From Enterococcus sp. DIV1094 (GTDB lineage Bacteria; Bacillota; Bacilli; Lactobacillales; Enterococcaceae): 64,000 nucleotides of DNA. The notes beneath the pieces are model-generated. The model saw nothing but the letters and a program-made list of their open reading frames with translations, had not been told where the DNA came from and ran no database searches. This document shows, piece after piece, positions 1-64,000 of the stretch (positions are counted from its first letter, which is position 1; each line of letters starts with the position of its first letter). The position numbers and the translations under genes are program-made. Location: positions 186,001 through 250,000 of the forward strand of contig NZ_CP147250.1 of NCBI RefSeq assembly GCF_017316305.2, given 5' to 3'.

Positions 1-170
1 CAATACAATTTTTCTTTATCACTAAAATAATGATAAAGGTTTGGTTGGGTAATTCCAGCATTTTTGGCAATCTCCCGTGTTGAAGTTCCTTGATAGCCTT
101 TTGACATAAATAAACGATTCGCTTCTTTTAAAATTTTCTCTTGTGTATCCTTATTGTATCGATGGACCAA
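1..170 (-). CDS. TetR-family regulator, N-terminal part (FhtR-like), cut by window edge
   Basis: Reading the minus strand from a TTG at 170 gives a helix-turn-helix N-terminus of the TetR type: a basic start, then TSTREIAKNAGITQ and NLYHYFSDKEKLY, the classic recognition-helix region. A GAGGG Shine-Dalgarno sequence lies just upstream and the gene starts 17 nt after the ABC ATPase stop, so it is the third gene of the operon. The ligand domain is outside the window. Given the HrtBA-like neighbours and the paired 14-bp palindromes at 1962-1996, it is probably a heme-responsive repressor of the FhtR type. The TetR family is clear; the heme role is inferred from context. Confidence 0.8.
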   Translation of the reverse strand, partial: MVHRYNKDTQEKILKEANRLFMSKGYQGTSTREIAKNAGITQPNLYHYFSDKEKLY

Positions 171-187
171 ATTTTACACCCTCTGAC

Positions 188-856
188 TTATTTTTTTTCT
201 TGAAAGACACCATCTTCTATCATAAATACTTTATCACATCTGTCAATAAGTCGGGTATCATGAGTAACCATAATGATTGCTTTATTTTTTTCCTTCGATT
301 CTTTCGCTAAGATCTCCACAACTTCTACTGCTTTTTCCGAATCTAAACTAGCCGTTGGTTCGTCCGCTAAAATGATGGAAGGATCATTATAAAGTGCTCG
401 GGCAATTGCAACTCTTTGTCGTTCGCCACCTGAAAGATCTTCTGGATATTTATTGAGTAGTTTATCGACACCAAGTTGTTCGAACAATTGCTTCGCTTCG
501 TCTTGTCGATTTTCGTGTTTGATTTTATCGACTAACATCAGTTGCTTCTTGACGGTCAAAAACGGGACCAGATTGGACGCTTGAAGAATAAAACCGATTT
601 CCTTGAAGCGTAATTTTACCCTTTTTTTCTCCGGTTGTTCACTGAAATCTTCTCCATTTATTTTCACGATTCCCTTATTGGGTGTCTGTAAACCTCCCGC
701 AATCGTCAAGAAGGTACTCTTTCCGGAACCAGATGGTCCAATGATCGCGACAAATTCTCCTTTATCGACACTCATATTTGTTTTTTTCAGCGCTTGGATG
801 GTTTGATCACCATCTTTAAAGCTTTTTTCAACGTCTATAAATTCAATTGCTTTCAT
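188..856 (-). CDS. hrtA: ABC transporter ATPase, HrtA-like (heme efflux)
   Basis: This 222-aa ATPase is of the MacB/LolD type. Walker A GPSGSGKS is near residues 40-47, the signature LSGGERQR near 141-148, and Walker B ILADEPTASLD near 160-170. It lies 15 nt downstream of an FtsX-type permease of about 356 aa and upstream of a TetR gene. The lengths (222 and 356 aa) match the HrtA/HrtB heme exporter of Gram-positive cocci, which removes toxic heme from the membrane. It should dimerise on the cytoplasmic face of the permease. The alternative is a generic antimicrobial-peptide MacB-like pump; the operators favour heme. Confidence 0.85.
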   Translation of the reverse strand: MKAIEFIDVEKSFKDGDQTIQALKKTNMSVDKGEFVAIIGPSGSGKSTFLTIAGGLQTPNKGIVKINGEDFSEQPEKKRVKLRFKEIGFILQASNLVPFLTVKKQLMLVDKIKHENRQDEAKQLFEQLGVDKLLNKYPEDLSGGERQRVAIARALYNDPSIILADEPTASLDSEKAVEVVEILAKESKEKNKAIIMVTHDTRLIDRCDKVFMIEDGVFQEKK

Positions 857-871
857 TTTCCATTCCCCTTT

Positions 872-1942
872 CTATCCGATTGCTTTTAATGGATCGATTT
901 TTACGATCGTTCTCACTGAGAAGAGTGCCCCTAAAATGGCGACGATCAACATCATCACACTAATGACACCGAAAAACAGCCAGTTACTTTGGAAAGGAAC
1001 GGCATCGGGTAAAACAAGCGAGGTAACGAACGTTCCAAGTAATCCAAGTGCCACACCGAAAAACGAAAGTAAGAATGTTTGTGCAACCACTGAACGGGCA
1101 ATAAATCCGCCTGTGACTCCTTGTGCTTTAAGTACACCGAAAATATTGATTTTTTGCATTGTCAAAACATAGATGAATATGCCGATCACGATTGCAGCAA
1201 TCACGATCAAAAAGCCGATCATGAAACCAAAAGTCAATACTTGCGCATTGTATCCTGGTAATTCATTGATAAATTTGGATATACTGATCTTTTCCAAATC
1301 ACTTGGCAAGTTTTCGACATCTCCTCGGACAACTACTGCATTGATACGTGCATTCTCAGTCGCATCTTCTTTTTCAAATCGAATCTCTTGATATGCATTG
1401 ATCGTTGTATAAACAACTGGCGAGACATTGAATTTTGCATTTTCAGTGAAACCAGTCAATTTGAACGTCTTATCGCTTCCTGATAATTTGATCGTATCAC
1501 CGATATCTAACCCATATTCTTCTTTTAAACTGATATCACCAACCGCTTCATCATTTGAATTGAACTCTTCTCCTTCCACGATATTGGGCATAATAAATTG
1601 ATTTTGATCGATCCCAAAAAAACTAACATTGACTTTATCTGCATCAGGACGATCTGGACTCGTTACTACGCCAGGTGTTTGAGCTAAATAAGCGACTTGA
1701 TCACCTTTCACTTCTTCTGCTGTCTTTTTCGTGATCATTGACATTCCTAAGTTTGTATTCGCATCCTTCGATAAGACAATAGTATCAGCTTCCCATTTAT
1801 CCACAGCAGTACGATTGTCTTGTGCTAAACCATAGGCTAATCCCGTCAAAAAAAAGACAAGATAAGCTATTAGAAACATCACACCTGTCACTAAGGCATA
1901 ACGTAATTTTGAATGAATAATTTCATTTAGTGCTAAAAACAT
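872..1942 (-). CDS. hrtB: FtsX-like ABC permease, HrtB-like (heme efflux)
   Basis: A 356-aa permease with one N-terminal membrane helix (about 15-37), a large extracellular domain (about 40-230) and three C-terminal helices (about 235-350) ending VRTIVKIDPLKAIG, the usual FtsX/MacB tail. This single-permease layout is that of HrtB. It is the first gene of the operon, with an AGGAGG site before the ATG at 1942 and paired palindromes 20-54 nt upstream. With HrtA it is expected to extract heme from the membrane and expel it. Family membership is clear; the substrate is inferred from size, operon and operator. Confidence 0.85.
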   Translation of the reverse strand: MFLALNEIIHSKLRYALVTGVMFLIAYLVFFLTGLAYGLAQDNRTAVDKWEADTIVLSKDANTNLGMSMITKKTAEEVKGDQVAYLAQTPGVVTSPDRPDADKVNVSFFGIDQNQFIMPNIVEGEEFNSNDEAVGDISLKEEYGLDIGDTIKLSGSDKTFKLTGFTENAKFNVSPVVYTTINAYQEIRFEKEDATENARINAVVVRGDVENLPSDLEKISISKFINELPGYNAQVLTFGFMIGFLIVIAAIVIGIFIYVLTMQKINIFGVLKAQGVTGGFIARSVVAQTFLLSFFGVALGLLGTFVTSLVLPDAVPFQSNWLFFGVISVMMLIVAILGALFSVRTIVKIDPLKAIG

Positions 1943-1961
1943 AAAAATACCTCCTAAAAAT

Positions 1962-1996
1962 TTATCAAGCGATAAACATATCTTATCACTTGATAA
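1962..1996 (-). promoter_or_regulatory. Paired 14-bp palindromic operators (FhtR/TetR type)
   Basis: Two near-palindromes, TTATCAAGCGATAA (1962-1975) and TTATCACTTGATAA (1983-1996), sit side by side 21 bp apart immediately upstream of the permease. Two such TTATCA..GATAA sites are what I recall for FhtR upstream of hrtBA in E. faecalis. They would place the operon under its own TetR regulator. Confidence 0.7.
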
Positions 1997-2080
1997 ATTT
2001 TAAGAGGAGTAATCTGCTCAAAAAAAATATTATCGTTCGTTTGGCTCTACAAAATAAAAATCTATGTGTTTTTTTTACAA

Positions 2081-2932
2081 TTAGAAGCCAGCTTCTTTTA
2101 ATTTCGGCAATAGATAGTTCTTCGCCTCTAAAATTTGCTGTTCATAATCGTGATCCGCACCGCTCCACATTTCGATCAGGAAAGTTCCCTCGTAGTTCAA
2201 GCGTTTCAACGTTTGAAGCACACCAGTAAAATCAACACAGCCTTGCCCGAAAACTACTTCTCGAAACTTTCCTTGACTATTAGTAGTTACTGGTTGCGTA
2301 TCTTTTAAATGGATCGAAGTGATATACTCGATTCCTTGTTCAAGTTCAACAGAAACATCATTTTCAGGCCATGCAGATAAATTGCCTAAATCAGGATATA
2401 CTTGTAAATAAGGGGATGGGATTTGTTTTTTTAAGTACATAAATTTACGTATCGAATTCATGAATGGGTCGTCCATGATCTCGACGGACAAAATGATCCC
2501 ATACTGTGCTGCCTCTTTGATACTAGCACGCATCCCTCTAATAAAAGACTCCCTTGTTTCGATTGATTTTTCCTCATAGTAAACATCGTATCCGGCTACT
2601 TGTATGATCCTGATACCTAACCGATACGCAAGTTTTATCGCTTTTTTCATCATGGCCAATGCTTGTGCTTGTTTGTCTCTATCCGCTGAACCAAAAGGAA
2701 AACGCCGGTGGCCACTCAAACAAAGGGAGTGGATAGAGATACCCGAAGCGTCGATCGCTTGTTTTAAACGAGTGATTTGTTCATCCGACCAATCTAAACG
2801 TGCCAATCGTTCATCGCTCTCATCGATTGACATTTCCAGAAAATCAAACCCTAAGTTTTTGACTGCATCTAGCCGCTCTTGCCATGTCCAGTTACTAGGC
2901 AACGCCTTTTCGTATATCCCGATCCTCACCAT
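2081..2932 (-). CDS. ulaE: L-ribulose-5-phosphate 3-epimerase (UlaE/L-xylulose-5-P 3-epimerase)
   Basis: A 283-aa xylose-isomerase-like TIM-barrel protein (AP endonuclease 2 fold). It converts L-xylulose 5-phosphate to L-ribulose 5-phosphate, the step after UlaD in anaerobic ascorbate breakdown. Recognisable stretches are IGIYEKALP at the N-terminus, CLSGHRRFPFGS near residue 70 and YPDLGNLSAW near 185. I chose the ATG at 2932, one base after the ulaD stop (TGAGATG), because the longer reading frame runs back into ulaD. It is the last gene of the ula operon. No 4-epimerase (ulaF) follows, so the final conversion to D-xylulose 5-phosphate must be encoded elsewhere. Confidence 0.9.
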   Translation of the reverse strand: MVRIGIYEKALPSNWTWQERLDAVKNLGFDFLEMSIDESDERLARLDWSDEQITRLKQAIDASGISIHSLCLSGHRRFPFGSADRDKQAQALAMMKKAIKLAYRLGIRIIQVAGYDVYYEEKSIETRESFIRGMRASIKEAAQYGIILSVEIMDDPFMNSIRKFMYLKKQIPSPYLQVYPDLGNLSAWPENDVSVELEQGIEYITSIHLKDTQPVTTNSQGKFREVVFGQGCVDFTGVLQTLKRLNYEGTFLIEMWSGADHDYEQQILEAKNYLLPKLKEAGF

Positions 2933-2933
2933 C

Positions 2934-3575
2934 TCATTCTCCCCATAAACGTTTGATTTCTTCTTGGAATGCCTGAGCTTGATTAACAGGATCTGCACTT
3001 GCCGTCAATCCCCTACCCACAATAAAGTGAAAGATCGGCATCCCTTGGAACAACGCTAAAGTGGAAATCGAAAGCCCTCCAGTCACAGACACGTCAAAGC
3101 CTAAATCGATCAATTGTTGAACTAGCTTTAAATCTTTTTCTCCCCAAACTTCCCCCGCTAACAAAGCATCTCGACTTTGATGATAGACTACTTGAGAAAT
3201 CCCAATCTCTCGCCATTGTCTGGCTTGCTCTAGCGTCCACTCCCCGTATAATTCAACTTGAAGTTCTTTGACTTTCTTTTGCGCAGCTCGCATGGTGGGC
3301 AATGAGGCACAACAGATCACTGTCATGAAATCAGCTCCAGCTTTTGCTACATTCTCAGCTACCGTTTCTCCAGCATCGGCACATTTCGTATCTGCAACGA
3401 TTGTTTTTTCTGGAAACATCTCTCTGATACATTCGATCGGCTTCTTGCCTTCTTGAAGACAAAGGATCGTCCCTACTTCGATCACATCAACGATTTCTCC
3501 GATCCTTTTGACATCAGCTAAAGCAGAGGCTAATTTGTTATGATCTAAAGCGATTTGTAATTTTGGTCGTTTCAT
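2934..3575 (-). CDS. ulaD: 3-keto-L-gulonate-6-phosphate decarboxylase
   Basis: A 213-aa protein of the orotidine-5'-phosphate decarboxylase suprafamily. It decarboxylates 3-keto-L-gulonate 6-phosphate to L-xylulose 5-phosphate. The barrel-strand motifs are present: LQIALDHNKL at the start, VADTKCADAGE near residue 60 (catalytic Asp-Lys-Asp region), and the phosphate-binding SVTGGLS and IVGRGLT near the end. The length is normal for UlaD/KGPDC (about 215 aa). It abuts ulaB on one side and leaves one base before ulaE on the other, so the three genes are tightly co-translated. Confidence 0.92.
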   Translation of the reverse strand: MKRPKLQIALDHNKLASALADVKRIGEIVDVIEVGTILCLQEGKKPIECIREMFPEKTIVADTKCADAGETVAENVAKAGADFMTVICCASLPTMRAAQKKVKELQVELYGEWTLEQARQWREIGISQVVYHQSRDALLAGEVWGEKDLKLVQQLIDLGFDVSVTGGLSISTLALFQGMPIFHFIVGRGLTASADPVNQAQAFQEEIKRLWGE

Positions 3576-3887
3576 TTATTTCTCCTTTGATTGCCATTCA
3601 TTGTATAATTCTGTTTCCTTGAATTTCTCGCAGATTTCCGTCGGTGACATGACATTTTTGATCCCAACAACTGTCACGCCTCGCTCGATTGCTTGTATAA
3701 ACATCGGCATAAAATTAAGTGGTGTAAATACGACATCATACTGACTCGCAGAGCTTTTCCCTTCAGAAATCGGACAATGATGAATTTTGGTAATTGTAAT
3801 ATTTAGTTCTCTCATTGCTTTTTCTACACTACGCATCATCATTAAACTTGTACCCGAGCCATTTGCACATGAAACTAAAATTCTCAA
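3576..3887 (-). CDS. ulaB: PTS ascorbate-specific EIIB component
   Basis: A 103-aa phosphocarrier. The N-terminus MRILVSCANGSGTS carries the phosphorylated cysteine (Cys7) in the loop typical of SgaB/UlaB enzymes. It passes phosphate from EIIA to ascorbate during import through UlaA. It starts 16 nt after the ulaA stop and its end abuts ulaD. Length and active-site context match the family. Confidence 0.92.
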   Translation of the reverse strand: MRILVSCANGSGTSLMMMRSVEKAMRELNITITKIHHCPISEGKSSASQYDVVFTPLNFMPMFIQAIERGVTVVGIKNVMSPTEICEKFKETELYNEWQSKEK

Positions 3888-3902
3888 TCAAATCTCCTCC
3901 AA

Positions 3903-5378
3903 TCAATTGTTTTCTCCAAAATTCTCTTTATATTTTTGATAATCCTCGACGATCAGAAAATACCCTTTTGGATTTTTTCGATATTGCAGTTGAGGAATAA
4001 GCAACAGACCAATAACGACTAGCACGACTCCTGCATACCCTAAAAATTTCATCAATACAGTAAATGCTGGCCAAGCACTCGCCCAGTCAAACATCCCAAT
4101 ATAGCCACCATAGCGAGATAACCCGATCCATGTTGCAAACAGAGCAGAACCACCGACTTGGATCAGTCCTGATAAGAATGGGAACAAGCATGCCGCTTTA
4201 AAGCCCCCACGATTGTTAGAAAAAACAGCTATTACCGCATTGTCAAAAAATAGTGGAATGAACCCAGCGATCACGATCGTTGGTGATCGGAATAAGATCA
4301 ATAAAATGATCATTAAGAATTGACCTAATGCCCCAAATAAAAATCCTATCGTTACAGCATTTGGTGAACCGAATCCAAAGGTCGCAGCCACATCGATCCC
4401 TGGCACAGCACCTGGTAAAATAGTATTCGAAATCCCTTGGAAAGATTGTGTCAATTCATCCACGAAAGTCCGTACCCCAAGTTGTAAAATCGCTAAATAC
4501 ACAGCAAAATTCAAAGAAGTTGTCAGGATATAGAAAAGAAAACTTTGTCCTTGCACCATAAACTCTGATTCGATCAGATACTCTTGTCCTAGTACCAACA
4601 ATATGATGCCAAAGAAAAACAACATCAATAAAGAAGTCGCTACCATATTCTCATTGAAGATCGATAAGAAACCAGGAAGTTCCATATCTTCCAGTTTTTT
4701 ATCGGCTTTTCTATTCCCTGCTTTTTTACGACTATTTTTTTGCCACCATTTTGCTAGTGTAGAAAAGATATACACCCCAAACATCTGTTGATGCGCAATT
4801 GCAAAACCAGCCCCATCGGTTAGTTCTTGCGTCACACCAACAGTCAAATTAGAAGCAACTGCCCAGTAACAACCTAAAATAATGCCCATAAATACTAATA
4901 CTTCTACTCTCCCTAACTCAGGAAAACAGAAAAGTAAAATCCAAAACGCTGTCGCTGCTTGCTGGATTTGGACATTACCGGTCGTAAATACAGCTCGAAG
5001 TTTTGTATATTTTTGGAAACGAACTAGCAGGATATTCAAAATAAATGCAATCAATAATAAAATCATTACATCACTGAATGTTCGCCCGAACGTTTCCATC
5101 AATCCCGCATCTACAGCATTTTGACCAAAGTATGGATCGGTCACCATCGCTTCAAGGTTGAATCGATCCTTTAATCCAACCAAGATCGGGCGAAAATTAT
5201 TCACTAAACCTCCTGATCCAACAGCTAAGATCAGATAACCTACAGTAGCTTTCAAAAAACCAGCTAAACATTCATATATTGGTCGACCAAGGAGTATATA
5301 CCCTAATAAAACGATCGAACCGATCAAGTAAGCTGGCTGCGTCAATATGTTTGTCGCAAAATACGTCCATATCTCCAT
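3903..5378 (-). CDS. ulaA: PTS ascorbate-specific EIIC permease
   Basis: A 491-aa polytopic membrane protein of the SgaT/UlaA family, which moves L-ascorbate across the membrane as it is phosphorylated. Family hallmarks are GYILLGRP near the N-terminus, TGNVQIQQAA, TQELTDGAGFAIAHQQMFGVYI, GVRTFVDELTQSFQGIS and GFIPLFFDNAVIAVF. An upstream in-frame ATG at 5393 exists. The ATG at 5378 has a GGGAG at good spacing and gives an N-terminus MEIWTYF that lines up with E. coli UlaA (MEILYNIF), so I prefer it. The 178-nt spacer upstream separates it from the EIIA gene. Confidence 0.92.
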   Translation of the reverse strand: MEIWTYFATNILTQPAYLIGSIVLLGYILLGRPIYECLAGFLKATVGYLILAVGSGGLVNNFRPILVGLKDRFNLEAMVTDPYFGQNAVDAGLMETFGRTFSDVMILLLIAFILNILLVRFQKYTKLRAVFTTGNVQIQQAATAFWILLFCFPELGRVEVLVFMGIILGCYWAVASNLTVGVTQELTDGAGFAIAHQQMFGVYIFSTLAKWWQKNSRKKAGNRKADKKLEDMELPGFLSIFNENMVATSLLMLFFFGIILLVLGQEYLIESEFMVQGQSFLFYILTTSLNFAVYLAILQLGVRTFVDELTQSFQGISNTILPGAVPGIDVAATFGFGSPNAVTIGFLFGALGQFLMIILLILFRSPTIVIAGFIPLFFDNAVIAVFSNNRGGFKAACLFPFLSGLIQVGGSALFATWIGLSRYGGYIGMFDWASAWPAFTVLMKFLGYAGVVLVVIGLLLIPQLQYRKNPKGYFLIVEDYQKYKENFGENN

Positions 5379-5571
5379 AAAGATATCTCCCATATTTTCC
5401 CGTTACCGAAAACCCTCCTAAATCCTCCAAAAACGTTGACTTATTTTTTTAGCGAGTAGGTTTTCAGTTGGACGGACTCCCTCCCTTACATCCTATTTTA
5501 GTTTATAAATTTTTATGTTAGACTAAAGCTTTCCCATCAGTCATATGCAACAAGCAATGGGCTACTTCTAC

Positions 5572-6045
5572 CTATGCTTGGTCATATTCTTCCATGACTA
5601 CTTGGTAATCTTCCAGCGACTCCGTTGCAAGTAGTGCTTGAATCAATCCTTCTTGCATCAGCAATTCCGATAATGATTGGATGTTACTCAGATGCTGCTC
5701 TGGTTCTTTTGCTGCTAAAGTGAAAAATAGACTGGCAGACTTTGAGTCATCTTCAAAAGAAACTGGCACTTTCATTTTGGTAAATGCAATCGCTGTATCG
5801 AATACATTCGAGTTCCCTTGCATGGCATGAGGCATCGCTACATGAGGAGCAATCAGGATATATGTACCATATTCTTCGACACAACGAATCATTTTTTCAA
5901 TATAGGTAGGAGCAACGATGCCTTTTTCTAATAAGAGACGACCACTCTCCTCAATTGCTACTCGCCAATCATCGATCTCCGTTTCTACATAATTGACTAA
6001 TCCATTTTCATAGAAATATCTCAACATCTCCACAAACTGTATCAA
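5572..6045 (-). CDS. ulaC: PTS ascorbate-type EIIA component
   Basis: About 150 aa of the mannitol/fructose EIIA fold, most like UlaC/SgaA. The phospho-histidine lies in IAPHVAMPHAM, and ETEIDDWRVAIEESG matches the family's N-terminal helix. The start is uncertain: the longest frame begins at a TTG (6045) with no Shine-Dalgarno sequence, and an ATG at 6027 directly abuts a GGAG. Homology supports a start within this stretch. The 154-nt spacer to ulaG contains an unused strong ribosome-binding sequence (6128-6133), which hints at sequence change at the 5' end. It should phosphorylate UlaB. Confidence 0.85.
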   Translation of the reverse strand: MIQFVEMLRYFYENGLVNYVETEIDDWRVAIEESGRLLLEKGIVAPTYIEKMIRCVEEYGTYILIAPHVAMPHAMQGNSNVFDTAIAFTKMKVPVSFEDDSKSASLFFTLAAKEPEQHLSNIQSLSELLMQEGLIQALLATESLEDYQVVMEEYDQA

Positions 6046-6199
6046 GCAGTTTTTAAACTATGCGACAATAATGTGTTCACATTACGTGAAGCCTTTGTCT
6101 TGCAATCACTGACTTTGATACGTTCTTCCTCCTCTCACTTTTTTTCATCGATAAAAAATCTCGATTTTGCTGATTTTAAAAAATATAGTGCTCGATTTA

Positions 6200-7261
6200 C
6201 TATAAAAATGATGGAAATGGCGTATCATTTTCTTGGGTGAAGACATCATGGAAACCACGATCAAAGTTGAATGCTAGATCTTGTTTATTATCTGGATACG
6301 TATACTTCCCCCCCACTTGCCAAATATAAGGAGAAAACTGATAAGCTAATCGATCTTTTTTCATTCGCCATAATTGAGTGATCTCGCTAGGATCAGCCAT
6401 AAAATTTGACCAAATATCATAATGGACTGGGATCACTACTTGAGCTCTTAGCGATTCTGCCATCCTCAATAAATCACTGGCAGTCATCTTATCTGTGATA
6501 CCTCGCGGATTTTCTCCATATGCACCTAAACAAACATCGATTTGATGCTCATTGCCATGTTTTGCAAAGAGATTGGAATAATGAGAGTCTCCGGCATGGT
6601 AGATTGAACCGCCAGAAGTTTTGAACAGATAATTGACAGCGATCGTATCCATATCTTGAGGGAACTGCTCTTTTAGTCGGACATCAGGATCATCATGTGT
6701 GATCAAAGCTGTCCGATCAAACGCTTCTAGCGCAACGATCTCTACTTCATTGACCCTGACTACATCACCAGGTTTGACTACATCCGTCTTTTCTTTCGGT
6801 ATCCCCCAAGAAAGCCATGTTTCTACCACTGCTTTGGGTCCGATAAATTTTGCTTTTGGGCAATTTTGATGAACAGCTGCGGCAGTGTGGATATCTAAAT
6901 GATCAGAATGGATATGCGTCACGACTAAAGCATCCACGTCTTTGATTTTAAAAGGATCGATCACGAAAGGTTGCGTACGTAAATTCGGTTGCATCTTTTC
7001 CGTGCCGCTCATCCGCATCATCTGGTGCCCTTTTTTCATTTGTCCATTCCCATGTGTTCGTTTTCCTGTCCCACACCATAAGTCACAAAGGATATTCGTG
7101 CCTTCATGTGTCTTCAACCAAATACCTGTACACCCTAACCACCATATAGATACGCTTTTTTCTTTTACTTGTTCCATTTCGATTTCTTCGTTCAGGTAAG
7201 TTCCCCATTCTGGGAAAGTCGACAGTAGCCAACTTTCTTTTGTTACTTCTGTCACATCCAT
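6200..7261 (-). CDS. ulaG: L-ascorbate-6-phosphate lactonase
   Basis: A 353-aa metallo-beta-lactamase-fold hydrolase that opens the lactone of L-ascorbate 6-phosphate to 3-keto-L-gulonate 6-phosphate. Near-invariant UlaG stretches are visible: [40 protein letters not shown], the metal site THIHSDHLD near residue 115, [10 protein letters not shown], and the C-terminal PFPSFL. I start at the ATG at 7261, preceded by GGGGG at 9 nt; the upstream in-frame ATG lacks a site. It is the first gene of the ula operon, divergent from the DeoR regulator. Confidence 0.93.
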
Positions 7262-7296
7262 GCGCCATTTCCCCCTTTTATGTTCGGTATACATAA

Positions 7297-7403
7297 ATAA
7301 TAGAGCGCTATCATAACGATTGGAATAGCTTTATATGACTGTTATTACTTTATGTGATTGTTTCAAATTTTTTTATGCTCGTTTAGCTATAATCAGTCAT
7401 ATA
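7297..7403. promoter_or_regulatory. Divergent ula/regulator promoter region with DeoR-type repeats
   Basis: On the minus strand a -35 TTCCAA (7320-7325) and -10 TATTAT (7297-7302) spaced 17 bp could drive ulaG. Just upstream are direct repeats TTTATATGACTGTT (7330-7343) and TTTATGTGATTGTT (7349-7362), 19 bp apart. TATATGACTG (7332-7341) recurs inverted at 7394-7403. A TATAAT at 7387-7392 may serve the plus-strand regulator. DeoR-family regulators often use such spaced repeats. The operator role is inferred. Confidence 0.55.
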
Positions 7404-7435
7404 GAAAAAAACACAATAGAAAAGGAAGGAATGCT

Positions 7436-8206
7436 ATGAAAAATTCTCGGTTGATGATTGAAAAAAGACGGAATGAAATTCTTGATCTACTACAAGGACG
7501 TGAACAGATGACGACGATTGAACTAGCTGAAAAACTCCAGGTATCACTGAGCACGATCCGTCGTGATCTAACATTATTAGAAGAGAAAAATGAAATCATA
7601 CGTGAACACGGTCACTGTCTTTTCAACTATGACAATCAAATGAATTTTGATCTTTCAGGCCCAACAAGGATCAAACATCAGATTGCTCGTTATGCCAGTC
7701 AGTATATTGGGGATTATGCCACCGTCTTTATCAACTCAAGCTCCACTGCCTTAGCTACCTTGGATTATCTGGAATCAAACCACGTCACGATTGTTACGAA
7801 TAATTTGAAAGTTGTTTCCTCTGTTAGACCAGGCAATTATAGTTATATCCTCACTGGTGGTGAACTGCGCGTACCTAAAGAAGTGTTGGTGGGTGATATT
7901 GCCGCTCGGACATTAGCCGATATGAATGCCGATGCCTGTATCATCGGTTGTAGTGGAATAGACTTGAATAATGGGGTTACAACAAAAATATTGAATGAAT
8001 CTAAAATCAACGAATGGATGATCAAAAAAAGTATCAAGTGCCGCATCCTCGTTGCAGACCATCGCAAGATTGGACAGACTGCGCAATTTAAGATTGCTGA
8101 TATCTCAGCATTTGATTATTTGATCACTGATCAATATTGTTCGCCTAAACTTGCAAAAAAAATCGAACAATTAGGTGTCTCAGTTATTCGAGTCAGTTTG
8201 TCATAA
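7436..8206 (+). CDS. ulaR: DeoR-family transcriptional regulator of the ula operon (UlaR-like)
   Basis: A 256-aa regulator with an N-terminal DeoR helix-turn-helix (IEKRRNEILDLLQ, VSLSTIRRDLTLLEEK, about residues 8-60) and a C-terminal sugar-phosphate-sensing DeoRC domain ending in the family pattern LVADHRKIG. The ATG at 7436 has an AAGGAAGG site. A longer frame from 7358 would run through the promoter region, so I rejected that start. It is transcribed divergently from ulaG, which strongly suggests local control; in E. coli the UlaR ligand is L-ascorbate 6-phosphate. Regulation of this operon is inferred from position. Confidence 0.85.
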   Translation: MKNSRLMIEKRRNEILDLLQGREQMTTIELAEKLQVSLSTIRRDLTLLEEKNEIIREHGHCLFNYDNQMNFDLSGPTRIKHQIARYASQYIGDYATVFINSSSTALATLDYLESNHVTIVTNNLKVVSSVRPGNYSYILTGGELRVPKEVLVGDIAARTLADMNADACIIGCSGIDLNNGVTTKILNESKINEWMIKKSIKCRILVADHRKIGQTAQFKIADISAFDYLITDQYCSPKLAKKIEQLGVSVIRVSLS

Positions 8207-8380
8207 AAGAAAAATTTCACAAAATAGTTAACAGATAAAAAACAGAATCCATTTAAATCAATTTTTTATTTTAAGTATTTTAAACGCCCATAGACTCATC
8301 TAAAGCAATAGTTATTCAATAAATAAGAATAAAATAAAACAGATTATTTGCCTGTTTTAAAAACAAGGTGTAGCATAAAA

Positions 8381-8419
8381 ATGTAAACGCTGACAAAACA
8401 TTTTTAATTGATCGATATT
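8381..8419 (+). promoter_or_regulatory. cre site overlapping the lactate oxidase promoter
   Basis: ATGTAAACGCTGACAA (8381-8396) fits the catabolite-responsive element consensus WTGNAANCGNWNNCAW at every position. A -35 CTGACA (8390-8395) and -10 GATATT (8414-8419) spaced 18 bp overlap it. CcpA-P-Ser-HPr binding here would block the promoter, predicting glucose repression of lactate oxidase. Confidence 0.7.
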
Positions 8420-8438
8420 CGGAAAGAAGGATTGTTTT

Positions 8439-9542
8439 ATGGAAAAAATTTATCAAGCTGGCTCACAAGAAGGTCAGATTAATTTTATTAACACAGAAGA
8501 TTTAGAAATGGCTGCGGCACAAGTGATTCCTACTGGTGGATTCGGCTATATCAGTAGCGGTGCTGGTGATTTATATACTTATCAAGAAAATGTGCAATCA
8601 TTCAATCATCAATTGATTATTCCTCATGTTTTAAAAGATGTAGAAATACCAGATACAACTACCTACTTTGACCAAGAAACACTAACTGCACCAATCATCA
8701 TGGCTCCTATTGCCGCTCATGGCTTAGCTCATACACAAGCAGAAAAAGCTTCAGCTAAAGGAGTGGCAGATTTTCATACGATTTATACAGCGAGTTCTTA
8801 CGCTTCCTGTACGTTGGAAGACATTCGTGAAGCGGGTGGACCAGATGCACCGCAATGGTTTCAGTTTTACATGAGTAAAGATGATGCCATCAATCTCGAT
8901 ATTTTAGAGATGGCAAAACGTAATGGCGCAAAAGCCATCGTCTTGACCGCTGATGCTACTGTTGGCGGAAATCGGGAAACTGATTTGCGGAATGGCTTCA
9001 CCTTCCCTTTACCAATGCCGATCGTTCAAGCCTATCAATCAGGCGTTGGCCAAACGATGGATGCTGTATATAAATCTTCCAAACAAAAGTTAAGTCCAAA
9101 AGATATTGAGTTTATCACTACCCATTCTGACTTACCAGTTTATGTGAAAGGTGTCCAATCAGAAGACGACGTTTTTCGTTCTTTAGATGCCGGTGCAAAT
9201 GGCATCTGGGTATCCAATCATGGTGGACGTCAATTAGATGGTGGTCCTGCCTCTTTTGATTCCTTAAAATATGTAGCAGAAGCAGTTGATAAACGTGTGC
9301 CGATCGTTTTCGATAGCGGTATTCGACGTGGACAGCATGTCTTTAAAGCAATCGCTTCTGGTGCTGATCTAGTTGCTATCGGCCGTCCTGCTATCTACGG
9401 TTTAGCCCTTGGAGGAAGTACAGGCATCCACCAAGTATTCGACTTCTTCAAGAAAGAACTCGAAATGGTCATGCAACTTGCGGGAACTCAAACAGTAGAA
9501 GATATCAAAAATGTGACATTACGTGAAAATCGTTTCCACTAA
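8439..9542 (+). CDS. lox: L-lactate oxidase (FMN-dependent)
   Basis: A 367-aa alpha-hydroxy-acid oxidase that converts L-lactate and O2 to pyruvate and H2O2. It resembles Aerococcus lactate oxidase: PIIMAPIAAHGLAHT, VLTADATVGGNRE, VYVKGVQSEDD, and WVSNHGGRQLDGG with the catalytic His and Arg, then VFDSGIRRGQHVFKAIASGADLVAIGRP for FMN-phosphate binding. The GGFGYISSGAGD stretch near residue 33 holds the substrate Tyr. Its length is close to the 374 aa of the Aerococcus enzyme. The gene has its own cre-overlapped promoter and terminator, so it is monocistronic. Expression should rise when glucose is spent and lactate has accumulated. Confidence 0.92.
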   Translation: MEKIYQAGSQEGQINFINTEDLEMAAAQVIPTGGFGYISSGAGDLYTYQENVQSFNHQLIIPHVLKDVEIPDTTTYFDQETLTAPIIMAPIAAHGLAHTQAEKASAKGVADFHTIYTASSYASCTLEDIREAGGPDAPQWFQFYMSKDDAINLDILEMAKRNGAKAIVLTADATVGGNRETDLRNGFTFPLPMPIVQAYQSGVGQTMDAVYKSSKQKLSPKDIEFITTHSDLPVYVKGVQSEDDVFRSLDAGANGIWVSNHGGRQLDGGPASFDSLKYVAEAVDKRVPIVFDSGIRRGQHVFKAIASGADLVAIGRPAIYGLALGGSTGIHQVFDFFKKELEMVMQLAGTQTVEDIKNVTLRENRFH

Positions 9543-9559
9543 ACCGAAGAATCAAAAAA

Positions 9560-9595
9560 ACAACTCCAATGTCTTTTGACGTTGGAGTTGTTTCT
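9560..9595 (+). terminator. Rho-independent terminator after lactate oxidase
   Basis: CAACTCCAA (9561-9569) pairs with TTGGAGTTG (9582-9590), followed by a short T-rich stretch. It lies 18 nt after the stop and also faces the convergent PhzF gene. Confidence 0.8.
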
Positions 9596-9639
9596 ATAAT
9601 AATGAGATTTTTTACTTAGCTAGCCATTTCTCGAATTCT

Positions 9640-10422
9640 CTAGATATATGCTTCCCCTCTTGCAAATAAGGTCGCTTCTCCACTGATCATCACTCGGTCA
9701 CCCAACCACTGACACGTCAAATACCCTCCTCGTGGAGAAAGCTGTTGCGCAATGAATTGATCTTTTCCAAGTTTTTTTGCCCAATAAGGAATCAAGTTGG
9801 CATGTGCTGAACCACATACTGGGTCTTCATTGATCGTTAGTTTTGGGAAAAATGTTCTAGAAACAAAATCTTCATTCTTACCCTCGGCGGTAACAATTAC
9901 CCCAACTCCTGCTTGCAATTGGGTCATTGCAGTATAATCAGGTGTCAGATTTGCCACGGTCTCTTCATCTTCTAAAACAAAAAATAAGTCTCTAGCAAGA
10001 TACGCCTCTAGTATTTTTACACCGATTGCTTGCTCATATTCTGGTAATATAGCGATTGGTTGCGGTAGAATACTTGGAAAATCCATCGCATATCTTTCCT
10101 CTTTCTTCGTCACAAATAACTCACCACTTTGCGTGGAAAATGAAATCGTGTCTTCCGTGATGCCATAGAAATTGAATAAGACAAACGCGGTTGCTAAAGT
10201 CGCATGGCCACATAGATCAATTTCACGATCCGGAGTAAACCAGCGCAATTCATAGCTCTTCCCTTTTTTTACAGTAAAAGCGGTCTCAGATAGATTATTT
10301 TCAATTGCGATTTTTTGCATGGTCTCATCTGATAACCACTTATCCAAGACATATACCGCCGCAGGATTTCCTTTGAAAACCTCATTTGTGAAGGCATCAA
10401 CTACATAATAAGATAAATTCAT
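9640..10422 (-). CDS. PhzF-family isomerase/epimerase
   Basis: A 260-aa PhzF-like protein with the diaminopimelate-epimerase fold. Typical family segments are YYVVDAFTNEVFKGNPAAVY at the start, NNLSETAFT with the catalytic Glu near residue 46, RWFTPDREIDLCGHATLATAF near 62-82, and EDPVCGSAHANLIPYWA near 195-210. Substrates of most members are unknown. It overlaps the upstream ornithine-cyclodeaminase-like gene by 4 nt (ATGA), so both are translated together. Divergence from a MocR regulator suggests an amino-acid-derived substrate. The specific reaction cannot be read from sequence. Confidence 0.85.
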   Translation of the reverse strand: MNLSYYVVDAFTNEVFKGNPAAVYVLDKWLSDETMQKIAIENNLSETAFTVKKGKSYELRWFTPDREIDLCGHATLATAFVLFNFYGITEDTISFSTQSGELFVTKKEERYAMDFPSILPQPIAILPEYEQAIGVKILEAYLARDLFFVLEDEETVANLTPDYTAMTQLQAGVGVIVTAEGKNEDFVSRTFFPKLTINEDPVCGSAHANLIPYWAKKLGKDQFIAQQLSPRGGYLTCQWLGDRVMISGEATLFARGEAYI

Positions 10423-11390
10423 TTCAAAACTACTCCCTTTATTTTTTCATAAATGTATTCGGCACAGCATAAATCTTCTACTGCTAAGCCCACAGCATCA
10501 AATATCGTAATACTTTGTTCGTCTGTACGACCATTTTTCTGATGAGTAACTAATTCACCTAACGATCCGAGAATCGCTGTTTCAGTCAATACACCTTCTG
10601 CTAAGGGAATCAAGTAATCGCCACTTTCCCTTTTTATTGCTTGATAATCATCTACATATAATTGGCCAAACGCCATCAAATCACTGGCTAACTCACGGGT
10701 ATCGGGAGTGAATGTCCCGATCGCATTGATATGGGTACCTGGTTGAATATTCTTTCTTGACAAAATTGGCGTTTTACTTGGGGTCAATGTACAGATAATA
10801 TCTGTTTCTTTCGTGGCTTCCTCTAGTTTTGAACACTCAATAAAAGTTAGTTCAGGGTAATCTTCTTGGTACTGTAAAATAAATTGTTTTCGTCTCGTTT
10901 CATCTAAATCATAGACAAACACACGCTGAATTGCTCGAACACAAGTAATAGTCGCTAGATGTGAAGCCGCTTGTTGCCCAGATCCGATCAATGTCAGCGC
11001 ATTTGCTGATTTCTTTGCTAAAAATTTCGTAGCTAAAGCTGAAACTGCCGCTGTTCGTATCCAAGTTACGGCGTTTGCATTGACCATCGCAACGGGTTGT
11101 CCGTTTTTTGAATCGAAAAGTAAAACCTCTCCTAAGTGAGAAGGCAAATTTTGTTTGTGGTTATTTGGAAAAGCTGTGATGATTTTGGAACCAAAGTAAC
11201 GATTCTTTCCTAAATAAGCAGGCATCATAGCAAATACATTATGATTCTCTCCATCAGGTAATTGTTGGACCATTCGTTTTTCTTGAGAAATCGTTCCTGC
11301 TTGAAAATCTTTAAAACACTGTTCCATCACTTTGATTGCTTCTATAAAACTCAACTGAGTGATTACTTCATTACTATTGATTATTTTCAT
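10419..11390 (-). CDS. Ornithine cyclodeaminase / mu-crystallin family dehydrogenase
   Basis: A 323-aa NAD(P)-binding protein of the OCD/mu-crystallin/alanine-dehydrogenase family. The N-terminal half contains GSKIITAFPNN and the substrate-binding RTAAVSALATKFLA. The Rossmann motif is LIGSGQQAASHL near residue 136, and the C-terminal half has INAIGTFTPDTREL. Members make proline from ornithine or reduce imino/keto acids; this one could also be a ketimine reductase. It forms a two-gene operon with the PhzF gene, divergent from a MocR regulator. Confidence 0.85.
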   Translation of the reverse strand: MKIINSNEVITQLSFIEAIKVMEQCFKDFQAGTISQEKRMVQQLPDGENHNVFAMMPAYLGKNRYFGSKIITAFPNNHKQNLPSHLGEVLLFDSKNGQPVAMVNANAVTWIRTAAVSALATKFLAKKSANALTLIGSGQQAASHLATITCVRAIQRVFVYDLDETRRKQFILQYQEDYPELTFIECSKLEEATKETDIICTLTPSKTPILSRKNIQPGTHINAIGTFTPDTRELASDLMAFGQLYVDDYQAIKRESGDYLIPLAEGVLTETAILGSLGELVTHQKNGRTDEQSITIFDAVGLAVEDLCCAEYIYEKIKGVVLK

Positions 11391-11428
11391 GTTCCATCTC
11401 CTTTTTCTTTATCCTAATCCTCAAAAAC

Positions 11429-11463
11429 AATACATTCAATGATATAATTGTATGGAATACAAT
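11429..11463 (+). promoter_or_regulatory. MocR operator/promoter region
   Basis: ATTGTATGGAATACAAT (11447-11463) is an interrupted palindrome (ATTGTAT/ATACAAT), and a related half-site CAATACATT begins at 11429. The -10 TATAAT (11443-11448) for the plus-strand regulator overlaps the palindrome, consistent with autoregulation and divergent control of the PhzF/OCD pair. Operator function is inferred. Confidence 0.5.
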
Positions 11464-11483
11464 TTTTGAAAGAAGGAACGAGC

Positions 11484-12878
11484 ATGTCAATCAATTCTTA
11501 TGAGAACTATCCACTGACTTGGCGTCCAGATAAAACAAAGTTACATCGCCCAATCTATCAATCACTCATCACGCAATTAGAGTCTGATATTTTATCAAAT
11601 AAATTACAGAAAAATACAAGATTACCTTCCCAAAGAGAGCTCGCTGACTTTTTAGACATCAATTTTACAACTGTGGGTCAAGCCTACAAGTTAGGATTAG
11701 AAAAAGGATTACTCTATACGAACATCGGGAGTGGCACATTCGTATCACCAAATGCGTTCACATCGATCACGATTTCTTCCGACCAAGTGCCCGATCATAT
11801 CATTGATTTTGGTTTAGTTAGTTCTTTTGAACAATGCAACGAAATGATTACTCCATTTATCCAAGCAGCCTCACAAAACCACGGGATCAGCGGGTTGCTT
11901 AGCTATCGTGAACCTTTAGGTACGAATTATCAATTGACGATTGCCAAAAATTGGTTGGAAACACAAAGCGTCTACACCTCAAATGAACAGATTGCCATTG
12001 TCTCAGGCGTTCAAAATGGCTTAGCAGTCACTCTCGCTGCTTTGTTCTCTCCTGGAGATCGTTTGGCAGTTGATCGCTATACTTACTCGAATTTCATTGA
12101 GCTTGCTCAACTTTATCATATGGAAATCGTGCCAATCGATTTTGATGATGATGGCATGCTGCCCGAATTACTTGAACAAGAATGCCGGAAAAAGAAGATC
12201 CATGGTATTTTTCTGATGCCTTCATGTAATAATCCTATTGGTTTTCAATTGTCAGAAGAACGCAGGCTACAATTAAAAGAAGTGATCTTGAAAGAACAAT
12301 TGATCGTGATCGAAGACGATATCCATTCTTTTATGACCACTTACAATCAAAAGACATTACTTCCTTCATTCCAGCAATTACTCCCCGAACAAACCATTTA
12401 TCTTGCAGGAATGACAAAGTATATATGTGCAGGATTGCGTGTCGCTTTTCTAGTATTTCCTGAAAAATATAAAGAAAAGATCCAACAAGCGATTTTCAAT
12501 ATCAATGTCAAAACCTCTAGCTTAGAGGCGGAGATCATCACACAAATACTATGTTCAGAAACCGCACAGAAAATACTTGAAACAAAAGCCAATTACACAA
12601 AGCAAGCAAACGAAATATTCGATACATTTTTCAACTTGCCGCGCCCGACCAATCCACTTCCTTTTTATCGGCCTATCGCTGTTCGTGATGACCTATCTCC
12701 ACGAGCGATCGAACAAGCTTTTTTAAATAAAGGGGTTCGTGTTTATCATTCGCATCGCTTTACGACACATCCACAAGATGATCCTTTCATTCGAATTGCT
12801 TTATCCTCTAATCCTTTGGAAGTTTTAACAAAAGGGCTTGAGATCGTCAAAAAAGAAATCATTCACTTCCAACGGTGA
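11484..12878 (+). CDS. MocR/GabR-type regulator (GntR HTH fused to aminotransferase fold)
   Basis: A 464-aa protein with an N-terminal GntR winged helix (RPIYQSLITQLESDILSN, LPSQRELADFLDINFTTV, IGSGTFV; about 18-90) followed by a class-I aminotransferase-like domain. It shows FLMPSCNNPIGFQLSEERR and a PLP-lysine region AGMTKYICAGLRVAF near 310. MocR proteins bind PLP or its adduct with an amino compound to control nearby metabolic genes. The ATG at 11484 has AAGGA at 7 nt; the upstream ATG at 11448 lies inside the promoter. Its likely target is the divergent OCD-PhzF operon. Confidence 0.85.
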   Translation: MSINSYENYPLTWRPDKTKLHRPIYQSLITQLESDILSNKLQKNTRLPSQRELADFLDINFTTVGQAYKLGLEKGLLYTNIGSGTFVSPNAFTSITISSDQVPDHIIDFGLVSSFEQCNEMITPFIQAASQNHGISGLLSYREPLGTNYQLTIAKNWLETQSVYTSNEQIAIVSGVQNGLAVTLAALFSPGDRLAVDRYTYSNFIELAQLYHMEIVPIDFDDDGMLPELLEQECRKKKIHGIFLMPSCNNPIGFQLSEERRLQLKEVILKEQLIVIEDDIHSFMTTYNQKTLLPSFQQLLPEQTIYLAGMTKYICAGLRVAFLVFPEKYKEKIQQAIFNINVKTSSLEAEIITQILCSETAQKILETKANYTKQANEIFDTFFNLPRPTNPLPFYRPIAVRDDLSPRAIEQAFLNKGVRVYHSHRFTTHPQDDPFIRIALSSNPLEVLTKGLEIVKKEIIHFQR

Positions 12879-12952
12879 CTGATTCCATAAAGTCAACACA
12901 ATTCCACTGACTCTTTTTATTTACTCCCGATCAGAACCACATCAAAGGAGCT

Positions 12953-12994
12953 CGAGACAAAAGTAAATTTTACTTTTGTCTCAGTTTCCTTTTT
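12953..12994 (+). terminator. Terminator after MocR gene
   Basis: GAGACAAAAGTAAA and TTTACTTTTGTCTC form a near-perfect hairpin centred near 12968, followed by TTTCCTTTTTT. It separates the regulator from the malolactic locus. Confidence 0.8.
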
Positions 12995-13034
12995 TCTTTT
13001 GTCATATAAATAAAATTTATCATAACTACCTATT

Positions 13035-13064
13035 TTGACTATAGTCAGTAGTGAATCCTATACT
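13035..13064 (+). promoter_or_regulatory. Malolactic enzyme promoter
   Basis: TTGACT (13035-13040) and TATACT (13059-13064) are separated by 18 bp, 33 nt before the ATG. A short palindrome GACTATAGTC overlaps the -35 and may be a regulator site. An AGGAGG site lies just before the start codon. Confidence 0.6.
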
Positions 13065-13096
13065 TCGTATGTATTAAAACTTAGGAGGAATTACTT

Positions 13097-14737
13097 ATGA
13101 TCACAGGGTTAAACTTATTAAATAATCCATTTCTAAATAAAGGAACTGCTTTTACAAAAGAAGAACGTAAAAAATATGGGATTGCTGGCATGCTTCCAAG
13201 TACTGTCCAAACATTAGAACAACAATCGGTTCAAGCATATGGACAATATTTAAGTAAACAAACAGATTTAGAAAAACGTATTTTCTTAATGAACTTATTC
13301 AATACTAATCGTACATTGTTCTATAAATTGATGGGTCAACATTTAGTCGAATTCATGCCTGTAGTATATGATCCAGTTGTTGCAGATGCGATCGAACAAT
13401 ACAATGAAATTTTCTTAAAACCACAAGATGCTGCATTTCTTTCAATCGATGAACCAGAATTGATCAAAGAAAGCTTAAAAAATGCTGCAGACGGTCGTGA
13501 TATCCGTTTGATCGTTGTCACTGATGCAGAAGGAATCCTTGGTATGGGTGACTGGGGCGTTAACGGTGTTGACATCGCCATCGGAAAATTAATGGTTTAT
13601 ACCGCAGCTGCTGGTATCAATCCAGCGCAAGTATTACCTGTATCGATCGATGCTGGTACCAATAACGAAGAGTTACTAAATAATCCATTATACTTAGGAA
13701 ACAAACATGCTCGTGTCGAAGGAGATTCTTATTATGAATTCATCGACCAATTCGTTTCATCTGCTACAGAATTATTCCCTGAATTATTGCTTCACTGGGA
13801 AGACTTTGGTCGTGGCAATGCCGCAACGATCTTAGAAAAATATGAAGATAAAATCACAACATTCAATGATGATATCCAAGGAACAGGTATTGTCGTACTA
13901 GCCGGAGTATTAGGTGGATTGAATATTTCTGGTGAATCTTTGAAAGATCAAACGATTCTAACATTTGGTGCCGGAACTGCTGGTGTCGGTATTGCTAATA
14001 TCTTATTAGACGAAATGATCCGCCAAGGTGTACCCGAAACAGAAGCACGTAAGCACTTCTACCAAGTGGACAAACAAGGGCTATTATTCGAAGATACTGA
14101 AGGCTTGACTCCTGGACAAATTCCTTTTGCACGTCAACGTTCTGAATTTGCCAACAGTGAAGAATTAACAAATCTAGAAGCAGTGGTCAAAGCGATTCAT
14201 CCAACAATTATGATCGGTACATCTACTCAACCTGGAGCATTCACCGAAGAAATCGTCAAAGAAATGGCAAGTCATACACCACGACCAATCATCATGCCTT
14301 TGTCTAATCCAACAAAACTTGCAGAAGCAAAAGCAAAAGATTTGATTGAATGGACAGATGGAAAAGCATTAGTCGGAACAGGTATCCCTGCCGATGATGT
14401 AGAATACAATGGAGTGACTTACCAAATTGGACAAGCAAATAACGCATTGATGTATCCAGGATTAGGACTAGGCTTGATTGCTTCAACCGCTACTCGTGTC
14501 AACGCTGAAATCATCTCACAAGCAAGTCGTGCATTAGGTGGGATCGTTGATGTCACAAAACCAGGCGCAGCTATTTTGCCTCCTGTTGCAAGAATCACTG
14601 AATTTTCACAAACGATTGCTGAAACAGTTGCTCAATCAGTCGTTGATCAACAATTGAACCGTGAAGAAATCACAGACATCAAAGCAACAGTCGAAGCAGC
14701 AAAATGGGTACCTGAATATCAAGATCTAGAAGCTTAA
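13097..14737 (+). CDS. mleS: Malolactic enzyme (NAD-dependent malic-enzyme family)
   Basis: A 546-aa malic-enzyme-family protein converting L-malate to L-lactate and CO2, needing NAD+ and Mn2+. The match to lactic-acid-bacterial malolactic enzymes runs end to end: [16 protein letters not shown] start (here [17 protein letters not shown]), [65 protein letters not shown], and [10 protein letters not shown] for NAD. Malic enzymes proper are close relatives. The paired 2-HCT transporter downstream favours the malolactic role, in which malate/lactate exchange plus decarboxylation generates a proton gradient. Confidence 0.88.
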
Positions 14738-14770
14738 CTCGCTTGATCTGCTAACTACTCTTTCATAACT

Positions 14771-14914
14771 ATTTGCTACTCAAACATTTCTTATCAAAAA
14801 AGACTTGAAGTAGCAAATACGGCATACATCAAAGCCTTGGATCTGTACGAAACGAGAAAATAGGAAAACCAACGATTTCTCAACGAATAGATCCAAGGGG
14901 TGTTTTCTGCCGTA
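14771..14914 (+). other. Highly structured spacer between malolactic enzyme and malate transporter
   Basis: The 262-nt spacer has nested inverted repeats. ATTTGCTACT (14771-14780) pairs with AGTAGCAAAT (14809-14818). Overlapping this, TACGGCA (14818-14824) pairs with TGCCGTA (14908-14914), enclosing CCTTGGATCT (14835-14844) with AGATCCAAGG (14889-14898). The two outer pairings share base 14818, so they could be alternative or stacked structures. No T-run follows as in a simple terminator. It may be an mRNA-processing or attenuation element, or a mobile palindromic repeat. Confidence 0.5.
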
Positions 14915-14999
14915 AACTATTGAAAATGATTAGCGACTAGAAGCAAGCTATTTTATAAGTATTTGCAATTCTCGTTAATCAAAGAAAGGATCTGTAAGG

Positions 15000-16322
15000 A
15001 TGTTACATCAACAAAAAGCGACTGCTACAGTCACTAAAACAAAAAAAGAAGGCTTTTGGGACACAAAGATCAGTGGCGTCAGCTTGCCGCTCTATTTGAT
15101 CATGGTTCTCGTCTTGATTGTTGCGATGGCATTAGGTAAATTGCCAACGAACATGATCGGTCCTATTGCCGTACTCGTCATTTTTGGTAATCTATTCCAT
15201 TTTATCGGCACAAAGATCCCCATCGTTAAAAGTTATTTAGGTGGTGGCTCTGTATTTGCGATCTTTGCTTCCGCAGCAATTGCCACATTTGGTATTTTGC
15301 CTGATTATGTAGTGAAATCAACTGAAAACTTTGTCAACAATATGGGCTTTTTAGATTTTTATATCGCTGCATTGATTACCGGAAGTATTCTAGGCATGAA
15401 TCGTAAATTATTGATGAAAGCTTCCGTCCGTTTTATTCCTGTTGCACTTATTTCCATGGTCGTATCATTTTTTGCTGTTGGTCTAGTCGGAATGTTGATT
15501 GGTAATGGCTTTGCAAATTCAGTATTGTACATCTCTTTACCCGCAATGGCTGGCGGTGTAGGTGCTGGTGCTGTTCCACTATCAACGATCTATGCAAACG
15601 TCTTAGGAACAGATGCTTCTGCTATTATCTCACGTTTGATCCCTGCCACAGCAATGACAAATGTGCTAGCCATCATCGGTGCCGCTTTAGTTGCTCGTGC
15701 CGGACAATCTATGCCAAAATTGAACGGGAACGGCAAACTAATGGAAAAAGGAGATCTAGGCGACGGAAAACCACGCGACGTGAAACCTTCTATCCCACAA
15801 TTAGGTGTTGGTCTAATAGTTTCGATCACCTTCTTTATCCTTGGACAAATTTGTAATTTCTTTGTACCAAAAGTTCATGCGTATGCTTTTATGATCATCA
15901 TCGTAGTAATTTGTAAAATCACCAATATTCTTCCTGAGTATTATGAAGATGCAGCCATCATGTTCAACAACTTGATCGTTAAAAACTTAACGGCAGCTGT
16001 CTTAGCAGGAATCGGGATTGCCTTATTGAACTTAAATGTTTTAGCTTCTGCTCTTACATGGCAATTCGTCGTCCTTTGCTTAACAAGTGTCATCGTCATC
16101 TCACTCGTTTCTGCTTTTGTTGGTCGTCTATTCGGACTTTATCCAATCGAATCAACGATCACAGCAGGGTTATGTAACAATTCAATGGGAGGAACAGGAA
16201 ATGTTGCTGTTTTATCCGCAGCAAATCGTATGGAATTGATTGCTTTTGCCCAAATGGGTAATCGTTTAGGTGGCGCAATCGTCTTGATTATTTCAGGATT
16301 TTTGATGCAACTATTCTCTTGA
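15000..16322 (+). CDS. mleP: 2-hydroxycarboxylate (CCS/2-HCT) transporter, malate/lactate antiporter
   Basis: A 440-aa membrane transporter of the 2-hydroxycarboxylate family (CitS, CitP, MleP, CimH). Two reentrant-loop motifs are visible: AGGVGAGAVPLS near residue 185 and CNNSMGGTGNVAVLSA near 395. A conserved Arg-containing segment sits near the C-terminus, and the protein ends GNRLGGAIVLIISGFLMQLF. Position after the malolactic enzyme points to uptake of malate in exchange for lactate. A citrate/malate symporter (CimH-like) is the alternative. The start ATG at 15000 is preceded by AAAGGA at 9 nt. Confidence 0.87.
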   Translation: MLHQQKATATVTKTKKEGFWDTKISGVSLPLYLIMVLVLIVAMALGKLPTNMIGPIAVLVIFGNLFHFIGTKIPIVKSYLGGGSVFAIFASAAIATFGILPDYVVKSTENFVNNMGFLDFYIAALITGSILGMNRKLLMKASVRFIPVALISMVVSFFAVGLVGMLIGNGFANSVLYISLPAMAGGVGAGAVPLSTIYANVLGTDASAIISRLIPATAMTNVLAIIGAALVARAGQSMPKLNGNGKLMEKGDLGDGKPRDVKPSIPQLGVGLIVSITFFILGQICNFFVPKVHAYAFMIIIVVICKITNILPEYYEDAAIMFNNLIVKNLTAAVLAGIGIALLNLNVLASALTWQFVVLCLTSVIVISLVSAFVGRLFGLYPIESTITAGLCNNSMGGTGNVAVLSAANRMELIAFAQMGNRLGGAIVLIISGFLMQLFS

Positions 16323-16328
16323 TTCTCA

Positions 16329-16372
16329 TGAATAAAAAAACTTCTCGATCAGTGGTCGGGAAGTTTTTTTAT
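16329..16372 (+). terminator. Terminator after malate transporter
   Basis: AACTTCTCGA pairs with TCGGGAAGTT around a short loop, followed by TTTTTTT (ending near 16371). A run of A residues before the stem could make it bidirectional. Confidence 0.85.
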
Positions 16373-16382
16373 ATCGCACGAG

Positions 16383-16817
16383 TCAACATTCTTTGAGAAA
16401 ATGTTTTTGCCATTTTGTTGAATGATAGCCGATACACTCGTAAAAATGATGCGCTTCTTTTCGATGTTCGCCAGAATTTAGTCGAACGCCATGATAGCCT
16501 CGCTCTTTTCCTTGCTTTTCTATCCTCTCCATCAATTGCCTACCAATCCCTTGTTTTTAGACGTTTGAAGAAACCGCTAATGCTAAAATATTGAACATCG
16601 TTGGACTTAGCAACGTTTCGTACTTCTGCGCATGTACATATCCTAATACTTTCCTTGTACTATCTTCTTCATAAACATCGATGACATACATTTCTGGTTG
16701 AGCTAAGATATTCTTCAATTGTTTCGTCGTTTCCAACAAAGATATTTCATACCCTAATTCTTCCTTATTAAGCTGATTTATCGCTTCTGCATCTTCCAAA
16801 CGAGCAGTTCTAATCAT
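16383..16817 (-). pseudogene. GNAT acetyltransferase interrupted by an in-frame TAA
   Basis: From the ATG at 16817 (GGAAGG upstream) a GNAT domain begins MIRTARLEDAEAINQLN. It runs through VLGYVHAQKYETLL and NILALAVSSNV, then hits TAA at 16557-16559. The same frame then stays open for 57 codons with the rest of the fold: KQGIGRQLMERIEKQGKERG (the acetyl-CoA loop, Q-x-x-G-x-G type) and NSGEHRKEAHHFYECIGY, ending at TGA 16383. Without the stop the protein would be 144 aa, a normal GNAT length. A single CAA or AAA to TAA change explains it. A sequencing error is the main alternative. Confidence 0.85.
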
Positions 16818-16926
16818 TTGATCCTTCCTTTCTTTGTTGTGTTTTATGTACTGAGATAAGGATAGCCTTAGTCTTTCTTTCGATATCAAGCTTGGTCAAT
16901 TTCTTGGTCAAAAGAAAAACAAAAAA

Positions 16927-16956
16927 GGAGAAACCTTATTATATTAAGGTTTCTCC
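16927..16956 (-). terminator. Terminator after DUF1292 gene
   Basis: GGAGAAACCTTA pairs with TAAGGTTTCTCC with a short AT loop. On the minus strand it is followed by a T-rich tract (TTTTTTGTTTTT), 13 nt past the DUF1292 stop. Confidence 0.85.
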
Positions 16957-16968
16957 ACTGTTTTAAAA

Positions 16969-17274
16969 CTATTCTTCTTCTTCAGCCATGAATGTATTGA
17001 AGACTTCTTCAATCATGTCCCATTCAGCGTCTGTTTCGATTTGTTCTAGTTCGCCTTCTGTGCCATCTTCGTTTTCCACATAGGCATAAGCTTGTAATTC
17101 TACGTCCTCATCTTCTGGTACGCCAGCTGGATAAAGTAATACATAGTTACGGCCAAATTCTTCTTGTCCATCAACTGTCAACAAGATTTCGTATAATGTT
17201 TCATTTCCTTGATCATCGACTAATGTGATATGTTCATGTCCTTCATGATCATGTGTATGATTGTGTTCTGCCAT
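16969..17274 (-). CDS. DUF1292 family protein (YrzB-like)
   Basis: A small acidic 101-aa protein with a His-rich N-terminus ([13 protein letters not shown]) and the DUF1292 core [20 protein letters not shown] and NYVLLYPAG, ending in an acidic tail. Its function is unknown. It is conserved in Firmicutes directly after ruvX, as here. The ATG at 17274 has an AGAGGGG site; the longer frame into ruvX lacks one. The His-rich stretch might bind metal, which is speculation. Confidence 0.88.
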
Positions 17275-17296
17275 TAGAACCCCTCTTTTCCATTTT

Positions 17297-17728
17297 TTAA
17301 AATAGTTGTTTCCCCGAACCATCTAAATAATTTTGTAAAATCATCACCGCAGCAAGCTTATCGATGACTTTTTTTCTTTTTGCTCTTGATGTATTCGCTT
17401 GTTCGACCAACATGCGTTCTGCTTGTACTGTCGTTAGTCGTTCATCTTGATACTCGACTGGTAGAGAAAACATTTCTTTGATTTTTTCTCCATAAGCCAT
17501 TGAGCTTTCTGCTCTAGGACCGATTGAGTTATTCATGTTTTTCGGCAAACCGACAACAAAACGATCGACTTCGTACTGTTTGACTAATTCTGCCAATCGA
17601 TCGAAGCCAAATTCTTCTTTTTCTTCGTCGATACGAATGATCTCTACGCCTTGTGCAGTCCAGCCAAAAGGATCACTGACAGCGACGCCTACTGTTTTTG
17701 AGCCGACATCCAAGCCCATCACTCTCAT
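17297..17728 (-). CDS. ruvX: RuvX/YqgF Holliday-junction-resolvase-like nuclease
   Basis: A 143-aa RNase H-fold protein. The catalytic Asp is in [16 protein letters not shown] near residue 6, followed by [15 protein letters not shown] and the second acidic site [12 protein letters not shown] near 93-104. The C-terminal [13 protein letters not shown] completes the site. YqgF proteins process pre-16S rRNA ends and/or resolve junctions. It overlaps ireB by 4 nt (ATGA) and precedes DUF1292, a syntenic block in low-GC Gram-positives. Confidence 0.92.
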
Positions 17729-17991
17729 AGATTCACTCCATGGTTTGAGAGATAGTCTTTAACGATCACTTCCATGATTTCATCGCGTTCATGACGACGG
17801 ATCAAATTCCTTGCATCACGATAACGAGGAATGTAGGCCGGGTCTCCAGAAAGCAAGTAGCCCACAATCTGGTTGATTGGATTGTAGCCTTTTTCTTCCA
17901 AAGCCCGATAAACGATCGCTAATGTTTCGCTGACTTCTTTTTTACGACTATCATCAAAACCAAAACGTACGGTTTCATCTGTAAAACCCAT
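17725..17991 (-). CDS. ireB: IreB family regulatory phosphoprotein (DUF965)
   Basis: An 88-aa protein matching IreB almost end to end: [42 protein letters not shown], and [21 protein letters not shown]. In E. faecalis IreB is a phosphorylation target of the kinase IreK and negatively controls intrinsic cephalosporin resistance. The Thr near residue 4-7 lies in the region phosphorylated there. It is the first visible gene of the ireB-ruvX-DUF1292 cluster. alaS, often upstream, is not in this window. Confidence 0.93.
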
Positions 17992-18250
17992 GATTCTACA
18001 CCTCTTTCCGCAGGGTAGTCAAATTACCCTCTACACCCTTTATTTTACTCGAAATGTGGCAAAACTACAAATAAATATTCTAACTTAGTCAGAAATATAA
18101 AAATAATAATGATTTCTTATTTTGATTGCATCGATTCCAACATTTGTGAGTAGACTTTCTTACAGTATACGTGATATTGACTTAAAAATAAGCCTTTTCT
18201 CTGTTTTTTCAAAAAATTCACAAAATATTCAAATAACGGACACGCATTGA

Positions 18251-18970
18251 TTATGTTTTCTTGGCTTGACCCGTTTGATAGTTGATCGTATAGCCATCTT
18301 GGACATTATAAATAAAAACATTGAAAGAGATTTGGTTATCTTCAATACTTTGTGCCTCTAACTGAACACCTCGTGCCACTAGTTCATCATCTTCAAAATG
18401 TGGGGTTACTCGATAGCGAACATGATGATTTGTTTCTTTGATGTATGCGGCAATATCGTTCTCATGTGCAAGCATATAAGGGGTATTTAACGAACGTGTC
18501 CCCGTCATCAGATTTTTGATGTTATTATTTTGTCCAGTCAGCTGAAAACCTATCAAATGGCTTCGATTGTACAACCACTGTCCATCACTTAATTTTTTTT
18601 GCTTCCAACCTGTGGGATCGATATAAAGAGACTCACGCTTTTCTTTAGGAAACATCTCTTTTCCTAACATGGCATTTGCTTGGCCCACGCGATTCAAGCG
18701 GTCGATATCGGAATAGCTTTCCCACGTTCCTTTTTCTAAACTCAGTTCTTCTTCTGTAAAGGTTGGTTTATTGTGATTGATTTCGATTTCTTGATGTGTT
18801 CCATCATATTCTGGAACATTCGCTACTTGTGACACTTGAGGTTTTGAATCAAATAAACCTGTAATCTGTTGAATGAGATCAGAGTCTTTCTGGGTAGTGG
18901 AGATCCCTAATGCGCCCGCTAAAAGGGCAACAGCGACTCCTACGATTGCTTTCGTTGTTTTTTTGTTCAT
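18251..18970 (-). CDS. Secreted or membrane-anchored DNA/RNA non-specific endonuclease
   Basis: A 239-aa protein with a short basic N-terminus and a hydrophobic stretch (AIVGVAVALLAGALGIS, about 8-25) acting as signal or anchor. A beta-beta-alpha-metal nuclease domain follows (about 75-230). The active-site motif is NRSHLIGFQLTG near residue 118, the streptococcal-DNase-type variant of DRGH, with the metal Asn in GQNNNIKNLMTGT. The C-terminus gives NVFIYNVQDGYTINYQTG, as in lactic-acid-bacterial DNases. It likely degrades extracellular DNA. The gene is single, with no partner. Confidence 0.87.
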   Translation of the reverse strand: MNKKTTKAIVGVAVALLAGALGISTTQKDSDLIQQITGLFDSKPQVSQVANVPEYDGTHQEIEINHNKPTFTEEELSLEKGTWESYSDIDRLNRVGQANAMLGKEMFPKEKRESLYIDPTGWKQKKLSDGQWLYNRSHLIGFQLTGQNNNIKNLMTGTRSLNTPYMLAHENDIAAYIKETNHHVRYRVTPHFEDDELVARGVQLEAQSIEDNQISFNVFIYNVQDGYTINYQTGQAKKT

Positions 18971-19176
18971 ATATCTACTCCTTTATTCCGTTGAACTCCA
19001 TAAATCTTAACATACGTTCCCCTTTTTATAAATAGAGAAGTACTTTAACTCCTTCAAAAGTTAGATACGCACTTTTAATCAAATTACTGAAATAAACGTA
19101 TAAAGGCCATTTGATACCGCTCGTTCGTTAAGTCGTTTAAAATTGGAGAAACGCTGTTCTTAAAAAATGACAATCA

Positions 19177-19234
19177 GAAATAAGCGTGCATCCCCAAAAT
19201 CGGCAAAGCAATTTCAGGGGTGCACGCTTATTTC
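19177..19234. repeat. Long GC-richer inverted repeat in spacer
   Basis: GAAATAAGCGTGCA (19177-19190) is perfectly complementary to TGCACGCTTATTTC (19221-19234), with CCCC/GGGG extending the stem inward across one mismatch and a loop of about 20 nt. No T-tract follows on either side. It lies between the nuclease and the PH-like gene, in a 250-nt gap with nothing else evident. Confidence 0.6.
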
Positions 19235-19276
19235 TCGGAGTTGAGCAACTAAATGAATACTTCCTTTTTCCTATGA

Positions 19277-19636
19277 CTATCTGTTCATTGCCTGTTCAAT
19301 CATCGCCACTGTTGCTTGTGGATCTTCTACACCTATGATGAGACGGCTGAATTCTTCATCTTTTAATGTGATCACGACTGCATCTTCTTTTCTCTTGAGA
19401 TCATAGAATATTTTGTTTGAGTCTTGGACGAACGTCCCTGCAAAGTAGTGACCATATGCGTCAACACCTACTCTTTTTTCACCAAATTTTGGTGTATCTT
19501 CCCACACATCCGGATCGGCTGTGGCCCCCATCACATTGGTCAAAGGGGTAGCGATCTCACTTTTCATCGCCCAAAGTTTTCTTGCTCCTTCCATGCTGAT
19601 GATCAATTGATCATTTTTGATTTCAACTTTAGCCAT
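19277..19636 (-). CDS. Small PH-domain-like protein of unknown function
   Basis: A 119-aa soluble protein, MAKVEIKNDQLIISMEGARKLWAMKSEI..., with a beta-strand-rich start, then TPKFGEKRVGVDAYGHYFAGTF and VVITLKDEEFSRLIIGVEDPQATVAMIEQAM. The pattern resembles small bacterial PH-like proteins (SunI/YnzG group) that end in 'VEDPE.TVE.I'. It starts 3 nt after the stop of a short TetR regulator and is surely co-transcribed with it. The function is unknown; I assign the fold from pattern only. Confidence 0.75.
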   Translation of the reverse strand: MAKVEIKNDQLIISMEGARKLWAMKSEIATPLTNVMGATADPDVWEDTPKFGEKRVGVDAYGHYFAGTFVQDSNKIFYDLKRKEDAVVITLKDEEFSRLIIGVEDPQATVAMIEQAMNR

Positions 19637-19639
19637 TTT

Positions 19640-20029
19640 CTACTTCTCCTCTCTTTTGATAAGATTCCCTCGAAGCATGATTCGCTTGGCAATGATCGTC
19701 TCAATCGGAATCTTGTTCTTCTTTTCTAATTCGGCGATGACATTCGTTGCGAGTTTGTTCACTTCCTTGTCATCAGCTGACCGTTCTAATAAAGCAACGA
19801 TCAACAAATCAATCAATCCTTCTTTACTGCTAGCGTCACATTCTGCCACATAGTTGAAGCAAGTTCTAAATAAACCAGCTTTACTATAATAAGCAGAATA
19901 TAAACTGCCTCGAAGCAAACCAGTGGCTTTTACCAACTGACTGATTGATGTTCCTGCATACCCATTTTTAGCAAATACTTTGGCTGCTTCTGTCAAAACT
20001 GTTTCTTCGTTAAATTCTCTTATTCTTCC
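19640..20029 (-). CDS. TetR/AcrR-family regulator, short form
   Basis: A 129-aa protein with a clear TetR DNA-binding domain (FNEETVLTEAAKVFAKNGYAGTSISQLVKATGL, LRGSLYSAYYSKAGLF; about 6-55). The C-terminal ligand domain is only about 70 aa instead of the usual 130-150. The start at 20029 (MGRIREF) is preferred over the upstream frame start at 20071. The stop is followed after 3 nt by the PH-like gene. The short C-terminus may be natural or a truncation; no open continuation was seen in the next frame. Confidence 0.82.
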   Translation of the reverse strand, partial: GRIREFNEETVLTEAAKVFAKNGYAGTSISQLVKATGLLRGSLYSAYYSKAGLFRTCFNYVAECDASSKEGLIDLLIVALLERSADDKEVNKLATNVIAELEKKNKIPIETIIAKRIMLRGNLIKREEK

Positions 20030-20206
20030 CATATCCTGATTATGCCATATTCTTGAACGATTGGTCAACAATATAGAAGAAAGCTTTCTTTATCTTAAAC
20101 ATTTGAAGGTACTTCTCATATTTAAAAGGCAATTTCTCTTTTTATACGTTTTATCGTTTTTTTGTAGTAAAATAAATTCAAGAAAATAATCATTGGAGAA
20201 TTTATC

Positions 20207-20959
20207 ATGCCAGAAAGAGATTTGGATTTATTACTTAATACCTGTTTGCTAGCCGGAAAAATCATGACGGAAAGCAACGCAGAGATGTACCGTGTAGAAG
20301 ATACGATGAGCCGGATCGCTTCTGCTTCAGGAAATTATCGCTTAGTCAGCTATGTGACCCAAACAGGGCTATTTATCGGCTTTGATCGGACTTCTACGAT
20401 CCGTATGGAACAAATCACTAATCGGACGATCAATTTAGAAAGAGTCGTCAAGGTCAATAACTTATCGCGAAAGTATGTCGCCAATGAATTGACTTTGGAA
20501 GAACTCTATCAAGAGTTACAAGAAGTCGAGAAAGATCGGCGGATGTTCCCAGTATGGCTGCAAATCATCAGTGCTGCGATCATTAGTGGTACGATCATGA
20601 TTTTATTTGGTGGTGAATTGCAGGATTTGCCGATCACTTTGCTGATCGGTGGCGTTGGTTACATTGTTTATCTTTGTAGTTTACGATTTTTTAGGATCAA
20701 GTTTTTAGCTGAATTTCTATCCTCATTGATTATCGGTATTGCCGCCATTTTGAGTGTGCGTCTAGGGATCGGTCTCAATCAGGATTTGATCATCATTGGG
20801 TGTGTCATGCCATTGGTTCCTGGTGTTCAGATCACCAATGCGATTCGCGATTTGTTAGCAGGTCATTATGTTTCAGGCGTTTCTCGTGGAACCGAAGCCA
20901 TGATGACTGCTGCAATGATCGGCTTTGCGATCGCCTTTATCTTTCAAATTTTCTACTAA
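20207..20959 (+). CDS. Threonine/serine exporter family protein, YjjP-like (DUF1212)
   Basis: A 250-aa protein with a soluble N-terminal half (LLLNTCLLAGKIMTESNAEMYRVEDTMSRIA, typical ThrE N-terminus) and five hydrophobic segments after about residue 120. The motif CVMPLVPGVQITNAIRDLLAGHYVSG is diagnostic. With the next gene it makes a split ThrE; in E. coli YjjP/YjjB export succinate, and ThrE exports threonine and serine. The substrate here is unknown. It begins the two-gene operon, with 15 nt to the partner. Confidence 0.87.
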   Translation: MPERDLDLLLNTCLLAGKIMTESNAEMYRVEDTMSRIASASGNYRLVSYVTQTGLFIGFDRTSTIRMEQITNRTINLERVVKVNNLSRKYVANELTLEELYQELQEVEKDRRMFPVWLQIISAAIISGTIMILFGGELQDLPITLLIGGVGYIVYLCSLRFFRIKFLAEFLSSLIIGIAAILSVRLGIGLNQDLIIIGCVMPLVPGVQITNAIRDLLAGHYVSGVSRGTEAMMTAAMIGFAIAFIFQIFY

Positions 20960-20974
20960 GAAAGGAATTTATCC

Positions 20975-21448
20975 ATGTGGCATGTAATCATTCAATTTTC
21001 TTTTAGTTTTTTAGCGACTGCGGCTTTTGCAATCATCACGAACGTTCCAAGGAGAGCTTTGATCTGGTGTGGATTCGCTGGAGCAATCGGTTGGATGATC
21101 TATTGGTTGTGTCTGGATATGGGCGGTGGAGCGGCTTTAGGCTCACTATTAGGTTCCTTAGGTGTTGCTTTTGCCAGTGATCTTTTTTCTAAGCAATTGA
21201 AAATGCCTGTCACGATCTTCAATATTCCTGGCATGGTACCGCTAGTTCCTGGAGGATTAGCCTATCAAGCAGTTCGCAGTTTAGTTACGGGTGCTTATCA
21301 AGATGCGGCATTTTTCACTGTTCAAGCCATCATGATCGCAGGGGCGATTGCCTTAGGTTTAGTGATCTCTGAGGTCTTCAACCATAATATCCGCAGTTTC
21401 AAACTGAAACGTGAAGCGATCGTATTGAAACGTCGCAAAAAAAAATGA
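20975..21448 (+). CDS. Threonine/serine exporter family protein, YjjB-like (DUF3815)
   Basis: A 157-aa membrane protein with four hydrophobic segments and the family motif FNIPGMVPLVPGGLAYQAVRSLVTGAYQDA. It mirrors the PLVPG motif of the upstream partner, and both halves together resemble ThrE. A basic tail (KREAIVLKRRKKK) faces the cytoplasm. The gene ends 38 nt before a strong terminator. Confidence 0.87.
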   Translation: MWHVIIQFSFSFLATAAFAIITNVPRRALIWCGFAGAIGWMIYWLCLDMGGGAALGSLLGSLGVAFASDLFSKQLKMPVTIFNIPGMVPLVPGGLAYQAVRSLVTGAYQDAAFFTVQAIMIAGAIALGLVISEVFNHNIRSFKLKREAIVLKRRKKK

Positions 21449-21485
21449 TTTTTAGTTGTTGTGGCATTTTATTTTTACAAAATTA

Positions 21486-21538
21486 AAAGCGATAAAAGAC
21501 TAATCTTACAAAGATTTTGTCTTTTATCGCTTTTTTAT
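21486..21538 (+). terminator. Terminator between exporter operon and convergent permease operon
   Basis: AAAGCGATAAAAGAC pairs with GTCTTTTATCGCTTT around a loop of about 18 nt, followed by a T-run. It may work in both directions between the convergent genes. Confidence 0.85.
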
Positions 21539-21576
21539 CTGGATAGTCGTATCAAAACTCTGTTTCACAGGTTCAG

Positions 21577-22416
21577 CTAAAATGCCCGATACACATACTG
21601 ATTTTCAGGCGCAGTGATTTTCTCTGCTTTTGTCACAACGACTGAAGGAATCTCTCGTTTGAATGGCTGGTAAAAATCCGTTTGGATCGTTCCTTCAACT
21701 TTGTACCAGTCATCATTTTGCACGGTCATTCCCTCTGGCAGATGAGTCAGCAAGCCAAACACGCCTGAATCGGCAACACAATGGATGATCCCAAATCGAA
21801 AGAGAAATGTATCAGTAACATTGTCATTTTTCGACTGATAGATAAAGCCTTCATAAGAAACTTTTTTACCAATAAATTCACTTGGATAATTGTAGATCAA
21901 TTCCATGATCTCCAAATAGTTCTCATCAGTGATCACAATCTTTTGCTCGTCCTCATACTTATCTTTCAACTCATTCATCTGGTCTTGATAATCAGATTTA
22001 TTGAAATAGATACTGGTATCCGGCTTCAGATATTGCGTTTGTATTTGTGGATCACCGACAGATTCTTTACTTAATGGGAAGTTGAAGCCTTTCGCTTCAA
22101 CGATCGTCGTGTTTAGGCTGACAGTCGGAAATAATGTGCCAACGACGATTGGCAGTGCCAATAAAAGATAAGCAATCAATCGTTGATACAGTTTGCTTAA
22201 TCCGTGATCATGCGAATCATGTGACTCATGCGCTACTTTTTTTCCATCTGCTTTTACCCAAAGATATAACTGGACTAAAGCTAATAAAGCCGATAAAACC
22301 ATGGACAATACTGCCAAATAACGATAATGGACATTGATATATTGATCTAAGCGCCCTGATACTTGAAGATACATCATCATTTCAAAATAACCAGATAAAA
22401 TCAAAAATCGCAGCAT
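21577..22416 (-). CDS. TIGR03943-family membrane protein (YcgQ-like)
   Basis: A 279-aa protein with N-terminal hydrophobic segments (about 1-15, 32-55, 85-102), a His/Asp-rich loop (HESHDSHDHG near 64-73) and a long extracellular C-terminal domain. That domain holds GKKVSYEGFIYQ, FGIIHCVADSGVFGLLTHLP and WYKVEGTI, typical of TIGR03943/DUF1980. It always travels with a DUF318-type permease, which precedes it here by 10 nt. The role is unknown; a metal or small-solute pathway is suggested by the His-rich loop and the conserved HC.AD motif. No regulator site was identified. Confidence 0.82.
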   Translation of the reverse strand: MLRFLILSGYFEMMMYLQVSGRLDQYINVHYRYLAVLSMVLSALLALVQLYLWVKADGKKVAHESHDSHDHGLSKLYQRLIAYLLLALPIVVGTLFPTVSLNTTIVEAKGFNFPLSKESVGDPQIQTQYLKPDTSIYFNKSDYQDQMNELKDKYEDEQKIVITDENYLEIMELIYNYPSEFIGKKVSYEGFIYQSKNDNVTDTFLFRFGIIHCVADSGVFGLLTHLPEGMTVQNDDWYKVEGTIQTDFYQPFKREIPSVVVTKAEKITAPENQYVYRAF

Positions 22417-22426
22417 CTTTCTCCTC

Positions 22427-23344
22427 CTAAATAAATAGTGTAAAGCCGATCACACTTAATGTGACCAGACCGATCAATGAAACGATGAAGCGAGTTTTGA
22501 AGTAACGTTTCATCATCAATAGGTTTTTGATATCCACCATTGGTCCAAAAACTAAAAATGCAACAACTGGTGCTGTACCAAAAAGACTTAGTAAAGAAGA
22601 ACCAATAAAAGCATCTGCTTCGGAACAAAGTGACATTGTAAAGGCTAATAACAGCATGATCAAAATAGCTAATAATTTTGTTGATCCTAAAGTCAGCATC
22701 ACTCGAGTAGGTAAGTAGGTTTGCATTGCCGCTGCAATCAACCCACCAAGGATCAAATAGCGTCCTGTATCGAAGAATTCATCAATCGAATGAGTCAAGA
22801 CATGTAAGACTTGATGACCCCATTTGCGCGGGCCAACTGACTCGTTTTCTTCATGTGTATGGTGCGCAGGTTCAACTGCCTCTGGATCAAACGGCAATTT
22901 TAAAATCGTTCCTTTTTGGATATAGGCTAACCAAATACCTACGATCAACGCCACAATGAAACTGCCCAACATACGAAGTCCCGCCATCTTCCACGTATTA
23001 CCGAATGCAATAAATGTTGAAAAGATCACGACTGGATTAATGATCGGTGCAGTCAACATAAAAGCAAAAGCGGTGTGCACGGGAACACCTTTTTTAACGA
23101 ACTGATGCACGATGGGAATGATTCCACATTCACAAGAGGGAAAGAAAAAGCCTAGAATCGAACCAACGATAATGGATAAAAAGCGGTTTTTAGGTAGCCA
23201 CCGCTTCACACGTTCGGGGGTCAAAAATACTTGTAATGCGCCTGAGATGATACATCCCAATAATACAAACGGCAAGGCTTCGATAACGATCGACAAAAAA
23301 ATCGTCCCCATCTGCAATACCGAATTTGGAATAAATGAAAACAT
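22427..23344 (-). CDS. Permease, DUF318/ArsP-like (YcgR-like)
   Basis: A 305-aa polytopic permease of the predicted-permease (ArsP/YraQ) family. The hallmark FFPSCECGIIPIVHQFVKKGVPVHTAFAFMLTAPIINPVVI lies near 70-110 with conserved Cys pair and Pro residues. A repeat half follows with SLCSEADAFIGSSLLSLFGTAPVVAFLVFGPMVDIKN. A His-rich linker (EPAHHTHEENE) separates the halves. The ATG at 23344 has AAGGAG at 7 nt. It is expected to act with the TIGR03943 protein; the substrate is unknown. Confidence 0.85.
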   Translation of the reverse strand: MFSFIPNSVLQMGTIFLSIVIEALPFVLLGCIISGALQVFLTPERVKRWLPKNRFLSIIVGSILGFFFPSCECGIIPIVHQFVKKGVPVHTAFAFMLTAPIINPVVIFSTFIAFGNTWKMAGLRMLGSFIVALIVGIWLAYIQKGTILKLPFDPEAVEPAHHTHEENESVGPRKWGHQVLHVLTHSIDEFFDTGRYLILGGLIAAAMQTYLPTRVMLTLGSTKLLAILIMLLLAFTMSLCSEADAFIGSSLLSLFGTAPVVAFLVFGPMVDIKNLLMMKRYFKTRFIVSLIGLVTLSVIGFTLFI

Positions 23345-23623
23345 ATAATTTCTCCTTGTCATTTGAACTTCATTCGCCCATCAATATACGCTTTTCTACG
23401 GCAAAATACAAGAAACCTTAAATTTTTTTCAGAAGTTTAAGAAATCAAAAAAGCTTTTTTATTGACATTTTCCTCTTATGGATTTATTTTTAGCACAGTC
23501 AAGAAATCGATTCATCCCAAAAATCAGCGAATCCTTGTCACCTTTTTTGATTTGCTCATGGTTGAATCCTTTTTCACAAACGAATTAATGAACTACCAGA
23601 AGCAACTTTGAGGAGCTATCATA

Positions 23624-23968
23624 ATGAAAAAAACGATTGATTTATCTGAAGTCCAAAAGACAATCCAAGAAGAACCGACTGTCGTTGTGGCGATTTCCAC
23701 ACCCGATTGCAGCGTTTGTCATGCAGTAATGCCAAAGCTAGAACAGCTATTGACCCATTATCCTTTTCCAGCGTACGATTTAGATGCCTTTGAGACCCCA
23801 GAAGTTGCTGGTACATTTCAAGCATTGACCGCACCAGTGATCTTGCTCTTTCATCGTGGAAAAGAAGTCGAGCGCCAAGCACGGTTTATTCGTTTTGAAG
23901 AACTGACAAAACGCTTAGATCAACTAAGTCTATCCGGTGAGCAAGTCAGCTATGATACTTTATTCTAG
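23624..23968 (+). CDS. Thioredoxin-like protein
   Basis: A 114-aa single thioredoxin fold with active site CSVC (Cys29, Cys32) in AISTPDCSVCHAVMPKLEQLL and the cis-Pro region APVILLFHRGKEV near 70. There is no signal peptide, so it is cytoplasmic. The CSVC dipeptide differs from the CGPC of housekeeping thioredoxin. It is transcribed alone, divergent from the permease operon and convergent with the UvrA-like gene. It could serve as a peroxide or disulfide reductase. Confidence 0.85.
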   Translation: MKKTIDLSEVQKTIQEEPTVVVAISTPDCSVCHAVMPKLEQLLTHYPFPAYDLDAFETPEVAGTFQALTAPVILLFHRGKEVERQARFIRFEELTKRLDQLSLSGEQVSYDTLF

Positions 23969-23974
23969 TAATAT

Positions 23975-24020
23975 AAAAAGCTACAAGTCATTTTCATACA
24001 CGAATGACTTGTAGCTTTTT
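23975..24020. terminator. Bidirectional terminator
   Basis: AAAAAGCTACAAGTCATT (23975-23992) is fully complementary to AATGACTTGTAGCTTTTT (24003-24020). A-runs and T-runs on both sides suit termination of both convergent genes. Confidence 0.9.
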
Positions 24021-24023
24021 TAG

Positions 24024-26267
24024 TTAAACACCCATTAAATAACGAGCGGTGATCGATTGTTTACAAGTACTGATATTTTCAGGGATTCCTTCATAAAGGA
24101 TCTCTCCTCCACGTATTCCCCCATCTATCCCTACGTCGATCAACCAGTCTGCCGCCTTCATGATCTCTAAATTATGCTCAATGACGATGACTGTATTGCC
24201 TTTATTGACCAACCGTTCGATGATGTCCAAAATACTCTTGATATCTGCCATGTGTAAACCTGTTGTAGGCTCATCCATAATGTAGATATTCCCTTTTTTG
24301 CTTAACTCCTTCGCAAGTTTCAAACGTTGACATTCTCCACCAGACAACGTATTCAATGGTTGTCCTAATGTCATGTAGCCTAATCCTACTTCTAAAATTT
24401 GCTTTAGTTTTCGTTGGATCGATTTTTCTTCAAAGAATCCCACAGCTTCAGTAATACTCATTGCCAACACTTCATCAATCGATTTCTCTTTTAATTTATA
24501 TTGATACACTTCTTCTTTGAACCGTTTGCCGCCACAAGCTTGGCAAAGGATCTCAACAGAATCCATGAAAGATAATTCCATTTTGATATGGCCATGTCCT
24601 TTACATGTTTCACAGGCGCCTTCTGAATTATAAGAGAATAGTCCGGCAGACACATTATTTTCTGCCGAGAAAACCTTACGGATATCATTCATGATCCCTG
24701 AATAAGTTGCTGGATTGGAACGAATATTCCCTGCAACAGCTGACTGATCGATCGTGATCGCCTCTGGATATTCTTTCGCAAACACCCCATTCACCAAACT
24801 ACTCTTGCCTGATCCTGCCACTCCAGTCACTACTGTAAAAACACCTAAAGGCACTTTAAGAGAAGTATGTTTCAGATTATGCAAGGTAGATTTTGTCGTC
24901 TCGATAAAGTCATTCGTCTTTCTAGGTTCAGATTTGAAATCTGCCATTTGGCCAAATGCTTTCCCAGTCAACGTATCTGAAACGAGTAACCCTTCGTAAC
25001 TCCCTTCATAGGTGATGTGGCCGCCATTTTTTCCAGCTCTTGGTCCTACGTCAATGATATGATCTGCCACTTTGATCACATCAGGGTCATGTTCTACAAC
25101 GATCACTGTGTTTCCTTTATCGCGTAACTTGATCAACAACTCGTTCAACCGATGGACATCTCTTGGATGCAGACCAATGCTTGGCTCATCAAAGATATAG
25201 ATGACGTCGTTCAAACTAGAAGATAAGTGCTTGACCATTTTCACTCTTTGACTTTCTCCTCCAGACAAGGTAGCTGTCTCCCGATTTAAAGAAACATAGT
25301 CTAAACCGATGTTGATCAGGTCTTGCAAACGTGATTGTAGATTTTTCAATACTGGTTGGATCATTTCATCTGTGATCTCGGATAATATTTCTAAAAGTTC
25401 ATCCAATTGCATCGCTAAGAAATCCGCGATGGAGTAGTCGTTGATCTTACAATCTAACACTTTTTGGTTAAAGCGTTTCCCCTGACATTCTGGACACGTT
25501 TGTTCGTCCATAAAAGCGGCAATTTTTTTCTGAGTTGTCGCAGAGCTTTCATTGCCTCCTTTGATATTCGAACGATTGAAACGAGCCACTAATCCTTCGT
25601 AGGTCGAACTCATCCCTTCCATATATAACGAATCGATTTTTTCTCCAGAAGCATACAGGAATTTTGCCATTTCCTCTTTTGAGTAGTCCTTCAGAGGTTT
25701 ATCATTATCAAAAAAACCTGTGTTCGTGAAAGATTTCAATAACCAAGAACCAATTTTGTAACCCGGGAGTAGGATTGCTCCTTCATTCAATGACTTTTCT
25801 AGATCTAGTGCTTTGTCGAGATTTAACCCCACGATTCGTCCGATTCCTTCGCATGCCGGACACATTCCGTGAGGATCATTGAATGAAAAATTCCAAGCAG
25901 GGCCTAAGTAGGGTGTACCAATACGAGAAAAAAGTAGGCGGATCAGTGGATTGATATCTGTGATCGTTCCTAATGTCGAACGAGAATTCCCCCCTAGACG
26001 GCTTTGGTCTACGACGACTGCCATGGAGAGATTATCGATAGCATCAGCTTCTGGTTGACTATACTTAGGTAGGAAATTCTGTACGAATTTAGAAAAATTT
26101 TCGTTGAGCTGTCTACCAGCTTCTTGCGCAATCGTATCAAAAACGATTGAAGATTTACCTGAACCGGAGACCCCTGTAAAAATCGTGATTTTTCTTTTTG
26201 GAATCTGTAAATCAAAACCTTTTAGATTATTCTGTCTTGCATTATGTATCTTGATATATTCCTGCAT
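24024..26267 (-). CDS. UvrA-like ABC ATPase (class II UvrA / UvrA2)
   Basis: A 747-aa tandem ABC ATPase with two Walker A sites (GVSGSGKSS near 33 and GVAGSGKSS near 480) and two signatures (LSGGESQRVK, LSGGECQRLK). Zinc-finger cysteine pairs are CPACEGIG, CPECQGKRF, CETCKGHG and CQACGGKRF. UvrA proper is about 940 aa; loss of about 190 aa matches UvrA2-type proteins lacking the UvrB-binding region. These are linked to drug tolerance or auxiliary DNA damage handling rather than core excision repair. The ATG has GGGAGG at 7 nt. It is monocistronic. Confidence 0.87.
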   Translation of the reverse strand: MQEYIKIHNARQNNLKGFDLQIPKRKITIFTGVSGSGKSSIVFDTIAQEAGRQLNENFSKFVQNFLPKYSQPEADAIDNLSMAVVVDQSRLGGNSRSTLGTITDINPLIRLLFSRIGTPYLGPAWNFSFNDPHGMCPACEGIGRIVGLNLDKALDLEKSLNEGAILLPGYKIGSWLLKSFTNTGFFDNDKPLKDYSKEEMAKFLYASGEKIDSLYMEGMSSTYEGLVARFNRSNIKGGNESSATTQKKIAAFMDEQTCPECQGKRFNQKVLDCKINDYSIADFLAMQLDELLEILSEITDEMIQPVLKNLQSRLQDLINIGLDYVSLNRETATLSGGESQRVKMVKHLSSSLNDVIYIFDEPSIGLHPRDVHRLNELLIKLRDKGNTVIVVEHDPDVIKVADHIIDVGPRAGKNGGHITYEGSYEGLLVSDTLTGKAFGQMADFKSEPRKTNDFIETTKSTLHNLKHTSLKVPLGVFTVVTGVAGSGKSSLVNGVFAKEYPEAITIDQSAVAGNIRSNPATYSGIMNDIRKVFSAENNVSAGLFSYNSEGACETCKGHGHIKMELSFMDSVEILCQACGGKRFKEEVYQYKLKEKSIDEVLAMSITEAVGFFEEKSIQRKLKQILEVGLGYMTLGQPLNTLSGGECQRLKLAKELSKKGNIYIMDEPTTGLHMADIKSILDIIERLVNKGNTVIVIEHNLEIMKAADWLIDVGIDGGIRGGEILYEGIPENISTCKQSITARYLMGV

Positions 26268-26450
26268 TGCTGATCCTCCCGTATGCGCTTGATATTTTTT
26301 AGTGAACTATTATTATAACATAGAAACAAGGGATTCCTATAGTATATTTTCAAGATACTCTTCTTTTGCCAATCAAGTTTATCTCAGGAATATAAGCAAT
26401 CCCCGCTTTCATTTCTTTTCTTTATTATTTTCAAAAAAATATATAAAAAA

Positions 26451-26492
26451 AACAAACTATTTTTTCTGATGACCAGAAAAAAATAGTTTGTT
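26451..26492 (-). terminator. Terminator after rex
   Basis: AACAAACTATTTTTTCTG pairs with CAGAAAAAAATAGTTTGTT around a GATGA-type loop, with AT-rich flanks and a T-run on the minus strand, about 30 nt past the rex stop. Confidence 0.85.
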
Positions 26493-26521
26493 TACTTAAT
26501 TTGAACATTCTTTGCTTCTTT

Positions 26522-27178
26522 TTATTCGTGTTCTTCATTTTCATGTAAAGATGAGTCGGAATGCAAGAAATAGATCAATGTCTGTAATTCGTTTGTTAAA
26601 TCGACATTTTGGATCAATACTTCTGTTGGTGCATTTAGACGAGCAGATGTAAAGTTCAATATTCCTTTAACACCAGCTTCTGTCAAGCGGTTCACAACCT
26701 CTTGTGCTTTTTCGGCAGGAATCGTTAAGATCGCGACCTCGATTTGCTGGATCTTGATTTGTTCGATCATGTCATCCATCGGATATACAGGGATGCCATC
26801 CACGATGCGACCGACGATTTCAGGATTGACATCAAACGCACAGCTGACACGGATGCTATTACTTTGGTGGAATTTGTATTTCAATAAAGCACTTCCTAGA
26901 TTCCCCACCCCGATCAATGCGACATTCGTCAATTGATCATCATTCAATGTTTTTGCAAAGAAATGCATCAAGTCCTCTACATCATAGCCATAGCCGCGTT
27001 TACCCAGTTCTCCGAAATAGGAAAAGTCCCGACGGATCGTTGCGCTATCTACTTGGACTGCTTCACTTAGTTCAGTTGATGAAACTTTTTTCTTGCCTGC
27101 GTTATTCAAAATTCTTAAATAACGATAATATAAAGGAAGGCGTTTTGCCGTTGCCTTTGGAATTATATGGTCTTTCAC
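26522..27178 (-). CDS. rex: Redox-sensing transcriptional repressor Rex
   Basis: A 218-aa regulator with an N-terminal winged helix ([44 protein letters not shown]; about 6-75) and a Rossmann domain with [10 protein letters not shown] near 92 that senses NADH/NAD+. The C-terminal helix contains the swapped dimerisation region. In enterococci Rex controls fermentation genes and links to H2O2 handling, fitting the lactate and malate genes nearby. The start is a GTG at 27178 with GGAGG at 7 nt; an overlapping out-of-frame ATG ends after two codons. Confidence 0.93.
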
Positions 27179-27394
27179 TTCATTACCTCCACAGTATTTC
27201 TTCTCGATTTATACATCATATCAGTACTTGCACAAAAAAATCAATTTCGTTGCTCGTATATTGTGAATTTTTATTCTTATTCTCATTTTGGCATCCACTT
27301 AGAATCTCGCAGTAACTATGAATTTATGGTAGACTACAATAGAAAAAACAAGAGAAAATTCTAGGAGAATTCACAAAGTAGAAAAGAGGATTCG

Positions 27395-29335
27395 ATGATA
27401 CTATTACAAGCTAATCAAATCGCCCGCCATTTTGGCGCAGAGATTTTATTTGAAAATATCCACTTAGAGATCCAAACTGGCGCCCGTATTGCCTTGGTTG
27501 GAAGAAATGGTGCCGGTAAATCGACATTATTGAAGATCATTGCTGGTATCGAAGCGCCAGATTTAGGGAATATCGCCAAAAACAAAACAGCTACCCTTGG
27601 CTATTTAGCTCAAGATACTGGGTTAGATTCAACTGAAACCGTCTGGAATGAGATGCTAAAAGCATTTGAAGACGTACGTTTGATGGAACAACGAATGCGT
27701 GATCTTGAAGTGTTCATCAGTGAAGGTGATCCTGATACACCAGCTTATCAATCTTTCTTGAAAGAATATGATAAATTGCAGCATGATTTTTCTGATAAGA
27801 ATGGCTATAGTTACGAAAATGAGATCCGTTCTGTATTGCATGGATTCAAATTTGACCCATCTTTTTATGATCAAAAAATCGACACGTTATCAGGTGGTCA
27901 GAAAACAAGACTAGCTCTTGCTAGGATGCTTTTGCAACACCCAGACATCTTGATTCTGGATGAGCCGACCAACCACCTGGATATTGAAACTCTAGCTTGG
28001 TTGGAAAACTATTTACAAGGTTATACCGGTGCCTTGCTAATTGTTTCCCATGACCGATACTTCTTGGATAAAGTTGCGACTGAAGTCTATGAGTTGAGTC
28101 GCAAAAAGATGCGTCATTATAAGGGTAATTATTCTAAATATTTGGATATGAAAGCTGAACAGCTGGCTTCAGATTGGAAAGCTTATGAAAAACAACAGAC
28201 AGAAATCAATAAACTAGAAGACTTCGTTGCCAGAAATCTTGTACGTGCCTCAACGACAAAACGCGCACAAAGCCGTCGCAAAGCATTAGAGAAAATGGAA
28301 CGTCTGGATCGACCACAAGGAGATGAGAAACAAGCACATTTTCTATTCCATGTGGCAAAACCCTCTGGAAATGTCGTCTTACAAGTAGAAGATGCCGCCA
28401 TTGGTTATGATGGAACGATCTTATCGGAACCAATCAACTTGGATATTCGCCGTCAAGAAGCGATCGCCTTGGTTGGTCCGAATGGAATCGGAAAATCCAC
28501 GTTACTGAAATCGATCATACAAAAATTACCTTTTATTCGTGGAAAAGAAACACTGGGTACAAATGTCAGCATCGGTTATTATGACCAAGGTCAGGCAGAG
28601 CTGCATACCAACAAAACGATCCTCGCAGAACTTTGGGATGAGCATCCAACAGTCCCTGAAAAAGATATCCGTTCAATTTTAGGTGCCTTTTTATTTTCTG
28701 GTGAAGACGTAGAAAAAACGATCCCCCTATTAAGTGGTGGAGAAAAAGCCCGGGTCGCACTAGCTAAACTAGCAATGAACCAAGAAAACTTTTTGATTTT
28801 GGATGAACCGACCAACCACTTAGACATTGATAATAAAGAAGTATTAGAAAATGCGTTGATCGACTATGAAGGAACGTTACTCTTTGTTTCCCATGACCGT
28901 TACTTTATCAACCGTATCGCCACAAAAGTGATTGAACTTTCAGAAAATGGGAGCAAAGTCTACTTAGGTGACTATGATTATTATTTAGAAAAGAAAAAAG
29001 AAGAAGAGGAGATTGCTGAACTATTAGCGGCTGAACAGCCCGAAGTGAGCACGCCTTCGACGAACAAGTCCACGTATTTCCAAAGCAAAGAGCAACAAAA
29101 GTTGATTCGGAGCTTGCAACGTAAAATCACACAAATCGAAGAAGACATGGCTAAACTTGAAGAAACTGTGGAAGAGCTTGAACAACAGATGGTCTCCCCT
29201 GCTGTTTTAGATGACCATGTCAAATTGAATGAACTAAATCAAGCGCTTGATGAAGCCCATCAACAACAAGAAGAAAAGTTGACTGAGTGGGAAAACTTAA
29301 GTCTGGAGTTAGAAGAAATCGAAACGATTCAGTAA
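27395..29335 (+). CDS. ABC-F family ATPase (YdiF/EttA-type translation factor)
   Basis: A 646-aa soluble tandem ABC protein without membrane segments. Walker A motifs are GRNGAGKS near 36 and GPNGIGKS near 355; signatures are LSGGQKTR and LSGGEKAR; Walker B is LILDEPTNHLD in both halves. The interdomain linker (about 240-320) holds a basic RASTTKRAQSRRKALEKMERLDRP segment that contacts tRNA in this family. The C-terminal 100 aa are a charged coiled coil. The size matches B. subtilis YdiF. A role in ribosome rescue is likely; antibiotic resistance is less likely. Confidence 0.9.
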   Translation: MILLQANQIARHFGAEILFENIHLEIQTGARIALVGRNGAGKSTLLKIIAGIEAPDLGNIAKNKTATLGYLAQDTGLDSTETVWNEMLKAFEDVRLMEQRMRDLEVFISEGDPDTPAYQSFLKEYDKLQHDFSDKNGYSYENEIRSVLHGFKFDPSFYDQKIDTLSGGQKTRLALARMLLQHPDILILDEPTNHLDIETLAWLENYLQGYTGALLIVSHDRYFLDKVATEVYELSRKKMRHYKGNYSKYLDMKAEQLASDWKAYEKQQTEINKLEDFVARNLVRASTTKRAQSRRKALEKMERLDRPQGDEKQAHFLFHVAKPSGNVVLQVEDAAIGYDGTILSEPINLDIRRQEAIALVGPNGIGKSTLLKSIIQKLPFIRGKETLGTNVSIGYYDQGQAELHTNKTILAELWDEHPTVPEKDIRSILGAFLFSGEDVEKTIPLLSGGEKARVALAKLAMNQENFLILDEPTNHLDIDNKEVLENALIDYEGTLLFVSHDRYFINRIATKVIELSENGSKVYLGDYDYYLEKKKEEEEIAELLAAEQPEVSTPSTNKSTYFQSKEQQKLIRSLQRKITQIEEDMAKLEETVEELEQQMVSPAVLDDHVKLNELNQALDEAHQQQEEKLTEWENLSLELEEIETIQ

Positions 29336-29357
29336 GATCGTTCTCTCGATCTTCGAT

Positions 29358-29404
29358 AAAAAAAACGCTGAAGCTGGCCATACTGCCATCTTCAGCGTTT
29401 TTTT
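29358..29404. terminator. Bidirectional terminator between ABC-F and rhaM
   Basis: AAAAAACGCTGAAG pairs with CTTCAGCGTTTTTT around a loop of about 17 nt, with A-run and T-run flanks. It serves the two convergent genes and ends at the rhaM stop. Confidence 0.88.
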
Positions 29405-29727
29405 TAGACTTGATGATGTAAGTCAAATACATGTTTCAATTCGACCGATACTGGCGAATGGTCTGGATTTGTTTCCATAAGATCTTCCATGTACACCCAC
29501 CACTTTTGATTGATTTCTGTTTCTGGTACCTGACGCCATTTTTCTTCATCTTCAATCTCTAAATAGCCAAAAAGTGCATTTGTTTCTGGATCAAGGAAGA
29601 TTGAATAGGAATGCGCGCCATGTTCAGCTAACATCTCACGCATCTCTGGCCACAAATCATTGTGCCGTTTCAGGTACTCTGCTTCATACCCTGGGTACAA
29701 TTTCATTTTTACTGCTTTTTTAATCAT
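29404..29727 (-). CDS. rhaM: L-rhamnose mutarotase
   Basis: A 107-aa dimeric alpha/beta barrel protein converting alpha- to beta-L-rhamnose. Family motifs are VKMKLYPGYEAEYLKRHNDLWPEM with the catalytic His near residue 22, HSYSIFLDPETNALFGYLEIED, and NQKWWVYMEDLMETNPDHSP near the end. Its length matches RhaM (about 104 aa). No other rhamnose gene is adjacent, so it stands alone here. A cre site 88-101 nt upstream implies CcpA control. Confidence 0.92.
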   Translation of the reverse strand: MIKKAVKMKLYPGYEAEYLKRHNDLWPEMREMLAEHGAHSYSIFLDPETNALFGYLEIEDEEKWRQVPETEINQKWWVYMEDLMETNPDHSPVSVELKHVFDLHHQV

Positions 29728-29814
29728 TTAAATTCCCCTTTCACCATCTGTTTTTCTTGATGTGGAACAGTCATCATCTGTTGTTCTTAGCTACTTCTAT
29801 ATTTTCTAATTTAA

Positions 29815-29828
29815 AGCAAGCGTTTACA
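29815..29828 (-). promoter_or_regulatory. cre site upstream of rhaM
   Basis: On the minus strand TGTAAACGCTTGCT matches the cre core TGNAANCG and deviates only in the final base of the CA. It fits catabolite repression of rhaM. Confidence 0.55.
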
Positions 29829-29890
29829 ATAGCAAAAACAAAGGATAACGGTGGCAGATTCACAGGATTTTTTCAGAGAATAAAAAAAGT

Positions 29891-29913
29891 GACCGCGGTG
29901 GGTAGCCGCGGTC
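29891..29913. other. GC-rich hairpin before the 30-codon ORF
   Basis: GACCGCGG (29891-29898) and CCGCGGTC (29906-29913) form a perfect 8-bp GC-rich stem with a 7-nt loop, preceded by an A-run. It stands out in an AT-rich spacer. It could be a terminator core without T-run, an attenuator, or the 5' stabiliser of a small RNA covering the ORF that starts 30 nt later. The 402-nt gap between rhaM and the next gene holds only this, the cre site and the small ORF. Confidence 0.5.
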
Positions 29914-29943
29914 TAGGAGTTTATTTTTACTTGAGGAGTAAAA

Positions 29944-30036
29944 ATGAAAAAGTATAGGGTTGTTGGTTGGTATGTATATAGAATAGAAGATAAGTTTGAA
30001 GAATTCCTCTATAAATTTTGTCTTTTATTAGGATAA
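29944..30036 (+). CDS. Possible 30-aa small protein
   Basis: ATG at 29944 follows GAGGAG at 5 nt, an excellent site, and encodes 30 aa: MKKYRVVGWYVYRIEDKF then EEFLYKFCLLLG, ending TAA 30034. It is amphipathic and aromatic, with a basic start and a hydrophobic end, so it may associate with the membrane. I recognise no family. The GC-rich hairpin just upstream supports a defined small transcript. It may equally be a chance ORF; the ribosome-binding site is the main argument. Confidence 0.4.
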   Translation: MKKYRVVGWYVYRIEDKFEEFLYKFCLLLG

Positions 30037-30129
30037 TTCTTTAAGAAAAAGTAAAACAGCGATTATTACAGTTATTTACTGATAAATGAATCATCCTATA
30101 GGATAACTTTTACGTGTTTACAAACCATC

Positions 30130-31182
30130 TTAACGATGATAACCAAAATAATCGCCTACTCTTTTGCTTGCTTTCTTATCCGCTTTTATTTGCTGCATCA
30201 AGAGATTGACTTTCTGTCGATTTTTGAAATTAAGCTTTCTTAGTTGGCGTCGAATAAAGACGAATCGTCTTCTCTTCATTGATTTCTGATTATTTTTATA
30301 AACGGTTATTTTCGGGTTGCTGTTTTTCATTGCTTTTTTATTATTATCCTTCGCACTCTCTTTACCCGCAGCAATCACTGACGATAATTGGTTGTGTTTG
30401 TTTAGATTGCCTTTTGATACTAATTTTTCTCGGTCATTAAAATCTTTAGGCTTTTCTATGATCGTCATCTTTCGATTCAGAACCACTGCTGGTTCAATTA
30501 CCCCCATTCGCCTAGTCCTAGGTTCTTGATCGATTAAATCATTTATTTTGGATGCACGTTCTGTTGGCGAGTTATAAACTAAATCTTCCTTTGGATCCAT
30601 TACTTGTGCTGCAACTTTCTGCAAATGATTTTGGAGTATTGGATTTAGCATAAAAAAGGCTGTTTTCGCTCGATTGATTACTTCTTCTCTTGTCTCCTCA
30701 TTCATCTGCAGATTAAATTCCGGCTTATCCAAGCAAATAAGGAGGACTTCTTTTCGTGTAGCGATCTTTTCTTCCAGTAATAGAATCAATTGTGTTTGAA
30801 CCCCATCATCAACATTTGCTTCCATTGTTTTAATTTTCTGTTGCTGGTATCCATGAAGTTTCTCTGAATCGATATTTAACCATAAATGCAGATAATCCGT
30901 TAAATAGAAATTATCTTTAAAATACTCGGTCATTTCAGCACTCAACACAGGTTGTTCTTCATTTTGACAGGACATCGCAATTTCTTGTGCATGCTGCAGA
31001 CGCTCAATTGCCGCTTCCTTACTTGATGGAACACTTCCAGGTATCTGGCGCTTTTGATACGTTGCTAATTCATCTCTGATATTACCCGAAAATTGATCTA
31101 AAGAAGGCGGTTGACTTTCAATCGTCACCGCTGATTCTTGCGTCTGAGTAAAAATATTTCTGATACGTTGGCTGATTCCCAT
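30130..31182 (-). CDS. Unknown 350-aa protein with strongly basic C-terminus
   Basis: I recognise no family. From the ATG at 31182 (GAGGAGGG upstream; the frame start at 31197 overlaps that site) the protein is soluble with no signal peptide. The first about 220 aa are helical and acidic (MGISQRIRNIFTQTQES, LQHAQEIAMSCQNEEQPVLSAEM). The last about 130 aa are rich in Lys/Arg/Asn, with KNSNPKITVYKNNQKSMKRR and a run of Arg near 310. The basic tail could bind nucleic acid or acidic polymers. It is separated from the ABC operon by a terminator and is followed by no clear terminator. Confidence 0.7.
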   Translation of the reverse strand: MGISQRIRNIFTQTQESAVTIESQPPSLDQFSGNIRDELATYQKRQIPGSVPSSKEAAIERLQHAQEIAMSCQNEEQPVLSAEMTEYFKDNFYLTDYLHLWLNIDSEKLHGYQQQKIKTMEANVDDGVQTQLILLLEEKIATRKEVLLICLDKPEFNLQMNEETREEVINRAKTAFFMLNPILQNHLQKVAAQVMDPKEDLVYNSPTERASKINDLIDQEPRTRRMGVIEPAVVLNRKMTIIEKPKDFNDREKLVSKGNLNKHNQLSSVIAAGKESAKDNNKKAMKNSNPKITVYKNNQKSMKRRRFVFIRRQLRKLNFKNRQKVNLLMQQIKADKKASKRVGDYFGYHR

Positions 31183-31313
31183 AGTATCCCTCCTCATTTC
31201 TAGTTGATAAAATGAGTATACAGTTTGAAAATCGTTCCGGTCGCCCTTCTTTTCTTAAAACTGAAAAAAATGACTTGGGGGGTTCATTAAACATGGCCAA
31301 TACTTTTTAAGTA

Positions 31314-31358
31314 AACAACAGATCATTCCAAAAAACCGCCATGGAATGATCTGTTGTT
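31314..31358 (-). terminator. Terminator after the ABC exporter operon
   Basis: AACAACAGATCATTCCA (31314-31330) pairs perfectly with TGGAATGATCTGTTGTT (31342-31358). It lies 42 nt past the last permease stop. Confidence 0.85.
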
Positions 31359-31399
31359 CTTCATCTTTAAGAGAGGCGATGCTCCACTCTTTTATTCCA

Positions 31400-32530
31400 T
31401 CAACTATACACTTCTTGTCTATTCCTTCTCGTATAACCATACACTGCCAAACTAAGGAAGAATAGAATATAAATAATCAAGATGAGCATTTCTCTTTGGT
31501 TGCCTTCCCAGGTTTGCCCCGATTGGAAATTTTTGATCATCGTCAAAATCCAATATTGTGGCGTGATCATCGAAACTTTCTGCATGAATTCTGGCATTAC
31601 CTCATGTGGGATCAAAGCACCTGACAGTAAACTGGTAACAGTGATCAAGATGCTTTGTAAAGCCGCTGCAACGTTCGTACTTGATGCGAGTACACCAATA
31701 GCAATCGACCAACCTACCGCTAGTATACTGAATAGGGTCAGTAATAAAATCAAATCAAACGCACTTAACCCAGGATCGATATCGAATAGACCTGTCATGA
31801 CGATGACCGCTAAAATCACTTGGATCAGCATAGCAAACATCGCAAAGATCGTTGTGCCAATAAAATAAGTACTTTTAGCAATAGAAGTAGTCATCAAGCG
31901 TGTATAAATTTTATTCCGTCGCTCTTCTTGGATAGTCGTCGTGCCAAAATTTCCTGCTTGAAATAAAAGCATCATCAATAAAAAGCCGATGATTTGAACC
32001 GACATTTGTTCAGTCGTTGCACTTTGATCTACTTGACGGATCTCGATTTCTGTCGGTTCCTTCAAGCGGTCAAGCAATTCACCTTCTCCTCCTGCTTCTG
32101 CTAATGATTGGATGCTGGCAACCTCTGCTAATGCACGTTGAACTAACCGATCCACATTATTTAGCAGTTCCCCTTTTTGAAATGTCCGTAGAGAAAGTTC
32201 CGGAGTTTCAGAAACATTTTCTTGATACCCCTCAGGAATCGTAATGACTGCCACCGCGTTTTGTCGTGAAAGTACTTGATCGATATCTTCTACCGAGGCA
32301 ATTTTCTGAACAGCCACACGTTTTTCTAAACTCTCAATAAGCAACTCACTGTAGGATGAGCGATCTTGATCCACTACCCCGATCGTCAGCAAATTCGTTT
32401 CTTGATCGCCATAGGCAAAAAGATAAAGTAAGACACTTAAGAAAGGAATCCCGATAAGAAATAAAATTTGTAATGGGCGATTTCGCCAAAGAACGAACCG
32501 TTCTCTAATGACCCAAAAGATATCTTTCAT
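31400..32530 (-). CDS. ABC-2 type permease (second subunit)
   Basis: A 376-aa permease with one N-terminal helix (LQILFLIGIPFLSVLLYLFAYG), a large extracytoplasmic loop (about 40-165) and five C-terminal helices. ERRNKIYTRLMTTSI marks the ABC-2 cytoplasmic coupling region. It belongs to the YhgE/DrrB-like heterodimeric exporter group. Its start codon shares a base with the stop of the upstream permease, so both are made in equal amounts. It is the last gene of an RR-HK-ATPase-permease-permease cluster. The substrate is unknown; lipid-targeting antimicrobials are typical. Confidence 0.85.
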   Translation of the reverse strand: MKDIFWVIRERFVLWRNRPLQILFLIGIPFLSVLLYLFAYGDQETNLLTIGVVDQDRSSYSELLIESLEKRVAVQKIASVEDIDQVLSRQNAVAVITIPEGYQENVSETPELSLRTFQKGELLNNVDRLVQRALAEVASIQSLAEAGGEGELLDRLKEPTEIEIRQVDQSATTEQMSVQIIGFLLMMLLFQAGNFGTTTIQEERRNKIYTRLMTTSIAKSTYFIGTTIFAMFAMLIQVILAVIVMTGLFDIDPGLSAFDLILLLTLFSILAVGWSIAIGVLASSTNVAAALQSILITVTSLLSGALIPHEVMPEFMQKVSMITPQYWILTMIKNFQSGQTWEGNQREMLILIIYILFFLSLAVYGYTRRNRQEVYS

Positions 32531-33630
32531 TAGAATACCTCCCTTTTATCTAAAATAACGACTGACAATGTGAGTAGGACGAGCAATATGCCAACATTCC
32601 CATAAATACCTACCCAATGCAATGGATTATCCGTCCATAGGCTTTCTCTTACTGATGCTAAGGCCCAGCCTAGTGGTGAGAACCTCATCATTGTTTCATT
32701 CGTTGGAAAATATGCGCCTCCTAGAAAGCCAGTCAATTGGATAAAGATCTGCGTTGTGCTAGATCCAATTCTTTTTTCGCCACGATCCCCAACAGTTTCT
32801 AAAAATAGACCTAGTGCTAAAAAACTTCCCATAAGCGCAATGAGATTAAAATAAGAAAAACCAAACCTTAAATACCAAGGTACATCAAATAAAAATTGAG
32901 AAAGGAGCATCAAGAGCAACACGACGCACATCCCAAAAACAAAATGGCCGAAAAATGTCGATAAAATAATTTTTTTACGGCTAAGTGGCGTGACTAATTC
33001 TCTTTGCACCGTTCCATGTTGCCGTGCTTCGCGAAACATGCTTAGTCCAGTTTCAGAAAAATATAATACAAAGAGACTGATCATCGCAATCGCATAATAT
33101 TGGTAAGATGTGGCGGTCTCTCGTTGATTTTCCTGATCGATAACTATCGCATCCGTAAACTGATCAGCTGAAACTAAGCCAGCAGTTGGTGGTAATTGTT
33201 GTTCCATAATGATACTTTGACGTTTGATTTCCTGTACGATTTCTACTAAATAGCTTTGAAGTATCGTTTTTTCCACATTGGACAGTTCCCGACTCTGCAC
33301 CTCGACATGGTCTGAAAAAGACAAGTAGGCATCCGCCGTTTGTTGTCTTATATTCGCTAATCCCTCTTTTTTATTTGCCACTTCTTCAAAATGGATGGTG
33401 CCGTCAGTAAAAGAAGTCACCTGTTGGAAAATTCCCCGAACTTCTGGATCGTCGATTTGATATTGTACAGTCAAGGGTTCTATATCAGATACCAAATCAT
33501 TATTGAACACACCTTGAAGCACTGCCCCGAGAATGAACATCAATGTGATCGGAAAAGCAACAAAATAAATATAATTAGATTTTTCACGTAAACTTTGTAT
33601 CAGGGTTCGAATAATTATTTTTTTATTCAT
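32530..33630 (-). CDS. ABC-2 type permease (first subunit)
   Basis: A 366-aa permease with the same layout as its neighbour: N-terminal helix, extracytoplasmic domain of about 140 aa, then helices with FREARQHGTVQRELVTPLSRKKI as coupling region. The sequence is diverged from the second permease, pointing to a heterodimer. It follows the ATPase by 11 nt. Confidence 0.85.
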   Translation of the reverse strand: MNKKIIIRTLIQSLREKSNYIYFVAFPITLMFILGAVLQGVFNNDLVSDIEPLTVQYQIDDPEVRGIFQQVTSFTDGTIHFEEVANKKEGLANIRQQTADAYLSFSDHVEVQSRELSNVEKTILQSYLVEIVQEIKRQSIIMEQQLPPTAGLVSADQFTDAIVIDQENQRETATSYQYYAIAMISLFVLYFSETGLSMFREARQHGTVQRELVTPLSRKKIILSTFFGHFVFGMCVVLLLMLLSQFLFDVPWYLRFGFSYFNLIALMGSFLALGLFLETVGDRGEKRIGSSTTQIFIQLTGFLGGAYFPTNETMMRFSPLGWALASVRESLWTDNPLHWVGIYGNVGILLVLLTLSVVILDKREVF

Positions 33631-33641
33631 GATCGCTTCTC

Positions 33642-34577
33642 CTAATCTCTTAGCGTGCGTCCAGTCAGACTCAGAAAAACTGTTTCTAGATCCGGCGCTT
33701 GTTGTAATACATCCACTACCCTGACTTCCTGCTTGATCAATAACATCAAAATCTGGTTCAACAATTTACTTTCAAGCAACGTCATGATCTGCAATTGTTG
33801 TTTTTCGAGTGACACATTGATAACTCCATTGATATCACTGATTTCTTGGATATTTAGCAATTCTGGATTCTCCACGGTGATCTGTAGGTTGATTTTATCT
33901 GTTACAAGACTCACTAAATCTTCCTCGCTGCCGAAAGCAATCACTTGGCCTTGATCGATAATGACGATCTCATCTGCCAAACGCGCAACTTCTTCCATGT
34001 AGTGACTTGTATAGATGATCGTCGTGCCGTTTTCTTTCATTTTTTCGATTGCTGATAAGATATAATTCCTAGATTGTGGGTCGATTCCGACCGTCGGCTC
34101 ATCCATGATCAGTAAAGCAGGTCGATGGGCAATCGCCATCGCAATATTCAACCGTCGTTGCATCCCACCAGAAAAAGCACTCGGTCGTTCTTTTCTTCGT
34201 TCATATAGATCAACCGTTCGCAGTGCTTGTTCTACACTATTTTTTAATTCTTCTCCTCTGATTCCATAGAGTCCACAAAAAAAGCGAACATTTTCTTCAG
34301 CCGATAGATCATAATAAATCGCTAGGTCTTGTGGAACCACGCCTAATTTTCTTCTAAGTTCTCTTTTTCGTTCGCTCATCTCTTCTGAAAACAACTGAAC
34401 AGTTCCCGATGTTTTATTCAACAGACCAGTGATCATATTGATCACGGTTGACTTCCCTGCTCCGTTTGGTCCTAACAATCCTAAAATCGTTCCTTCAGGC
34501 ACCTCAAATGATACATTGTCCACAGCAACCTTCTGTCCAAACTTTTTAGTCAATTTTTGCACGCTCAATACATTCAT
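33642..34577 (-). CDS. ABC transporter ATPase (DrrA-like)
   Basis: A 311-aa ATPase with Walker A GPNGAGKS near 36, signature FSGGMQRRLNIAMAIAHRP near 140, and Walker B LLIMDEPTVGIDPQSR. A C-terminal extension of about 90 aa is typical of drug/lipid exporters of the DrrA group. It drives the two ABC-2 permeases downstream. A terminator-like hairpin (34612-34637) lies between it and the sensor kinase gene, so exporter transcription may be attenuated or have its own start. Confidence 0.88.
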   Translation of the reverse strand: MNVLSVQKLTKKFGQKVAVDNVSFEVPEGTILGLLGPNGAGKSTVINMITGLLNKTSGTVQLFSEEMSERKRELRRKLGVVPQDLAIYYDLSAEENVRFFCGLYGIRGEELKNSVEQALRTVDLYERRKERPSAFSGGMQRRLNIAMAIAHRPALLIMDEPTVGIDPQSRNYILSAIEKMKENGTTIIYTSHYMEEVARLADEIVIIDQGQVIAFGSEEDLVSLVTDKINLQITVENPELLNIQEISDINGVINVSLEKQQLQIMTLLESKLLNQILMLLIKQEVRVVDVLQQAPDLETVFLSLTGRTLRD

Positions 34578-34611
34578 CTAATCACTCCTTTCTTATATTC
34601 TATAAAAAAAA

Positions 34612-34637
34612 GAGGAACTGCAGTAGTACAGTTCCTC
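34612..34637 (-). terminator. Terminator/attenuator between kinase and ABC genes
   Basis: GAGGAACTG (34612-34620) pairs with CAGTTCCTC (34629-34637). On the minus strand it is followed by TTTTTTT. It sits just past the kinase stop and before the ATPase start. Confidence 0.8.
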
Positions 34638-34642
34638 ATGAT

Positions 34643-35773
34643 TTATGAATTAGAAATCTCATGTTCTTGCTCAAAAGGTAAAATCGTAGTGATCTGAAAC
34701 CCATTCGTTCCATCAATCAACAATTTACCATTCAACACTGCTGTTCGCTCTTCCATTCCTAAAATACCAAGCCCTTTACGAATGTCTCCTGCACTTGCTC
34801 CATTATTTTTAGATTCAAAGCGCAAAAATTTTTGATAGACATGTAAACGTACCGTTACAGTCGAAGCTTCACTATATTTCAACGTATTCGTTAAAAACTC
34901 CTTCAAATTTGCAGCAATGACTTGCCAGTGGAAGCGACTGATTTTATTTAAAGCGCCACTATATTGAAAATCGACAATGATTTGATGGCTATCGGAGAAA
35001 CGTTGAAGTTCCGCCTTGACTTTATTGATATTGAAAGATTCATTTGTAGGACGTTCATCATGTAAAAGATTGCGCACTTCTTGGATCGATTTTCTTAAAA
35101 TATCACTCGACTGGATCAACAATCGTTGCGCTTGTTCTGGCTGGTTTTTATTAGTGACTTTTGCTGCTTCTAATTGGATCAAACAGCTCGTCAAGTCGTG
35201 CCCTAGATGATCATGTATCTCATGGATGATCCGTTGTCTCTCGACTAATGTTGCTTCTTTTTGCATGACTTCCGCATTCAACGTACTTTGCGAAAAAAGT
35301 TTGGATAACTTGTTTCGTTCGATCCGCAAATAATCCGAAGAAATAGTCAGTTCTTCTTGCTCTTTCGTCATCTTTTCCGCAGACCAAATGATACTGATCA
35401 TCCCACTTACCCACAAAACAAATAAAAAGTACAACGAAGAAGAAAGAAAGAAACTCCCCACACTATAACTGATCAACCCTATAAATAAAAGCAACCACGG
35501 TTTTTCCAAACAAAAATAGCCTTGTAGCAGAGAAAGTGGCAACAAAAAAATCACTTGTTCGACAAAAATCAAACTTAACAAAACGCTGATCAATTGCAAA
35601 ACAACAAACCAAGGACGATAACTTTGAAAGCTTTCGCCTAAGAAGAATAGTGCTAACCATGCCATACTTAAACCAATCACGAACATCAATGTTTGTGAAG
35701 AGGTTTGATCGATCGTCAGTCCGATCAAGCCAATGATCGACAACAAATTGATCGATAATCTGATTGCTTGCAT
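34643..35773 (-). CDS. Sensor histidine kinase (HisKA_3/NarX-DesK type)
   Basis: A 376-aa kinase with six or so N-terminal membrane helices (about 5-135), a short coiled coil, the H-box RIIHEIHDHLGHDLTSC (phospho-His near residue 185) and an HATPase domain with NLKEFLTNTLKYS (N-box) and KGLGILGMEER (G-box). There is no large extracellular sensor, so it probably senses membrane stress or the partner transporter. It abuts the response regulator directly. Confidence 0.9.
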   Translation of the reverse strand: MQAIRLSINLLSIIGLIGLTIDQTSSQTLMFVIGLSMAWLALFFLGESFQSYRPWFVVLQLISVLLSLIFVEQVIFLLPLSLLQGYFCLEKPWLLLFIGLISYSVGSFFLSSSLYFLFVLWVSGMISIIWSAEKMTKEQEELTISSDYLRIERNKLSKLFSQSTLNAEVMQKEATLVERQRIIHEIHDHLGHDLTSCLIQLEAAKVTNKNQPEQAQRLLIQSSDILRKSIQEVRNLLHDERPTNESFNINKVKAELQRFSDSHQIIVDFQYSGALNKISRFHWQVIAANLKEFLTNTLKYSEASTVTVRLHVYQKFLRFESKNNGASAGDIRKGLGILGMEERTAVLNGKLLIDGTNGFQITTILPFEQEHEISNS

Positions 35774-36406
35774 CTATGTCATTACCTCGCCAGTGAGAAC
35801 GTAGATCGCTAGTTGTGTGCGATGATCCAAGTTCAATTTTTTTAAAATCATTGAAAGATTATTATGGACAGTTCCTTCGCTTAAAAATAGTGTTTGCGCG
35901 ATCGCTTTATTCGTCATACCTTTTGCGACTAAATGGGCGATCTCTTGCTCGCGCTCTGTTAATACAGTTAGATTCGCTTCTTGATTGTTCTTCTTGTCTA
36001 AGTGTTGTGTTGCTTTCACAAGGATTTCTTTTGAAAGGATCGTTTGTCCTTGTAACACACTTTTAATTGCTTGGATCACTGCTTCTGGAGGAGTTGTTTT
36101 TAAAAGATAACCACTCGCACCATTGCGTATTCCTTCATCTATGTAGCGATCTTCATCAAAAGTAGTTAGAATAATGACGGGTATCTGGTATTCTTCCGTG
36201 ATCTGCTTCGTAGCAGTAACGCCATCCATTCCCGGCATACGCACATCCATCAATACGATATCCACTTGGTTTTCTTTACAAAATTGAATGGCTGAATCCC
36301 CCTCATGACAAATCCCAACCACTTGAAAGTCTGCTGCACTTTCTAATATGATTTTCAAGCCACTTGTAATCAGCGCACTATCATCTACTAATAAAATTTT
36401 TGTCAT
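35774..36406 (-). CDS. NarL/LuxR-family response regulator
   Basis: A 210-aa regulator with a receiver domain (phospho-Asp54 in IVLMDVRMPGMDG; LTTFDED with the conserved Thr; KT near 103) and a C-terminal LuxR helix-turn-helix (LTEREQEIAHLVAKGMTNKAIAQTLFLSEGTVHNNLSMILKKL). It is first in the operon and most likely controls the ABC exporter. The surface-protein array starts 290 nt upstream on the same strand, so a wider regulon is possible but unproven. Confidence 0.9.
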   Translation of the reverse strand: MTKILLVDDSALITSGLKIILESAADFQVVGICHEGDSAIQFCKENQVDIVLMDVRMPGMDGVTATKQITEEYQIPVIILTTFDEDRYIDEGIRNGASGYLLKTTPPEAVIQAIKSVLQGQTILSKEILVKATQHLDKKNNQEANLTVLTEREQEIAHLVAKGMTNKAIAQTLFLSEGTVHNNLSMILKKLNLDHRTQLAIYVLTGEVMT

Positions 36407-36623
36407 AGCGATTCTCCATGTTTTATTTTAAACAAATAGGTCAGCGAGAAAAAGCGAGTAAACAGTGTATCAATTTACTTTTAGTTAAATCATTCGAATC
36501 GTCATCTCTGTCTCAACACTTCTTCTTTTTTTTTAGTATACTAGAAAGAATAGGTAAATAGAAGTACGAGTCAGCAGGTCTTGATCGTTATAGGGTATGA
36601 CACAATCATCTTTAGAAGATAAG

Positions 36624-36665
36624 AAAAAACCCAAAAACTAAAAGAAACATTTTTGGGTTTTTTCA
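36624..36665 (-). terminator. Terminator after surface-protein gene 1
   Basis: AAACCCAAAAA (36627-36637) pairs with TTTTTGGGTTT (36650-36660), with T-rich flank on the minus strand. It isolates the surface gene from the response regulator operon. Confidence 0.88.
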
Positions 36666-36697
36666 GCTTGCATCTACGACTATCTTAGTCTTATTTC

Positions 36698-39409
36698 TTA
36701 TACCATCGTTTCATTATCTTTCTTACGTTTCAGCCAACTTGCTAGAGCGGTACCTACCGCACCAAAGCCTAACAATGCAAAAGCACTAACTACTTCACCT
36801 GTATTCGGTAATTTACCACCTCTGCCAGTACTAGTCGCTGCAGCATTAGTGCCCGAACCATTGCCGCTTCCCCCATTTGGAGTTGTACCAGGTTGATTGT
36901 TCCCAGGTGAATTATTACCGGAAGGATCACCAGCGTTATTCCCAGTATTTCCACCAGGTCCTCCGTTTCCGCCATTCCCACCATTACCACCTGAACGCGC
37001 TGTGGTAAGAACGATTGGGTCAGATTCTTCCCCTGCTGAAAAGTTCGTACTCTCGTCTGAAATAGCAGTAATCCAATAGCTCGTATTAGGACTTAATCCC
37101 ACAAACGCCCCATCCACCGCGGCTATCCCATCTGCATAAGCAACTACTCGTGCAAGAGGATTAGCTTGAGGGTCCGTATCATAGATCAGGAAAGTCACAT
37201 CTTGAAGCAACTCCTCTGCATGGTCATGGTACCAATCTTCACCAGGTGTATCTGGTGTATCATCATGATGAAGCAGCGCTGTCCCTGCAATCGTGATCAC
37301 TTCATGCGTATTGTTTTGTGCTGCTAGTTCTTCGTCAATTCTCAAGTAAGCCCCAGCTGCTTTTGTAATCGCTTCGACTTCAAAGAGATCCTCAATCAGG
37401 TAGGTATCCTCTCCGTTAGTTGGTAAGCTTGTTACATCATAATTAGAAAGATTGATCGTTCCCCAATCAAGTGTCCAGTTTGCCCCTTCGATCGTATTTG
37501 TGCCCGCAACACTATCTTTATATTTGAAGTCTTCTTCTATCCAAGTCGCTTCATCGCCTGGCGCTAAGCCAGTCAGTGTTGGCGCATCAAAACGATCGAT
37601 GTTTGTCGTTCCATTGAATGAACGAGCAAAAACCGTCCCTTTTTCTAGCGTAATTTCAGCTGGAGTAACTTCTACAGTTGCTTTATTCCAATGCTGTCCA
37701 GGTTCTAGCACAGTCAGACGTCTGAGTGGTGTAGCAGTAATTTCATAAGTGCCAATACTTGTCACCTCTAAAATCAAATATTGACCATCATCTGAGAGAC
37801 GGAACCCATCTGCATCTGTTCCAAAAAGATAATCAGCAGGATTGCCACCACGTCCAAATACAGAGAACGCATCAGAAAGGAGAACTTTTGTCTCTCTTCC
37901 ACCATATGGAACTTCGATCGTTTCACCTAATGCATCAATCGGTAACGTATCGACTTCATTACCTATTCCTAACTTAGGATAATTTGTCGTAGTATCCCAT
38001 ATCCAAGTACTACCGAAATCCCATCCATTGGATTTATAGGTACTTTGTGTTCGTAATTCAATGACATCTAACGGTTCGAGAACATCTGGGGTGATTTTGC
38101 CCTCCACACGTTCTCCACCGGCTAACACTTTGGAATTATTATAGTAATAACTATGAATACTATAATTTTCTATATTGAAATGGTGGACATTTGTCTCTCC
38201 AATGACATCCCCCATCGCGTAGCTATTCTTTGGCCTATAAGAATTAGATTTTCCGACAAATCCGCCAACAAAATCGACCCCAACGACATGCCCAGTGCTA
38301 TAGCTCCGAGCGACCTCCTTCGCAAGAGCCTGGATCTCTCCGATAAAACCACCAACCTTATTTATTCCAGTGACATCGCCAGTCGCATAAGAATCAACCA
38401 CTGTACCACCAAAATAATTTGTTCCAATCAATCCGCCATGGCCCTCGCCTCCTGAGCTAGTGACATTACCTGTCGCATATGAACGACTGACATGCCCATA
38501 ATGATTATAGCCAATCAAACCGCCGACATTGTGCACATTAGCTGTTACATGACCAGTTGCGTAACTATCGACTACAGTATTTCCATTGTAGCCAATCAAA
38601 CCGCCGACAGCCTGATTAGTGTCATTTACATCCCCATTAACTGTAACTGTCGCAGAAGATGAGGAACGAATCACAGCGGTACCATAAGTATTAATCGGTA
38701 TAAATCCGACTAGCCCCCCTACATAGGTACTACTAGCTTCAATACTTCCACCAATAATAGCAGAATCAGTGACAGTTGTTGGTCTCGTTGCATCACTGAT
38801 TCTGCCAATCAATCCACCGGTAGCACCTCCGCTGCCTCCTCCGATGACAAGTGGATTTTCTAATGTGATTCCGGAAATTCTTGCACCCTCAGTCACGCCA
38901 AAGAACCCACGATTGTCTTCATCACCTGATTGTACGCCCGTAGTCACTCTCATATTACGAATAACTGTTCCACGCGTGGCTATAAAACTTCCTGTGAATT
39001 TTGTTGCTGAAGTTGTCCCATAGCCCACAGGAATCCAGTCTGAAGTTAACGTGATATCATTCATCAATTGGTAGTGAGCGGTTAAATCATTTCTCATTTC
39101 ATTTAATTGAGCTTCAGTGGTGATTTGGAATGGAGAGTCGATAGAACCATTACCTCCCCCTGAAAATAAAGGTTCAATAGCCATTCCATTTGTCTCATCG
39201 AATTCTTCAGACAGTGAGAACTGATCTTCTAACCGATCTGTCGCTTCCTCTTGAGCGGTTGCTTTACCCGGTACACCACTACCACTTTCTGTTTGACTTA
39301 CCATCTCATCATTCTCTAAAGTGTTCGCAAAAGTTGGTACTGTTTGTGCCAACAACATAGAACTCAGAAGGATATTTGCAATCAGTTTTTTCTTACTCAA
39401 CTTAACCAT
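36698..39409 (-). CDS. LPxTG surface protein with GLUG repeats, paralog 1
   Basis: A 903-aa cell-wall-anchored protein. In order: signal peptide (about 1-28, KLSKKKLIANILLSSMLLAQ); acidic linker; 'QLMNDITLTSDWIPVGY' lead-in; five or more GLUG units (VGGLIGYN.., DSYATGHVT..); a YDG-like domain (VTPAEITLEKGTVFARSFNGT); a highly conserved C-module (IDEELAAQNNTHEVITIAGT, LLQDVTFLIYDTDPQ); a Gly/Asn-rich wall spacer; then LPNTG (about 867), hydrophobic segment and charged tail. Sortase A should attach it. I chose the ATG at 39409 with AAGGGTGG at 6 nt. It is the most diverged of four tandem paralogs. Adhesion or matrix building is likely; the ligand is unknown. Confidence 0.88.
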   Translation of the reverse strand: MVKLSKKKLIANILLSSMLLAQTVPTFANTLENDEMVSQTESGSGVPGKATAQEEATDRLEDQFSLSEEFDETNGMAIEPLFSGGGNGSIDSPFQITTEAQLNEMRNDLTAHYQLMNDITLTSDWIPVGYGTTSATKFTGSFIATRGTVIRNMRVTTGVQSGDEDNRGFFGVTEGARISGITLENPLVIGGGSGGATGGLIGRISDATRPTTVTDSAIIGGSIEASSTYVGGLVGFIPINTYGTAVIRSSSSATVTVNGDVNDTNQAVGGLIGYNGNTVVDSYATGHVTANVHNVGGLIGYNHYGHVSRSYATGNVTSSGGEGHGGLIGTNYFGGTVVDSYATGDVTGINKVGGFIGEIQALAKEVARSYSTGHVVGVDFVGGFVGKSNSYRPKNSYAMGDVIGETNVHHFNIENYSIHSYYYNNSKVLAGGERVEGKITPDVLEPLDVIELRTQSTYKSNGWDFGSTWIWDTTTNYPKLGIGNEVDTLPIDALGETIEVPYGGRETKVLLSDAFSVFGRGGNPADYLFGTDADGFRLSDDGQYLILEVTSIGTYEITATPLRRLTVLEPGQHWNKATVEVTPAEITLEKGTVFARSFNGTTNIDRFDAPTLTGLAPGDEATWIEEDFKYKDSVAGTNTIEGANWTLDWGTINLSNYDVTSLPTNGEDTYLIEDLFEVEAITKAAGAYLRIDEELAAQNNTHEVITIAGTALLHHDDTPDTPGEDWYHDHAEELLQDVTFLIYDTDPQANPLARVVAYADGIAAVDGAFVGLSPNTSYWITAISDESTNFSAGEESDPIVLTTARSGGNGGNGGNGGPGGNTGNNAGDPSGNNSPGNNQPGTTPNGGSGNGSGTNAAATSTGRGGKLPNTGEVVSAFALLGFGAVGTALASWLKRKKDNETMV

Positions 39410-39660
39410 AAAAACCCACCCTTTCATTTCTAACTATTTTTTAATTAACAACATTATTATCTCATAAAATAATAATAAATTGAATTTTTTAGCTGTTTTA
39501 AAGCTTATTATAATTAGATAACTCTAATTATATAATAACATTTTTATATTTATTTATTATGTGAATTTTCAAATTTCATCGTAGTGATTTAGGTTAGTGC
39601 CTCTGCAATAATTTAATAACGAATGATATTAAAACATCATAATGTTCATCCCCACTCATT
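39410..39660 (-). promoter_or_regulatory. Promoter module of surface gene 1
   Basis: The upstream region is clearly related to those of genes 3 and 4. It contains the 16-bp palindrome ATTAGATAACTCTAAT (39513-39528), lying 104 nt from the ATG, AT-rich -10-like sequences beside it, a conserved AGCTAAAAAATTCA on the minus strand, and CGAATGATATTAAAACATC further up (near 39621). The rest of the 532-nt gap up to 39941 holds the terminator of gene 2 and nothing else I can recognise. Confidence 0.6.
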
Positions 39661-39812
39661 TAATTCTCTACAAAAAAATGAGATCCCTCAGATAATTGAG
39701 CGACCATCGATCAATTGACTTTATTTCACTGATTATTTTTCCTTGGTATTCCACTCAAATCACTTGATATAAAACGATGCCTTGGAAAAAGGAATCAGAC
39801 AATACTAAAAAA

Positions 39813-39922
39813 GATTGAGATAATCACAGTCAGTTTTCAAAAATTGTCCAAAACTTAAAATCTAAACAGCTATTTTAAGGTCATAGGAATATTTATTGAA
39901 TCTGCCTATCATTATCTCAATC
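39813..39922 (-). terminator. Terminator-like element after surface gene 2
   Basis: GATTGAGATAAT (39813-39824) pairs with ATTATCTCAATC (39911-39922) around an 86-nt loop, and a T-run follows on the minus strand. Related elements with the GAGATTGA/TCAATCTC core follow genes 3 and 4. The long loop is unusual for a simple terminator. Confidence 0.6.
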
Positions 39923-39941
39923 TCATTCTTCAAATTATCGT

Positions 39942-42899
39942 TTAATTATTTTTCTTACCTTTCAACCAACTAGCCAAAGCTGTACCGACCGCACCAAAGC
40001 CAAGCAGTGCAAACGCACTTGCTACTTCACCTGTCTTCGGTAAATTACCACTTCTGCCATTACTTCCGGCCGATGCAGCATTCGTAGGAACACTTCCGTT
40101 ACCACTTCCAGAAGTATTTACACTTCCAACATTTGGAGTAGGGGTAGTTCCAGATTGATTGTTCCCTGGCTGATTATTGCCAGTTTGATTGTTTCCTGAA
40201 GGAGCGCCAATGTTATTTCCTGTGTTTCCTGTATTTCCACCGGTTCCTCCGTTATCTCCACCATTATCTCCATTTCCTCCGTTTCCTCCATTATCTCCTG
40301 AAAGTGATGTAGTAAGCATGATTGGGGCAGATTCTTCCCCTGAGCTAAAATTCGTACTCTCATCTGAAGTCGCAGTGATCCAATACGTGGTATTCGCACT
40401 TAACCCTACAAATGCCCCGTCTACTGCTGCTACGCCATCTGCATAAGCAACCACTCGTGCCAATGGATTCGCTTGTGGATCTGTGTCGTAAATCAAGAAG
40501 GTCACATCTTGAAGTAACTCCTCTGCATGGTCATGGTACCAATGCTCACCCGGTGTATCCGGTGTCTCATCATGATGAAGTAGCGCTGTACCCGCAATCG
40601 TAATCACTTCATGGGTGTTGTTTTGTGCCGCTAACTCTTCATCGATTTTCAAGAAAGCTCCAGCTGCTTTGATGATTCCTTCGACCTCGAATAAGTCGGT
40701 CACTTTGTACTCACCATTTTCATCTGCTGATAAACCAACGACTTCATAGTTTTCTTGATTCACGGTTCCCCAATCAATCTGCCAACTATCCCCTTCGATC
40801 GTGTTCGTTCCAGCAATAGGATCAGTGAACTGGAATACCTCTTCCTGCCAATTGATTTCGTCACCTTCAATTAAACCCGATAATGTTGGACGTTCAAAAT
40901 CAAGGATTTCTCTTGTTCCATTAAATGTTTGCTCAAATACCCTGCCTTTTTCCACAGTGATTTCAGCTGGAGTCACTTCAATCGTTGCCCTACCCCAGTT
41001 TTGTCCGGGTTCTAATGTGGTTAAACGTCTCAACGGAACCGCAGTGAGTTCATAAACACCCACACTGTCAATCGCCATGATCAAGTCATTGCCATCTTCG
41101 GAAATACTGATTGCTCCGCCACTCGACTCAATAAGAAAATCTTCAGGATTGCCGCCTCGACCAATCAAAGAGAAGACTTTTGCCAATGGAATGCGCGTTT
41201 CTGGTCCACTATACGTCACTTGAATCGTTTCTCCTAGCGCATTCATTGGTAATGTATCGACTTCATTACCTAATCCTAACTTGGGATAGTTTGTTTCAGT
41301 ATCCCAGAGCCAAACCGAGTTGAAATCCCAGCCATTCTTGCTATAGGTCGTTTGCGTACGTAACTCGATGACATCAACCGGTTCAAGTATACCAAGATCA
41401 TCTGGTAGTTGTTCAGGAACAGCCCCACCGTCTAAAACTTTTGCAAGATGATAGTAGTAATTATTTACCTTATTTCCTTCACCACCACCAAAAACATCAA
41501 CATTCCCAGTTCCACTAACATCGCCCATTGAATAACTATTTTGAATGGTAGTTGCTCCCAAAGCTCTACCTACGAAGCCCCCAGTATAATTTGTGCCGAT
41601 AACATTTCCTGTACTATAACTTCGCTGCGTCTCAAGAACGCCACTATCGATCATCCCCACGAGCCCACCTGTATTTTCATTTCCGTTTACATTCCCGGTG
41701 GCATAAGAATCGTAGATAGCTGCATCAGAATCGTTTAAACCGATAAGTCCACCTGTATAGTCACCACTACTAGTGACATTTCCTGTCGCATAGGAACGAG
41801 TGACCCTTCCACCAGAATTGTTACCAATCAAACCACCTGTATTCACCTGGGTACTTGTCACATCTCCAGTAGCATAACTGTCGATTATTTGCCCGCTAGT
41901 ACTTACGCCAAGCAAGCCACCTACTCCTTGACTTCTGATTGAATTAAACCTAATACTAGCGGAAGAAGAGGAACGAGAAACAATACTGGCTCCTGCGTAA
42001 CCAATTAAACCACCAATAAAACCATACATCGTTGATTCGATGCTTCCGCCAATAATCCTAGAATCACTCACTCTAGTAACAGAATCGGTAGAATCTCTGA
42101 CACGTCCGATCAATGCCGCAGTTCCAGCACCATCTCCTGCCACAACTCGCGGATTTTCAATAGTGATTCCAGAAATCGTAGCCCCATCGGTTGTCGCAAA
42201 AAGACCTCTATAGCCTTGCCCTGACACGGTATCAGACGAATTAGCCGTAATCGTTAAATTCCTGATCACAGTGCCAGGTTCAGCGGTCAAACTGCCTCTA
42301 AAATTTCTATTTACAGCGTCAAACGACGTAGAATAATAACCGACAGGAATCCACGCTGAAGTTAATGTAATGTCATTCATGATTCTATAATGCGCTGTCA
42401 GATCCGCTCGCATTTCATTCAACTGTTCTTCATTCGTTATTTGATAAGGTGAAACAGCTGTTCCTTCTCCTACACCCGTAAACCTTGAACTGATCGAAAT
42501 TTCTTCCAAATCTTCGTTCTCTTCTTGCGACTCAGCTATTGGTTCGGCAAACGTTTCTGCTTCATCCATCTCAGGTAAGTCTGCCTCTTCCGGTTCATCA
42601 GACAAAGATAAAGGTTTTTCTGGAAATGGTTCTTCTGCGTTTTCCTCAGTTTCTACCCTGATATCGCTCGCATCTTCCAAAGCCTCTATCTCATTGGATT
42701 CAACCTCATTATCCATGATTTCATCTTTAAGATTTTCTATTTCATCTAACTCTTCGACTGTTTCCTCATTTTCAGCTACTGGGTGATTCATTGGATCGAC
42801 ACTATCTAAAACACTTGCAAATGTCGGTGCAGTTTGTGCTAACATCATCGAACTTAAAAGTACACTTGCAAGCAGTTTTTTCTTGTTCAACTTCCTCAT
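39942..42899 (-). CDS. LPxTG surface protein with GLUG repeats, paralog 2
   Basis: A 985-aa protein with signal peptide (KLNKKKLLASVLLSSMMLAQ), a very acidic N-terminal region (about 30-135; Glu/Asp-rich), and the lead-in RIMNDITLTSAWIPVGYY. GLUG repeats (about 220-450: GGLIGYAG, DSYATGDVTS, GGLIGNNS, RSYATGNVTS), a YDG-like domain, the conserved C-module, a Gly/Asn spacer and LPKTG (953-957) follow. Start ATG 42899 has AAGGTGG at 7 nt. It lacks the promoter module seen before genes 1, 3 and 4 and lies 185 nt after gene 3. Its 3' end is nearly identical in DNA to gene 3. Confidence 0.88.
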   Translation of the reverse strand: MRKLNKKKLLASVLLSSMMLAQTAPTFASVLDSVDPMNHPVAENEETVEELDEIENLKDEIMDNEVESNEIEALEDASDIRVETEENAEEPFPEKPLSLSDEPEEADLPEMDEAETFAEPIAESQEENEDLEEISISSRFTGVGEGTAVSPYQITNEEQLNEMRADLTAHYRIMNDITLTSAWIPVGYYSTSFDAVNRNFRGSLTAEPGTVIRNLTITANSSDTVSGQGYRGLFATTDGATISGITIENPRVVAGDGAGTAALIGRVRDSTDSVTRVSDSRIIGGSIESTMYGFIGGLIGYAGASIVSRSSSSASIRFNSIRSQGVGGLLGVSTSGQIIDSYATGDVTSTQVNTGGLIGNNSGGRVTRSYATGNVTSSGDYTGGLIGLNDSDAAIYDSYATGNVNGNENTGGLVGMIDSGVLETQRSYSTGNVIGTNYTGGFVGRALGATTIQNSYSMGDVSGTGNVDVFGGGEGNKVNNYYYHLAKVLDGGAVPEQLPDDLGILEPVDVIELRTQTTYSKNGWDFNSVWLWDTETNYPKLGLGNEVDTLPMNALGETIQVTYSGPETRIPLAKVFSLIGRGGNPEDFLIESSGGAISISEDGNDLIMAIDSVGVYELTAVPLRRLTTLEPGQNWGRATIEVTPAEITVEKGRVFEQTFNGTREILDFERPTLSGLIEGDEINWQEEVFQFTDPIAGTNTIEGDSWQIDWGTVNQENYEVVGLSADENGEYKVTDLFEVEGIIKAAGAFLKIDEELAAQNNTHEVITIAGTALLHHDETPDTPGEHWYHDHAEELLQDVTFLIYDTDPQANPLARVVAYADGVAAVDGAFVGLSANTTYWITATSDESTNFSSGEESAPIMLTTSLSGDNGGNGGNGDNGGDNGGTGGNTGNTGNNIGAPSGNNQTGNNQPGNNQSGTTPTPNVGSVNTSGSGNGSVPTNAASAGSNGRSGNLPKTGEVASAFALLGFGAVGTALASWLKGKKNN

Positions 42900-42994
42900 A
42901 GAAAATCCACCTTTCAAATTATGATTTAAATCATTATTCACCTAATAAAAATAAGAGAGGCAAGTGAAATAAAACAGAAAACTACTCGAAAAAA

Positions 42995-43108
42995 GAGATT
43001 GAAACAAGGATGCATAATTTCTAAAAATAGTCCAACACCTAAAACTAAAAAGCTGATTTAAGGATTTGAGGATTACTTCTTGAGCCTACGCATAATTATC
43101 TCAATCTC
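42995..43108 (-). terminator. Terminator-like element after surface gene 3
   Basis: GAGATTGA (near 42995-43002) and TCAATCTC (43101-43108) form the same conserved long-loop element as after genes 2 and 4, with a T-run on the minus strand. Confidence 0.5.
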
Positions 43109-43125
43109 ACTTTTCAAATTATCGT

Positions 43126-46091
43126 TTAATTATTTTTCTTACCTTTCAACCAACTAGCCAAAGCTGTACCGACCGCGCCAAAGCCAAGCAGTGCAAACGC
43201 ACTTGCTACTTCGCCTGTCTTCGGTAAATTACCACTTCTGCCATTACTTCCGGCTGATGCAGCATTCGTAGGAACACTTCCGTTACCACTTCCAGAAGTA
43301 TTTACACTTCCACCATTTGGAGTAGGGGTAGTTCCAGATTGATTGTTCCCTGGCTGATTATTGCCAGTTTGATTGCTTCCTGAAGGAGCGCCAATGTTAT
43401 TTCCTGTGTTTCCTGTATTTCCACCAGTTCCTCCGTTGTCTCCACCATTATCTCCATTTCCTCCGTTTCCTCCATTATCTCCTGAAAGTGATGTAGTAAG
43501 CATGATTGGGGCAGATTCTTCCCCTGAGCTAAAATTCGTACTCTCATCTGAAGTCGCAGTGATCCAATACGTGGTATTCGCACTTAACCCTACAAATGCC
43601 CCGTCTACTGCTGCTACGCCATCTGCATAAGCAACCACTCGTGCCAATGGATTCGCTTGTGGATCTGTGTCGTAAATCAAGAAGGTCACATCTTGAAGTA
43701 ACTCCTCTACATGGTCGTGGTACCACTGTTCACCAGGTGTATCTGGTGTCTCATCGTGATGAAGAAGGGCAGTACCCGCAATCGTAATCACTTCATGGGT
43801 GTTGTTTTGTGCCGCTAACTCTTCATCGATTCTTAAGAAGGCACCTGCTGCTTTGACGATTCCTTCGACCTCGAATAAGTCGGTCACTTGGAAATTATCA
43901 CTTTCATCAGCTAATACACCAACGACTTCATAGTTCTCTTGATTTACGGTTCCCCAATCGATTCGCCAATTATCACCAGTAATCGTATTTGTCCCCGCAA
44001 TGCTGTCAGTATATTGGAATAGCTCTTCCTGCCAAGCGATTTCGTCGTCTCCGACTACCCCTGATAAGATTGGAAGATCGAAGTCAGTCACTTCCGTTGT
44101 ACCATTAAAAGTACGTTCAAATACTCTTCCTTTTTCTACTGTAATTTCAGCTGGCGTTACTTCAATCGTTGCTTTCCCCCAATTTTGTCCGGGTTCTAAT
44201 GTCGTTAAACGACTTAAAGGAACCGCAGTGATTTCGTAAATTCCTACACTGTCGATCGCCATGATCAAGTCAGTTCCATCTTCGGAAATACTGATCGCTC
44301 CGCCATCCGACTCAAAAAGGAAATCTTCAGGATTGCCGCCTCGACCAATCAAAGAAAACACTTCCGCTAAAGGAATGCGCGTTTCTGAACCACCATAAGT
44401 TACCTGGATCGTTTCACCGATCGCATTGATTGGTAACGTATCGACCTCAGTTCCTAAGCCTAATTTAGGATAATTCGTTTCTGTATCCCAGACCCAAACG
44501 GAGTTGAAATCCCAAACATTCTCGATATAGGTCGTTTGCGTGCGTAACTCGATGACATCAAGAGGCTCAAGTTTACCCATATCATTCGGTAGTTGTTCCG
44601 GGGCTACTCCACCGTATAAAACTTTCGCAAGATGATAATAGTAATTATTAACGATAGTTCCGCCTACACCAAAAACATCGACATTCCCAGTTCCACTCAC
44701 ATCTCCCATTGCAAAACTGTTTCGGATCCTAACTGATGCTCCAGACACTCTGCCTACAAAGCCTCCTGTGTAGTTTGTCCCAACGACATTCCCTGTACTA
44801 TAACTTTGTGCAACTTCAATTACCCCAGTATCGAGCATTCCAACTAATCCACCAGTATATCTACTACCTTGTACATTCCCTGTAGCATAAGAATCATAGA
44901 TAGATGCCGTATAAGAATTTCCTCCAATAAGGCCGCCAGTGTAATCACCACCACTAGTTACGTCTCCGGTTGCATACGAACGCTTGATCGTTCCACCAAG
45001 ATTATAGCCAATCAACCCTCCTGTATGTGCTCGGTTACTAGTTACATTCCCTGTAGCATAGCTATCGATGATTTGACCACGACCACTTACTCCAATCAAG
45101 CCACCTGTTCCTTCACTTGTTGTTGCAGCTAACGTAACAGTAGCTGAGGAAGAGGAGCGAGAAACAATACTATATTCGGAGTAACCAATCAACCCTCCAA
45201 TATATCCCTGTACGGTCGACTCAATATTCCCACCAATAACCTTAGTATCACTCACCATTGTAACAGCATTTGGCGAATCGATCACACGTCCGATTAACGC
45301 ACCTGTTCCAGCACCGTCTCCCGCAATAACATTTGGATTTTCGATAGTGATTCCAGAAATCGTCGCACCATCAGTTGTTGCAAAAAGCCCTCTATACCCT
45401 CGAGTCGCTGCTGTATCCGGTGAATTAGATTTGATCGTTAAATTTTTGATCACAGCACCAGGTTCAGACGTCAAACTACCTCTAAAATTTCTATTTATAG
45501 TATCATACGATGTAGAATAATAGCCGACTGGTATCCACTCTGACGTTAAGGTGATATCATTCATAATTCTATAATGCGCAGTCAGATCGTCACGCATGGC
45601 ATTCAGCTGTTCTTCATTTGTGATTTGATAAGGCGAGACAGCTGTTCCGTCTCCTACACCGGTAAATCTTGAACTGATCGAAGCCTCTTCTAAGTCTTCG
45701 TTCTCTTCTTGCAACTCAGGCATTTCTTCGACCAGTATTTCTACTTCATCACTTTCAGACAAGTTTGTTTCTGCCAGTTCGTCAGACGAAGGTAGCAAAT
45801 CCTCTGCTAGCACTTCTTGTTCGATTTTCTCAGTCGCTACCACTATATTGCTCTCATCATCTAGAATATCTGGTTCATTTGATGACACCTCTTCATCTAT
45901 GATTTCATCGATAAGATTTTCCATTTCATCTAATTCTTTAATTCTTCAATTGTTTCCTCTGCTTCAGTGACTGTGTGATTGATTGGATCGATATCTTCTA
46001 AAACGCTTGCAAAAGTCGGTGCTGTTTGTGCGAACACCATCGAACTTAACAGCACACTTGCAATCAGTTTTTTCTTGTTCAGCTTAACCAT
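43126..46091 (-). pseudogene. LPxTG surface protein paralog 3, frameshifted by 8-bp tandem duplication
   Basis: Translation from the ATG at 46091 (AGGTGG at 6 nt) gives the paralog signal peptide MVKLNKKKLIASVLLSSM and then 53 residues, ending at a TAG at 45930. The remaining 932 codons are open in another frame from 45924, with GLUG repeats, YDG-like domain, C-module and LPKTG. The cause is a perfect duplication of TAATTCTT (45931-45938 and 45939-45946). Deleting one copy restores a 985-codon gene, the same length as paralog 2. The internal ATG at 45924 has no signal peptide, so the downstream frame cannot yield an anchored protein. The rest looks intact, so the lesion is recent or reversible. 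Confidence 0.88.
45931..45946. repeat. 8-bp tandem duplication causing the frameshift
   Basis: Two adjacent perfect copies of TAATTCTT. Paralog 2 has a single copy of the corresponding codons (GAAGAGTTAGATGAA region). An 8-bp step shifts the frame, and slipped-strand mispairing could add or remove a copy. Confidence 0.85.
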
Positions 46092-46330
46092 AAAAAACCA
46101 CCTCTTATTTTCTAATTATATTTTAATTTATATGCACATTATCTCATAAAACTTTCTTTAAATGAATTTTTTTACTGTTTGAAAAGCTTTTTGTATTAGA
46201 TAACTCTAATTATATTATAACCTTTTGTTTTTTATTTCATTACGTAATCGTTAATATTTAATCGAAAAGATTTTAGCCTTTCGTTACTTGGAAATAGGAA
46301 AACATGCGATATTAAAACATTGTTATATTT
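46092..46330 (-). promoter_or_regulatory. Promoter module of surface gene 3
   Basis: ATTAGATAACTCTAAT (46195-46210) is identical to the gene 1 motif and again 104 nt from the ATG. The distal conserved CGATATTAAAACATTG lies near 46317. The remaining gap to 46735 is AT-rich, with partial similarity to the region upstream of gene 4 and no ORF I can support. Confidence 0.6.
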
Positions 46331-46735
46331 AACTCGACTCTTTCAATTATCCACTTAAATAAAACCGCTTACAAAGATAAGTTAGAAGCTATCCTCGGCA
46401 GCACATTTACCGCTCAACTCCTAAATACTTGTTTATTAACCTTTGCCATTATTCCAGTTGATAATGGTTATAATGTTTTTCAAAAACAAAAAAAACAAGA
46501 AAATAATAACAAATAACCTATTCCACAAACAATTAAATGATTGGACAGATCGTTGATATTATTGATATCACTGAGAGTCTAACACTAAGATACCATTCAA
46601 TAGACATGAATATTTATTCTTCCAACAAATGATCCAACACCCTAATTTCGTTATTTTATTTTCAGGAAATACCAATCTTTCAACTGATACACATAAGAAA
46701 AAAAATCGATCGAAATACATCAGAAAATAAAAAAA

Positions 46736-46796
46736 GAGATTGAGAAATAGGTCAACAAGAAGATTTTTTGAATCTGCTCACCATTCTCTCAATCTC
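46736..46796 (-). terminator. Terminator after surface gene 4
   Basis: GAGATTGAGA (46736-46745) pairs with TCTCAATCTC (46787-46796), with an inner AGATT/AATCT stem in the loop and a T7 run on the minus strand. Confidence 0.75.
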
Positions 46797-46813
46797 ATTC
46801 TTTATATTATCGT

Positions 46814-49669
46814 TTAATTCTTCTTACGTTTCAGCCAACTAGCTAACGCTGTGCCTACCGCACCAAAGCCAAGCAATACGAATGTACTCGCTACTTCACC
46901 AGTTTTCGGTAAATTACCACTTCTGCTATTATTTCCGGCTGATGCAGCATTCGTAGGAATACTTCCATTACCATTTCCAGAAGTATTCACACTTCCACCA
47001 TTTGGAATCGTCCCAGTTTGATTGTTCCCTGAAGGAGCGCTGATATTATTTCCAGTGTTTCCGGTATTTCCAGTATTTCCGCCGGTACCTCCATTGCCCC
47101 CGTTATCTCCACCATTATCTCCGTTTCCTCCATTGTCTCCTGAAAGTGACGTAGTAAGAACGATTGGATCCGATTCTTCCCCTGCGTTAAAGTTCGCACT
47201 CTCATCTGAAGTTGCAGTGATCCAATACGTGGTGTTGGCACTTAAACCTACAAATGCGCCGTCTACTGCCGCTATCCCATCTGCATAAGCAACCACTCGT
47301 GCCAATGGATTCGCTTGTGGATCTGTGTCGTAGATCAAGAAGGTCACATCTTGGAGTAATTCCTCTGCATGGTCATGGTACCACTGTTCACCAGGTGTAT
47401 CTGGTGTATCGTCGTGATGAAGAAGCGCTGTTCCCGCAATCGTGATCACTTCATGGGTATTGTTTTGTGCCGCTAGCTCTTCGTCAATTTTCAAGAATGC
47501 ACCATTTGCTTTTGTAATTGCTTCTACATCAAAAATATCGGTGACAAGGTACTCGTCAGATCCAATAGTGGGCAATCCTGTAATAACGTAGTTGGAGTTG
47601 TCGATCGTTCCCCAATCAAGTGTCCAGTTTGCTCCTTCAATCGTATTTGTGCCAGCAGCACTATCCGTATACTGGAAGTCTCCTTCTATCCAAGTCACTT
47701 CATCTCCTGGCGCTAGCCCACTTAACGTTGGTGCATCAAAATGATCGATTCCTGTCGTCCCATTAAAGGCACGAGTATAGACCGTTCCTTTTTCTAGAAC
47801 AATTTCTCCTGGAGTGATTTCAACGATTGCTTTATTCCAATTCTGTCCAGGTTCTAACGTAGTCAGACGGTTGATTGGTGTAGCCGTAATCTCATAGGTA
47901 CCAATACTCGTGATCTCCAAAATCAAATAGTCGCCATCATCTGAAAGACTGACCCCATCCGCATCTGTTTCAAAAAGGTAATCTTCTGGATTTCCTCCGC
48001 GACCAAATAAAGAAAATGCCTCAATGAGCGGAATCCTTGTTTCTGCTCCACCATACGGAACTTGAAGCGTTTCGCCTAACGCATCGATCGGTAACGTATC
48101 GATTTCGTTACCTAGTCCTAACTTAGGATAATTAGATGCAGCATCCCACACCCAAGTACTACCGAAATCCCAACCATTCGCTTCATAAGTACTTTGTGTT
48201 CGTAATTCAATGACATCTAACGGCTCAATAACGTTTGGGGTAACTTGCCCACTCACTAGCATACCTTGAGAGCGCACTTCAGCATTATTATAGTAGAAGT
48301 TATTGCTATTCGTACCACCTAAGCCAAAATGGTCTACATTCGAATCTCCCGTCACATCACCCATTCCGAAGCTATTTTCGATAGTCAAATTATCAGCGTT
48401 ACCGATAAATCCACCGACATAACTAGTACCAACTACGCTTCCTGTACTATAGTTGCGTGCTACTACGGTATTGTATGAATAAACTGCTCCGATGAACCCA
48501 CCGACATTCTCTCGTCCAATAACATCTCCTGTCGCATAAGAATCCACCACTGTACTATAGAAATCCTGCCCACCGATCAAACCACCAATGTTATCATTAT
48601 CTTGACCATCGACATTTCCTGTGGCATATGAACGACGAACGACGCCCAAGCTATTTAAACCAACCAAGCCACCTGTATTGGTTGCGTTTGCTGTGACATT
48701 GCCTGTCGCATAACTGTCCACTACTACATTCCCATTTATTCCGATCAAACCGCCCACTGCTTGAGGGTACATGTTAGGATTCGCATTTACTGTGATCGTT
48801 GCTGAAGAAGAAGAACGAAGAACCATAGTACCAGAGACCCTATTCGCCATGTAGCCAACGAGCCCACCAACACTCCCACCAGTCGCTTCGATAATTCCAC
48901 CACTGATAGCAGAATCAGTGACGGTTGTTGGATTCCCAGATTGATCGTTGATTTGTCCAATCAACCCTCCAGTATTGAGCCCATTCAGCCCGCCCACAAT
49001 GTGCGGCTTTTCCAAAGTGATCCCTGAAATCGTTGCGCCATCTACTACACCAAAAAATCCTCGATTGCTCACATCACCAGCTTGCGCACCAGAGTTAACT
49101 CTCACATTATGGATAACTGTCCCAGGTTCAGCTGTAAAACTTCCAGTGAATTTTGTCGCTAAAGTTAATCCATATCCAACTGGTATCCACTCTGAAGTTA
49201 GTGTGATATCATTCATCAATTGATAATGCGCCGTTAAATCATTTCGCATTTCATGTAATTCAGCTTCAGTAGTGATTTGGAATGGTGCGCTGATCGAACC
49301 ATCACCCGCTCCAGAAAAGTATGATTCAATCACCGTTTCATTTTGCTCTTCCATTTCTTCCAACAATGTCTGCTGCTCTTCAATCAGCTGTTCGGTTGTC
49401 TCTACTGTTTCTTGGTCAATGTCTTCAGGAATGGTTTCCACATTACTTGCTTCTTCCAGAACCTCTAATTCGTCGGGTGCCACTTGATTAATCAAAGTCT
49501 CATCGTTACTATTTTCTATTTTTTCATCTATTGACTCTGCTTCAATCACAGTTTTCCTGTTTGGATCACTCTCTTCTAAAGCGCTTGCAATAGTAGGCGC
49601 TGTTTGCGCAAATACCATCGAACTTAAAAGCACACTTGCCATCAGTTTTTTCTTGTTCAACTTAACCAT
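46814..49669 (-). CDS. LPxTG surface protein with GLUG repeats, paralog 4
   Basis: A 951-aa protein with signal peptide (KLNKKKLMASVLLSSMVFAQ), an acidic region with many Glu residues (about 30-110), lead-in QLMNDITLTSEWIPVGYG, and GLUG repeats (GGLIGINGN, DSYATGNVTA, GGLVGLNS, RSYATGNVDG). It continues with a YDG-like domain, the conserved C-module, a Gly/Asn/Asp spacer and LPKTG (about 920-924) with charged tail KRKKN. The ATG at 49669 has AAGGCGG at 6 nt. Its GLUG and YDG portions resemble paralog 1 more than 2 and 3, while the extreme C-terminus resembles 2 and 3, so the four are mosaics. Confidence 0.88.
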   Translation of the reverse strand: MVKLNKKKLMASVLLSSMVFAQTAPTIASALEESDPNRKTVIEAESIDEKIENSNDETLINQVAPDELEVLEEASNVETIPEDIDQETVETTEQLIEEQQTLLEEMEEQNETVIESYFSGAGDGSISAPFQITTEAELHEMRNDLTAHYQLMNDITLTSEWIPVGYGLTLATKFTGSFTAEPGTVIHNVRVNSGAQAGDVSNRGFFGVVDGATISGITLEKPHIVGGLNGLNTGGLIGQINDQSGNPTTVTDSAISGGIIEATGGSVGGLVGYMANRVSGTMVLRSSSSATITVNANPNMYPQAVGGLIGINGNVVVDSYATGNVTANATNTGGLVGLNSLGVVRRSYATGNVDGQDNDNIGGLIGGQDFYSTVVDSYATGDVIGRENVGGFIGAVYSYNTVVARNYSTGSVVGTSYVGGFIGNADNLTIENSFGMGDVTGDSNVDHFGLGGTNSNNFYYNNAEVRSQGMLVSGQVTPNVIEPLDVIELRTQSTYEANGWDFGSTWVWDAASNYPKLGLGNEIDTLPIDALGETLQVPYGGAETRIPLIEAFSLFGRGGNPEDYLFETDADGVSLSDDGDYLILEITSIGTYEITATPINRLTTLEPGQNWNKAIVEITPGEIVLEKGTVYTRAFNGTTGIDHFDAPTLSGLAPGDEVTWIEGDFQYTDSAAGTNTIEGANWTLDWGTIDNSNYVITGLPTIGSDEYLVTDIFDVEAITKANGAFLKIDEELAAQNNTHEVITIAGTALLHHDDTPDTPGEQWYHDHAEELLQDVTFLIYDTDPQANPLARVVAYADGIAAVDGAFVGLSANTTYWITATSDESANFNAGEESDPIVLTTSLSGDNGGNGDNGGDNGGNGGTGGNTGNTGNTGNNISAPSGNNQTGTIPNGGSVNTSGNGNGSIPTNAASAGNNSRSGNLPKTGEVASTFVLLGFGAVGTALASWLKRKKN

Positions 49670-49900
49670 AATAATCCGCCTTCCTAATTCTAATCTTATT
49701 TTAATTTATATATTAATTATCTCATAAATTGATTTAAAATTGAATTTTTTAGCTATTTAATAAACTCTTAAAATTAAAGAACTCTAATCATTTTATAATT
49801 TTATGTTTTTTATTTATTATGCATAATTTGATATTTAATAAAAAGTTTTTTTATATTACTTTCCTGGAAAATAAAGCAACGATCGATATTAAAATATTGT
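49670..49900 (-). promoter_or_regulatory. Promoter module of surface gene 4
   Basis: ATTAAAGAACTCTAAT (49773-49788), a two-mismatch version of the palindrome, lies 104 nt from the ATG. CGATATTAAAATATTG follows near 49884. The rest of the 719-nt gap up to 50388 is AT-rich. A short repeat TCACTCAAAGC/GCTTTGAGTGA near 50278-50306 may be the terminator of the PTS operon. Confidence 0.6.
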
Positions 49901-50388
49901 TATGTTTAATACCATTCCTTTGATTCCAACTTAAATAAATCCGTTTACATTCTTTGGATAAAAAACTATCGATATGCTACTGATTACATCGCAGTTAAAA
50001 TACTTTTCCATAAACATTCTTTTTTAATGTATCTATTGGAGATTATAATGTTTCCAGATGATAGAAAAACACTCCACATTCGAAGTATCGTCTTTTTTTA
50101 GAAATAAAATGATTAGAAAGGTCTATTTTTTTTCAAATAAGTGATCGACAATACTCGATTTATTATCCAGAAATCACGAATATTTATTCCTTCAAGCAAT
50201 ATCCGATAGTTTATCATCGTTATTTTAGTTTCATCATTAAATCCCTCTCGTAACAGGTTAATGTACGCCAAAAAAATCACTCAAAGCTTACAGTAGCTTT
50301 GAGTGATTCTTGATTATATTTTTCAACCATTTTTTTCATTGATCAAACATCATAACAATCAGTCAAACAAAATTTACTTTTTCAATTA

Positions 50389-50745
50389 TCATTCAATCGT
50401 GATCTCGTCTCCCAATTCAAGTATCGGAAAAACTTTTGGCTCCACTAAAATTGCTCCAGGAAGGATCTCATTATTTTCAGTTTCTCTAAAATAAACCGAG
50501 ATATGTCCTAGTGATTCGTAATTCGCATTCGCGTCTGAGCCAACTTCAAGTATTCGATATTTATTTTGACCAATTTTTAGCGTAGCGTTTTTTCTCAACA
50601 CATTCTCTGGCTTTGTCACGTTCTCATGGATCACACAAATATCTCTTAATTCAGGTGGTGCTTCAGGTCCAAAAAGAACCAATAAAAATTCTTCAGCAAA
50701 ATCTTCAACGATATGACCAATCTGAGTTATCTTCGTTTTATGCAT
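50389..50745 (-). CDS. srlB: PTS glucitol/sorbitol-family EIIA component
   Basis: A 118-aa PTS EIIA of the Gut family. It opens MHKTKITQIGHIVEDF and has LVLFGPEAPPELRDICVIHE, where family members carry the active-site His, and ends LPGAILVEPKVFPILELGDEITIE. The start at 50745 has AGGAGG at 6 nt; the longer frame overlaps the oxidoreductase gene. It is the last gene of the operon and passes phosphate to the EIIBC subunit. The sugar alcohol is not determined. Confidence 0.88.
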   Translation of the reverse strand: MHKTKITQIGHIVEDFAEEFLLVLFGPEAPPELRDICVIHENVTKPENVLRKNATLKIGQNKYRILEVGSDANANYESLGHISVYFRETENNEILPGAILVEPKVFPILELGDEITIE

Positions 50746-50761
50746 CGTCAGCCTCCTAATC

Positions 50762-52009
50762 TTACGCGAATGTTTCGTCCTGCAATCGACGGATCTTGAA
50801 CACTGTTGTCGATTCATCCAGTTCGATATCGTCCATTGTCAAGAACGCACCACCTTTGATGTCACGTTTTGCTACTGAACCACCGCCGACTAATCCGATT
50901 GGCACATTGCCATTTTTCTTCATGTCTGCATGTGTTTCAAGTACACCTCGGACGCAATAACCACCGATACCATCAATTTTCTCACCTGCTTTGATATCAC
51001 GCTTCGCTACAGCAACTGTTTCAGAAATTGGTGCGCCCATAGGCACGATAGCTGTATCGTTTTCTAAGACTGCTCGAGCAATCGTCAATGGTGTTTCTAA
51101 ACTGCATAGATGATACGGACGGTATAAGAGGTGATGATCTCTCTCCCCTTTTTTCATTAGATAGTTCAATTCATGCTGGACGCCTTCATTTTGTCCCTTA
51201 ACGATACAGAAGATTCCTGGCGCAATGCCATCCACATACTCAACCACACCAAAATTATTTAAGATCCCGCCGTTTTCTTTCAAGTCTAATTTCTCGACTG
51301 TCCCATCTAAATCAGCCGCAATCCCGTGCATACCAACAACATCTGGTAAGTAACCGATTGCATTTGAAAGAAGATTCATTTCTGCCATCGTTTTTGTACC
51401 GTCTTGGAAAGCAGCTAGCATATGGCTGTTCATTCCTTTTGCATCAGCTTCCGCTTGAGCTGTATCAGGATTGGCGTTTACTTTCAGTGCATTGTTTTTC
51501 CCTTTTCCTGCGACTAATACCTCCATCCCCATACTCTTAGCAAATTCGTACATCTGAACGGTTGCTGCAGGCTCATCCCCATCTGATCCTGTGTAGATCA
51601 ATCCAGCCGCATCATAAAGCTGTTTCATCAATGGCCCGACTGTAATATCGATTTCCACGTTCAATAAAACTAAGTGTTTTTTCGCAATCAATGTTGCTAA
51701 AGCAATTTTGGCTCCAGCCTCCGGTACTCCAGTGGCATCAACAATAATTTCTACATTATCGGAATTGACGATTTCTTTGAAATCTGTACTGGTCAGAATA
51801 TTGATTTTCTGCTCTGCACTCGCATTGTATGCATCTGCTGCTCGTTTTGCCGCGTCCAGATTGATATCACTGATTCCGCCAACGATCATACCAGGAATCG
51901 TTGAGATTTGTGAGACCATTCCAAACCCCATTTGTCCTGCACCAATGACGCCCACTTTGATTGGCGCACCATCTTTTTCTCTTTGTAAAAGCTTTCCATA
52001 TAACGTCAT
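50762..52009 (-). CDS. NAD(P)-dependent oxidoreductase with SAF domain (homoserine-dehydrogenase-like)
   Basis: A 415-aa protein with an N-terminal Rossmann fold (KVGVIGAGQMGFGMV near 18), a central homoserine-dehydrogenase-like part (VLVAGKGKNNALK, LLSNAIGYLPDVVGMHGI), and a C-terminal SAF-type domain (AKRDIKAGEKIDGIGGYCVRG). Such proteins occur in PTS operons for unusual polyols or branched sugars and act on a phosphorylated intermediate. The reaction is not known from sequence. It sits between gutM and the EIIA gene. Confidence 0.8.
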   Translation of the reverse strand: MTLYGKLLQREKDGAPIKVGVIGAGQMGFGMVSQISTIPGMIVGGISDINLDAAKRAADAYNASAEQKINILTSTDFKEIVNSDNVEIIVDATGVPEAGAKIALATLIAKKHLVLLNVEIDITVGPLMKQLYDAAGLIYTGSDGDEPAATVQMYEFAKSMGMEVLVAGKGKNNALKVNANPDTAQAEADAKGMNSHMLAAFQDGTKTMAEMNLLSNAIGYLPDVVGMHGIAADLDGTVEKLDLKENGGILNNFGVVEYVDGIAPGIFCIVKGQNEGVQHELNYLMKKGERDHHLLYRPYHLCSLETPLTIARAVLENDTAIVPMGAPISETVAVAKRDIKAGEKIDGIGGYCVRGVLETHADMKKNGNVPIGLVGGGSVAKRDIKGGAFLTMDDIELDESTTVFKIRRLQDETFA

Positions 52010-52029
52010 TATAGTTCCTCCAAAATAGT

Positions 52030-52401
52030 TTATTTTCTTTCACTTTCAATGAACTCGATTGCTTGTGTGAGTGCTTCTCCATATTTTCCGTTCAGAAGGT
52101 GTTCAGGGATGTCCGTAATTGCTTGCCCATTTACTTCTTCAAATGGTTTGAACTTTGCAAAGATCGTTAAGCCAGACATCACTTGACACTCTTTTATCAC
52201 ACCATCAAGGCTGGTGACCATCAACACAATGTTTCTTTTTTTGAATATACTTTGCGTCATACCAATACCGAAATATCCTTCTGAATTGTTTTGAATGATC
52301 TGATTGACTGTCTTTTTGTAGTAATTAGAATGTCTGATCGAAGTCATAACGTTCAAACCAAGTAGTATAACGACGAGCAGCACTAAACGAATTTCCCCCA
52401 T
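52030..52401 (-). CDS. gutM: GutM-type glucitol operon activator
   Basis: A 123-aa protein with one N-terminal membrane helix (IRLVLLVVILLGLNVMTS) and a GutM domain (FGIGMTQSIFKKRNIVLMVTSLDGVI.ECQVMSGLTIF). GutM is an accessory activator in glucitol operons. Its presence confirms the PTS family assignment. It is packed within the operon, 20 nt from each neighbour. Confidence 0.87.
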   Translation of the reverse strand: MGEIRLVLLVVILLGLNVMTSIRHSNYYKKTVNQIIQNNSEGYFGIGMTQSIFKKRNIVLMVTSLDGVIKECQVMSGLTIFAKFKPFEEVNGQAITDIPEHLLNGKYGEALTQAIEFIESERK

Positions 52402-52419
52402 AGCTCACACTCCTGTTTT

Positions 52420-53415
52420 TTAAAGATATTCATTCACCATGCGATTGGCTAAAATCTTCGGTGAGTTGGCAAAATTTCCAATTGTCGATCCAGCAATATG
52501 TGGTGTGATGGTGACATTTTCTAAAGCCAAGTATGGATGATCAGCCGGCAACGGCTCTTGCTCAAACACATCTACTGCGGCTCCAGTGATTTCTTTTGTT
52601 TGCAAAGCTTCGATCAAATCATTCTCGTTGATCAATCCTGATCTCGCACTGTTGATGATAACCGCAGAGTCTTTCATTTTTTTAAAATGTTCTTTGTTGA
52701 TCATATTTTTTGTTTGCTCCGTCAAACGATAGTGCATCGAAATGATATCTGCTTGTTCAATCAGTTCGTCTAGAGAAACTTGAGTATCCTCTGTTTCTCC
52801 TTTGAAATAATCATCAAAGAAAATGATTTTCCCACCAAATGGACGTATCAAGTTCGCAACTTTTTGACCAATTGCCCCGTACCCGATCAAACCGACAACA
52901 GATTCTTTCAACTCAGGGGTCAAAACACCGTTTGGATAGTGTTTCTCCCATTCACCATTACGCAATTTCCCATCCGCTCTGGCAATATTACGGATCTCAG
53001 AAAGCATCAAGCCTACTGTATATTCCGAAACACTTGTCTCACTACGTCCAGGCGTGTTGAAAACGGTGATTCCCTTTTCTTCCGCATATTCGCGATTGAC
53101 ATTTTCAATACCAGCACGTAATACCCCAACAAATTTTAATTTTTTTGCCTGATCAATGACTTTTTTTCCTACAGGAGCGAATTGCGTGATCAAGTAATCG
53201 TACTCTTCGATTCCTTCCATTAAATAGTCCGGGAGATCTACTGATTCACTGCCTTGTTTTTCCAAAGTGATATTGTCTTTTTGCAAGGCTTCCAAATCAG
53301 CATGTTGCCACTCTTTGACTTCCACTTCGATGCCTTTTTCCTTTAATAACGCTAAACCGTCATCCATCATTTTTTTATCAATGAATAAATCTGCAATTGC
53401 CAAACATTTCATCAC
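52420..53415 (-). CDS. D-isomer-specific 2-hydroxyacid dehydrogenase
   Basis: A 331-aa protein of the D-2-hydroxyacid dehydrogenase family. It has LRAGIENVN and NTPGRSETSVSEYTVGLML in the catalytic domain, VGLIGYGAIGQKVANLIRPFG for NAD binding near 172, NSARSGLINENDL with the catalytic Arg, and ITPHIAGSTIGN with the catalytic His near 308. It likely oxidises or reduces a polyol-derived sugar acid in this pathway. Either the GTG at 53415 or the ATG at 53412 may start translation; AAAGGAG lies upstream. Confidence 0.85.
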   Translation of the reverse strand: MMKCLAIADLFIDKKMMDDGLALLKEKGIEVEVKEWQHADLEALQKDNITLEKQGSESVDLPDYLMEGIEEYDYLITQFAPVGKKVIDQAKKLKFVGVLRAGIENVNREYAEEKGITVFNTPGRSETSVSEYTVGLMLSEIRNIARADGKLRNGEWEKHYPNGVLTPELKESVVGLIGYGAIGQKVANLIRPFGGKIIFFDDYFKGETEDTQVSLDELIEQADIISMHYRLTEQTKNMINKEHFKKMKDSAVIINSARSGLINENDLIEALQTKEITGAAVDVFEQEPLPADHPYLALENVTITPHIAGSTIGNFANSPKILANRMVNEYL

Positions 53416-53433
53416 TTGCTCGCTCCTTTTGAA

Positions 53434-54489
53434 TTAATCTAACGTGACTGATACTCGGTAGTTTCCTGGTGTGCTTGCTGTCTCAAAAGCTTTTTGGATA
53501 TCATCTAATGGGATGTGTGTCTCCACCAGTTTTGAAACATCGACTCTGCCAGTATTCAACATTTGTGCCGCATCGTAAAAATCTTCTAATGTAGAGCCAT
53601 ATGTTCCAATCAACTCTAGGCGCATATAATGGACCTTGTTTGGATCAACATCCATTTCTGGCGCAGGGTACCCCGCTGCATACATCGATATTTTCCCATC
53701 TTTTGGCTTGACCATTTCTAGTGCTTGATTGTTAGCAATTGTTAGCCCAACTGCAACGATCACGATATCTGCACCTTTCCCATTGGTTAATTCTTTTACT
53801 CGTTGAACAGGGTCTTCTTTCTTAGGGTTGACCACTTCAAATCCCATAGATTCAGCAATCTCAATTTTCTTTTCCATCAACTCGGAAACAATGACTCTCG
53901 CACCGAATGCACGAGCTGTTTCAGCGTTGAGTAAGCCCATTGTCCCTCCGCCGATCACAACGACGGTATCTGTACCAGATTTGATTCTCAATTTTTTCAT
54001 ATTCTGGATCACCGAGGAAAGTGGTTCAACAAATGCTGCTTCTGAAGGTGCTAGATCTGGACTCATCTTGACAAAGCTTTTTGCTTTTCTGATAAAATAG
54101 TTCGCAAATCCAAAGATCCCATAAAATTCATCGGAATAATTTTTGCCAAATTGCTTGATGTTTTCACAACCAGTGACTTCTCCATGCTTACATTCATCAC
54201 AATAGCCACAGTAATCATAGATCACACTCACACAATCCCCAACTTCAAACGTTGCGCCGACTTTACTTCCTTTTGCTACGATCGTTCCTGCCCCTTCATG
54301 ACCTCCTGCCATTGGATAGCCTTGGTGTTCTCTTAACCCTTGCCACTGTTGGTAATCAGTTGTACAAATATTGCATGCGTCTTGCTTTACCAAAATCTCA
54401 TCATCTAATAACTCTGGCATTGGCATTTCTGTTACTTTTGCATTTCCTTTTTCTGCTAAATATGCGAATTTTATTTTATTGGGAATCAT
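53434..54489 (-). CDS. Zinc-dependent alcohol (polyol-phosphate) dehydrogenase
   Basis: A 351-aa medium-chain dehydrogenase. Catalytic zinc ligands are in NICTTDYQQW and GGHEGAGT; a structural zinc site is CGYCDECKHGEVTGC; NAD binding is VVVIGGGTMGLLNAETARAFGA near 168. The family includes sorbitol and threonine dehydrogenases. Position after the EIIBC gene suggests it oxidises the imported polyol phosphate. The ATG at 54489 has GAGGTGG; the frame start at 54540 overlaps srlE. Confidence 0.87.
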   Translation of the reverse strand: MIPNKIKFAYLAEKGNAKVTEMPMPELLDDEILVKQDACNICTTDYQQWQGLREHQGYPMAGGHEGAGTIVAKGSKVGATFEVGDCVSVIYDYCGYCDECKHGEVTGCENIKQFGKNYSDEFYGIFGFANYFIRKAKSFVKMSPDLAPSEAAFVEPLSSVIQNMKKLRIKSGTDTVVVIGGGTMGLLNAETARAFGARVIVSELMEKKIEIAESMGFEVVNPKKEDPVQRVKELTNGKGADIVIVAVGLTIANNQALEMVKPKDGKISMYAAGYPAPEMDVDPNKVHYMRLELIGTYGSTLEDFYDAAQMLNTGRVDVSKLVETHIPLDDIQKAFETASTPGNYRVSVTLD

Positions 54490-54511
54490 CTTTCCACCTC
54501 GATTTTTATTT

Positions 54512-55534
54512 TTATAGTCCAAACGACACAAAGTAAGCAACTACAACTGCTAATGGACCGGTAATCACGCGAGAAAATAAGATGGCTGGAACGCCAGAAG
54601 AAATCGTATCAGGATTTGCTTCTCCTAAAGTCATACCAACTGGAGCGAAGTCACAGCCAACTTGAGAGTTGATAGCAAATAGAGCGGGTAAAGCATAATG
54701 CGCCGGTATGGTACCGTTTGCAATTTCTGTCCCAATCAGCAAGCCGATCACAGATGCAATAACTGCCCCTGGAGCGAGTAGTGGTGAAAGAAAAGGCAAA
54801 CTCGTGATCAGACCTAAAACAACTAAACCAATCAAACTTCCAGCTAATGGTGATAAGACTCGAGCAATCAGATTTCCGATGCCAGTGTAATTGATGATCC
54901 CGATCAAGGTAGCGACAAAAGCCATGAAAGGAATAATATTCGTCATCACTGTATCGATCGTTTCACGCCCTGCTTGGTACATGATATTGATAAATGTCCC
55001 AGCCCCACGCCCGATCATATCGATAAATCCGAGGAATCCTTTTCTTTTCGTTGAATCTGCCGAAGCTTCCGCAGTAGACGCTTCCGTTTCATCGACTGCC
55101 TTTTCCTCTTGTAAGCTTTCAGTTAAAGTAGTTGGTGCAGTTTGGATCGCTTCATCCGGCAACTCACCATTGACTAGCTGTAAATCATTCACCGTAGTCC
55201 CTGATACAAAGATATCTTCAGTCATAAACTTAGCTAGCGGACCCGAAGGCGCTTGCAATTTAACGTTGATTGTTGGGATACCCATGCGAGGATATGTGCC
55301 ACATCGAGCGGTTCCTCCACAATCAATGACAGCGGCAAGTGTTTCTTCTTTTTCAACTGGATTTTTGAATGAGTCAACTGCGGTCGTTCCTGTTAATTCT
55401 GCAATTTTTTCCGCTACAGGATGGATGCCTCCACCTGTGACACTGATGATATATTTCTTTTTATGATCAGGAACTAAGGTCAAAGGTCCACCCCAGCCAC
55501 CATTTCCTTTATTAACGATTACTTTATTTCCCAT
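54512..55534 (-). CDS. srlE: PTS glucitol/sorbitol-family EIIBC component
   Basis: A 340-aa protein with an N-terminal EIIB domain (VIVNKGNGGWGGPL; phospho-Cys in VIDCGGTARCGTYPRMG near 70), a Glu/Ala/Thr-rich flexible linker (about 135-165), and a C-terminal membrane domain with PFLSPLLAPGAVIASVIGLLIG and INSQVGCDFAPVGMTLGEA. This matches SrlE in order and content. It functions with SrlA (EIIC) and EIIA to import and phosphorylate a polyol. Confidence 0.9.
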   Translation of the reverse strand: MGNKVIVNKGNGGWGGPLTLVPDHKKKYIISVTGGGIHPVAEKIAELTGTTAVDSFKNPVEKEETLAAVIDCGGTARCGTYPRMGIPTINVKLQAPSGPLAKFMTEDIFVSGTTVNDLQLVNGELPDEAIQTAPTTLTESLQEEKAVDETEASTAEASADSTKRKGFLGFIDMIGRGAGTFINIMYQAGRETIDTVMTNIIPFMAFVATLIGIINYTGIGNLIARVLSPLAGSLIGLVVLGLITSLPFLSPLLAPGAVIASVIGLLIGTEIANGTIPAHYALPALFAINSQVGCDFAPVGMTLGEANPDTISSGVPAILFSRVITGPLAVVVAYFVSFGL

Positions 55535-55554
55535 TCGCTCTCCTCCTATTTCAT

Positions 55555-56088
55555 TCAGGCATTCACAGCTTTTTTCTTGTCACGACTTGCTAATACAGCG
55601 GCGATTCTTTCAGTCAAAATCCCACGAATCAAAATAATCACAAAACCCGCTAAGAGGTAGCGTAAGCCTAATTCGCTCTGATTTCCTACTTGAGCATATC
55701 CAGAAGCGACGCCCAGGAAAACGAATAACTCTGCTGAGTTCGCATGAGGAAAGAGTCCAACGATCGGATGTAACATGGAAACTGTTGAATCATAATACGC
55801 TGCTTTATGTTCCTCCTTTAAAAAGCGACCAAATGTATAACACATCGGGTTTGTCAGGAAAAAACAAGCTAAAAATGGAATCAAAGTGTATCTAAGAATC
55901 ATGAATTTTGTACATACTTGCATAAATCCAAATACTCGGTCTTCACCGATGATCTTGATTAAAGCGTTTACAAATAAAATCAAAGTAATCAAAAGCGGCA
56001 CTATCCCAGTCAGAAACCCCATAAATGTGTCTGCTCCAGCTTGGAACATCCCGATGAAACCGTCTGAAAGCTTTACTAAAAAATCCAT
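55555..56088 (-). CDS. srlA: PTS glucitol/sorbitol-family EIIC component
   Basis: A 177-aa membrane protein of the EIIC-GUT family, starting MDFLVKLSDGFIGMFQAGADTF and containing LIPFLACFFLTNPMCYTFGRFLKEEHKAAYYDS and LFPHANSAELFVFLGVASGY. The ATG at 56088 has AGGAGG at 6 nt. It is the first gene of the operon, downstream of the operator repeats. Confidence 0.9.
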   Translation of the reverse strand: MDFLVKLSDGFIGMFQAGADTFMGFLTGIVPLLITLILFVNALIKIIGEDRVFGFMQVCTKFMILRYTLIPFLACFFLTNPMCYTFGRFLKEEHKAAYYDSTVSMLHPIVGLFPHANSAELFVFLGVASGYAQVGNQSELGLRYLLAGFVIILIRGILTERIAAVLASRDKKKAVNA

Positions 56089-56121
56089 AACCTTCCTCCT
56101 ATGATAAAATTTGCTCTTTAA

Positions 56122-56181
56122 TATCAAAAGACACGATTTGTGTCATTTGATACCTTCGAACTCATAATATCAAGTGACACA
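56122..56181. promoter_or_regulatory. Operator repeats between polyol operon and SorC gene
   Basis: TATCAAAAGACAC (56122-56134), TGTGTCATTTGATA (56139-56152) and TATCAAGTGACACA (56168-56181) form alternating inverted copies of one motif, with a weaker copy TTGTCAAATGGTAT near 56186. They lie between the divergent genes and are the likely SorC-family operators. Confidence 0.6.
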
Positions 56182-56277
56182 TTTCTTGTCAAATGGTATT
56201 TTCTTTTATTTTTAAATTATTTGGTATAAAATTGATGTAATATTACGAAGAATCCAGTGACCACAAAGGAGAAAAAA

Positions 56278-57224
56278 ATGAATAAATCTGAAGAACGAAA
56301 CTTAATCAAAGTTGCTACCCTTTATTACAAAGAAGGTTTGACACAAGTCGAAATATCAAAGAAAATGGGCGTTTCTCGATCCTTGATTTCAAAATGGTTA
56401 GTTGCTGCCAGAAATCAAGGATTCATTGAATTCTTCTTCAATAGCGAAGAAGTTTATTCCGTCAATCTAGAAAATCAATTGGAAAAAAATTTGGTTTAAA
56501 ATCAGCTACTGTTATCGATACAAATAATTTATCTACTTCTGAGATCAAAAAATTGCTCGGTCAGACAGCCGCCTTATCGATCAAAAATAAAATCGAGACA
56601 GTCCATTCGATTGGACTGTCTTGGGGGAAATCAATCCAAGCATTAGTCTCACAATTTCCATTTGAATCTTATCAAAATAAAGTGTTTATTCCCCTGATTG
56701 GTGGAATGGGTACAGATAATTTTGAAGTTCATTCGAATCATCTATGTTATGAATTTGCGAAAAAAACACGAAGCTCATCTAAATATTTATATGCACCCGC
56801 TTTGATCAATGATCCCTCTGCAAAAAAAGTGCTGGAGAACAATCAAAACATCAAAGAAGTGTTGGAAGAAGCCAAACATGTTGATATGGCAATCGTCAGC
56901 ATCTCTTCCCCGCAACACAGAAATACGATGCAAGACATGGGGTATATTACAGATAAAGATATCGCTGAGCTTCTTGAACTGAATATCGTTGGTGATATCA
57001 ATTCTCGCTTCTTCGATAAACAAGGAAAAGAAGTCAATCACTTATCAAATACCAATGTGATCGGTATCAGCATCGAAGACTTAAAGAAAATTCCACAAGT
57101 GATTGCCATTGCATATCAAAAAGAAAAGTGGTCAGGGATTTACTATGCGTGTATCAATCATTTGATTACTGATTTGATAACAACTGATGAGATCGCGAAT
57201 GAGATTTTGAATGCAGAATTGTAA
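56278..57224 (+). pseudogene. SorC-family transcriptional regulator with -1 frameshift in an A7 tract
   Basis: From the ATG at 56278 (AAAGGAG at 6 nt) the N-terminal helix-turn-helix is clear: LIKVATLYYKEGLTQVEISKKMGVSRSLISKWL. After LENQLEK the frame runs to a TAA at 56497. The other frame is open across the junction as KKFGLKSATVIDTNNLSTSEIK and continues through the sugar-binding domain (HSIGLSWGKSIQALV, VFIPLIGGMGTDNFEVHSN, VGDINSRFFD, VIAIAYQKEKWSGI) to 57224. The break is in GGAAAAAAATTTGG (56481-56494), where one extra A would restore a 315-aa protein, the normal SorC length. Transcriptional slippage at A7 could partly rescue it; a sequencing error is possible. Confidence 0.82.
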
Positions 57225-57401
57225 TTTAGTTTTTTTGAAAAAAAATAAAAAAAACTAGTTATTATCCAAAGTTCAAGGACTCTAACTAGGGCGATATGCT
57301 ATACTTTTTTAGACAGTAAAGTGAAATGACGGTGGCGACTTCGAAAAAGGTGGTGGTGCTTATGGAGATAAGTACTGAAATCGATGAAAGGAGAAGCCTA
57401 T

Positions 57402-57506
57402 TTGTCCGCATATGAAACAGTCCAAACAATTTTAGCTTTCGGTATGTTTACCATCGCTTTAGTTGGCTTGGTTGTTACAATGCTGAAAAATGACAAAGAG
57501 AAGTAA
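57402..57506 (+). CDS. Type I toxin, TxpA/holin-like family (module 1)
   Basis: A 34-aa peptide from a TTG start with AAAGGAG at 8 nt: MSAYETVQTILAFGMFTIAL followed by VGLVVTMLKNDKEK. It has one membrane helix (about 9-29) and a charged tail, the pattern of the putative holin-like toxin family (TxpA-related). The leader ORF from the ATG at 57362 overlaps this start in another frame and ends at 57415. A 14-bp hairpin covers the stop, and an antisense promoter lies beyond the transcript end, as in txpA/ratA. It would depolarise the membrane when the antisense RNA is lost. Confidence 0.75.
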   Translation: MSAYETVQTILAFGMFTIALVGLVVTMLKNDKEK

Positions 57507-57616
57507 CCGTCACTTTAGCGAGCCGATGGTTACTTCTCTTTGAGTTAACTATTACACTTGCCACTAGCTTTTAGCGGTGCTGTCAAAAGGGAGCTGTTGA
57601 CGCAGTTCCTTTTTTC
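57490..57616 (-). ncRNA. Antisense RNA of module 1 (RatA-like antitoxin), predicted
   Basis: On the minus strand a -35 TTGAAG (57647-57652) and a -10 TATAAT (57623-57628) are spaced 18 bp, an excellent promoter. The transcript would start near 57616, cross the toxin mRNA 3' end and stop at the hairpin AAAGAGAAGTAACC/GGTTACTTCTCTTT (57495-57541), about 120 nt. Such tail-to-tail pairing would destabilise the toxin mRNA. Confidence 0.65.
57585..57615 (+). terminator. Terminator of toxin module 1 mRNA
   Basis: AAAAGGGAGCTG and CAGTTCCTTTT pair around TTGACG with one bulge and a T6 run. The identical sequence recurs in module 2. Confidence 0.75.
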
Positions 57617-57718
57617 GTTTTTATTATAGCATAGTTTCGGCTTCTTCTTCAATTCTGATTTTTTATTAAGCAGATTTTAATGGAGATAAGTACTGAAATC
57701 TATGAAAGGAGAAGCCTT

Positions 57719-57826
57719 TTGTCTATTGCATCAACGCTAGAGCTAATGATTCGTTTCAGTTTATTTACCGCAACTCTGATCTTTGGCATCCTAACCTTGA
57801 CCAACAAAAACGACAAAAAGAAATAG
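57719..57826 (+). CDS. Type I toxin, TxpA/holin-like family (module 2)
   Basis: A 35-aa peptide from the TTG at 57719 (AAAGGAG upstream): MSIASTLELMIRFSLFTATL then IFGILTLTNKNDKKK. It has one membrane helix and a Lys-rich tail, like module 1 in layout but diverged in sequence. One base fewer between AGCCT and the TTG puts the leader ATG at 57680 in frame with the toxin, so a 48-aa form could be made. No strong promoter precedes it; TTCTGA and TTTAAT spaced 17 bp near 57652-57680 are weak candidates. Confidence 0.72.
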   Translation: MSIASTLELMIRFSLFTATLIFGILTLTNKNDKKK

Positions 57827-57931
57827 CCGACACTTTTTTCCGGGAGACGTCTATTTCAAATTAAAATATAATTCTGTCACCGGTTTTAACGGTGCTGTCA
57901 AAAGGGAGCTGTTGACGCAGTTCCTTTTTTC
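57827..57931 (-). ncRNA. Antisense RNA of module 2, predicted
   Basis: The -10 TATAAT (minus strand, 57938-57943) and -35 TTTAAG (57962-57967) are spaced 18 bp. The transcript would start near 57931 and oppose the 3' end of toxin 2. The hairpin at the toxin stop (GAAATAG/CTATTTC, about 57820-57857) is weaker than in module 1, so its end is uncertain. Confidence 0.5.
57900..57930 (+). terminator. Terminator of toxin module 2 mRNA
   Basis: Identical to the module 1 terminator: AAAAGGGAGCTG, loop, CAGTTCC and a T6 run. Confidence 0.75.
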
Positions 57932-58088
57932 GTTTTTATTATAACACAGCTTCGGCTTCTTCTTAAATTCTGATTGATATTTTAGGAATAATTTATAGGA
58001 ATAAATAATTTGCAAAACAAAAGCAACTATTGTCCCTATTAATTTCTTATTGATACAAAGATTGTCTTTCTTGCTACTGATTTAGATC

Positions 58089-59318
58089 TCAGTAGTTATC
58101 ATCCAATAACCACTGTATCAAATTTACATGCGCAATTCCATCGACATCACTTGTAAATGGATCGAGTGTTAAAACCATTTTGTCATAATTATCGGCAATC
58201 TCCTTCAAGGGGCGAAACTCTCGCTCACGGGTTTCAGGGGAAGCTAATAAATAACTAACTTGAATATATTTACGGTCGATTTTTGTTTCCGTTTTGCGTT
58301 CAGCAATGAAGTCTATTTCGTATTGATTCGTTTTTCCAACTGACACCTCATAGCCTCGTGCCATCAATTCCAACAATACGATATTCTCTAGCACAAGCTC
58401 AAGATCTTCTTCATTTCTACCGATAATCGCTTGTCTTAATCCATGGTCTACAACATAATATTTTTCTTGAGAAGCCAAAAATTTTTTACCTTGAACGTCA
58501 TATCTTTTTAATGGAATGATTGCGTAAGCATCAGTAGCAAATCCTAGATAATTGAGAATTGTCGTTGGCGATACTTTAAGACCCTCATTTTTCAAATATT
58601 TTGTTATCGAGTTTGCTGAAAAAGTTCTTCCAACATTTCCTAAAACAAAATTCAACAATCTTCTTAATAATTCAGGATCTCTGAGATTTTCTCTTTCGAT
58701 AATATCCTTCAAAATAATTGAATTATAAACATCACTTAAATAATTTAATCGATCCCGATATTGTATATTTTGAAATACTGGAAAGGGCATACCACCTTCA
58801 ACTAAATAAGATTGAAATAAATCATTTTCACTCCTATTATCTCCAATACTACGCCTTCCTTCAACATATTCTAAAAATTTAAAAGGATAAATTTCAAATT
58901 GAACGTATCGCCCACTAATCAGAGTAGACAATTCACCAGATAACAGTTTTGCATTGGAACCTGTAATATAAATATCTACTCTACTTTTATAAGTTGCACG
59001 CAAAGAATTTATCACTTTTTCAAAATGATTAACTTCTTGAATCTCATCTAAAAAAATGTATGTTTTCAAATTAGTTTGAGCTATTTTTTTTTCTATATAG
59101 TCATTTAGTGCATGGTATTCTAAATATGGTTCAAAGATTAACTCTTCAAAATTAATAATAATAAATTGCTCTTCTTTTACCCCTTTTGACTTTAAATAGT
59201 TTTGAATCAACTCTAGCATAATGGATTTGCCTGAACGTCGAACTCCTGTCATCACTTTGATCGGTTCAGTGTCAACAAACGGTATAATTAATTCTAAATA
59301 ATTTTTTCTAACAATCAT
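58089..59318 (-). CDS. AAA ATPase with DUF4143 domain
   Basis: A 409-aa protein with an AAA_14 domain (Walker A GVRRSGKS near 25-32; Walker B IFLDEIQEV near 95; sensor YITGSNAKLLSGELSTLISGR near 118) and a C-terminal DUF4143 domain carrying a nuclease-like EIDF...YIQVSY pattern near 330. A winged helix (KYLKNEGLKVSPTTILNYL) lies between. Such ATPases are common and poorly understood; defence or plasmid-maintenance roles have been suggested. It is single, and a 20-bp palindrome upstream suggests autoregulation. Confidence 0.85.
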   Translation of the reverse strand: MIVRKNYLELIIPFVDTEPIKVMTGVRRSGKSIMLELIQNYLKSKGVKEEQFIIINFEELIFEPYLEYHALNDYIEKKIAQTNLKTYIFLDEIQEVNHFEKVINSLRATYKSRVDIYITGSNAKLLSGELSTLISGRYVQFEIYPFKFLEYVEGRRSIGDNRSENDLFQSYLVEGGMPFPVFQNIQYRDRLNYLSDVYNSIILKDIIERENLRDPELLRRLLNFVLGNVGRTFSANSITKYLKNEGLKVSPTTILNYLGFATDAYAIIPLKRYDVQGKKFLASQEKYYVVDHGLRQAIIGRNEEDLELVLENIVLLELMARGYEVSVGKTNQYEIDFIAERKTETKIDRKYIQVSYLLASPETREREFRPLKEIADNYDKMVLTLDPFTSDVDGIAHVNLIQWLLDDNY

Positions 59319-59332
59319 AATCTCACCTCTTT

Positions 59333-59392
59333 GTTTCCATTATAATGGAAACAAGATGCATTTAACAGGTAATTATTCATTATAATGGAAAC
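59333..59392 (-). promoter_or_regulatory. 20-bp palindrome and half copy upstream of the AAA ATPase
   Basis: GTTTCCATTATAATGGAAAC (59333-59352) is a perfect palindrome 15 nt upstream of the ATG. A 15-bp half copy CATTATAATGGAAAC is at 59378-59392. TATAAT lies in its centre, so binding would block the promoter. The remaining spacer to 59731 (about 340 nt) is AT-rich with nothing else evident. Confidence 0.65.
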
Positions 59393-59731
59393 TATGATTC
59401 TGATTTATAGCAAGAAATGAGTGGACTACTTTCTAACTCTCGTTTGGAAAAATTAATTGCTTTCTTTTGAAAAACATGAGTATTAAAATTTTTACTTCCT
59501 CTTCTCTGATATCTCTCTTTAGTTATTTCTAGTTAGGCTTGCTCGTATTTCATCCAGAGAATAAGATTCTAACTTATATTGAATTTTTTGATTAGTGATT
59601 TTACTCTAATTCTACATGCTAAAATCAAATAAACTAAGTTACATAAATATCTTAAATAGTTTCAAAAATCTAAAAGAAACATTGTAGATTATTAAGTTTG
59701 TTTCTTGAATTTGATTACTTCTGCCATCGTC

Positions 59732-60586
59732 TTATTTTACACAACGGAATCCTAAGTTGTTTGCAGCAGACATACCTGAATTCCCATTACGTGCTGCAAT
59801 CCGATATCTTTTACAGTAAGAATAATGACAGAGGAAAGAACCTCCTCGTGTTGCGTAAAAGTTATCATCTACTTGTTGATATGCTTGCCAAATTTCTTCA
59901 CTCGTTGTTGTTTGAAATTTTTTCAAATCAACTCGTGCTGGATTGCTACACCATTCCCAGACATTTCCAATCGCTTGATACATCCCTAGTCCATTTGGCT
60001 CGTACCATTTGGCTGGTGCTGTATTCGTGAAACCATCGTCTTTTGTATTCGTGTGTGGAAAATCCCCTTGCCAAATATTTGCTCGATGTTTACCAGCTAA
60101 GATAAATTCTTCATCGCCCCATGGATACCGCTCATTATTTGTCCCGCCTTTAGCTGCAATCTCCCATTCTATTTCACTTGGTAAACGTTTGCCCGCCCAT
60201 TTACAATAAGCAATCGCATCGTTACGAGAGACTTGTACAACAGGATGATCCATACGCATTTCAATCGTTGAATCTGGACCTTCTGGATGACGCCAATCAG
60301 CACCAGCTACAGCGTACCACGATACCATATTGGAAACTAATTGACTTTTCATCCGTGTTTGTTCACTCAAAAAATAGTGAAAGACAAACGACCAACCAAA
60401 ACGTTCAGCCTCAGTTACGTAACCTGTTTCCTCAATAAATTTAGCAAATTCAGCGTTCGTTACAGTCGTCTCATCCATCCAAAAGGTTTGAACTATAACC
60501 GATAAACGAGGTCCTTCATGATCTGCTTCAAAACCGTCTACGTGATTTGTTCCTACTTTATAACTTCCACCAGGTATTTTTATCAT
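59732..60586 (-). CDS. Formylglycine-generating enzyme (FGE/SUMF1 family)
   Basis: A 284-aa protein with the FGE fold. It begins MIKIPGGSYKVGTNHVDGFEADHEGPR and has VNWYDAxAYCKW-like SRNDAIAYCKWAGKRLPSEIEWE near 145. Both active-site cysteines are present in RGGSFLCHYSYCKRYR (Cys253, Cys258), as in true FGEs that use copper and O2 to convert the sulfatase Cys to formylglycine. Start ATG at 60586 has AAGGAG at 8 nt. It is the last gene of the sulfatase operon. A radical-SAM maturase is encoded in the same operon. Confidence 0.88.
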   Translation of the reverse strand: MIKIPGGSYKVGTNHVDGFEADHEGPRLSVIVQTFWMDETTVTNAEFAKFIEETGYVTEAERFGWSFVFHYFLSEQTRMKSQLVSNMVSWYAVAGADWRHPEGPDSTIEMRMDHPVVQVSRNDAIAYCKWAGKRLPSEIEWEIAAKGGTNNERYPWGDEEFILAGKHRANIWQGDFPHTNTKDDGFTNTAPAKWYEPNGLGMYQAIGNVWEWCSNPARVDLKKFQTTTSEEIWQAYQQVDDNFYATRGGSFLCHYSYCKRYRIAARNGNSGMSAANNLGFRCVK

Positions 60587-60598
60587 TCTTGTCACTCC

Positions 60599-61378
60599 TT
60601 ATAGTAGCTGAAAACCGTTATAACAATTAATCAACAATACACAAATAATGACTAATTGGAACACCGTTGTTACTTTTTTCTCAGATAGCACATTGCTTAA
60701 CTTCGCTCCTAACATCCCACCGATAATCCCAGCAGGCACAATATATATCAATATAGTTAGATCGAAATTGCCAAAACCGGAAGACACCCCCATCGTCACT
60801 AGATTAGAGAGTTGGGAGAAGAAAATTGTACAAATCGAGTACATCGTTGCTTCTTTTATTGAAACCGAGAACATTAACATTAGTAAAGAAACATTAATTG
60901 GTCCGCCTCCAATGCCTAGAAGACTAGCAAAAAAGCCTAAAATCAGACCACAAAATAAATACCAAAAACTGTATCTTAATTGGAAGTTTTTCCAATCGTA
61001 TGTTGTATAGAAAAAAGCAAATAAGAGCATAATTATCGTTAGGATAATTTGAATCATCTGAACGGCATCATCATTTGCAAAAATTCGTAAGAAGTATTCA
61101 AATGTACTATTGCCTAAAATTCCGCCTAGTACTGCACCTGTGGATACCCAAACAACAATCTTCCAATTGATTTTCCGCCCACTCATTAGTTGGCGACTTG
61201 TCGAAACAATTGACATCGTAAAAACAGCAACTGACGAATAGAACGAAATTGCCGCCACTGTGTGCGCGCCGATAAAATCAAAAATCGGCTTGATTAAGAC
61301 TCCGCCACCCATGCCAGAAACAGCGCCGATCGTATTGGCGGTTACAATCACAAAAAAATAAATGATTCCAACAATCAT
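60599..61378 (-). CDS. TSUP (TauE/SafE) family exporter
   Basis: A 259-aa membrane protein with about eight hydrophobic segments and the TauE signature GxGGGxxxxP twice (ANTIGAVSGMGGGVLIKPI and ASLLGIGGGPINVSLLML). TauE/SafE proteins export sulfite, sulfate or organosulfur anions. Between anSME and FGE it most likely exports the sulfate or sulfite released by the sulfatase. It overlaps anSME by 4 nt (ATGA). Confidence 0.85.
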   Translation of the reverse strand: MIVGIIYFFVIVTANTIGAVSGMGGGVLIKPIFDFIGAHTVAAISFYSSVAVFTMSIVSTSRQLMSGRKINWKIVVWVSTGAVLGGILGNSTFEYFLRIFANDDAVQMIQIILTIIMLLFAFFYTTYDWKNFQLRYSFWYLFCGLILGFFASLLGIGGGPINVSLLMLMFSVSIKEATMYSICTIFFSQLSNLVTMGVSSGFGNFDLTILIYIVPAGIIGGMLGAKLSNVLSEKKVTTVFQLVIICVLLINCYNGFQLL

Positions 61379-62487
61379 GCGTAAACCTCCTGTAATATCC
61401 CTAAAATTTCATCTATTTTTGGAACAAATTCTTTTAATAGAGAGGCATAACCACAAAAATCACGTTCATCTACATACATTGCATCTTTCATCCTCTTACA
61501 GCCTCCGCGGCACATTTTAATAAAGGGACAGGTTTGACATTTTTCAGATAAAGGATCTCTTTCGCAAAGAAATTTTTTTGAAACATTTTGCGAAAATAAT
61601 TCCCGCAATGTTTGTTCTTGAATATAACCCATACGATACTCGTCCAAGACATAAAAATCACAAGGATAAACACTCCCATCAGCTTCAATAACATACTGCA
61701 CCTGACAATTTCCTAAAATCCCACACGCTGTTATTTGTTGACGAACCAATAAATTCAAGATATCGTCAAATAGCTTGATACTTATGTAATTCCCCTGCCG
61801 AAGTTCAGCAAGCCACAATTGAAAGATTTGATGATAAAAACTTGCAAAACGCTTAGGTGTCAATGCATAGCTATTTCGTTCCGATACGTCTAAATCATCC
61901 AGACACGGAATAAATTGAACATAACTAATCTGTTGTTCTTTAAGAAAGTGAAACACTTTCTTCGCTTCTTTCGCCAACGGATCAGTTAATACGCAAAGTA
62001 CATTGTAATCGATTTCGTAACGATCAAACAGCTCTTTTGTTTGAAGAACACGGTGAAACGTTCCTCGACCTCTAGGATCTACTCGATTCAAGTCATGATA
62101 GAGGGGATGTCCATCAATTGACAACCCCACTAAAAAATTATGTTGTTTAAAAAATACACACCATTTCTCATTTATCACTGTACCATTCGTCTGTATCGCA
62201 TAACGGACATGCACACGTCTACCTTGTTTTTCAATCAACTCAGTTATATTTTGAAAATAGGATAACCCTGCTAAAGTTGGTTCTCCTCCTTGAAACGCCA
62301 GTGTTAACTCATCACCATCTTCTAAATCTTTGTAAATATTCGCAATCATTTGTTCAGCAACATCAGCTTTCATTTTTCCATAAGAACGTACTTCACGTAA
62401 TGAACTGACATTAGCATAAAAACAATACTTGCATCGTAAATTACAAAGCGCTGAAGCTGGTTTGATCAACACGGAAATATGTTTCAA
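61375..62487 (-). CDS. Anaerobic sulfatase-maturating radical SAM enzyme (anSME)
   Basis: A 370-aa radical SAM protein with CNLRCKYCFY (Cys15, Cys19, Cys22 bind the SAM cluster), FQGGEPTLAG, QTNGTVIN, and a C-terminal SPASM region with several cysteines (CGILGNCQVQYVIEADGSVYPCDF; CQTCPFIKMCRGGCKRMKD; FCGY). This is the anSME layout, converting Cys or Ser of sulfatases to formylglycine without O2. The start is a TTG at 62487 with a weak GTAGGG, so the exact start is less sure. Confidence 0.9.
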   Translation of the reverse strand: MKHISVLIKPASALCNLRCKYCFYANVSSLREVRSYGKMKADVAEQMIANIYKDLEDGDELTLAFQGGEPTLAGLSYFQNITELIEKQGRRVHVRYAIQTNGTVINEKWCVFFKQHNFLVGLSIDGHPLYHDLNRVDPRGRGTFHRVLQTKELFDRYEIDYNVLCVLTDPLAKEAKKVFHFLKEQQISYVQFIPCLDDLDVSERNSYALTPKRFASFYHQIFQLWLAELRQGNYISIKLFDDILNLLVRQQITACGILGNCQVQYVIEADGSVYPCDFYVLDEYRMGYIQEQTLRELFSQNVSKKFLCERDPLSEKCQTCPFIKMCRGGCKRMKDAMYVDERDFCGYASLLKEFVPKIDEILGILQEVYA

Positions 62488-62496
62488 GGTATATCC

Positions 62497-62889
62497 CTAC
62501 TTTCTTCTAAATTTTCTCCATTTGTCGCAATTCTTCTTTATACCAATCAAATGGTTTTTCTTCGAACAATCCAATGTACCATTCCCTTGGTAATATAAAT
62601 CGATACAAATAACCCCATAGAGTTTACTCATTTCCCCAGTTGTAGAATCTTCTTTTATTTCCCCAATTTCTGCTAATTTGCTACTTGTCACGATTTGGTT
62701 ATGCCAAGCTTGAATCATATTTGTGAAATCATCAGAACCTCTTTGTTTAAGCATCTCTTGGTTCAAAACCGAAGCATGTAGGACTGAATGAACTTCATTA
62801 AATGTCATCCAGTATTTCACTTTTTGGAAATTCACCCATGTTTCTCGATACTTCGGTTGTTTATTTGAATCATTATTACCGTTTGTCAC
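62497..62889 (-). pseudogene. Relic of GH1 6-phospho-beta-glucosidase with internal deletion
   Basis: The frame reads VKYWMTFNEVHSVLHA, the GH1 first-glutamate motif (TFNE), then MIQAWHNQIVTSSKLAE, typical of GH1 about 40 aa later. It then jumps to STTGEMSKLYGVICID and GNGTLDCSKK, the GH1 C-terminus. Hundreds of residues between are missing. A -1 shift after GTLD would restore KKPFDWYKEELRQMEKI before a TAG. The N-terminal half is also lost, and the frame overlaps the sulfatase end by 14 nt. It is a non-functional remnant of an enzyme formerly in the operon. Confidence 0.75.
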
Positions 62890-64000
62890 GTTTCATAGGT
62901 ACATAATCTGTTGTCTCCATATAAAACTGTGTAACTCGATTTTTCATTTTTTGAACTAACTCTTGGTATTCATCTAAAACCGCTAAATTATTGATTTCCA
63001 TTGGGTCTTCGGCAGTATTATACAATTCATCTGTTTCATACAGACGCATTGTGTATTTAAAATCTCCCATTTTACACATGACTGCTTTTGTATGCTCTGG
63101 ACCTTCACTGTATTGTGTTGATAATCGTGGCCAGTAAGGAGATTCTGGTCCATGACCTAACTCCATCGCCTGTCTCTCACCGTGAATACGTCCTCCTTCA
63201 CAGAAGACCGCATCTTTGTGTTCTTCGTCACCAGCTACTACATGTAATAGTGACTTACCAAACTGCGTATACGATAAGTCGATCTCTGCCATTTCAGCAA
63301 TCGTAGATGGTAAATCCAGCAATTCAACTTGTGCTTTAGAAATACGTGGTTCTACTACTAATCCTTTTGCAGGCTTAATCAATAAAGGTACATTCGAAAT
63401 CGGATCTTCAAAACAGTTTTGAACTTTTTCCGTAATTGTATAATCTCCTGTATAATCACCATGATCACTATAGATGATCAAGTTCGTATCGTCATATAAA
63501 CCCGACTTTTTCAATTTTTCTTTAATCAACCCTACTTGATGATCAAAACGAGAAACCATCGCTAAATAAGTTCCTCTCAATTCATCAAAACGCTCCTCTG
63601 ACCAACCGTTTAATTCTTGTCGTTCATTAATACTGTATAGCATCGAAGCCTTGTTTGGAACCTCTTGAATATTTGGACGACGCGGAGGCAGCTTACTTCG
63701 ATCAATATTTGAATACCATGGGTCTTCACAGGCATATGGCGGATGTGGAAATGAAATAGTACAGTAAACGAAGAACGGTTTATCTGAAGATTCTTTACTA
63801 CGACGTTCGATATACTCCAATGCTTTTTCTACACAGTTCCAATCTGTTTTTCCATAGCCTTCTCCATCTGGTAATTTCCCCATATAAAAAGAGTAATAAG
63901 TATCTCCTGATAACATTTTATCGTATAACTTTTTACTCTCTTCATTCATCTCAGCAGAGTGATTCATCTGATTATTTTCAGCATCACGCATATTCTCGTT
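62876..64000 (-). CDS. Sulfatase, C-terminal part (window cuts the N-terminus)
   Basis: The frame is open to the window edge, so the start lies beyond 64000; at least 374 aa are visible. It shows SFPHPPY, the metal-binding NLIIYSDHGDYTGDY, DLPSTIAEMAEID and a C-terminal LYNTAEDPMEINNLAVL typical of arylsulfatases/choline-type sulfatases. The CxPxR active-site segment that needs formylglycine is outside the window. The neighbouring anSME and FGE imply a maturated Cys or Ser. The substrate is unknown; host or mucin sulfated glycans are plausible. Confidence 0.87.
   Translation of the reverse strand, partial: NENMRDAENNQMNHSAEMNEESKKLYDKMLSGDTYYSFYMGKLPDGEGYGKTDWNCVEKALEYIERRSKESSDKPFFVYCTISFPHPPYACEDPWYSNIDRSKLPPRRPNIQEVPNKASMLYSINERQELNGWSEERFDELRGTYLAMVSRFDHQVGLIKEKLKKSGLYDDTNLIIYSDHGDYTGDYTITEKVQNCFEDPISNVPLLIKPAKGLVVEPRISKAQVELLDLPSTIAEMAEIDLSYTQFGKSLLHVVAGDEEHKDAVFCEGGRIHGERQAMELGHGPESPYWPRLSTQYSEGPEHTKAVMCKMGDFKYTMRLYETDELYNTAEDPMEINNLAVLDEYQELVQKMKNRVTQFYMETTDYVPMKRDKR

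What the first reader, a model, noticed from the sequence alone, without database searches (positions are those of the whole stretch)
45930..46091. 8-bp tandem duplication switches surface gene 3 off right after the signal peptide
TAATTCTT is perfectly duplicated and shifts the frame at codon 51 or so. Removing one copy gives 985 codons, identical in length to paralog 2, and no other lesion is seen. A slippage-driven switch that blocks export would be an on/off contingency locus; a simple recent mutation is the alternative.
Basis: partly seen in the sequence, partly recalled or inferred. Interest (0 to 1): 0.75.

Follow-up and report, generated by a model that had tools for sequence, protein, structure and literature searches.

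The report
Surface gene broken by small duplication
In an unnamed Enterococcus, one of four neighbouring cell-surface protein genes is cut off just after its export signal by a recent 8-letter DNA stutter; it looks like an ordinary loss mutation, and nothing yet shows that it is an on/off switch.

Summary
TAATTCTT stands twice in tandem at 45931-45946. The minus-strand gene starting at 46091 ends as a 53-aa peptide; the rest is one clean 932-codon frame to 43126 with an LPKTGE end. The octamer is derived: gene 2 lacks exactly these 8 bases, and a near-identical protein on an unnamed contig, P0001, runs through. So one small duplication silenced gene 3, probably recently.

The switch reading is not supported. 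Two copies is the minimum. One perfect octamer pair in 64 kb is what chance gives (1.29 expected). None of six aligned family N-termini keeps it. Four short relatives are known as proteins only; three end elsewhere, one (P0122) close by. A second window gene has lost its frame at a poly-A run. No reads could be examined, so switching is untested.

More interesting is the array: four tandem GLUG/LPXTG genes beside a two-component system and an ABC transporter, a 777-base tract nearly identical between genes 3 and 2 (23 differences, against 494 of 2152 outside), and P0001, which looks recombinant.

The parts
45931..45946 (-). perfect 8-bp tandem duplication (TAATTCTT x2 on the + strand)
45947..45954 (-). 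imperfect third copy CAATTGTT (6 of 8), a possible slippage partner
   Evidence: its role is inference
45930..46091 (-). 5' piece of gene 3: 53 codons with signal-peptide-like N-terminus, then TAG
   Evidence: signal peptide judged by eye
43126..45924 (-). 3' piece of gene 3: 932-codon frame, GLUG repeats, LPKTGE anchor-like end
46098..46148 (-). upstream stretch of gene 3 with TATGAGATAAT element and AGAGGTGG ribosome-site-like sequence, kept
   Evidence: function is inference
43113..43889 (-). tract nearly identical to gene 2 (40705-39929): 23 differences in 777 aligned bases; probable gene conversion
39942..42941 (-). gene 2, intact paralog (MRKLN start at about 42899)
46814..49669 (-). gene A, intact paralog upstream of gene 3
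36698..39427 (-). gene 1, intact paralog
31400..36406 (-). neighbouring module: LuxR-type response regulator, HisKA_3 kinase, ABC ATPase, two ABC-2 permeases

Best explanation
Gene 3 is one of four tandem paralogs for large wall-anchored GLUG proteins in an Enterococcus close to E. mundtii. A single recent replication-slippage event at a weak, imperfect 8-bp repeat in the acidic linker behind the signal peptide duplicated 8 bases. The frame is lost, a 53-residue stub is made, and the rest of the protein is either not made or, if translation restarts at 45924, lacks its export signal. This is an ordinary loss allele in a redundant, recombining gene family. Shown: duplication, frame loss, intact homologue, paralogs, near-identical tract. 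Inferred: slippage, lack of product, recency, no evolved switch, repeated loss in the family.
For: Exactly 8 extra bases relative to gene 2, none of the other five aligned N-termini has the repeat, and P0001 departs from the stub at residue 52 and follows the downstream frame. Downstream frame open over 932 codons. dN/dS of 0.21 against gene 2 over 931 codons. Octamer count at chance level. Short relatives P0122 (65 aa), P0123 (230), P0124 (379) and P0009 (603) with ends at four different points. The family's copy number varies: four genes in the window, two in E. mundtii N55263, one in G029, and matches at E 1e-30 in 2 of 105 Enterococcaceae genomes, as expected of a dispensable family.
Against: No reads were available, so a mixed population cannot be excluded. 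A two-copy duplication can revert by the same kind of event, and reversible duplications are described for pneumococcal capsule genes (passages of PMC4243769). P0122 leaves its family sequence 5 alignment columns from where gene 3 does (columns 71 and 66), which could hint at a favoured spot; but that search could only return proteins of about 29-93 aa, and its DNA was not seen. dN/dS mostly reflects the time before the lesion. The short relatives may be contig ends or assembly faults.
Confidence: 0.72

Rival explanations
1. True phase variation: slippage between one and two octamer copies turns export of this surface protein on and off at high frequency.
For: Exact two-copy duplication, frame-shifting unit length, position right behind the signal peptide, a surface gene, intact homologue P0001 with near-identical N-terminus, third imperfect copy next to it.
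Against: Two copies only; chance-level repeat; absent from 6 of 6 other aligned N-termini; three of four short relatives end elsewhere. The review section read here asks for reversibility and a minimal rate without selection (PMC11868660 section 6); neither is shown.
Confidence: 0.1
2. Selected loss: OFF alleles of these surface proteins are favoured in some hosts or in culture, so independent lesions of many kinds recur, without a switching device.
For: Four short relatives ending at different points, two of them in clusters of 12 and 72 member sequences.
Against: Short forms may be contig ends or assembly faults; no phenotype; the same pattern follows from relaxed selection in a redundant family.
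Confidence: 0.25
3. Assembly or sequencing fault: the strain really has one copy.
For: A second gene in the window has a frame break at a seven-A run, a usual error place.
Against: An exact 8-bp duplication is not a homopolymer error; the window's contig is listed at 3,269,646 bases, which suggests a finished assembly.
Confidence: 0.1

Closest known systems
Reversible spontaneous sequence duplications in pneumococcal capsule genes (serotypes 3, 8, 37)
   Same: a duplication inside a frame silences a surface trait; reversible in principle
   Different: there reversibility is described (cited in PMC4243769, passages only; the original papers were not seen); here only one genome is seen. That those duplications are mostly longer is recalled.
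Simple-sequence-repeat contingency loci (Haemophilus, Neisseria, Campylobacter)
   Same: slippage at a tandem repeat near the 5' end of a surface gene
   Different: those usually have many copies (recalled; repeat number sets the rate, passages of PMC11868660); here two copies at chance level
Group A Streptococcus mga 8C/7C tract
   Same: a slippage mutation removes a surface protein; reversion not shown without selection (PMC11868660 section 6)
   Different: mga acts through a regulator and a homopolymer
Recombining surface-gene arrays with silent copies (neisserial pilin type)
   Same: paralogs with a near-identical tract and a mosaic homologue
   Different: no known expression locus or dedicated sites; three paralogs look intact, each with its own upstream region

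Membership tests
phase-variable locus | switch lies in a genetic change at a single locus | tested here: inconclusive
   one 8-bp insertion separates the window allele from homologues at this point, but no switching was seen
phase-variable locus | reversible switching without selection | not testable with these tools
   no reads or passages; criterion from PMC11868660 section 6
phase-variable locus | minimal rate, about 1 variant in 100,000 colonies without selection | not testable with these tools
   criterion
SSR contingency locus | repeat tract beyond what composition gives | tested here: not met
   1 perfect octamer pair in 64 kb, 1.29 expected; 2 in 89.5 kb of relatives
SSR contingency locus | repeat kept in relatives at the same place | tested here: not met
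   0 of 6 other family N-termini aligned as DNA, five of them with a shorter linker; the P0001 protein does not show it either
LPXTG wall-anchored surface protein | signal peptide, LPXTG, hydrophobic stretch, charged tail | tested here: met
   seen by eye in translations of the intact paralogs, and for gene 3 in its two pieces; no signal-peptide program was run and Pfam reported only GLUG above its cut-off
array with silent donor cassettes | recombination between array members | tested here: met
   777-base tract, 0 of 1000 column shuffles reach its score; P0001 mosaic
array with silent donor cassettes | silent copies feeding an expression locus | not testable with these tools
   needs expression data and population sequences

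The most novel reading that the evidence does not exclude
The four-gene array is a diversification system: frameshifted members such as gene 3 persist as silent but sequence-preserved cassettes that exchange segments with expressed neighbours by gene conversion, while a small reversible duplication sets which member is silent. The adjacent two-component system and ABC transporter would control or sense the array.
Probability: 0.07. Interest if true: 0.65.

Novelty: new member of a known kind. Interest (0 to 1): 0.22.

Why it matters
If only a loss allele, it is ordinary, and a reminder that a perfect short repeat in a broken surface gene is not by itself a switch. If the array reading held, it would give a surface-diversifying locus in the E. 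mundtii group that is directly testable, since clonal read depth at one site and long-read comparison of strains would decide it.

Tried and rejected
Own-genome search: no whole genome is held for this window. Genome-contig scan: 62 stretches matched, 1 locus, E. mundtii N55263. Species-level genomes: matches at E 1e-30 in 2 of 105 Enterococcaceae genomes, one genome a species, so same-species strains could not be read as DNA; the DNA around P0001 and P0002 was out of reach. Plasmid collection by protein: 20 records, all under 60% identity and none covering 80% of the query. Viral contigs: 7 stretches matched a pattern, none a relative. Literature: no paper holds DIV2371; of 15 papers listed for at least two of E. 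mundtii, GLUG and LPXTG, none holds both E. mundtii and GLUG (listing only); the other searches gave listings that I did not use further apart from three papers seen as passages or one section: PMC4243769 (passages), PMC11868660 (passages and section 6), PMC12817950 (passages: copy-number changes of longer promoter repeats called phase-variable; different unit size and place). Solved structures: 3 weak matches, chains of IgA1 protease, over residues 200-338 of gene A, E about 3e-4. A structure job had not finished after nine collecting calls, so nothing rests on it. Programmed frameshifting was considered and dropped for want of the repeat in homologues. A longer reading of a UvrA-like gene in E. 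mundtii (793 against 747 codons) was checked as a possible third break and looks like a difference in upstream start. Limits: the comparison of window genes with relatives covered about 24-57 kb of the window and listed the best hit of each ORF only; protein lengths of about 94-136 and 439-512 aa were covered by none of the three protein searches, and one search listed 120 of 3530 hits.

Full report
What was checked. The octamer TAATTCTT stands twice in tandem at 45931-45946 on the + strand, and Tandem Repeats Finder extends the array to 45955 with an imperfect third copy. The gene runs on the minus strand from 46091. Its first frame gives 53 residues and stops at 45932-45930. The continuing frame is open from just inside the duplication (upstream stop at 45948-45946), its first ATG is at 45924, and it runs 932 codons to 43126 without a stop.

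What the gene is. By position it is the second, in the direction of transcription, of four tandem paralogs: A 46814-49669, gene 3, gene 2 39942-42941, gene 1 36698-39427. All four carry GLUG motifs (Pfam PF07581, E 5e-20 to 2e-7). The intact ones start with a signal-peptide-like stretch and end in LPKTGE or LPNTGE, a hydrophobic stretch and a charged tail (by eye). The array lies beside a LuxR-type response regulator, a HisKA_3 kinase and an ABC transporter of one ATPase and two ABC-2 permeases. The same module is in E. mundtii N55263 (G001) with two surface genes and in G029 with one; the 19.5-kb stretch fetched from G033 does not hold it. The host is an Enterococcus close to E. mundtii: a 1.9-kb ABC-F-type gene is 87-88% identical to G001, G029 and G033, and gene 2 is 98% identical to a protein of Enterococcus sp. 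DIV2371 (P0002). Relatives of the surface protein were found at E 1e-30 in 2 of 105 Enterococcaceae genomes.

Is the duplication derived? Yes, on the present evidence. In a DNA alignment of seven family N-termini (window A, 3, 2, 1; E. mundtii 1 and A; G029 A) gene 2 differs from gene 3 by a gap of exactly 8 bases there; the other five have a longer gap, because their linker is shorter, and none has the repeat. The nearest protein, P0001 (976 aa, 3 member sequences, one unnamed 20,561-base contig), matches the stub in residues 1-51 with one difference and then continues in the frame that the downstream piece of gene 3 uses. So an intact homologue of this N-terminal type exists. The lesion looks young: no second break in gene 3, and dN/dS between gene 2 and the downstream piece is 0.21 over 931 codons, which mostly speaks of the time before the lesion.

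Is it a switch? Nothing here shows one. Perfect 8-bp tandem pairs number 1 in this window against 1.29 expected and 2 in 89,502 bases of relatives' loci. The review section read here (PMC11868660 section 6) asks for reversibility and a minimal rate and warns about chance tracts. Four shorter relatives from unnamed, E. mundtii-like sources are in the protein database: P0122 (65 aa, 1 member sequence, 6,468-base contig) leaves the family sequence 5 alignment columns past the point where gene 3 does; P0123 (230 aa, 12 member sequences) and P0124 (379 aa, 2) do so farther on, each with an unrelated tail; P0009 (603 aa, 72 member sequences, longest contig 917 kb) simply ends short. Their DNA was not seen, and some may be contig ends or assembly faults. 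The searches covered lengths of about 29-93, 137-438 and 513-1631 aa, so P0122's closeness is partly a product of the search. On the other side, a two-copy duplication can revert, and reversible duplications are described for pneumococcal capsule genes (cited in PMC4243769, passages).

Other breakage. A second gene of the window, a regulator with a sugar-binding domain (SorC-type, name recalled) at about 56278-57224, is open over 315 codons in E. mundtii but changes frame here at a seven-A run. Two frame breaks of different kinds within the compared part of the window, about 24-57 kb, fit ordinary mutation or sequencing faults better than one special device.

Recombination. Genes 3 and 2 share a 777-base tract (43889-43113 and 40705-39929) with 23 differences, against 494 of 2152 outside; 0 of 1000 column shuffles reach its score. 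The likeness falls off just past the stop codons. P0001 matches gene 3 in 459 of 468 residues over alignment columns 51-550 (gene 2: 345 of 484), but gene 2 in 246 of 250 over columns 551-800 (gene 3: 209 of 250). So array members of this group exchange sequence, or have been fused. The direction and the timing relative to the lesion are unknown.

Mechanism. Most likely slippage at a weak repeat (the imperfect third copy gives the partner) duplicated 8 bases. The stub carries the signal peptide. Five bases separate the stop at 45932-45930 from the ATG at 45924, so restart is possible, but that product has no export signal. The upstream element TATGAGATAAT and a ribosome-site-like sequence are kept, so the gene may still be transcribed. 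All of this paragraph is inference from the sequence.

Verdict. Observation confirmed, interpretation partly supported: an ordinary, probably recent loss allele in a recombining surface-gene family, with phase variation possible but unshown.

Noticed in passing
43113-43889 and 39929-40705: Near-identical tract between surface genes 3 and 2, 777 aligned bases with 23 differences, probable gene conversion.
   Followed up: yes
about 56278-57224 +: Sugar-binding-domain transcription regulator that changes frame at a seven-A run; E. mundtii has an open 315-aa form.
   Followed up: partly
31400-36406 -: Two-component system plus ABC-2 transporter goes with the surface genes: present in G029 and E. 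mundtii N55263, not in the 19.5-kb G033 stretch.
   Followed up: partly
46148, 39466, 49726 (minus strand): TATGAGATAAT lies upstream of genes 3, 1 and A and nowhere else in the window; perhaps a shared promoter element.
   Followed up: no
30130-31197 -: 355-aa protein beside the module with no Pfam match at 1e-5, only 49-63% identical in three close relatives, lower than most of its neighbours.
   Followed up: no
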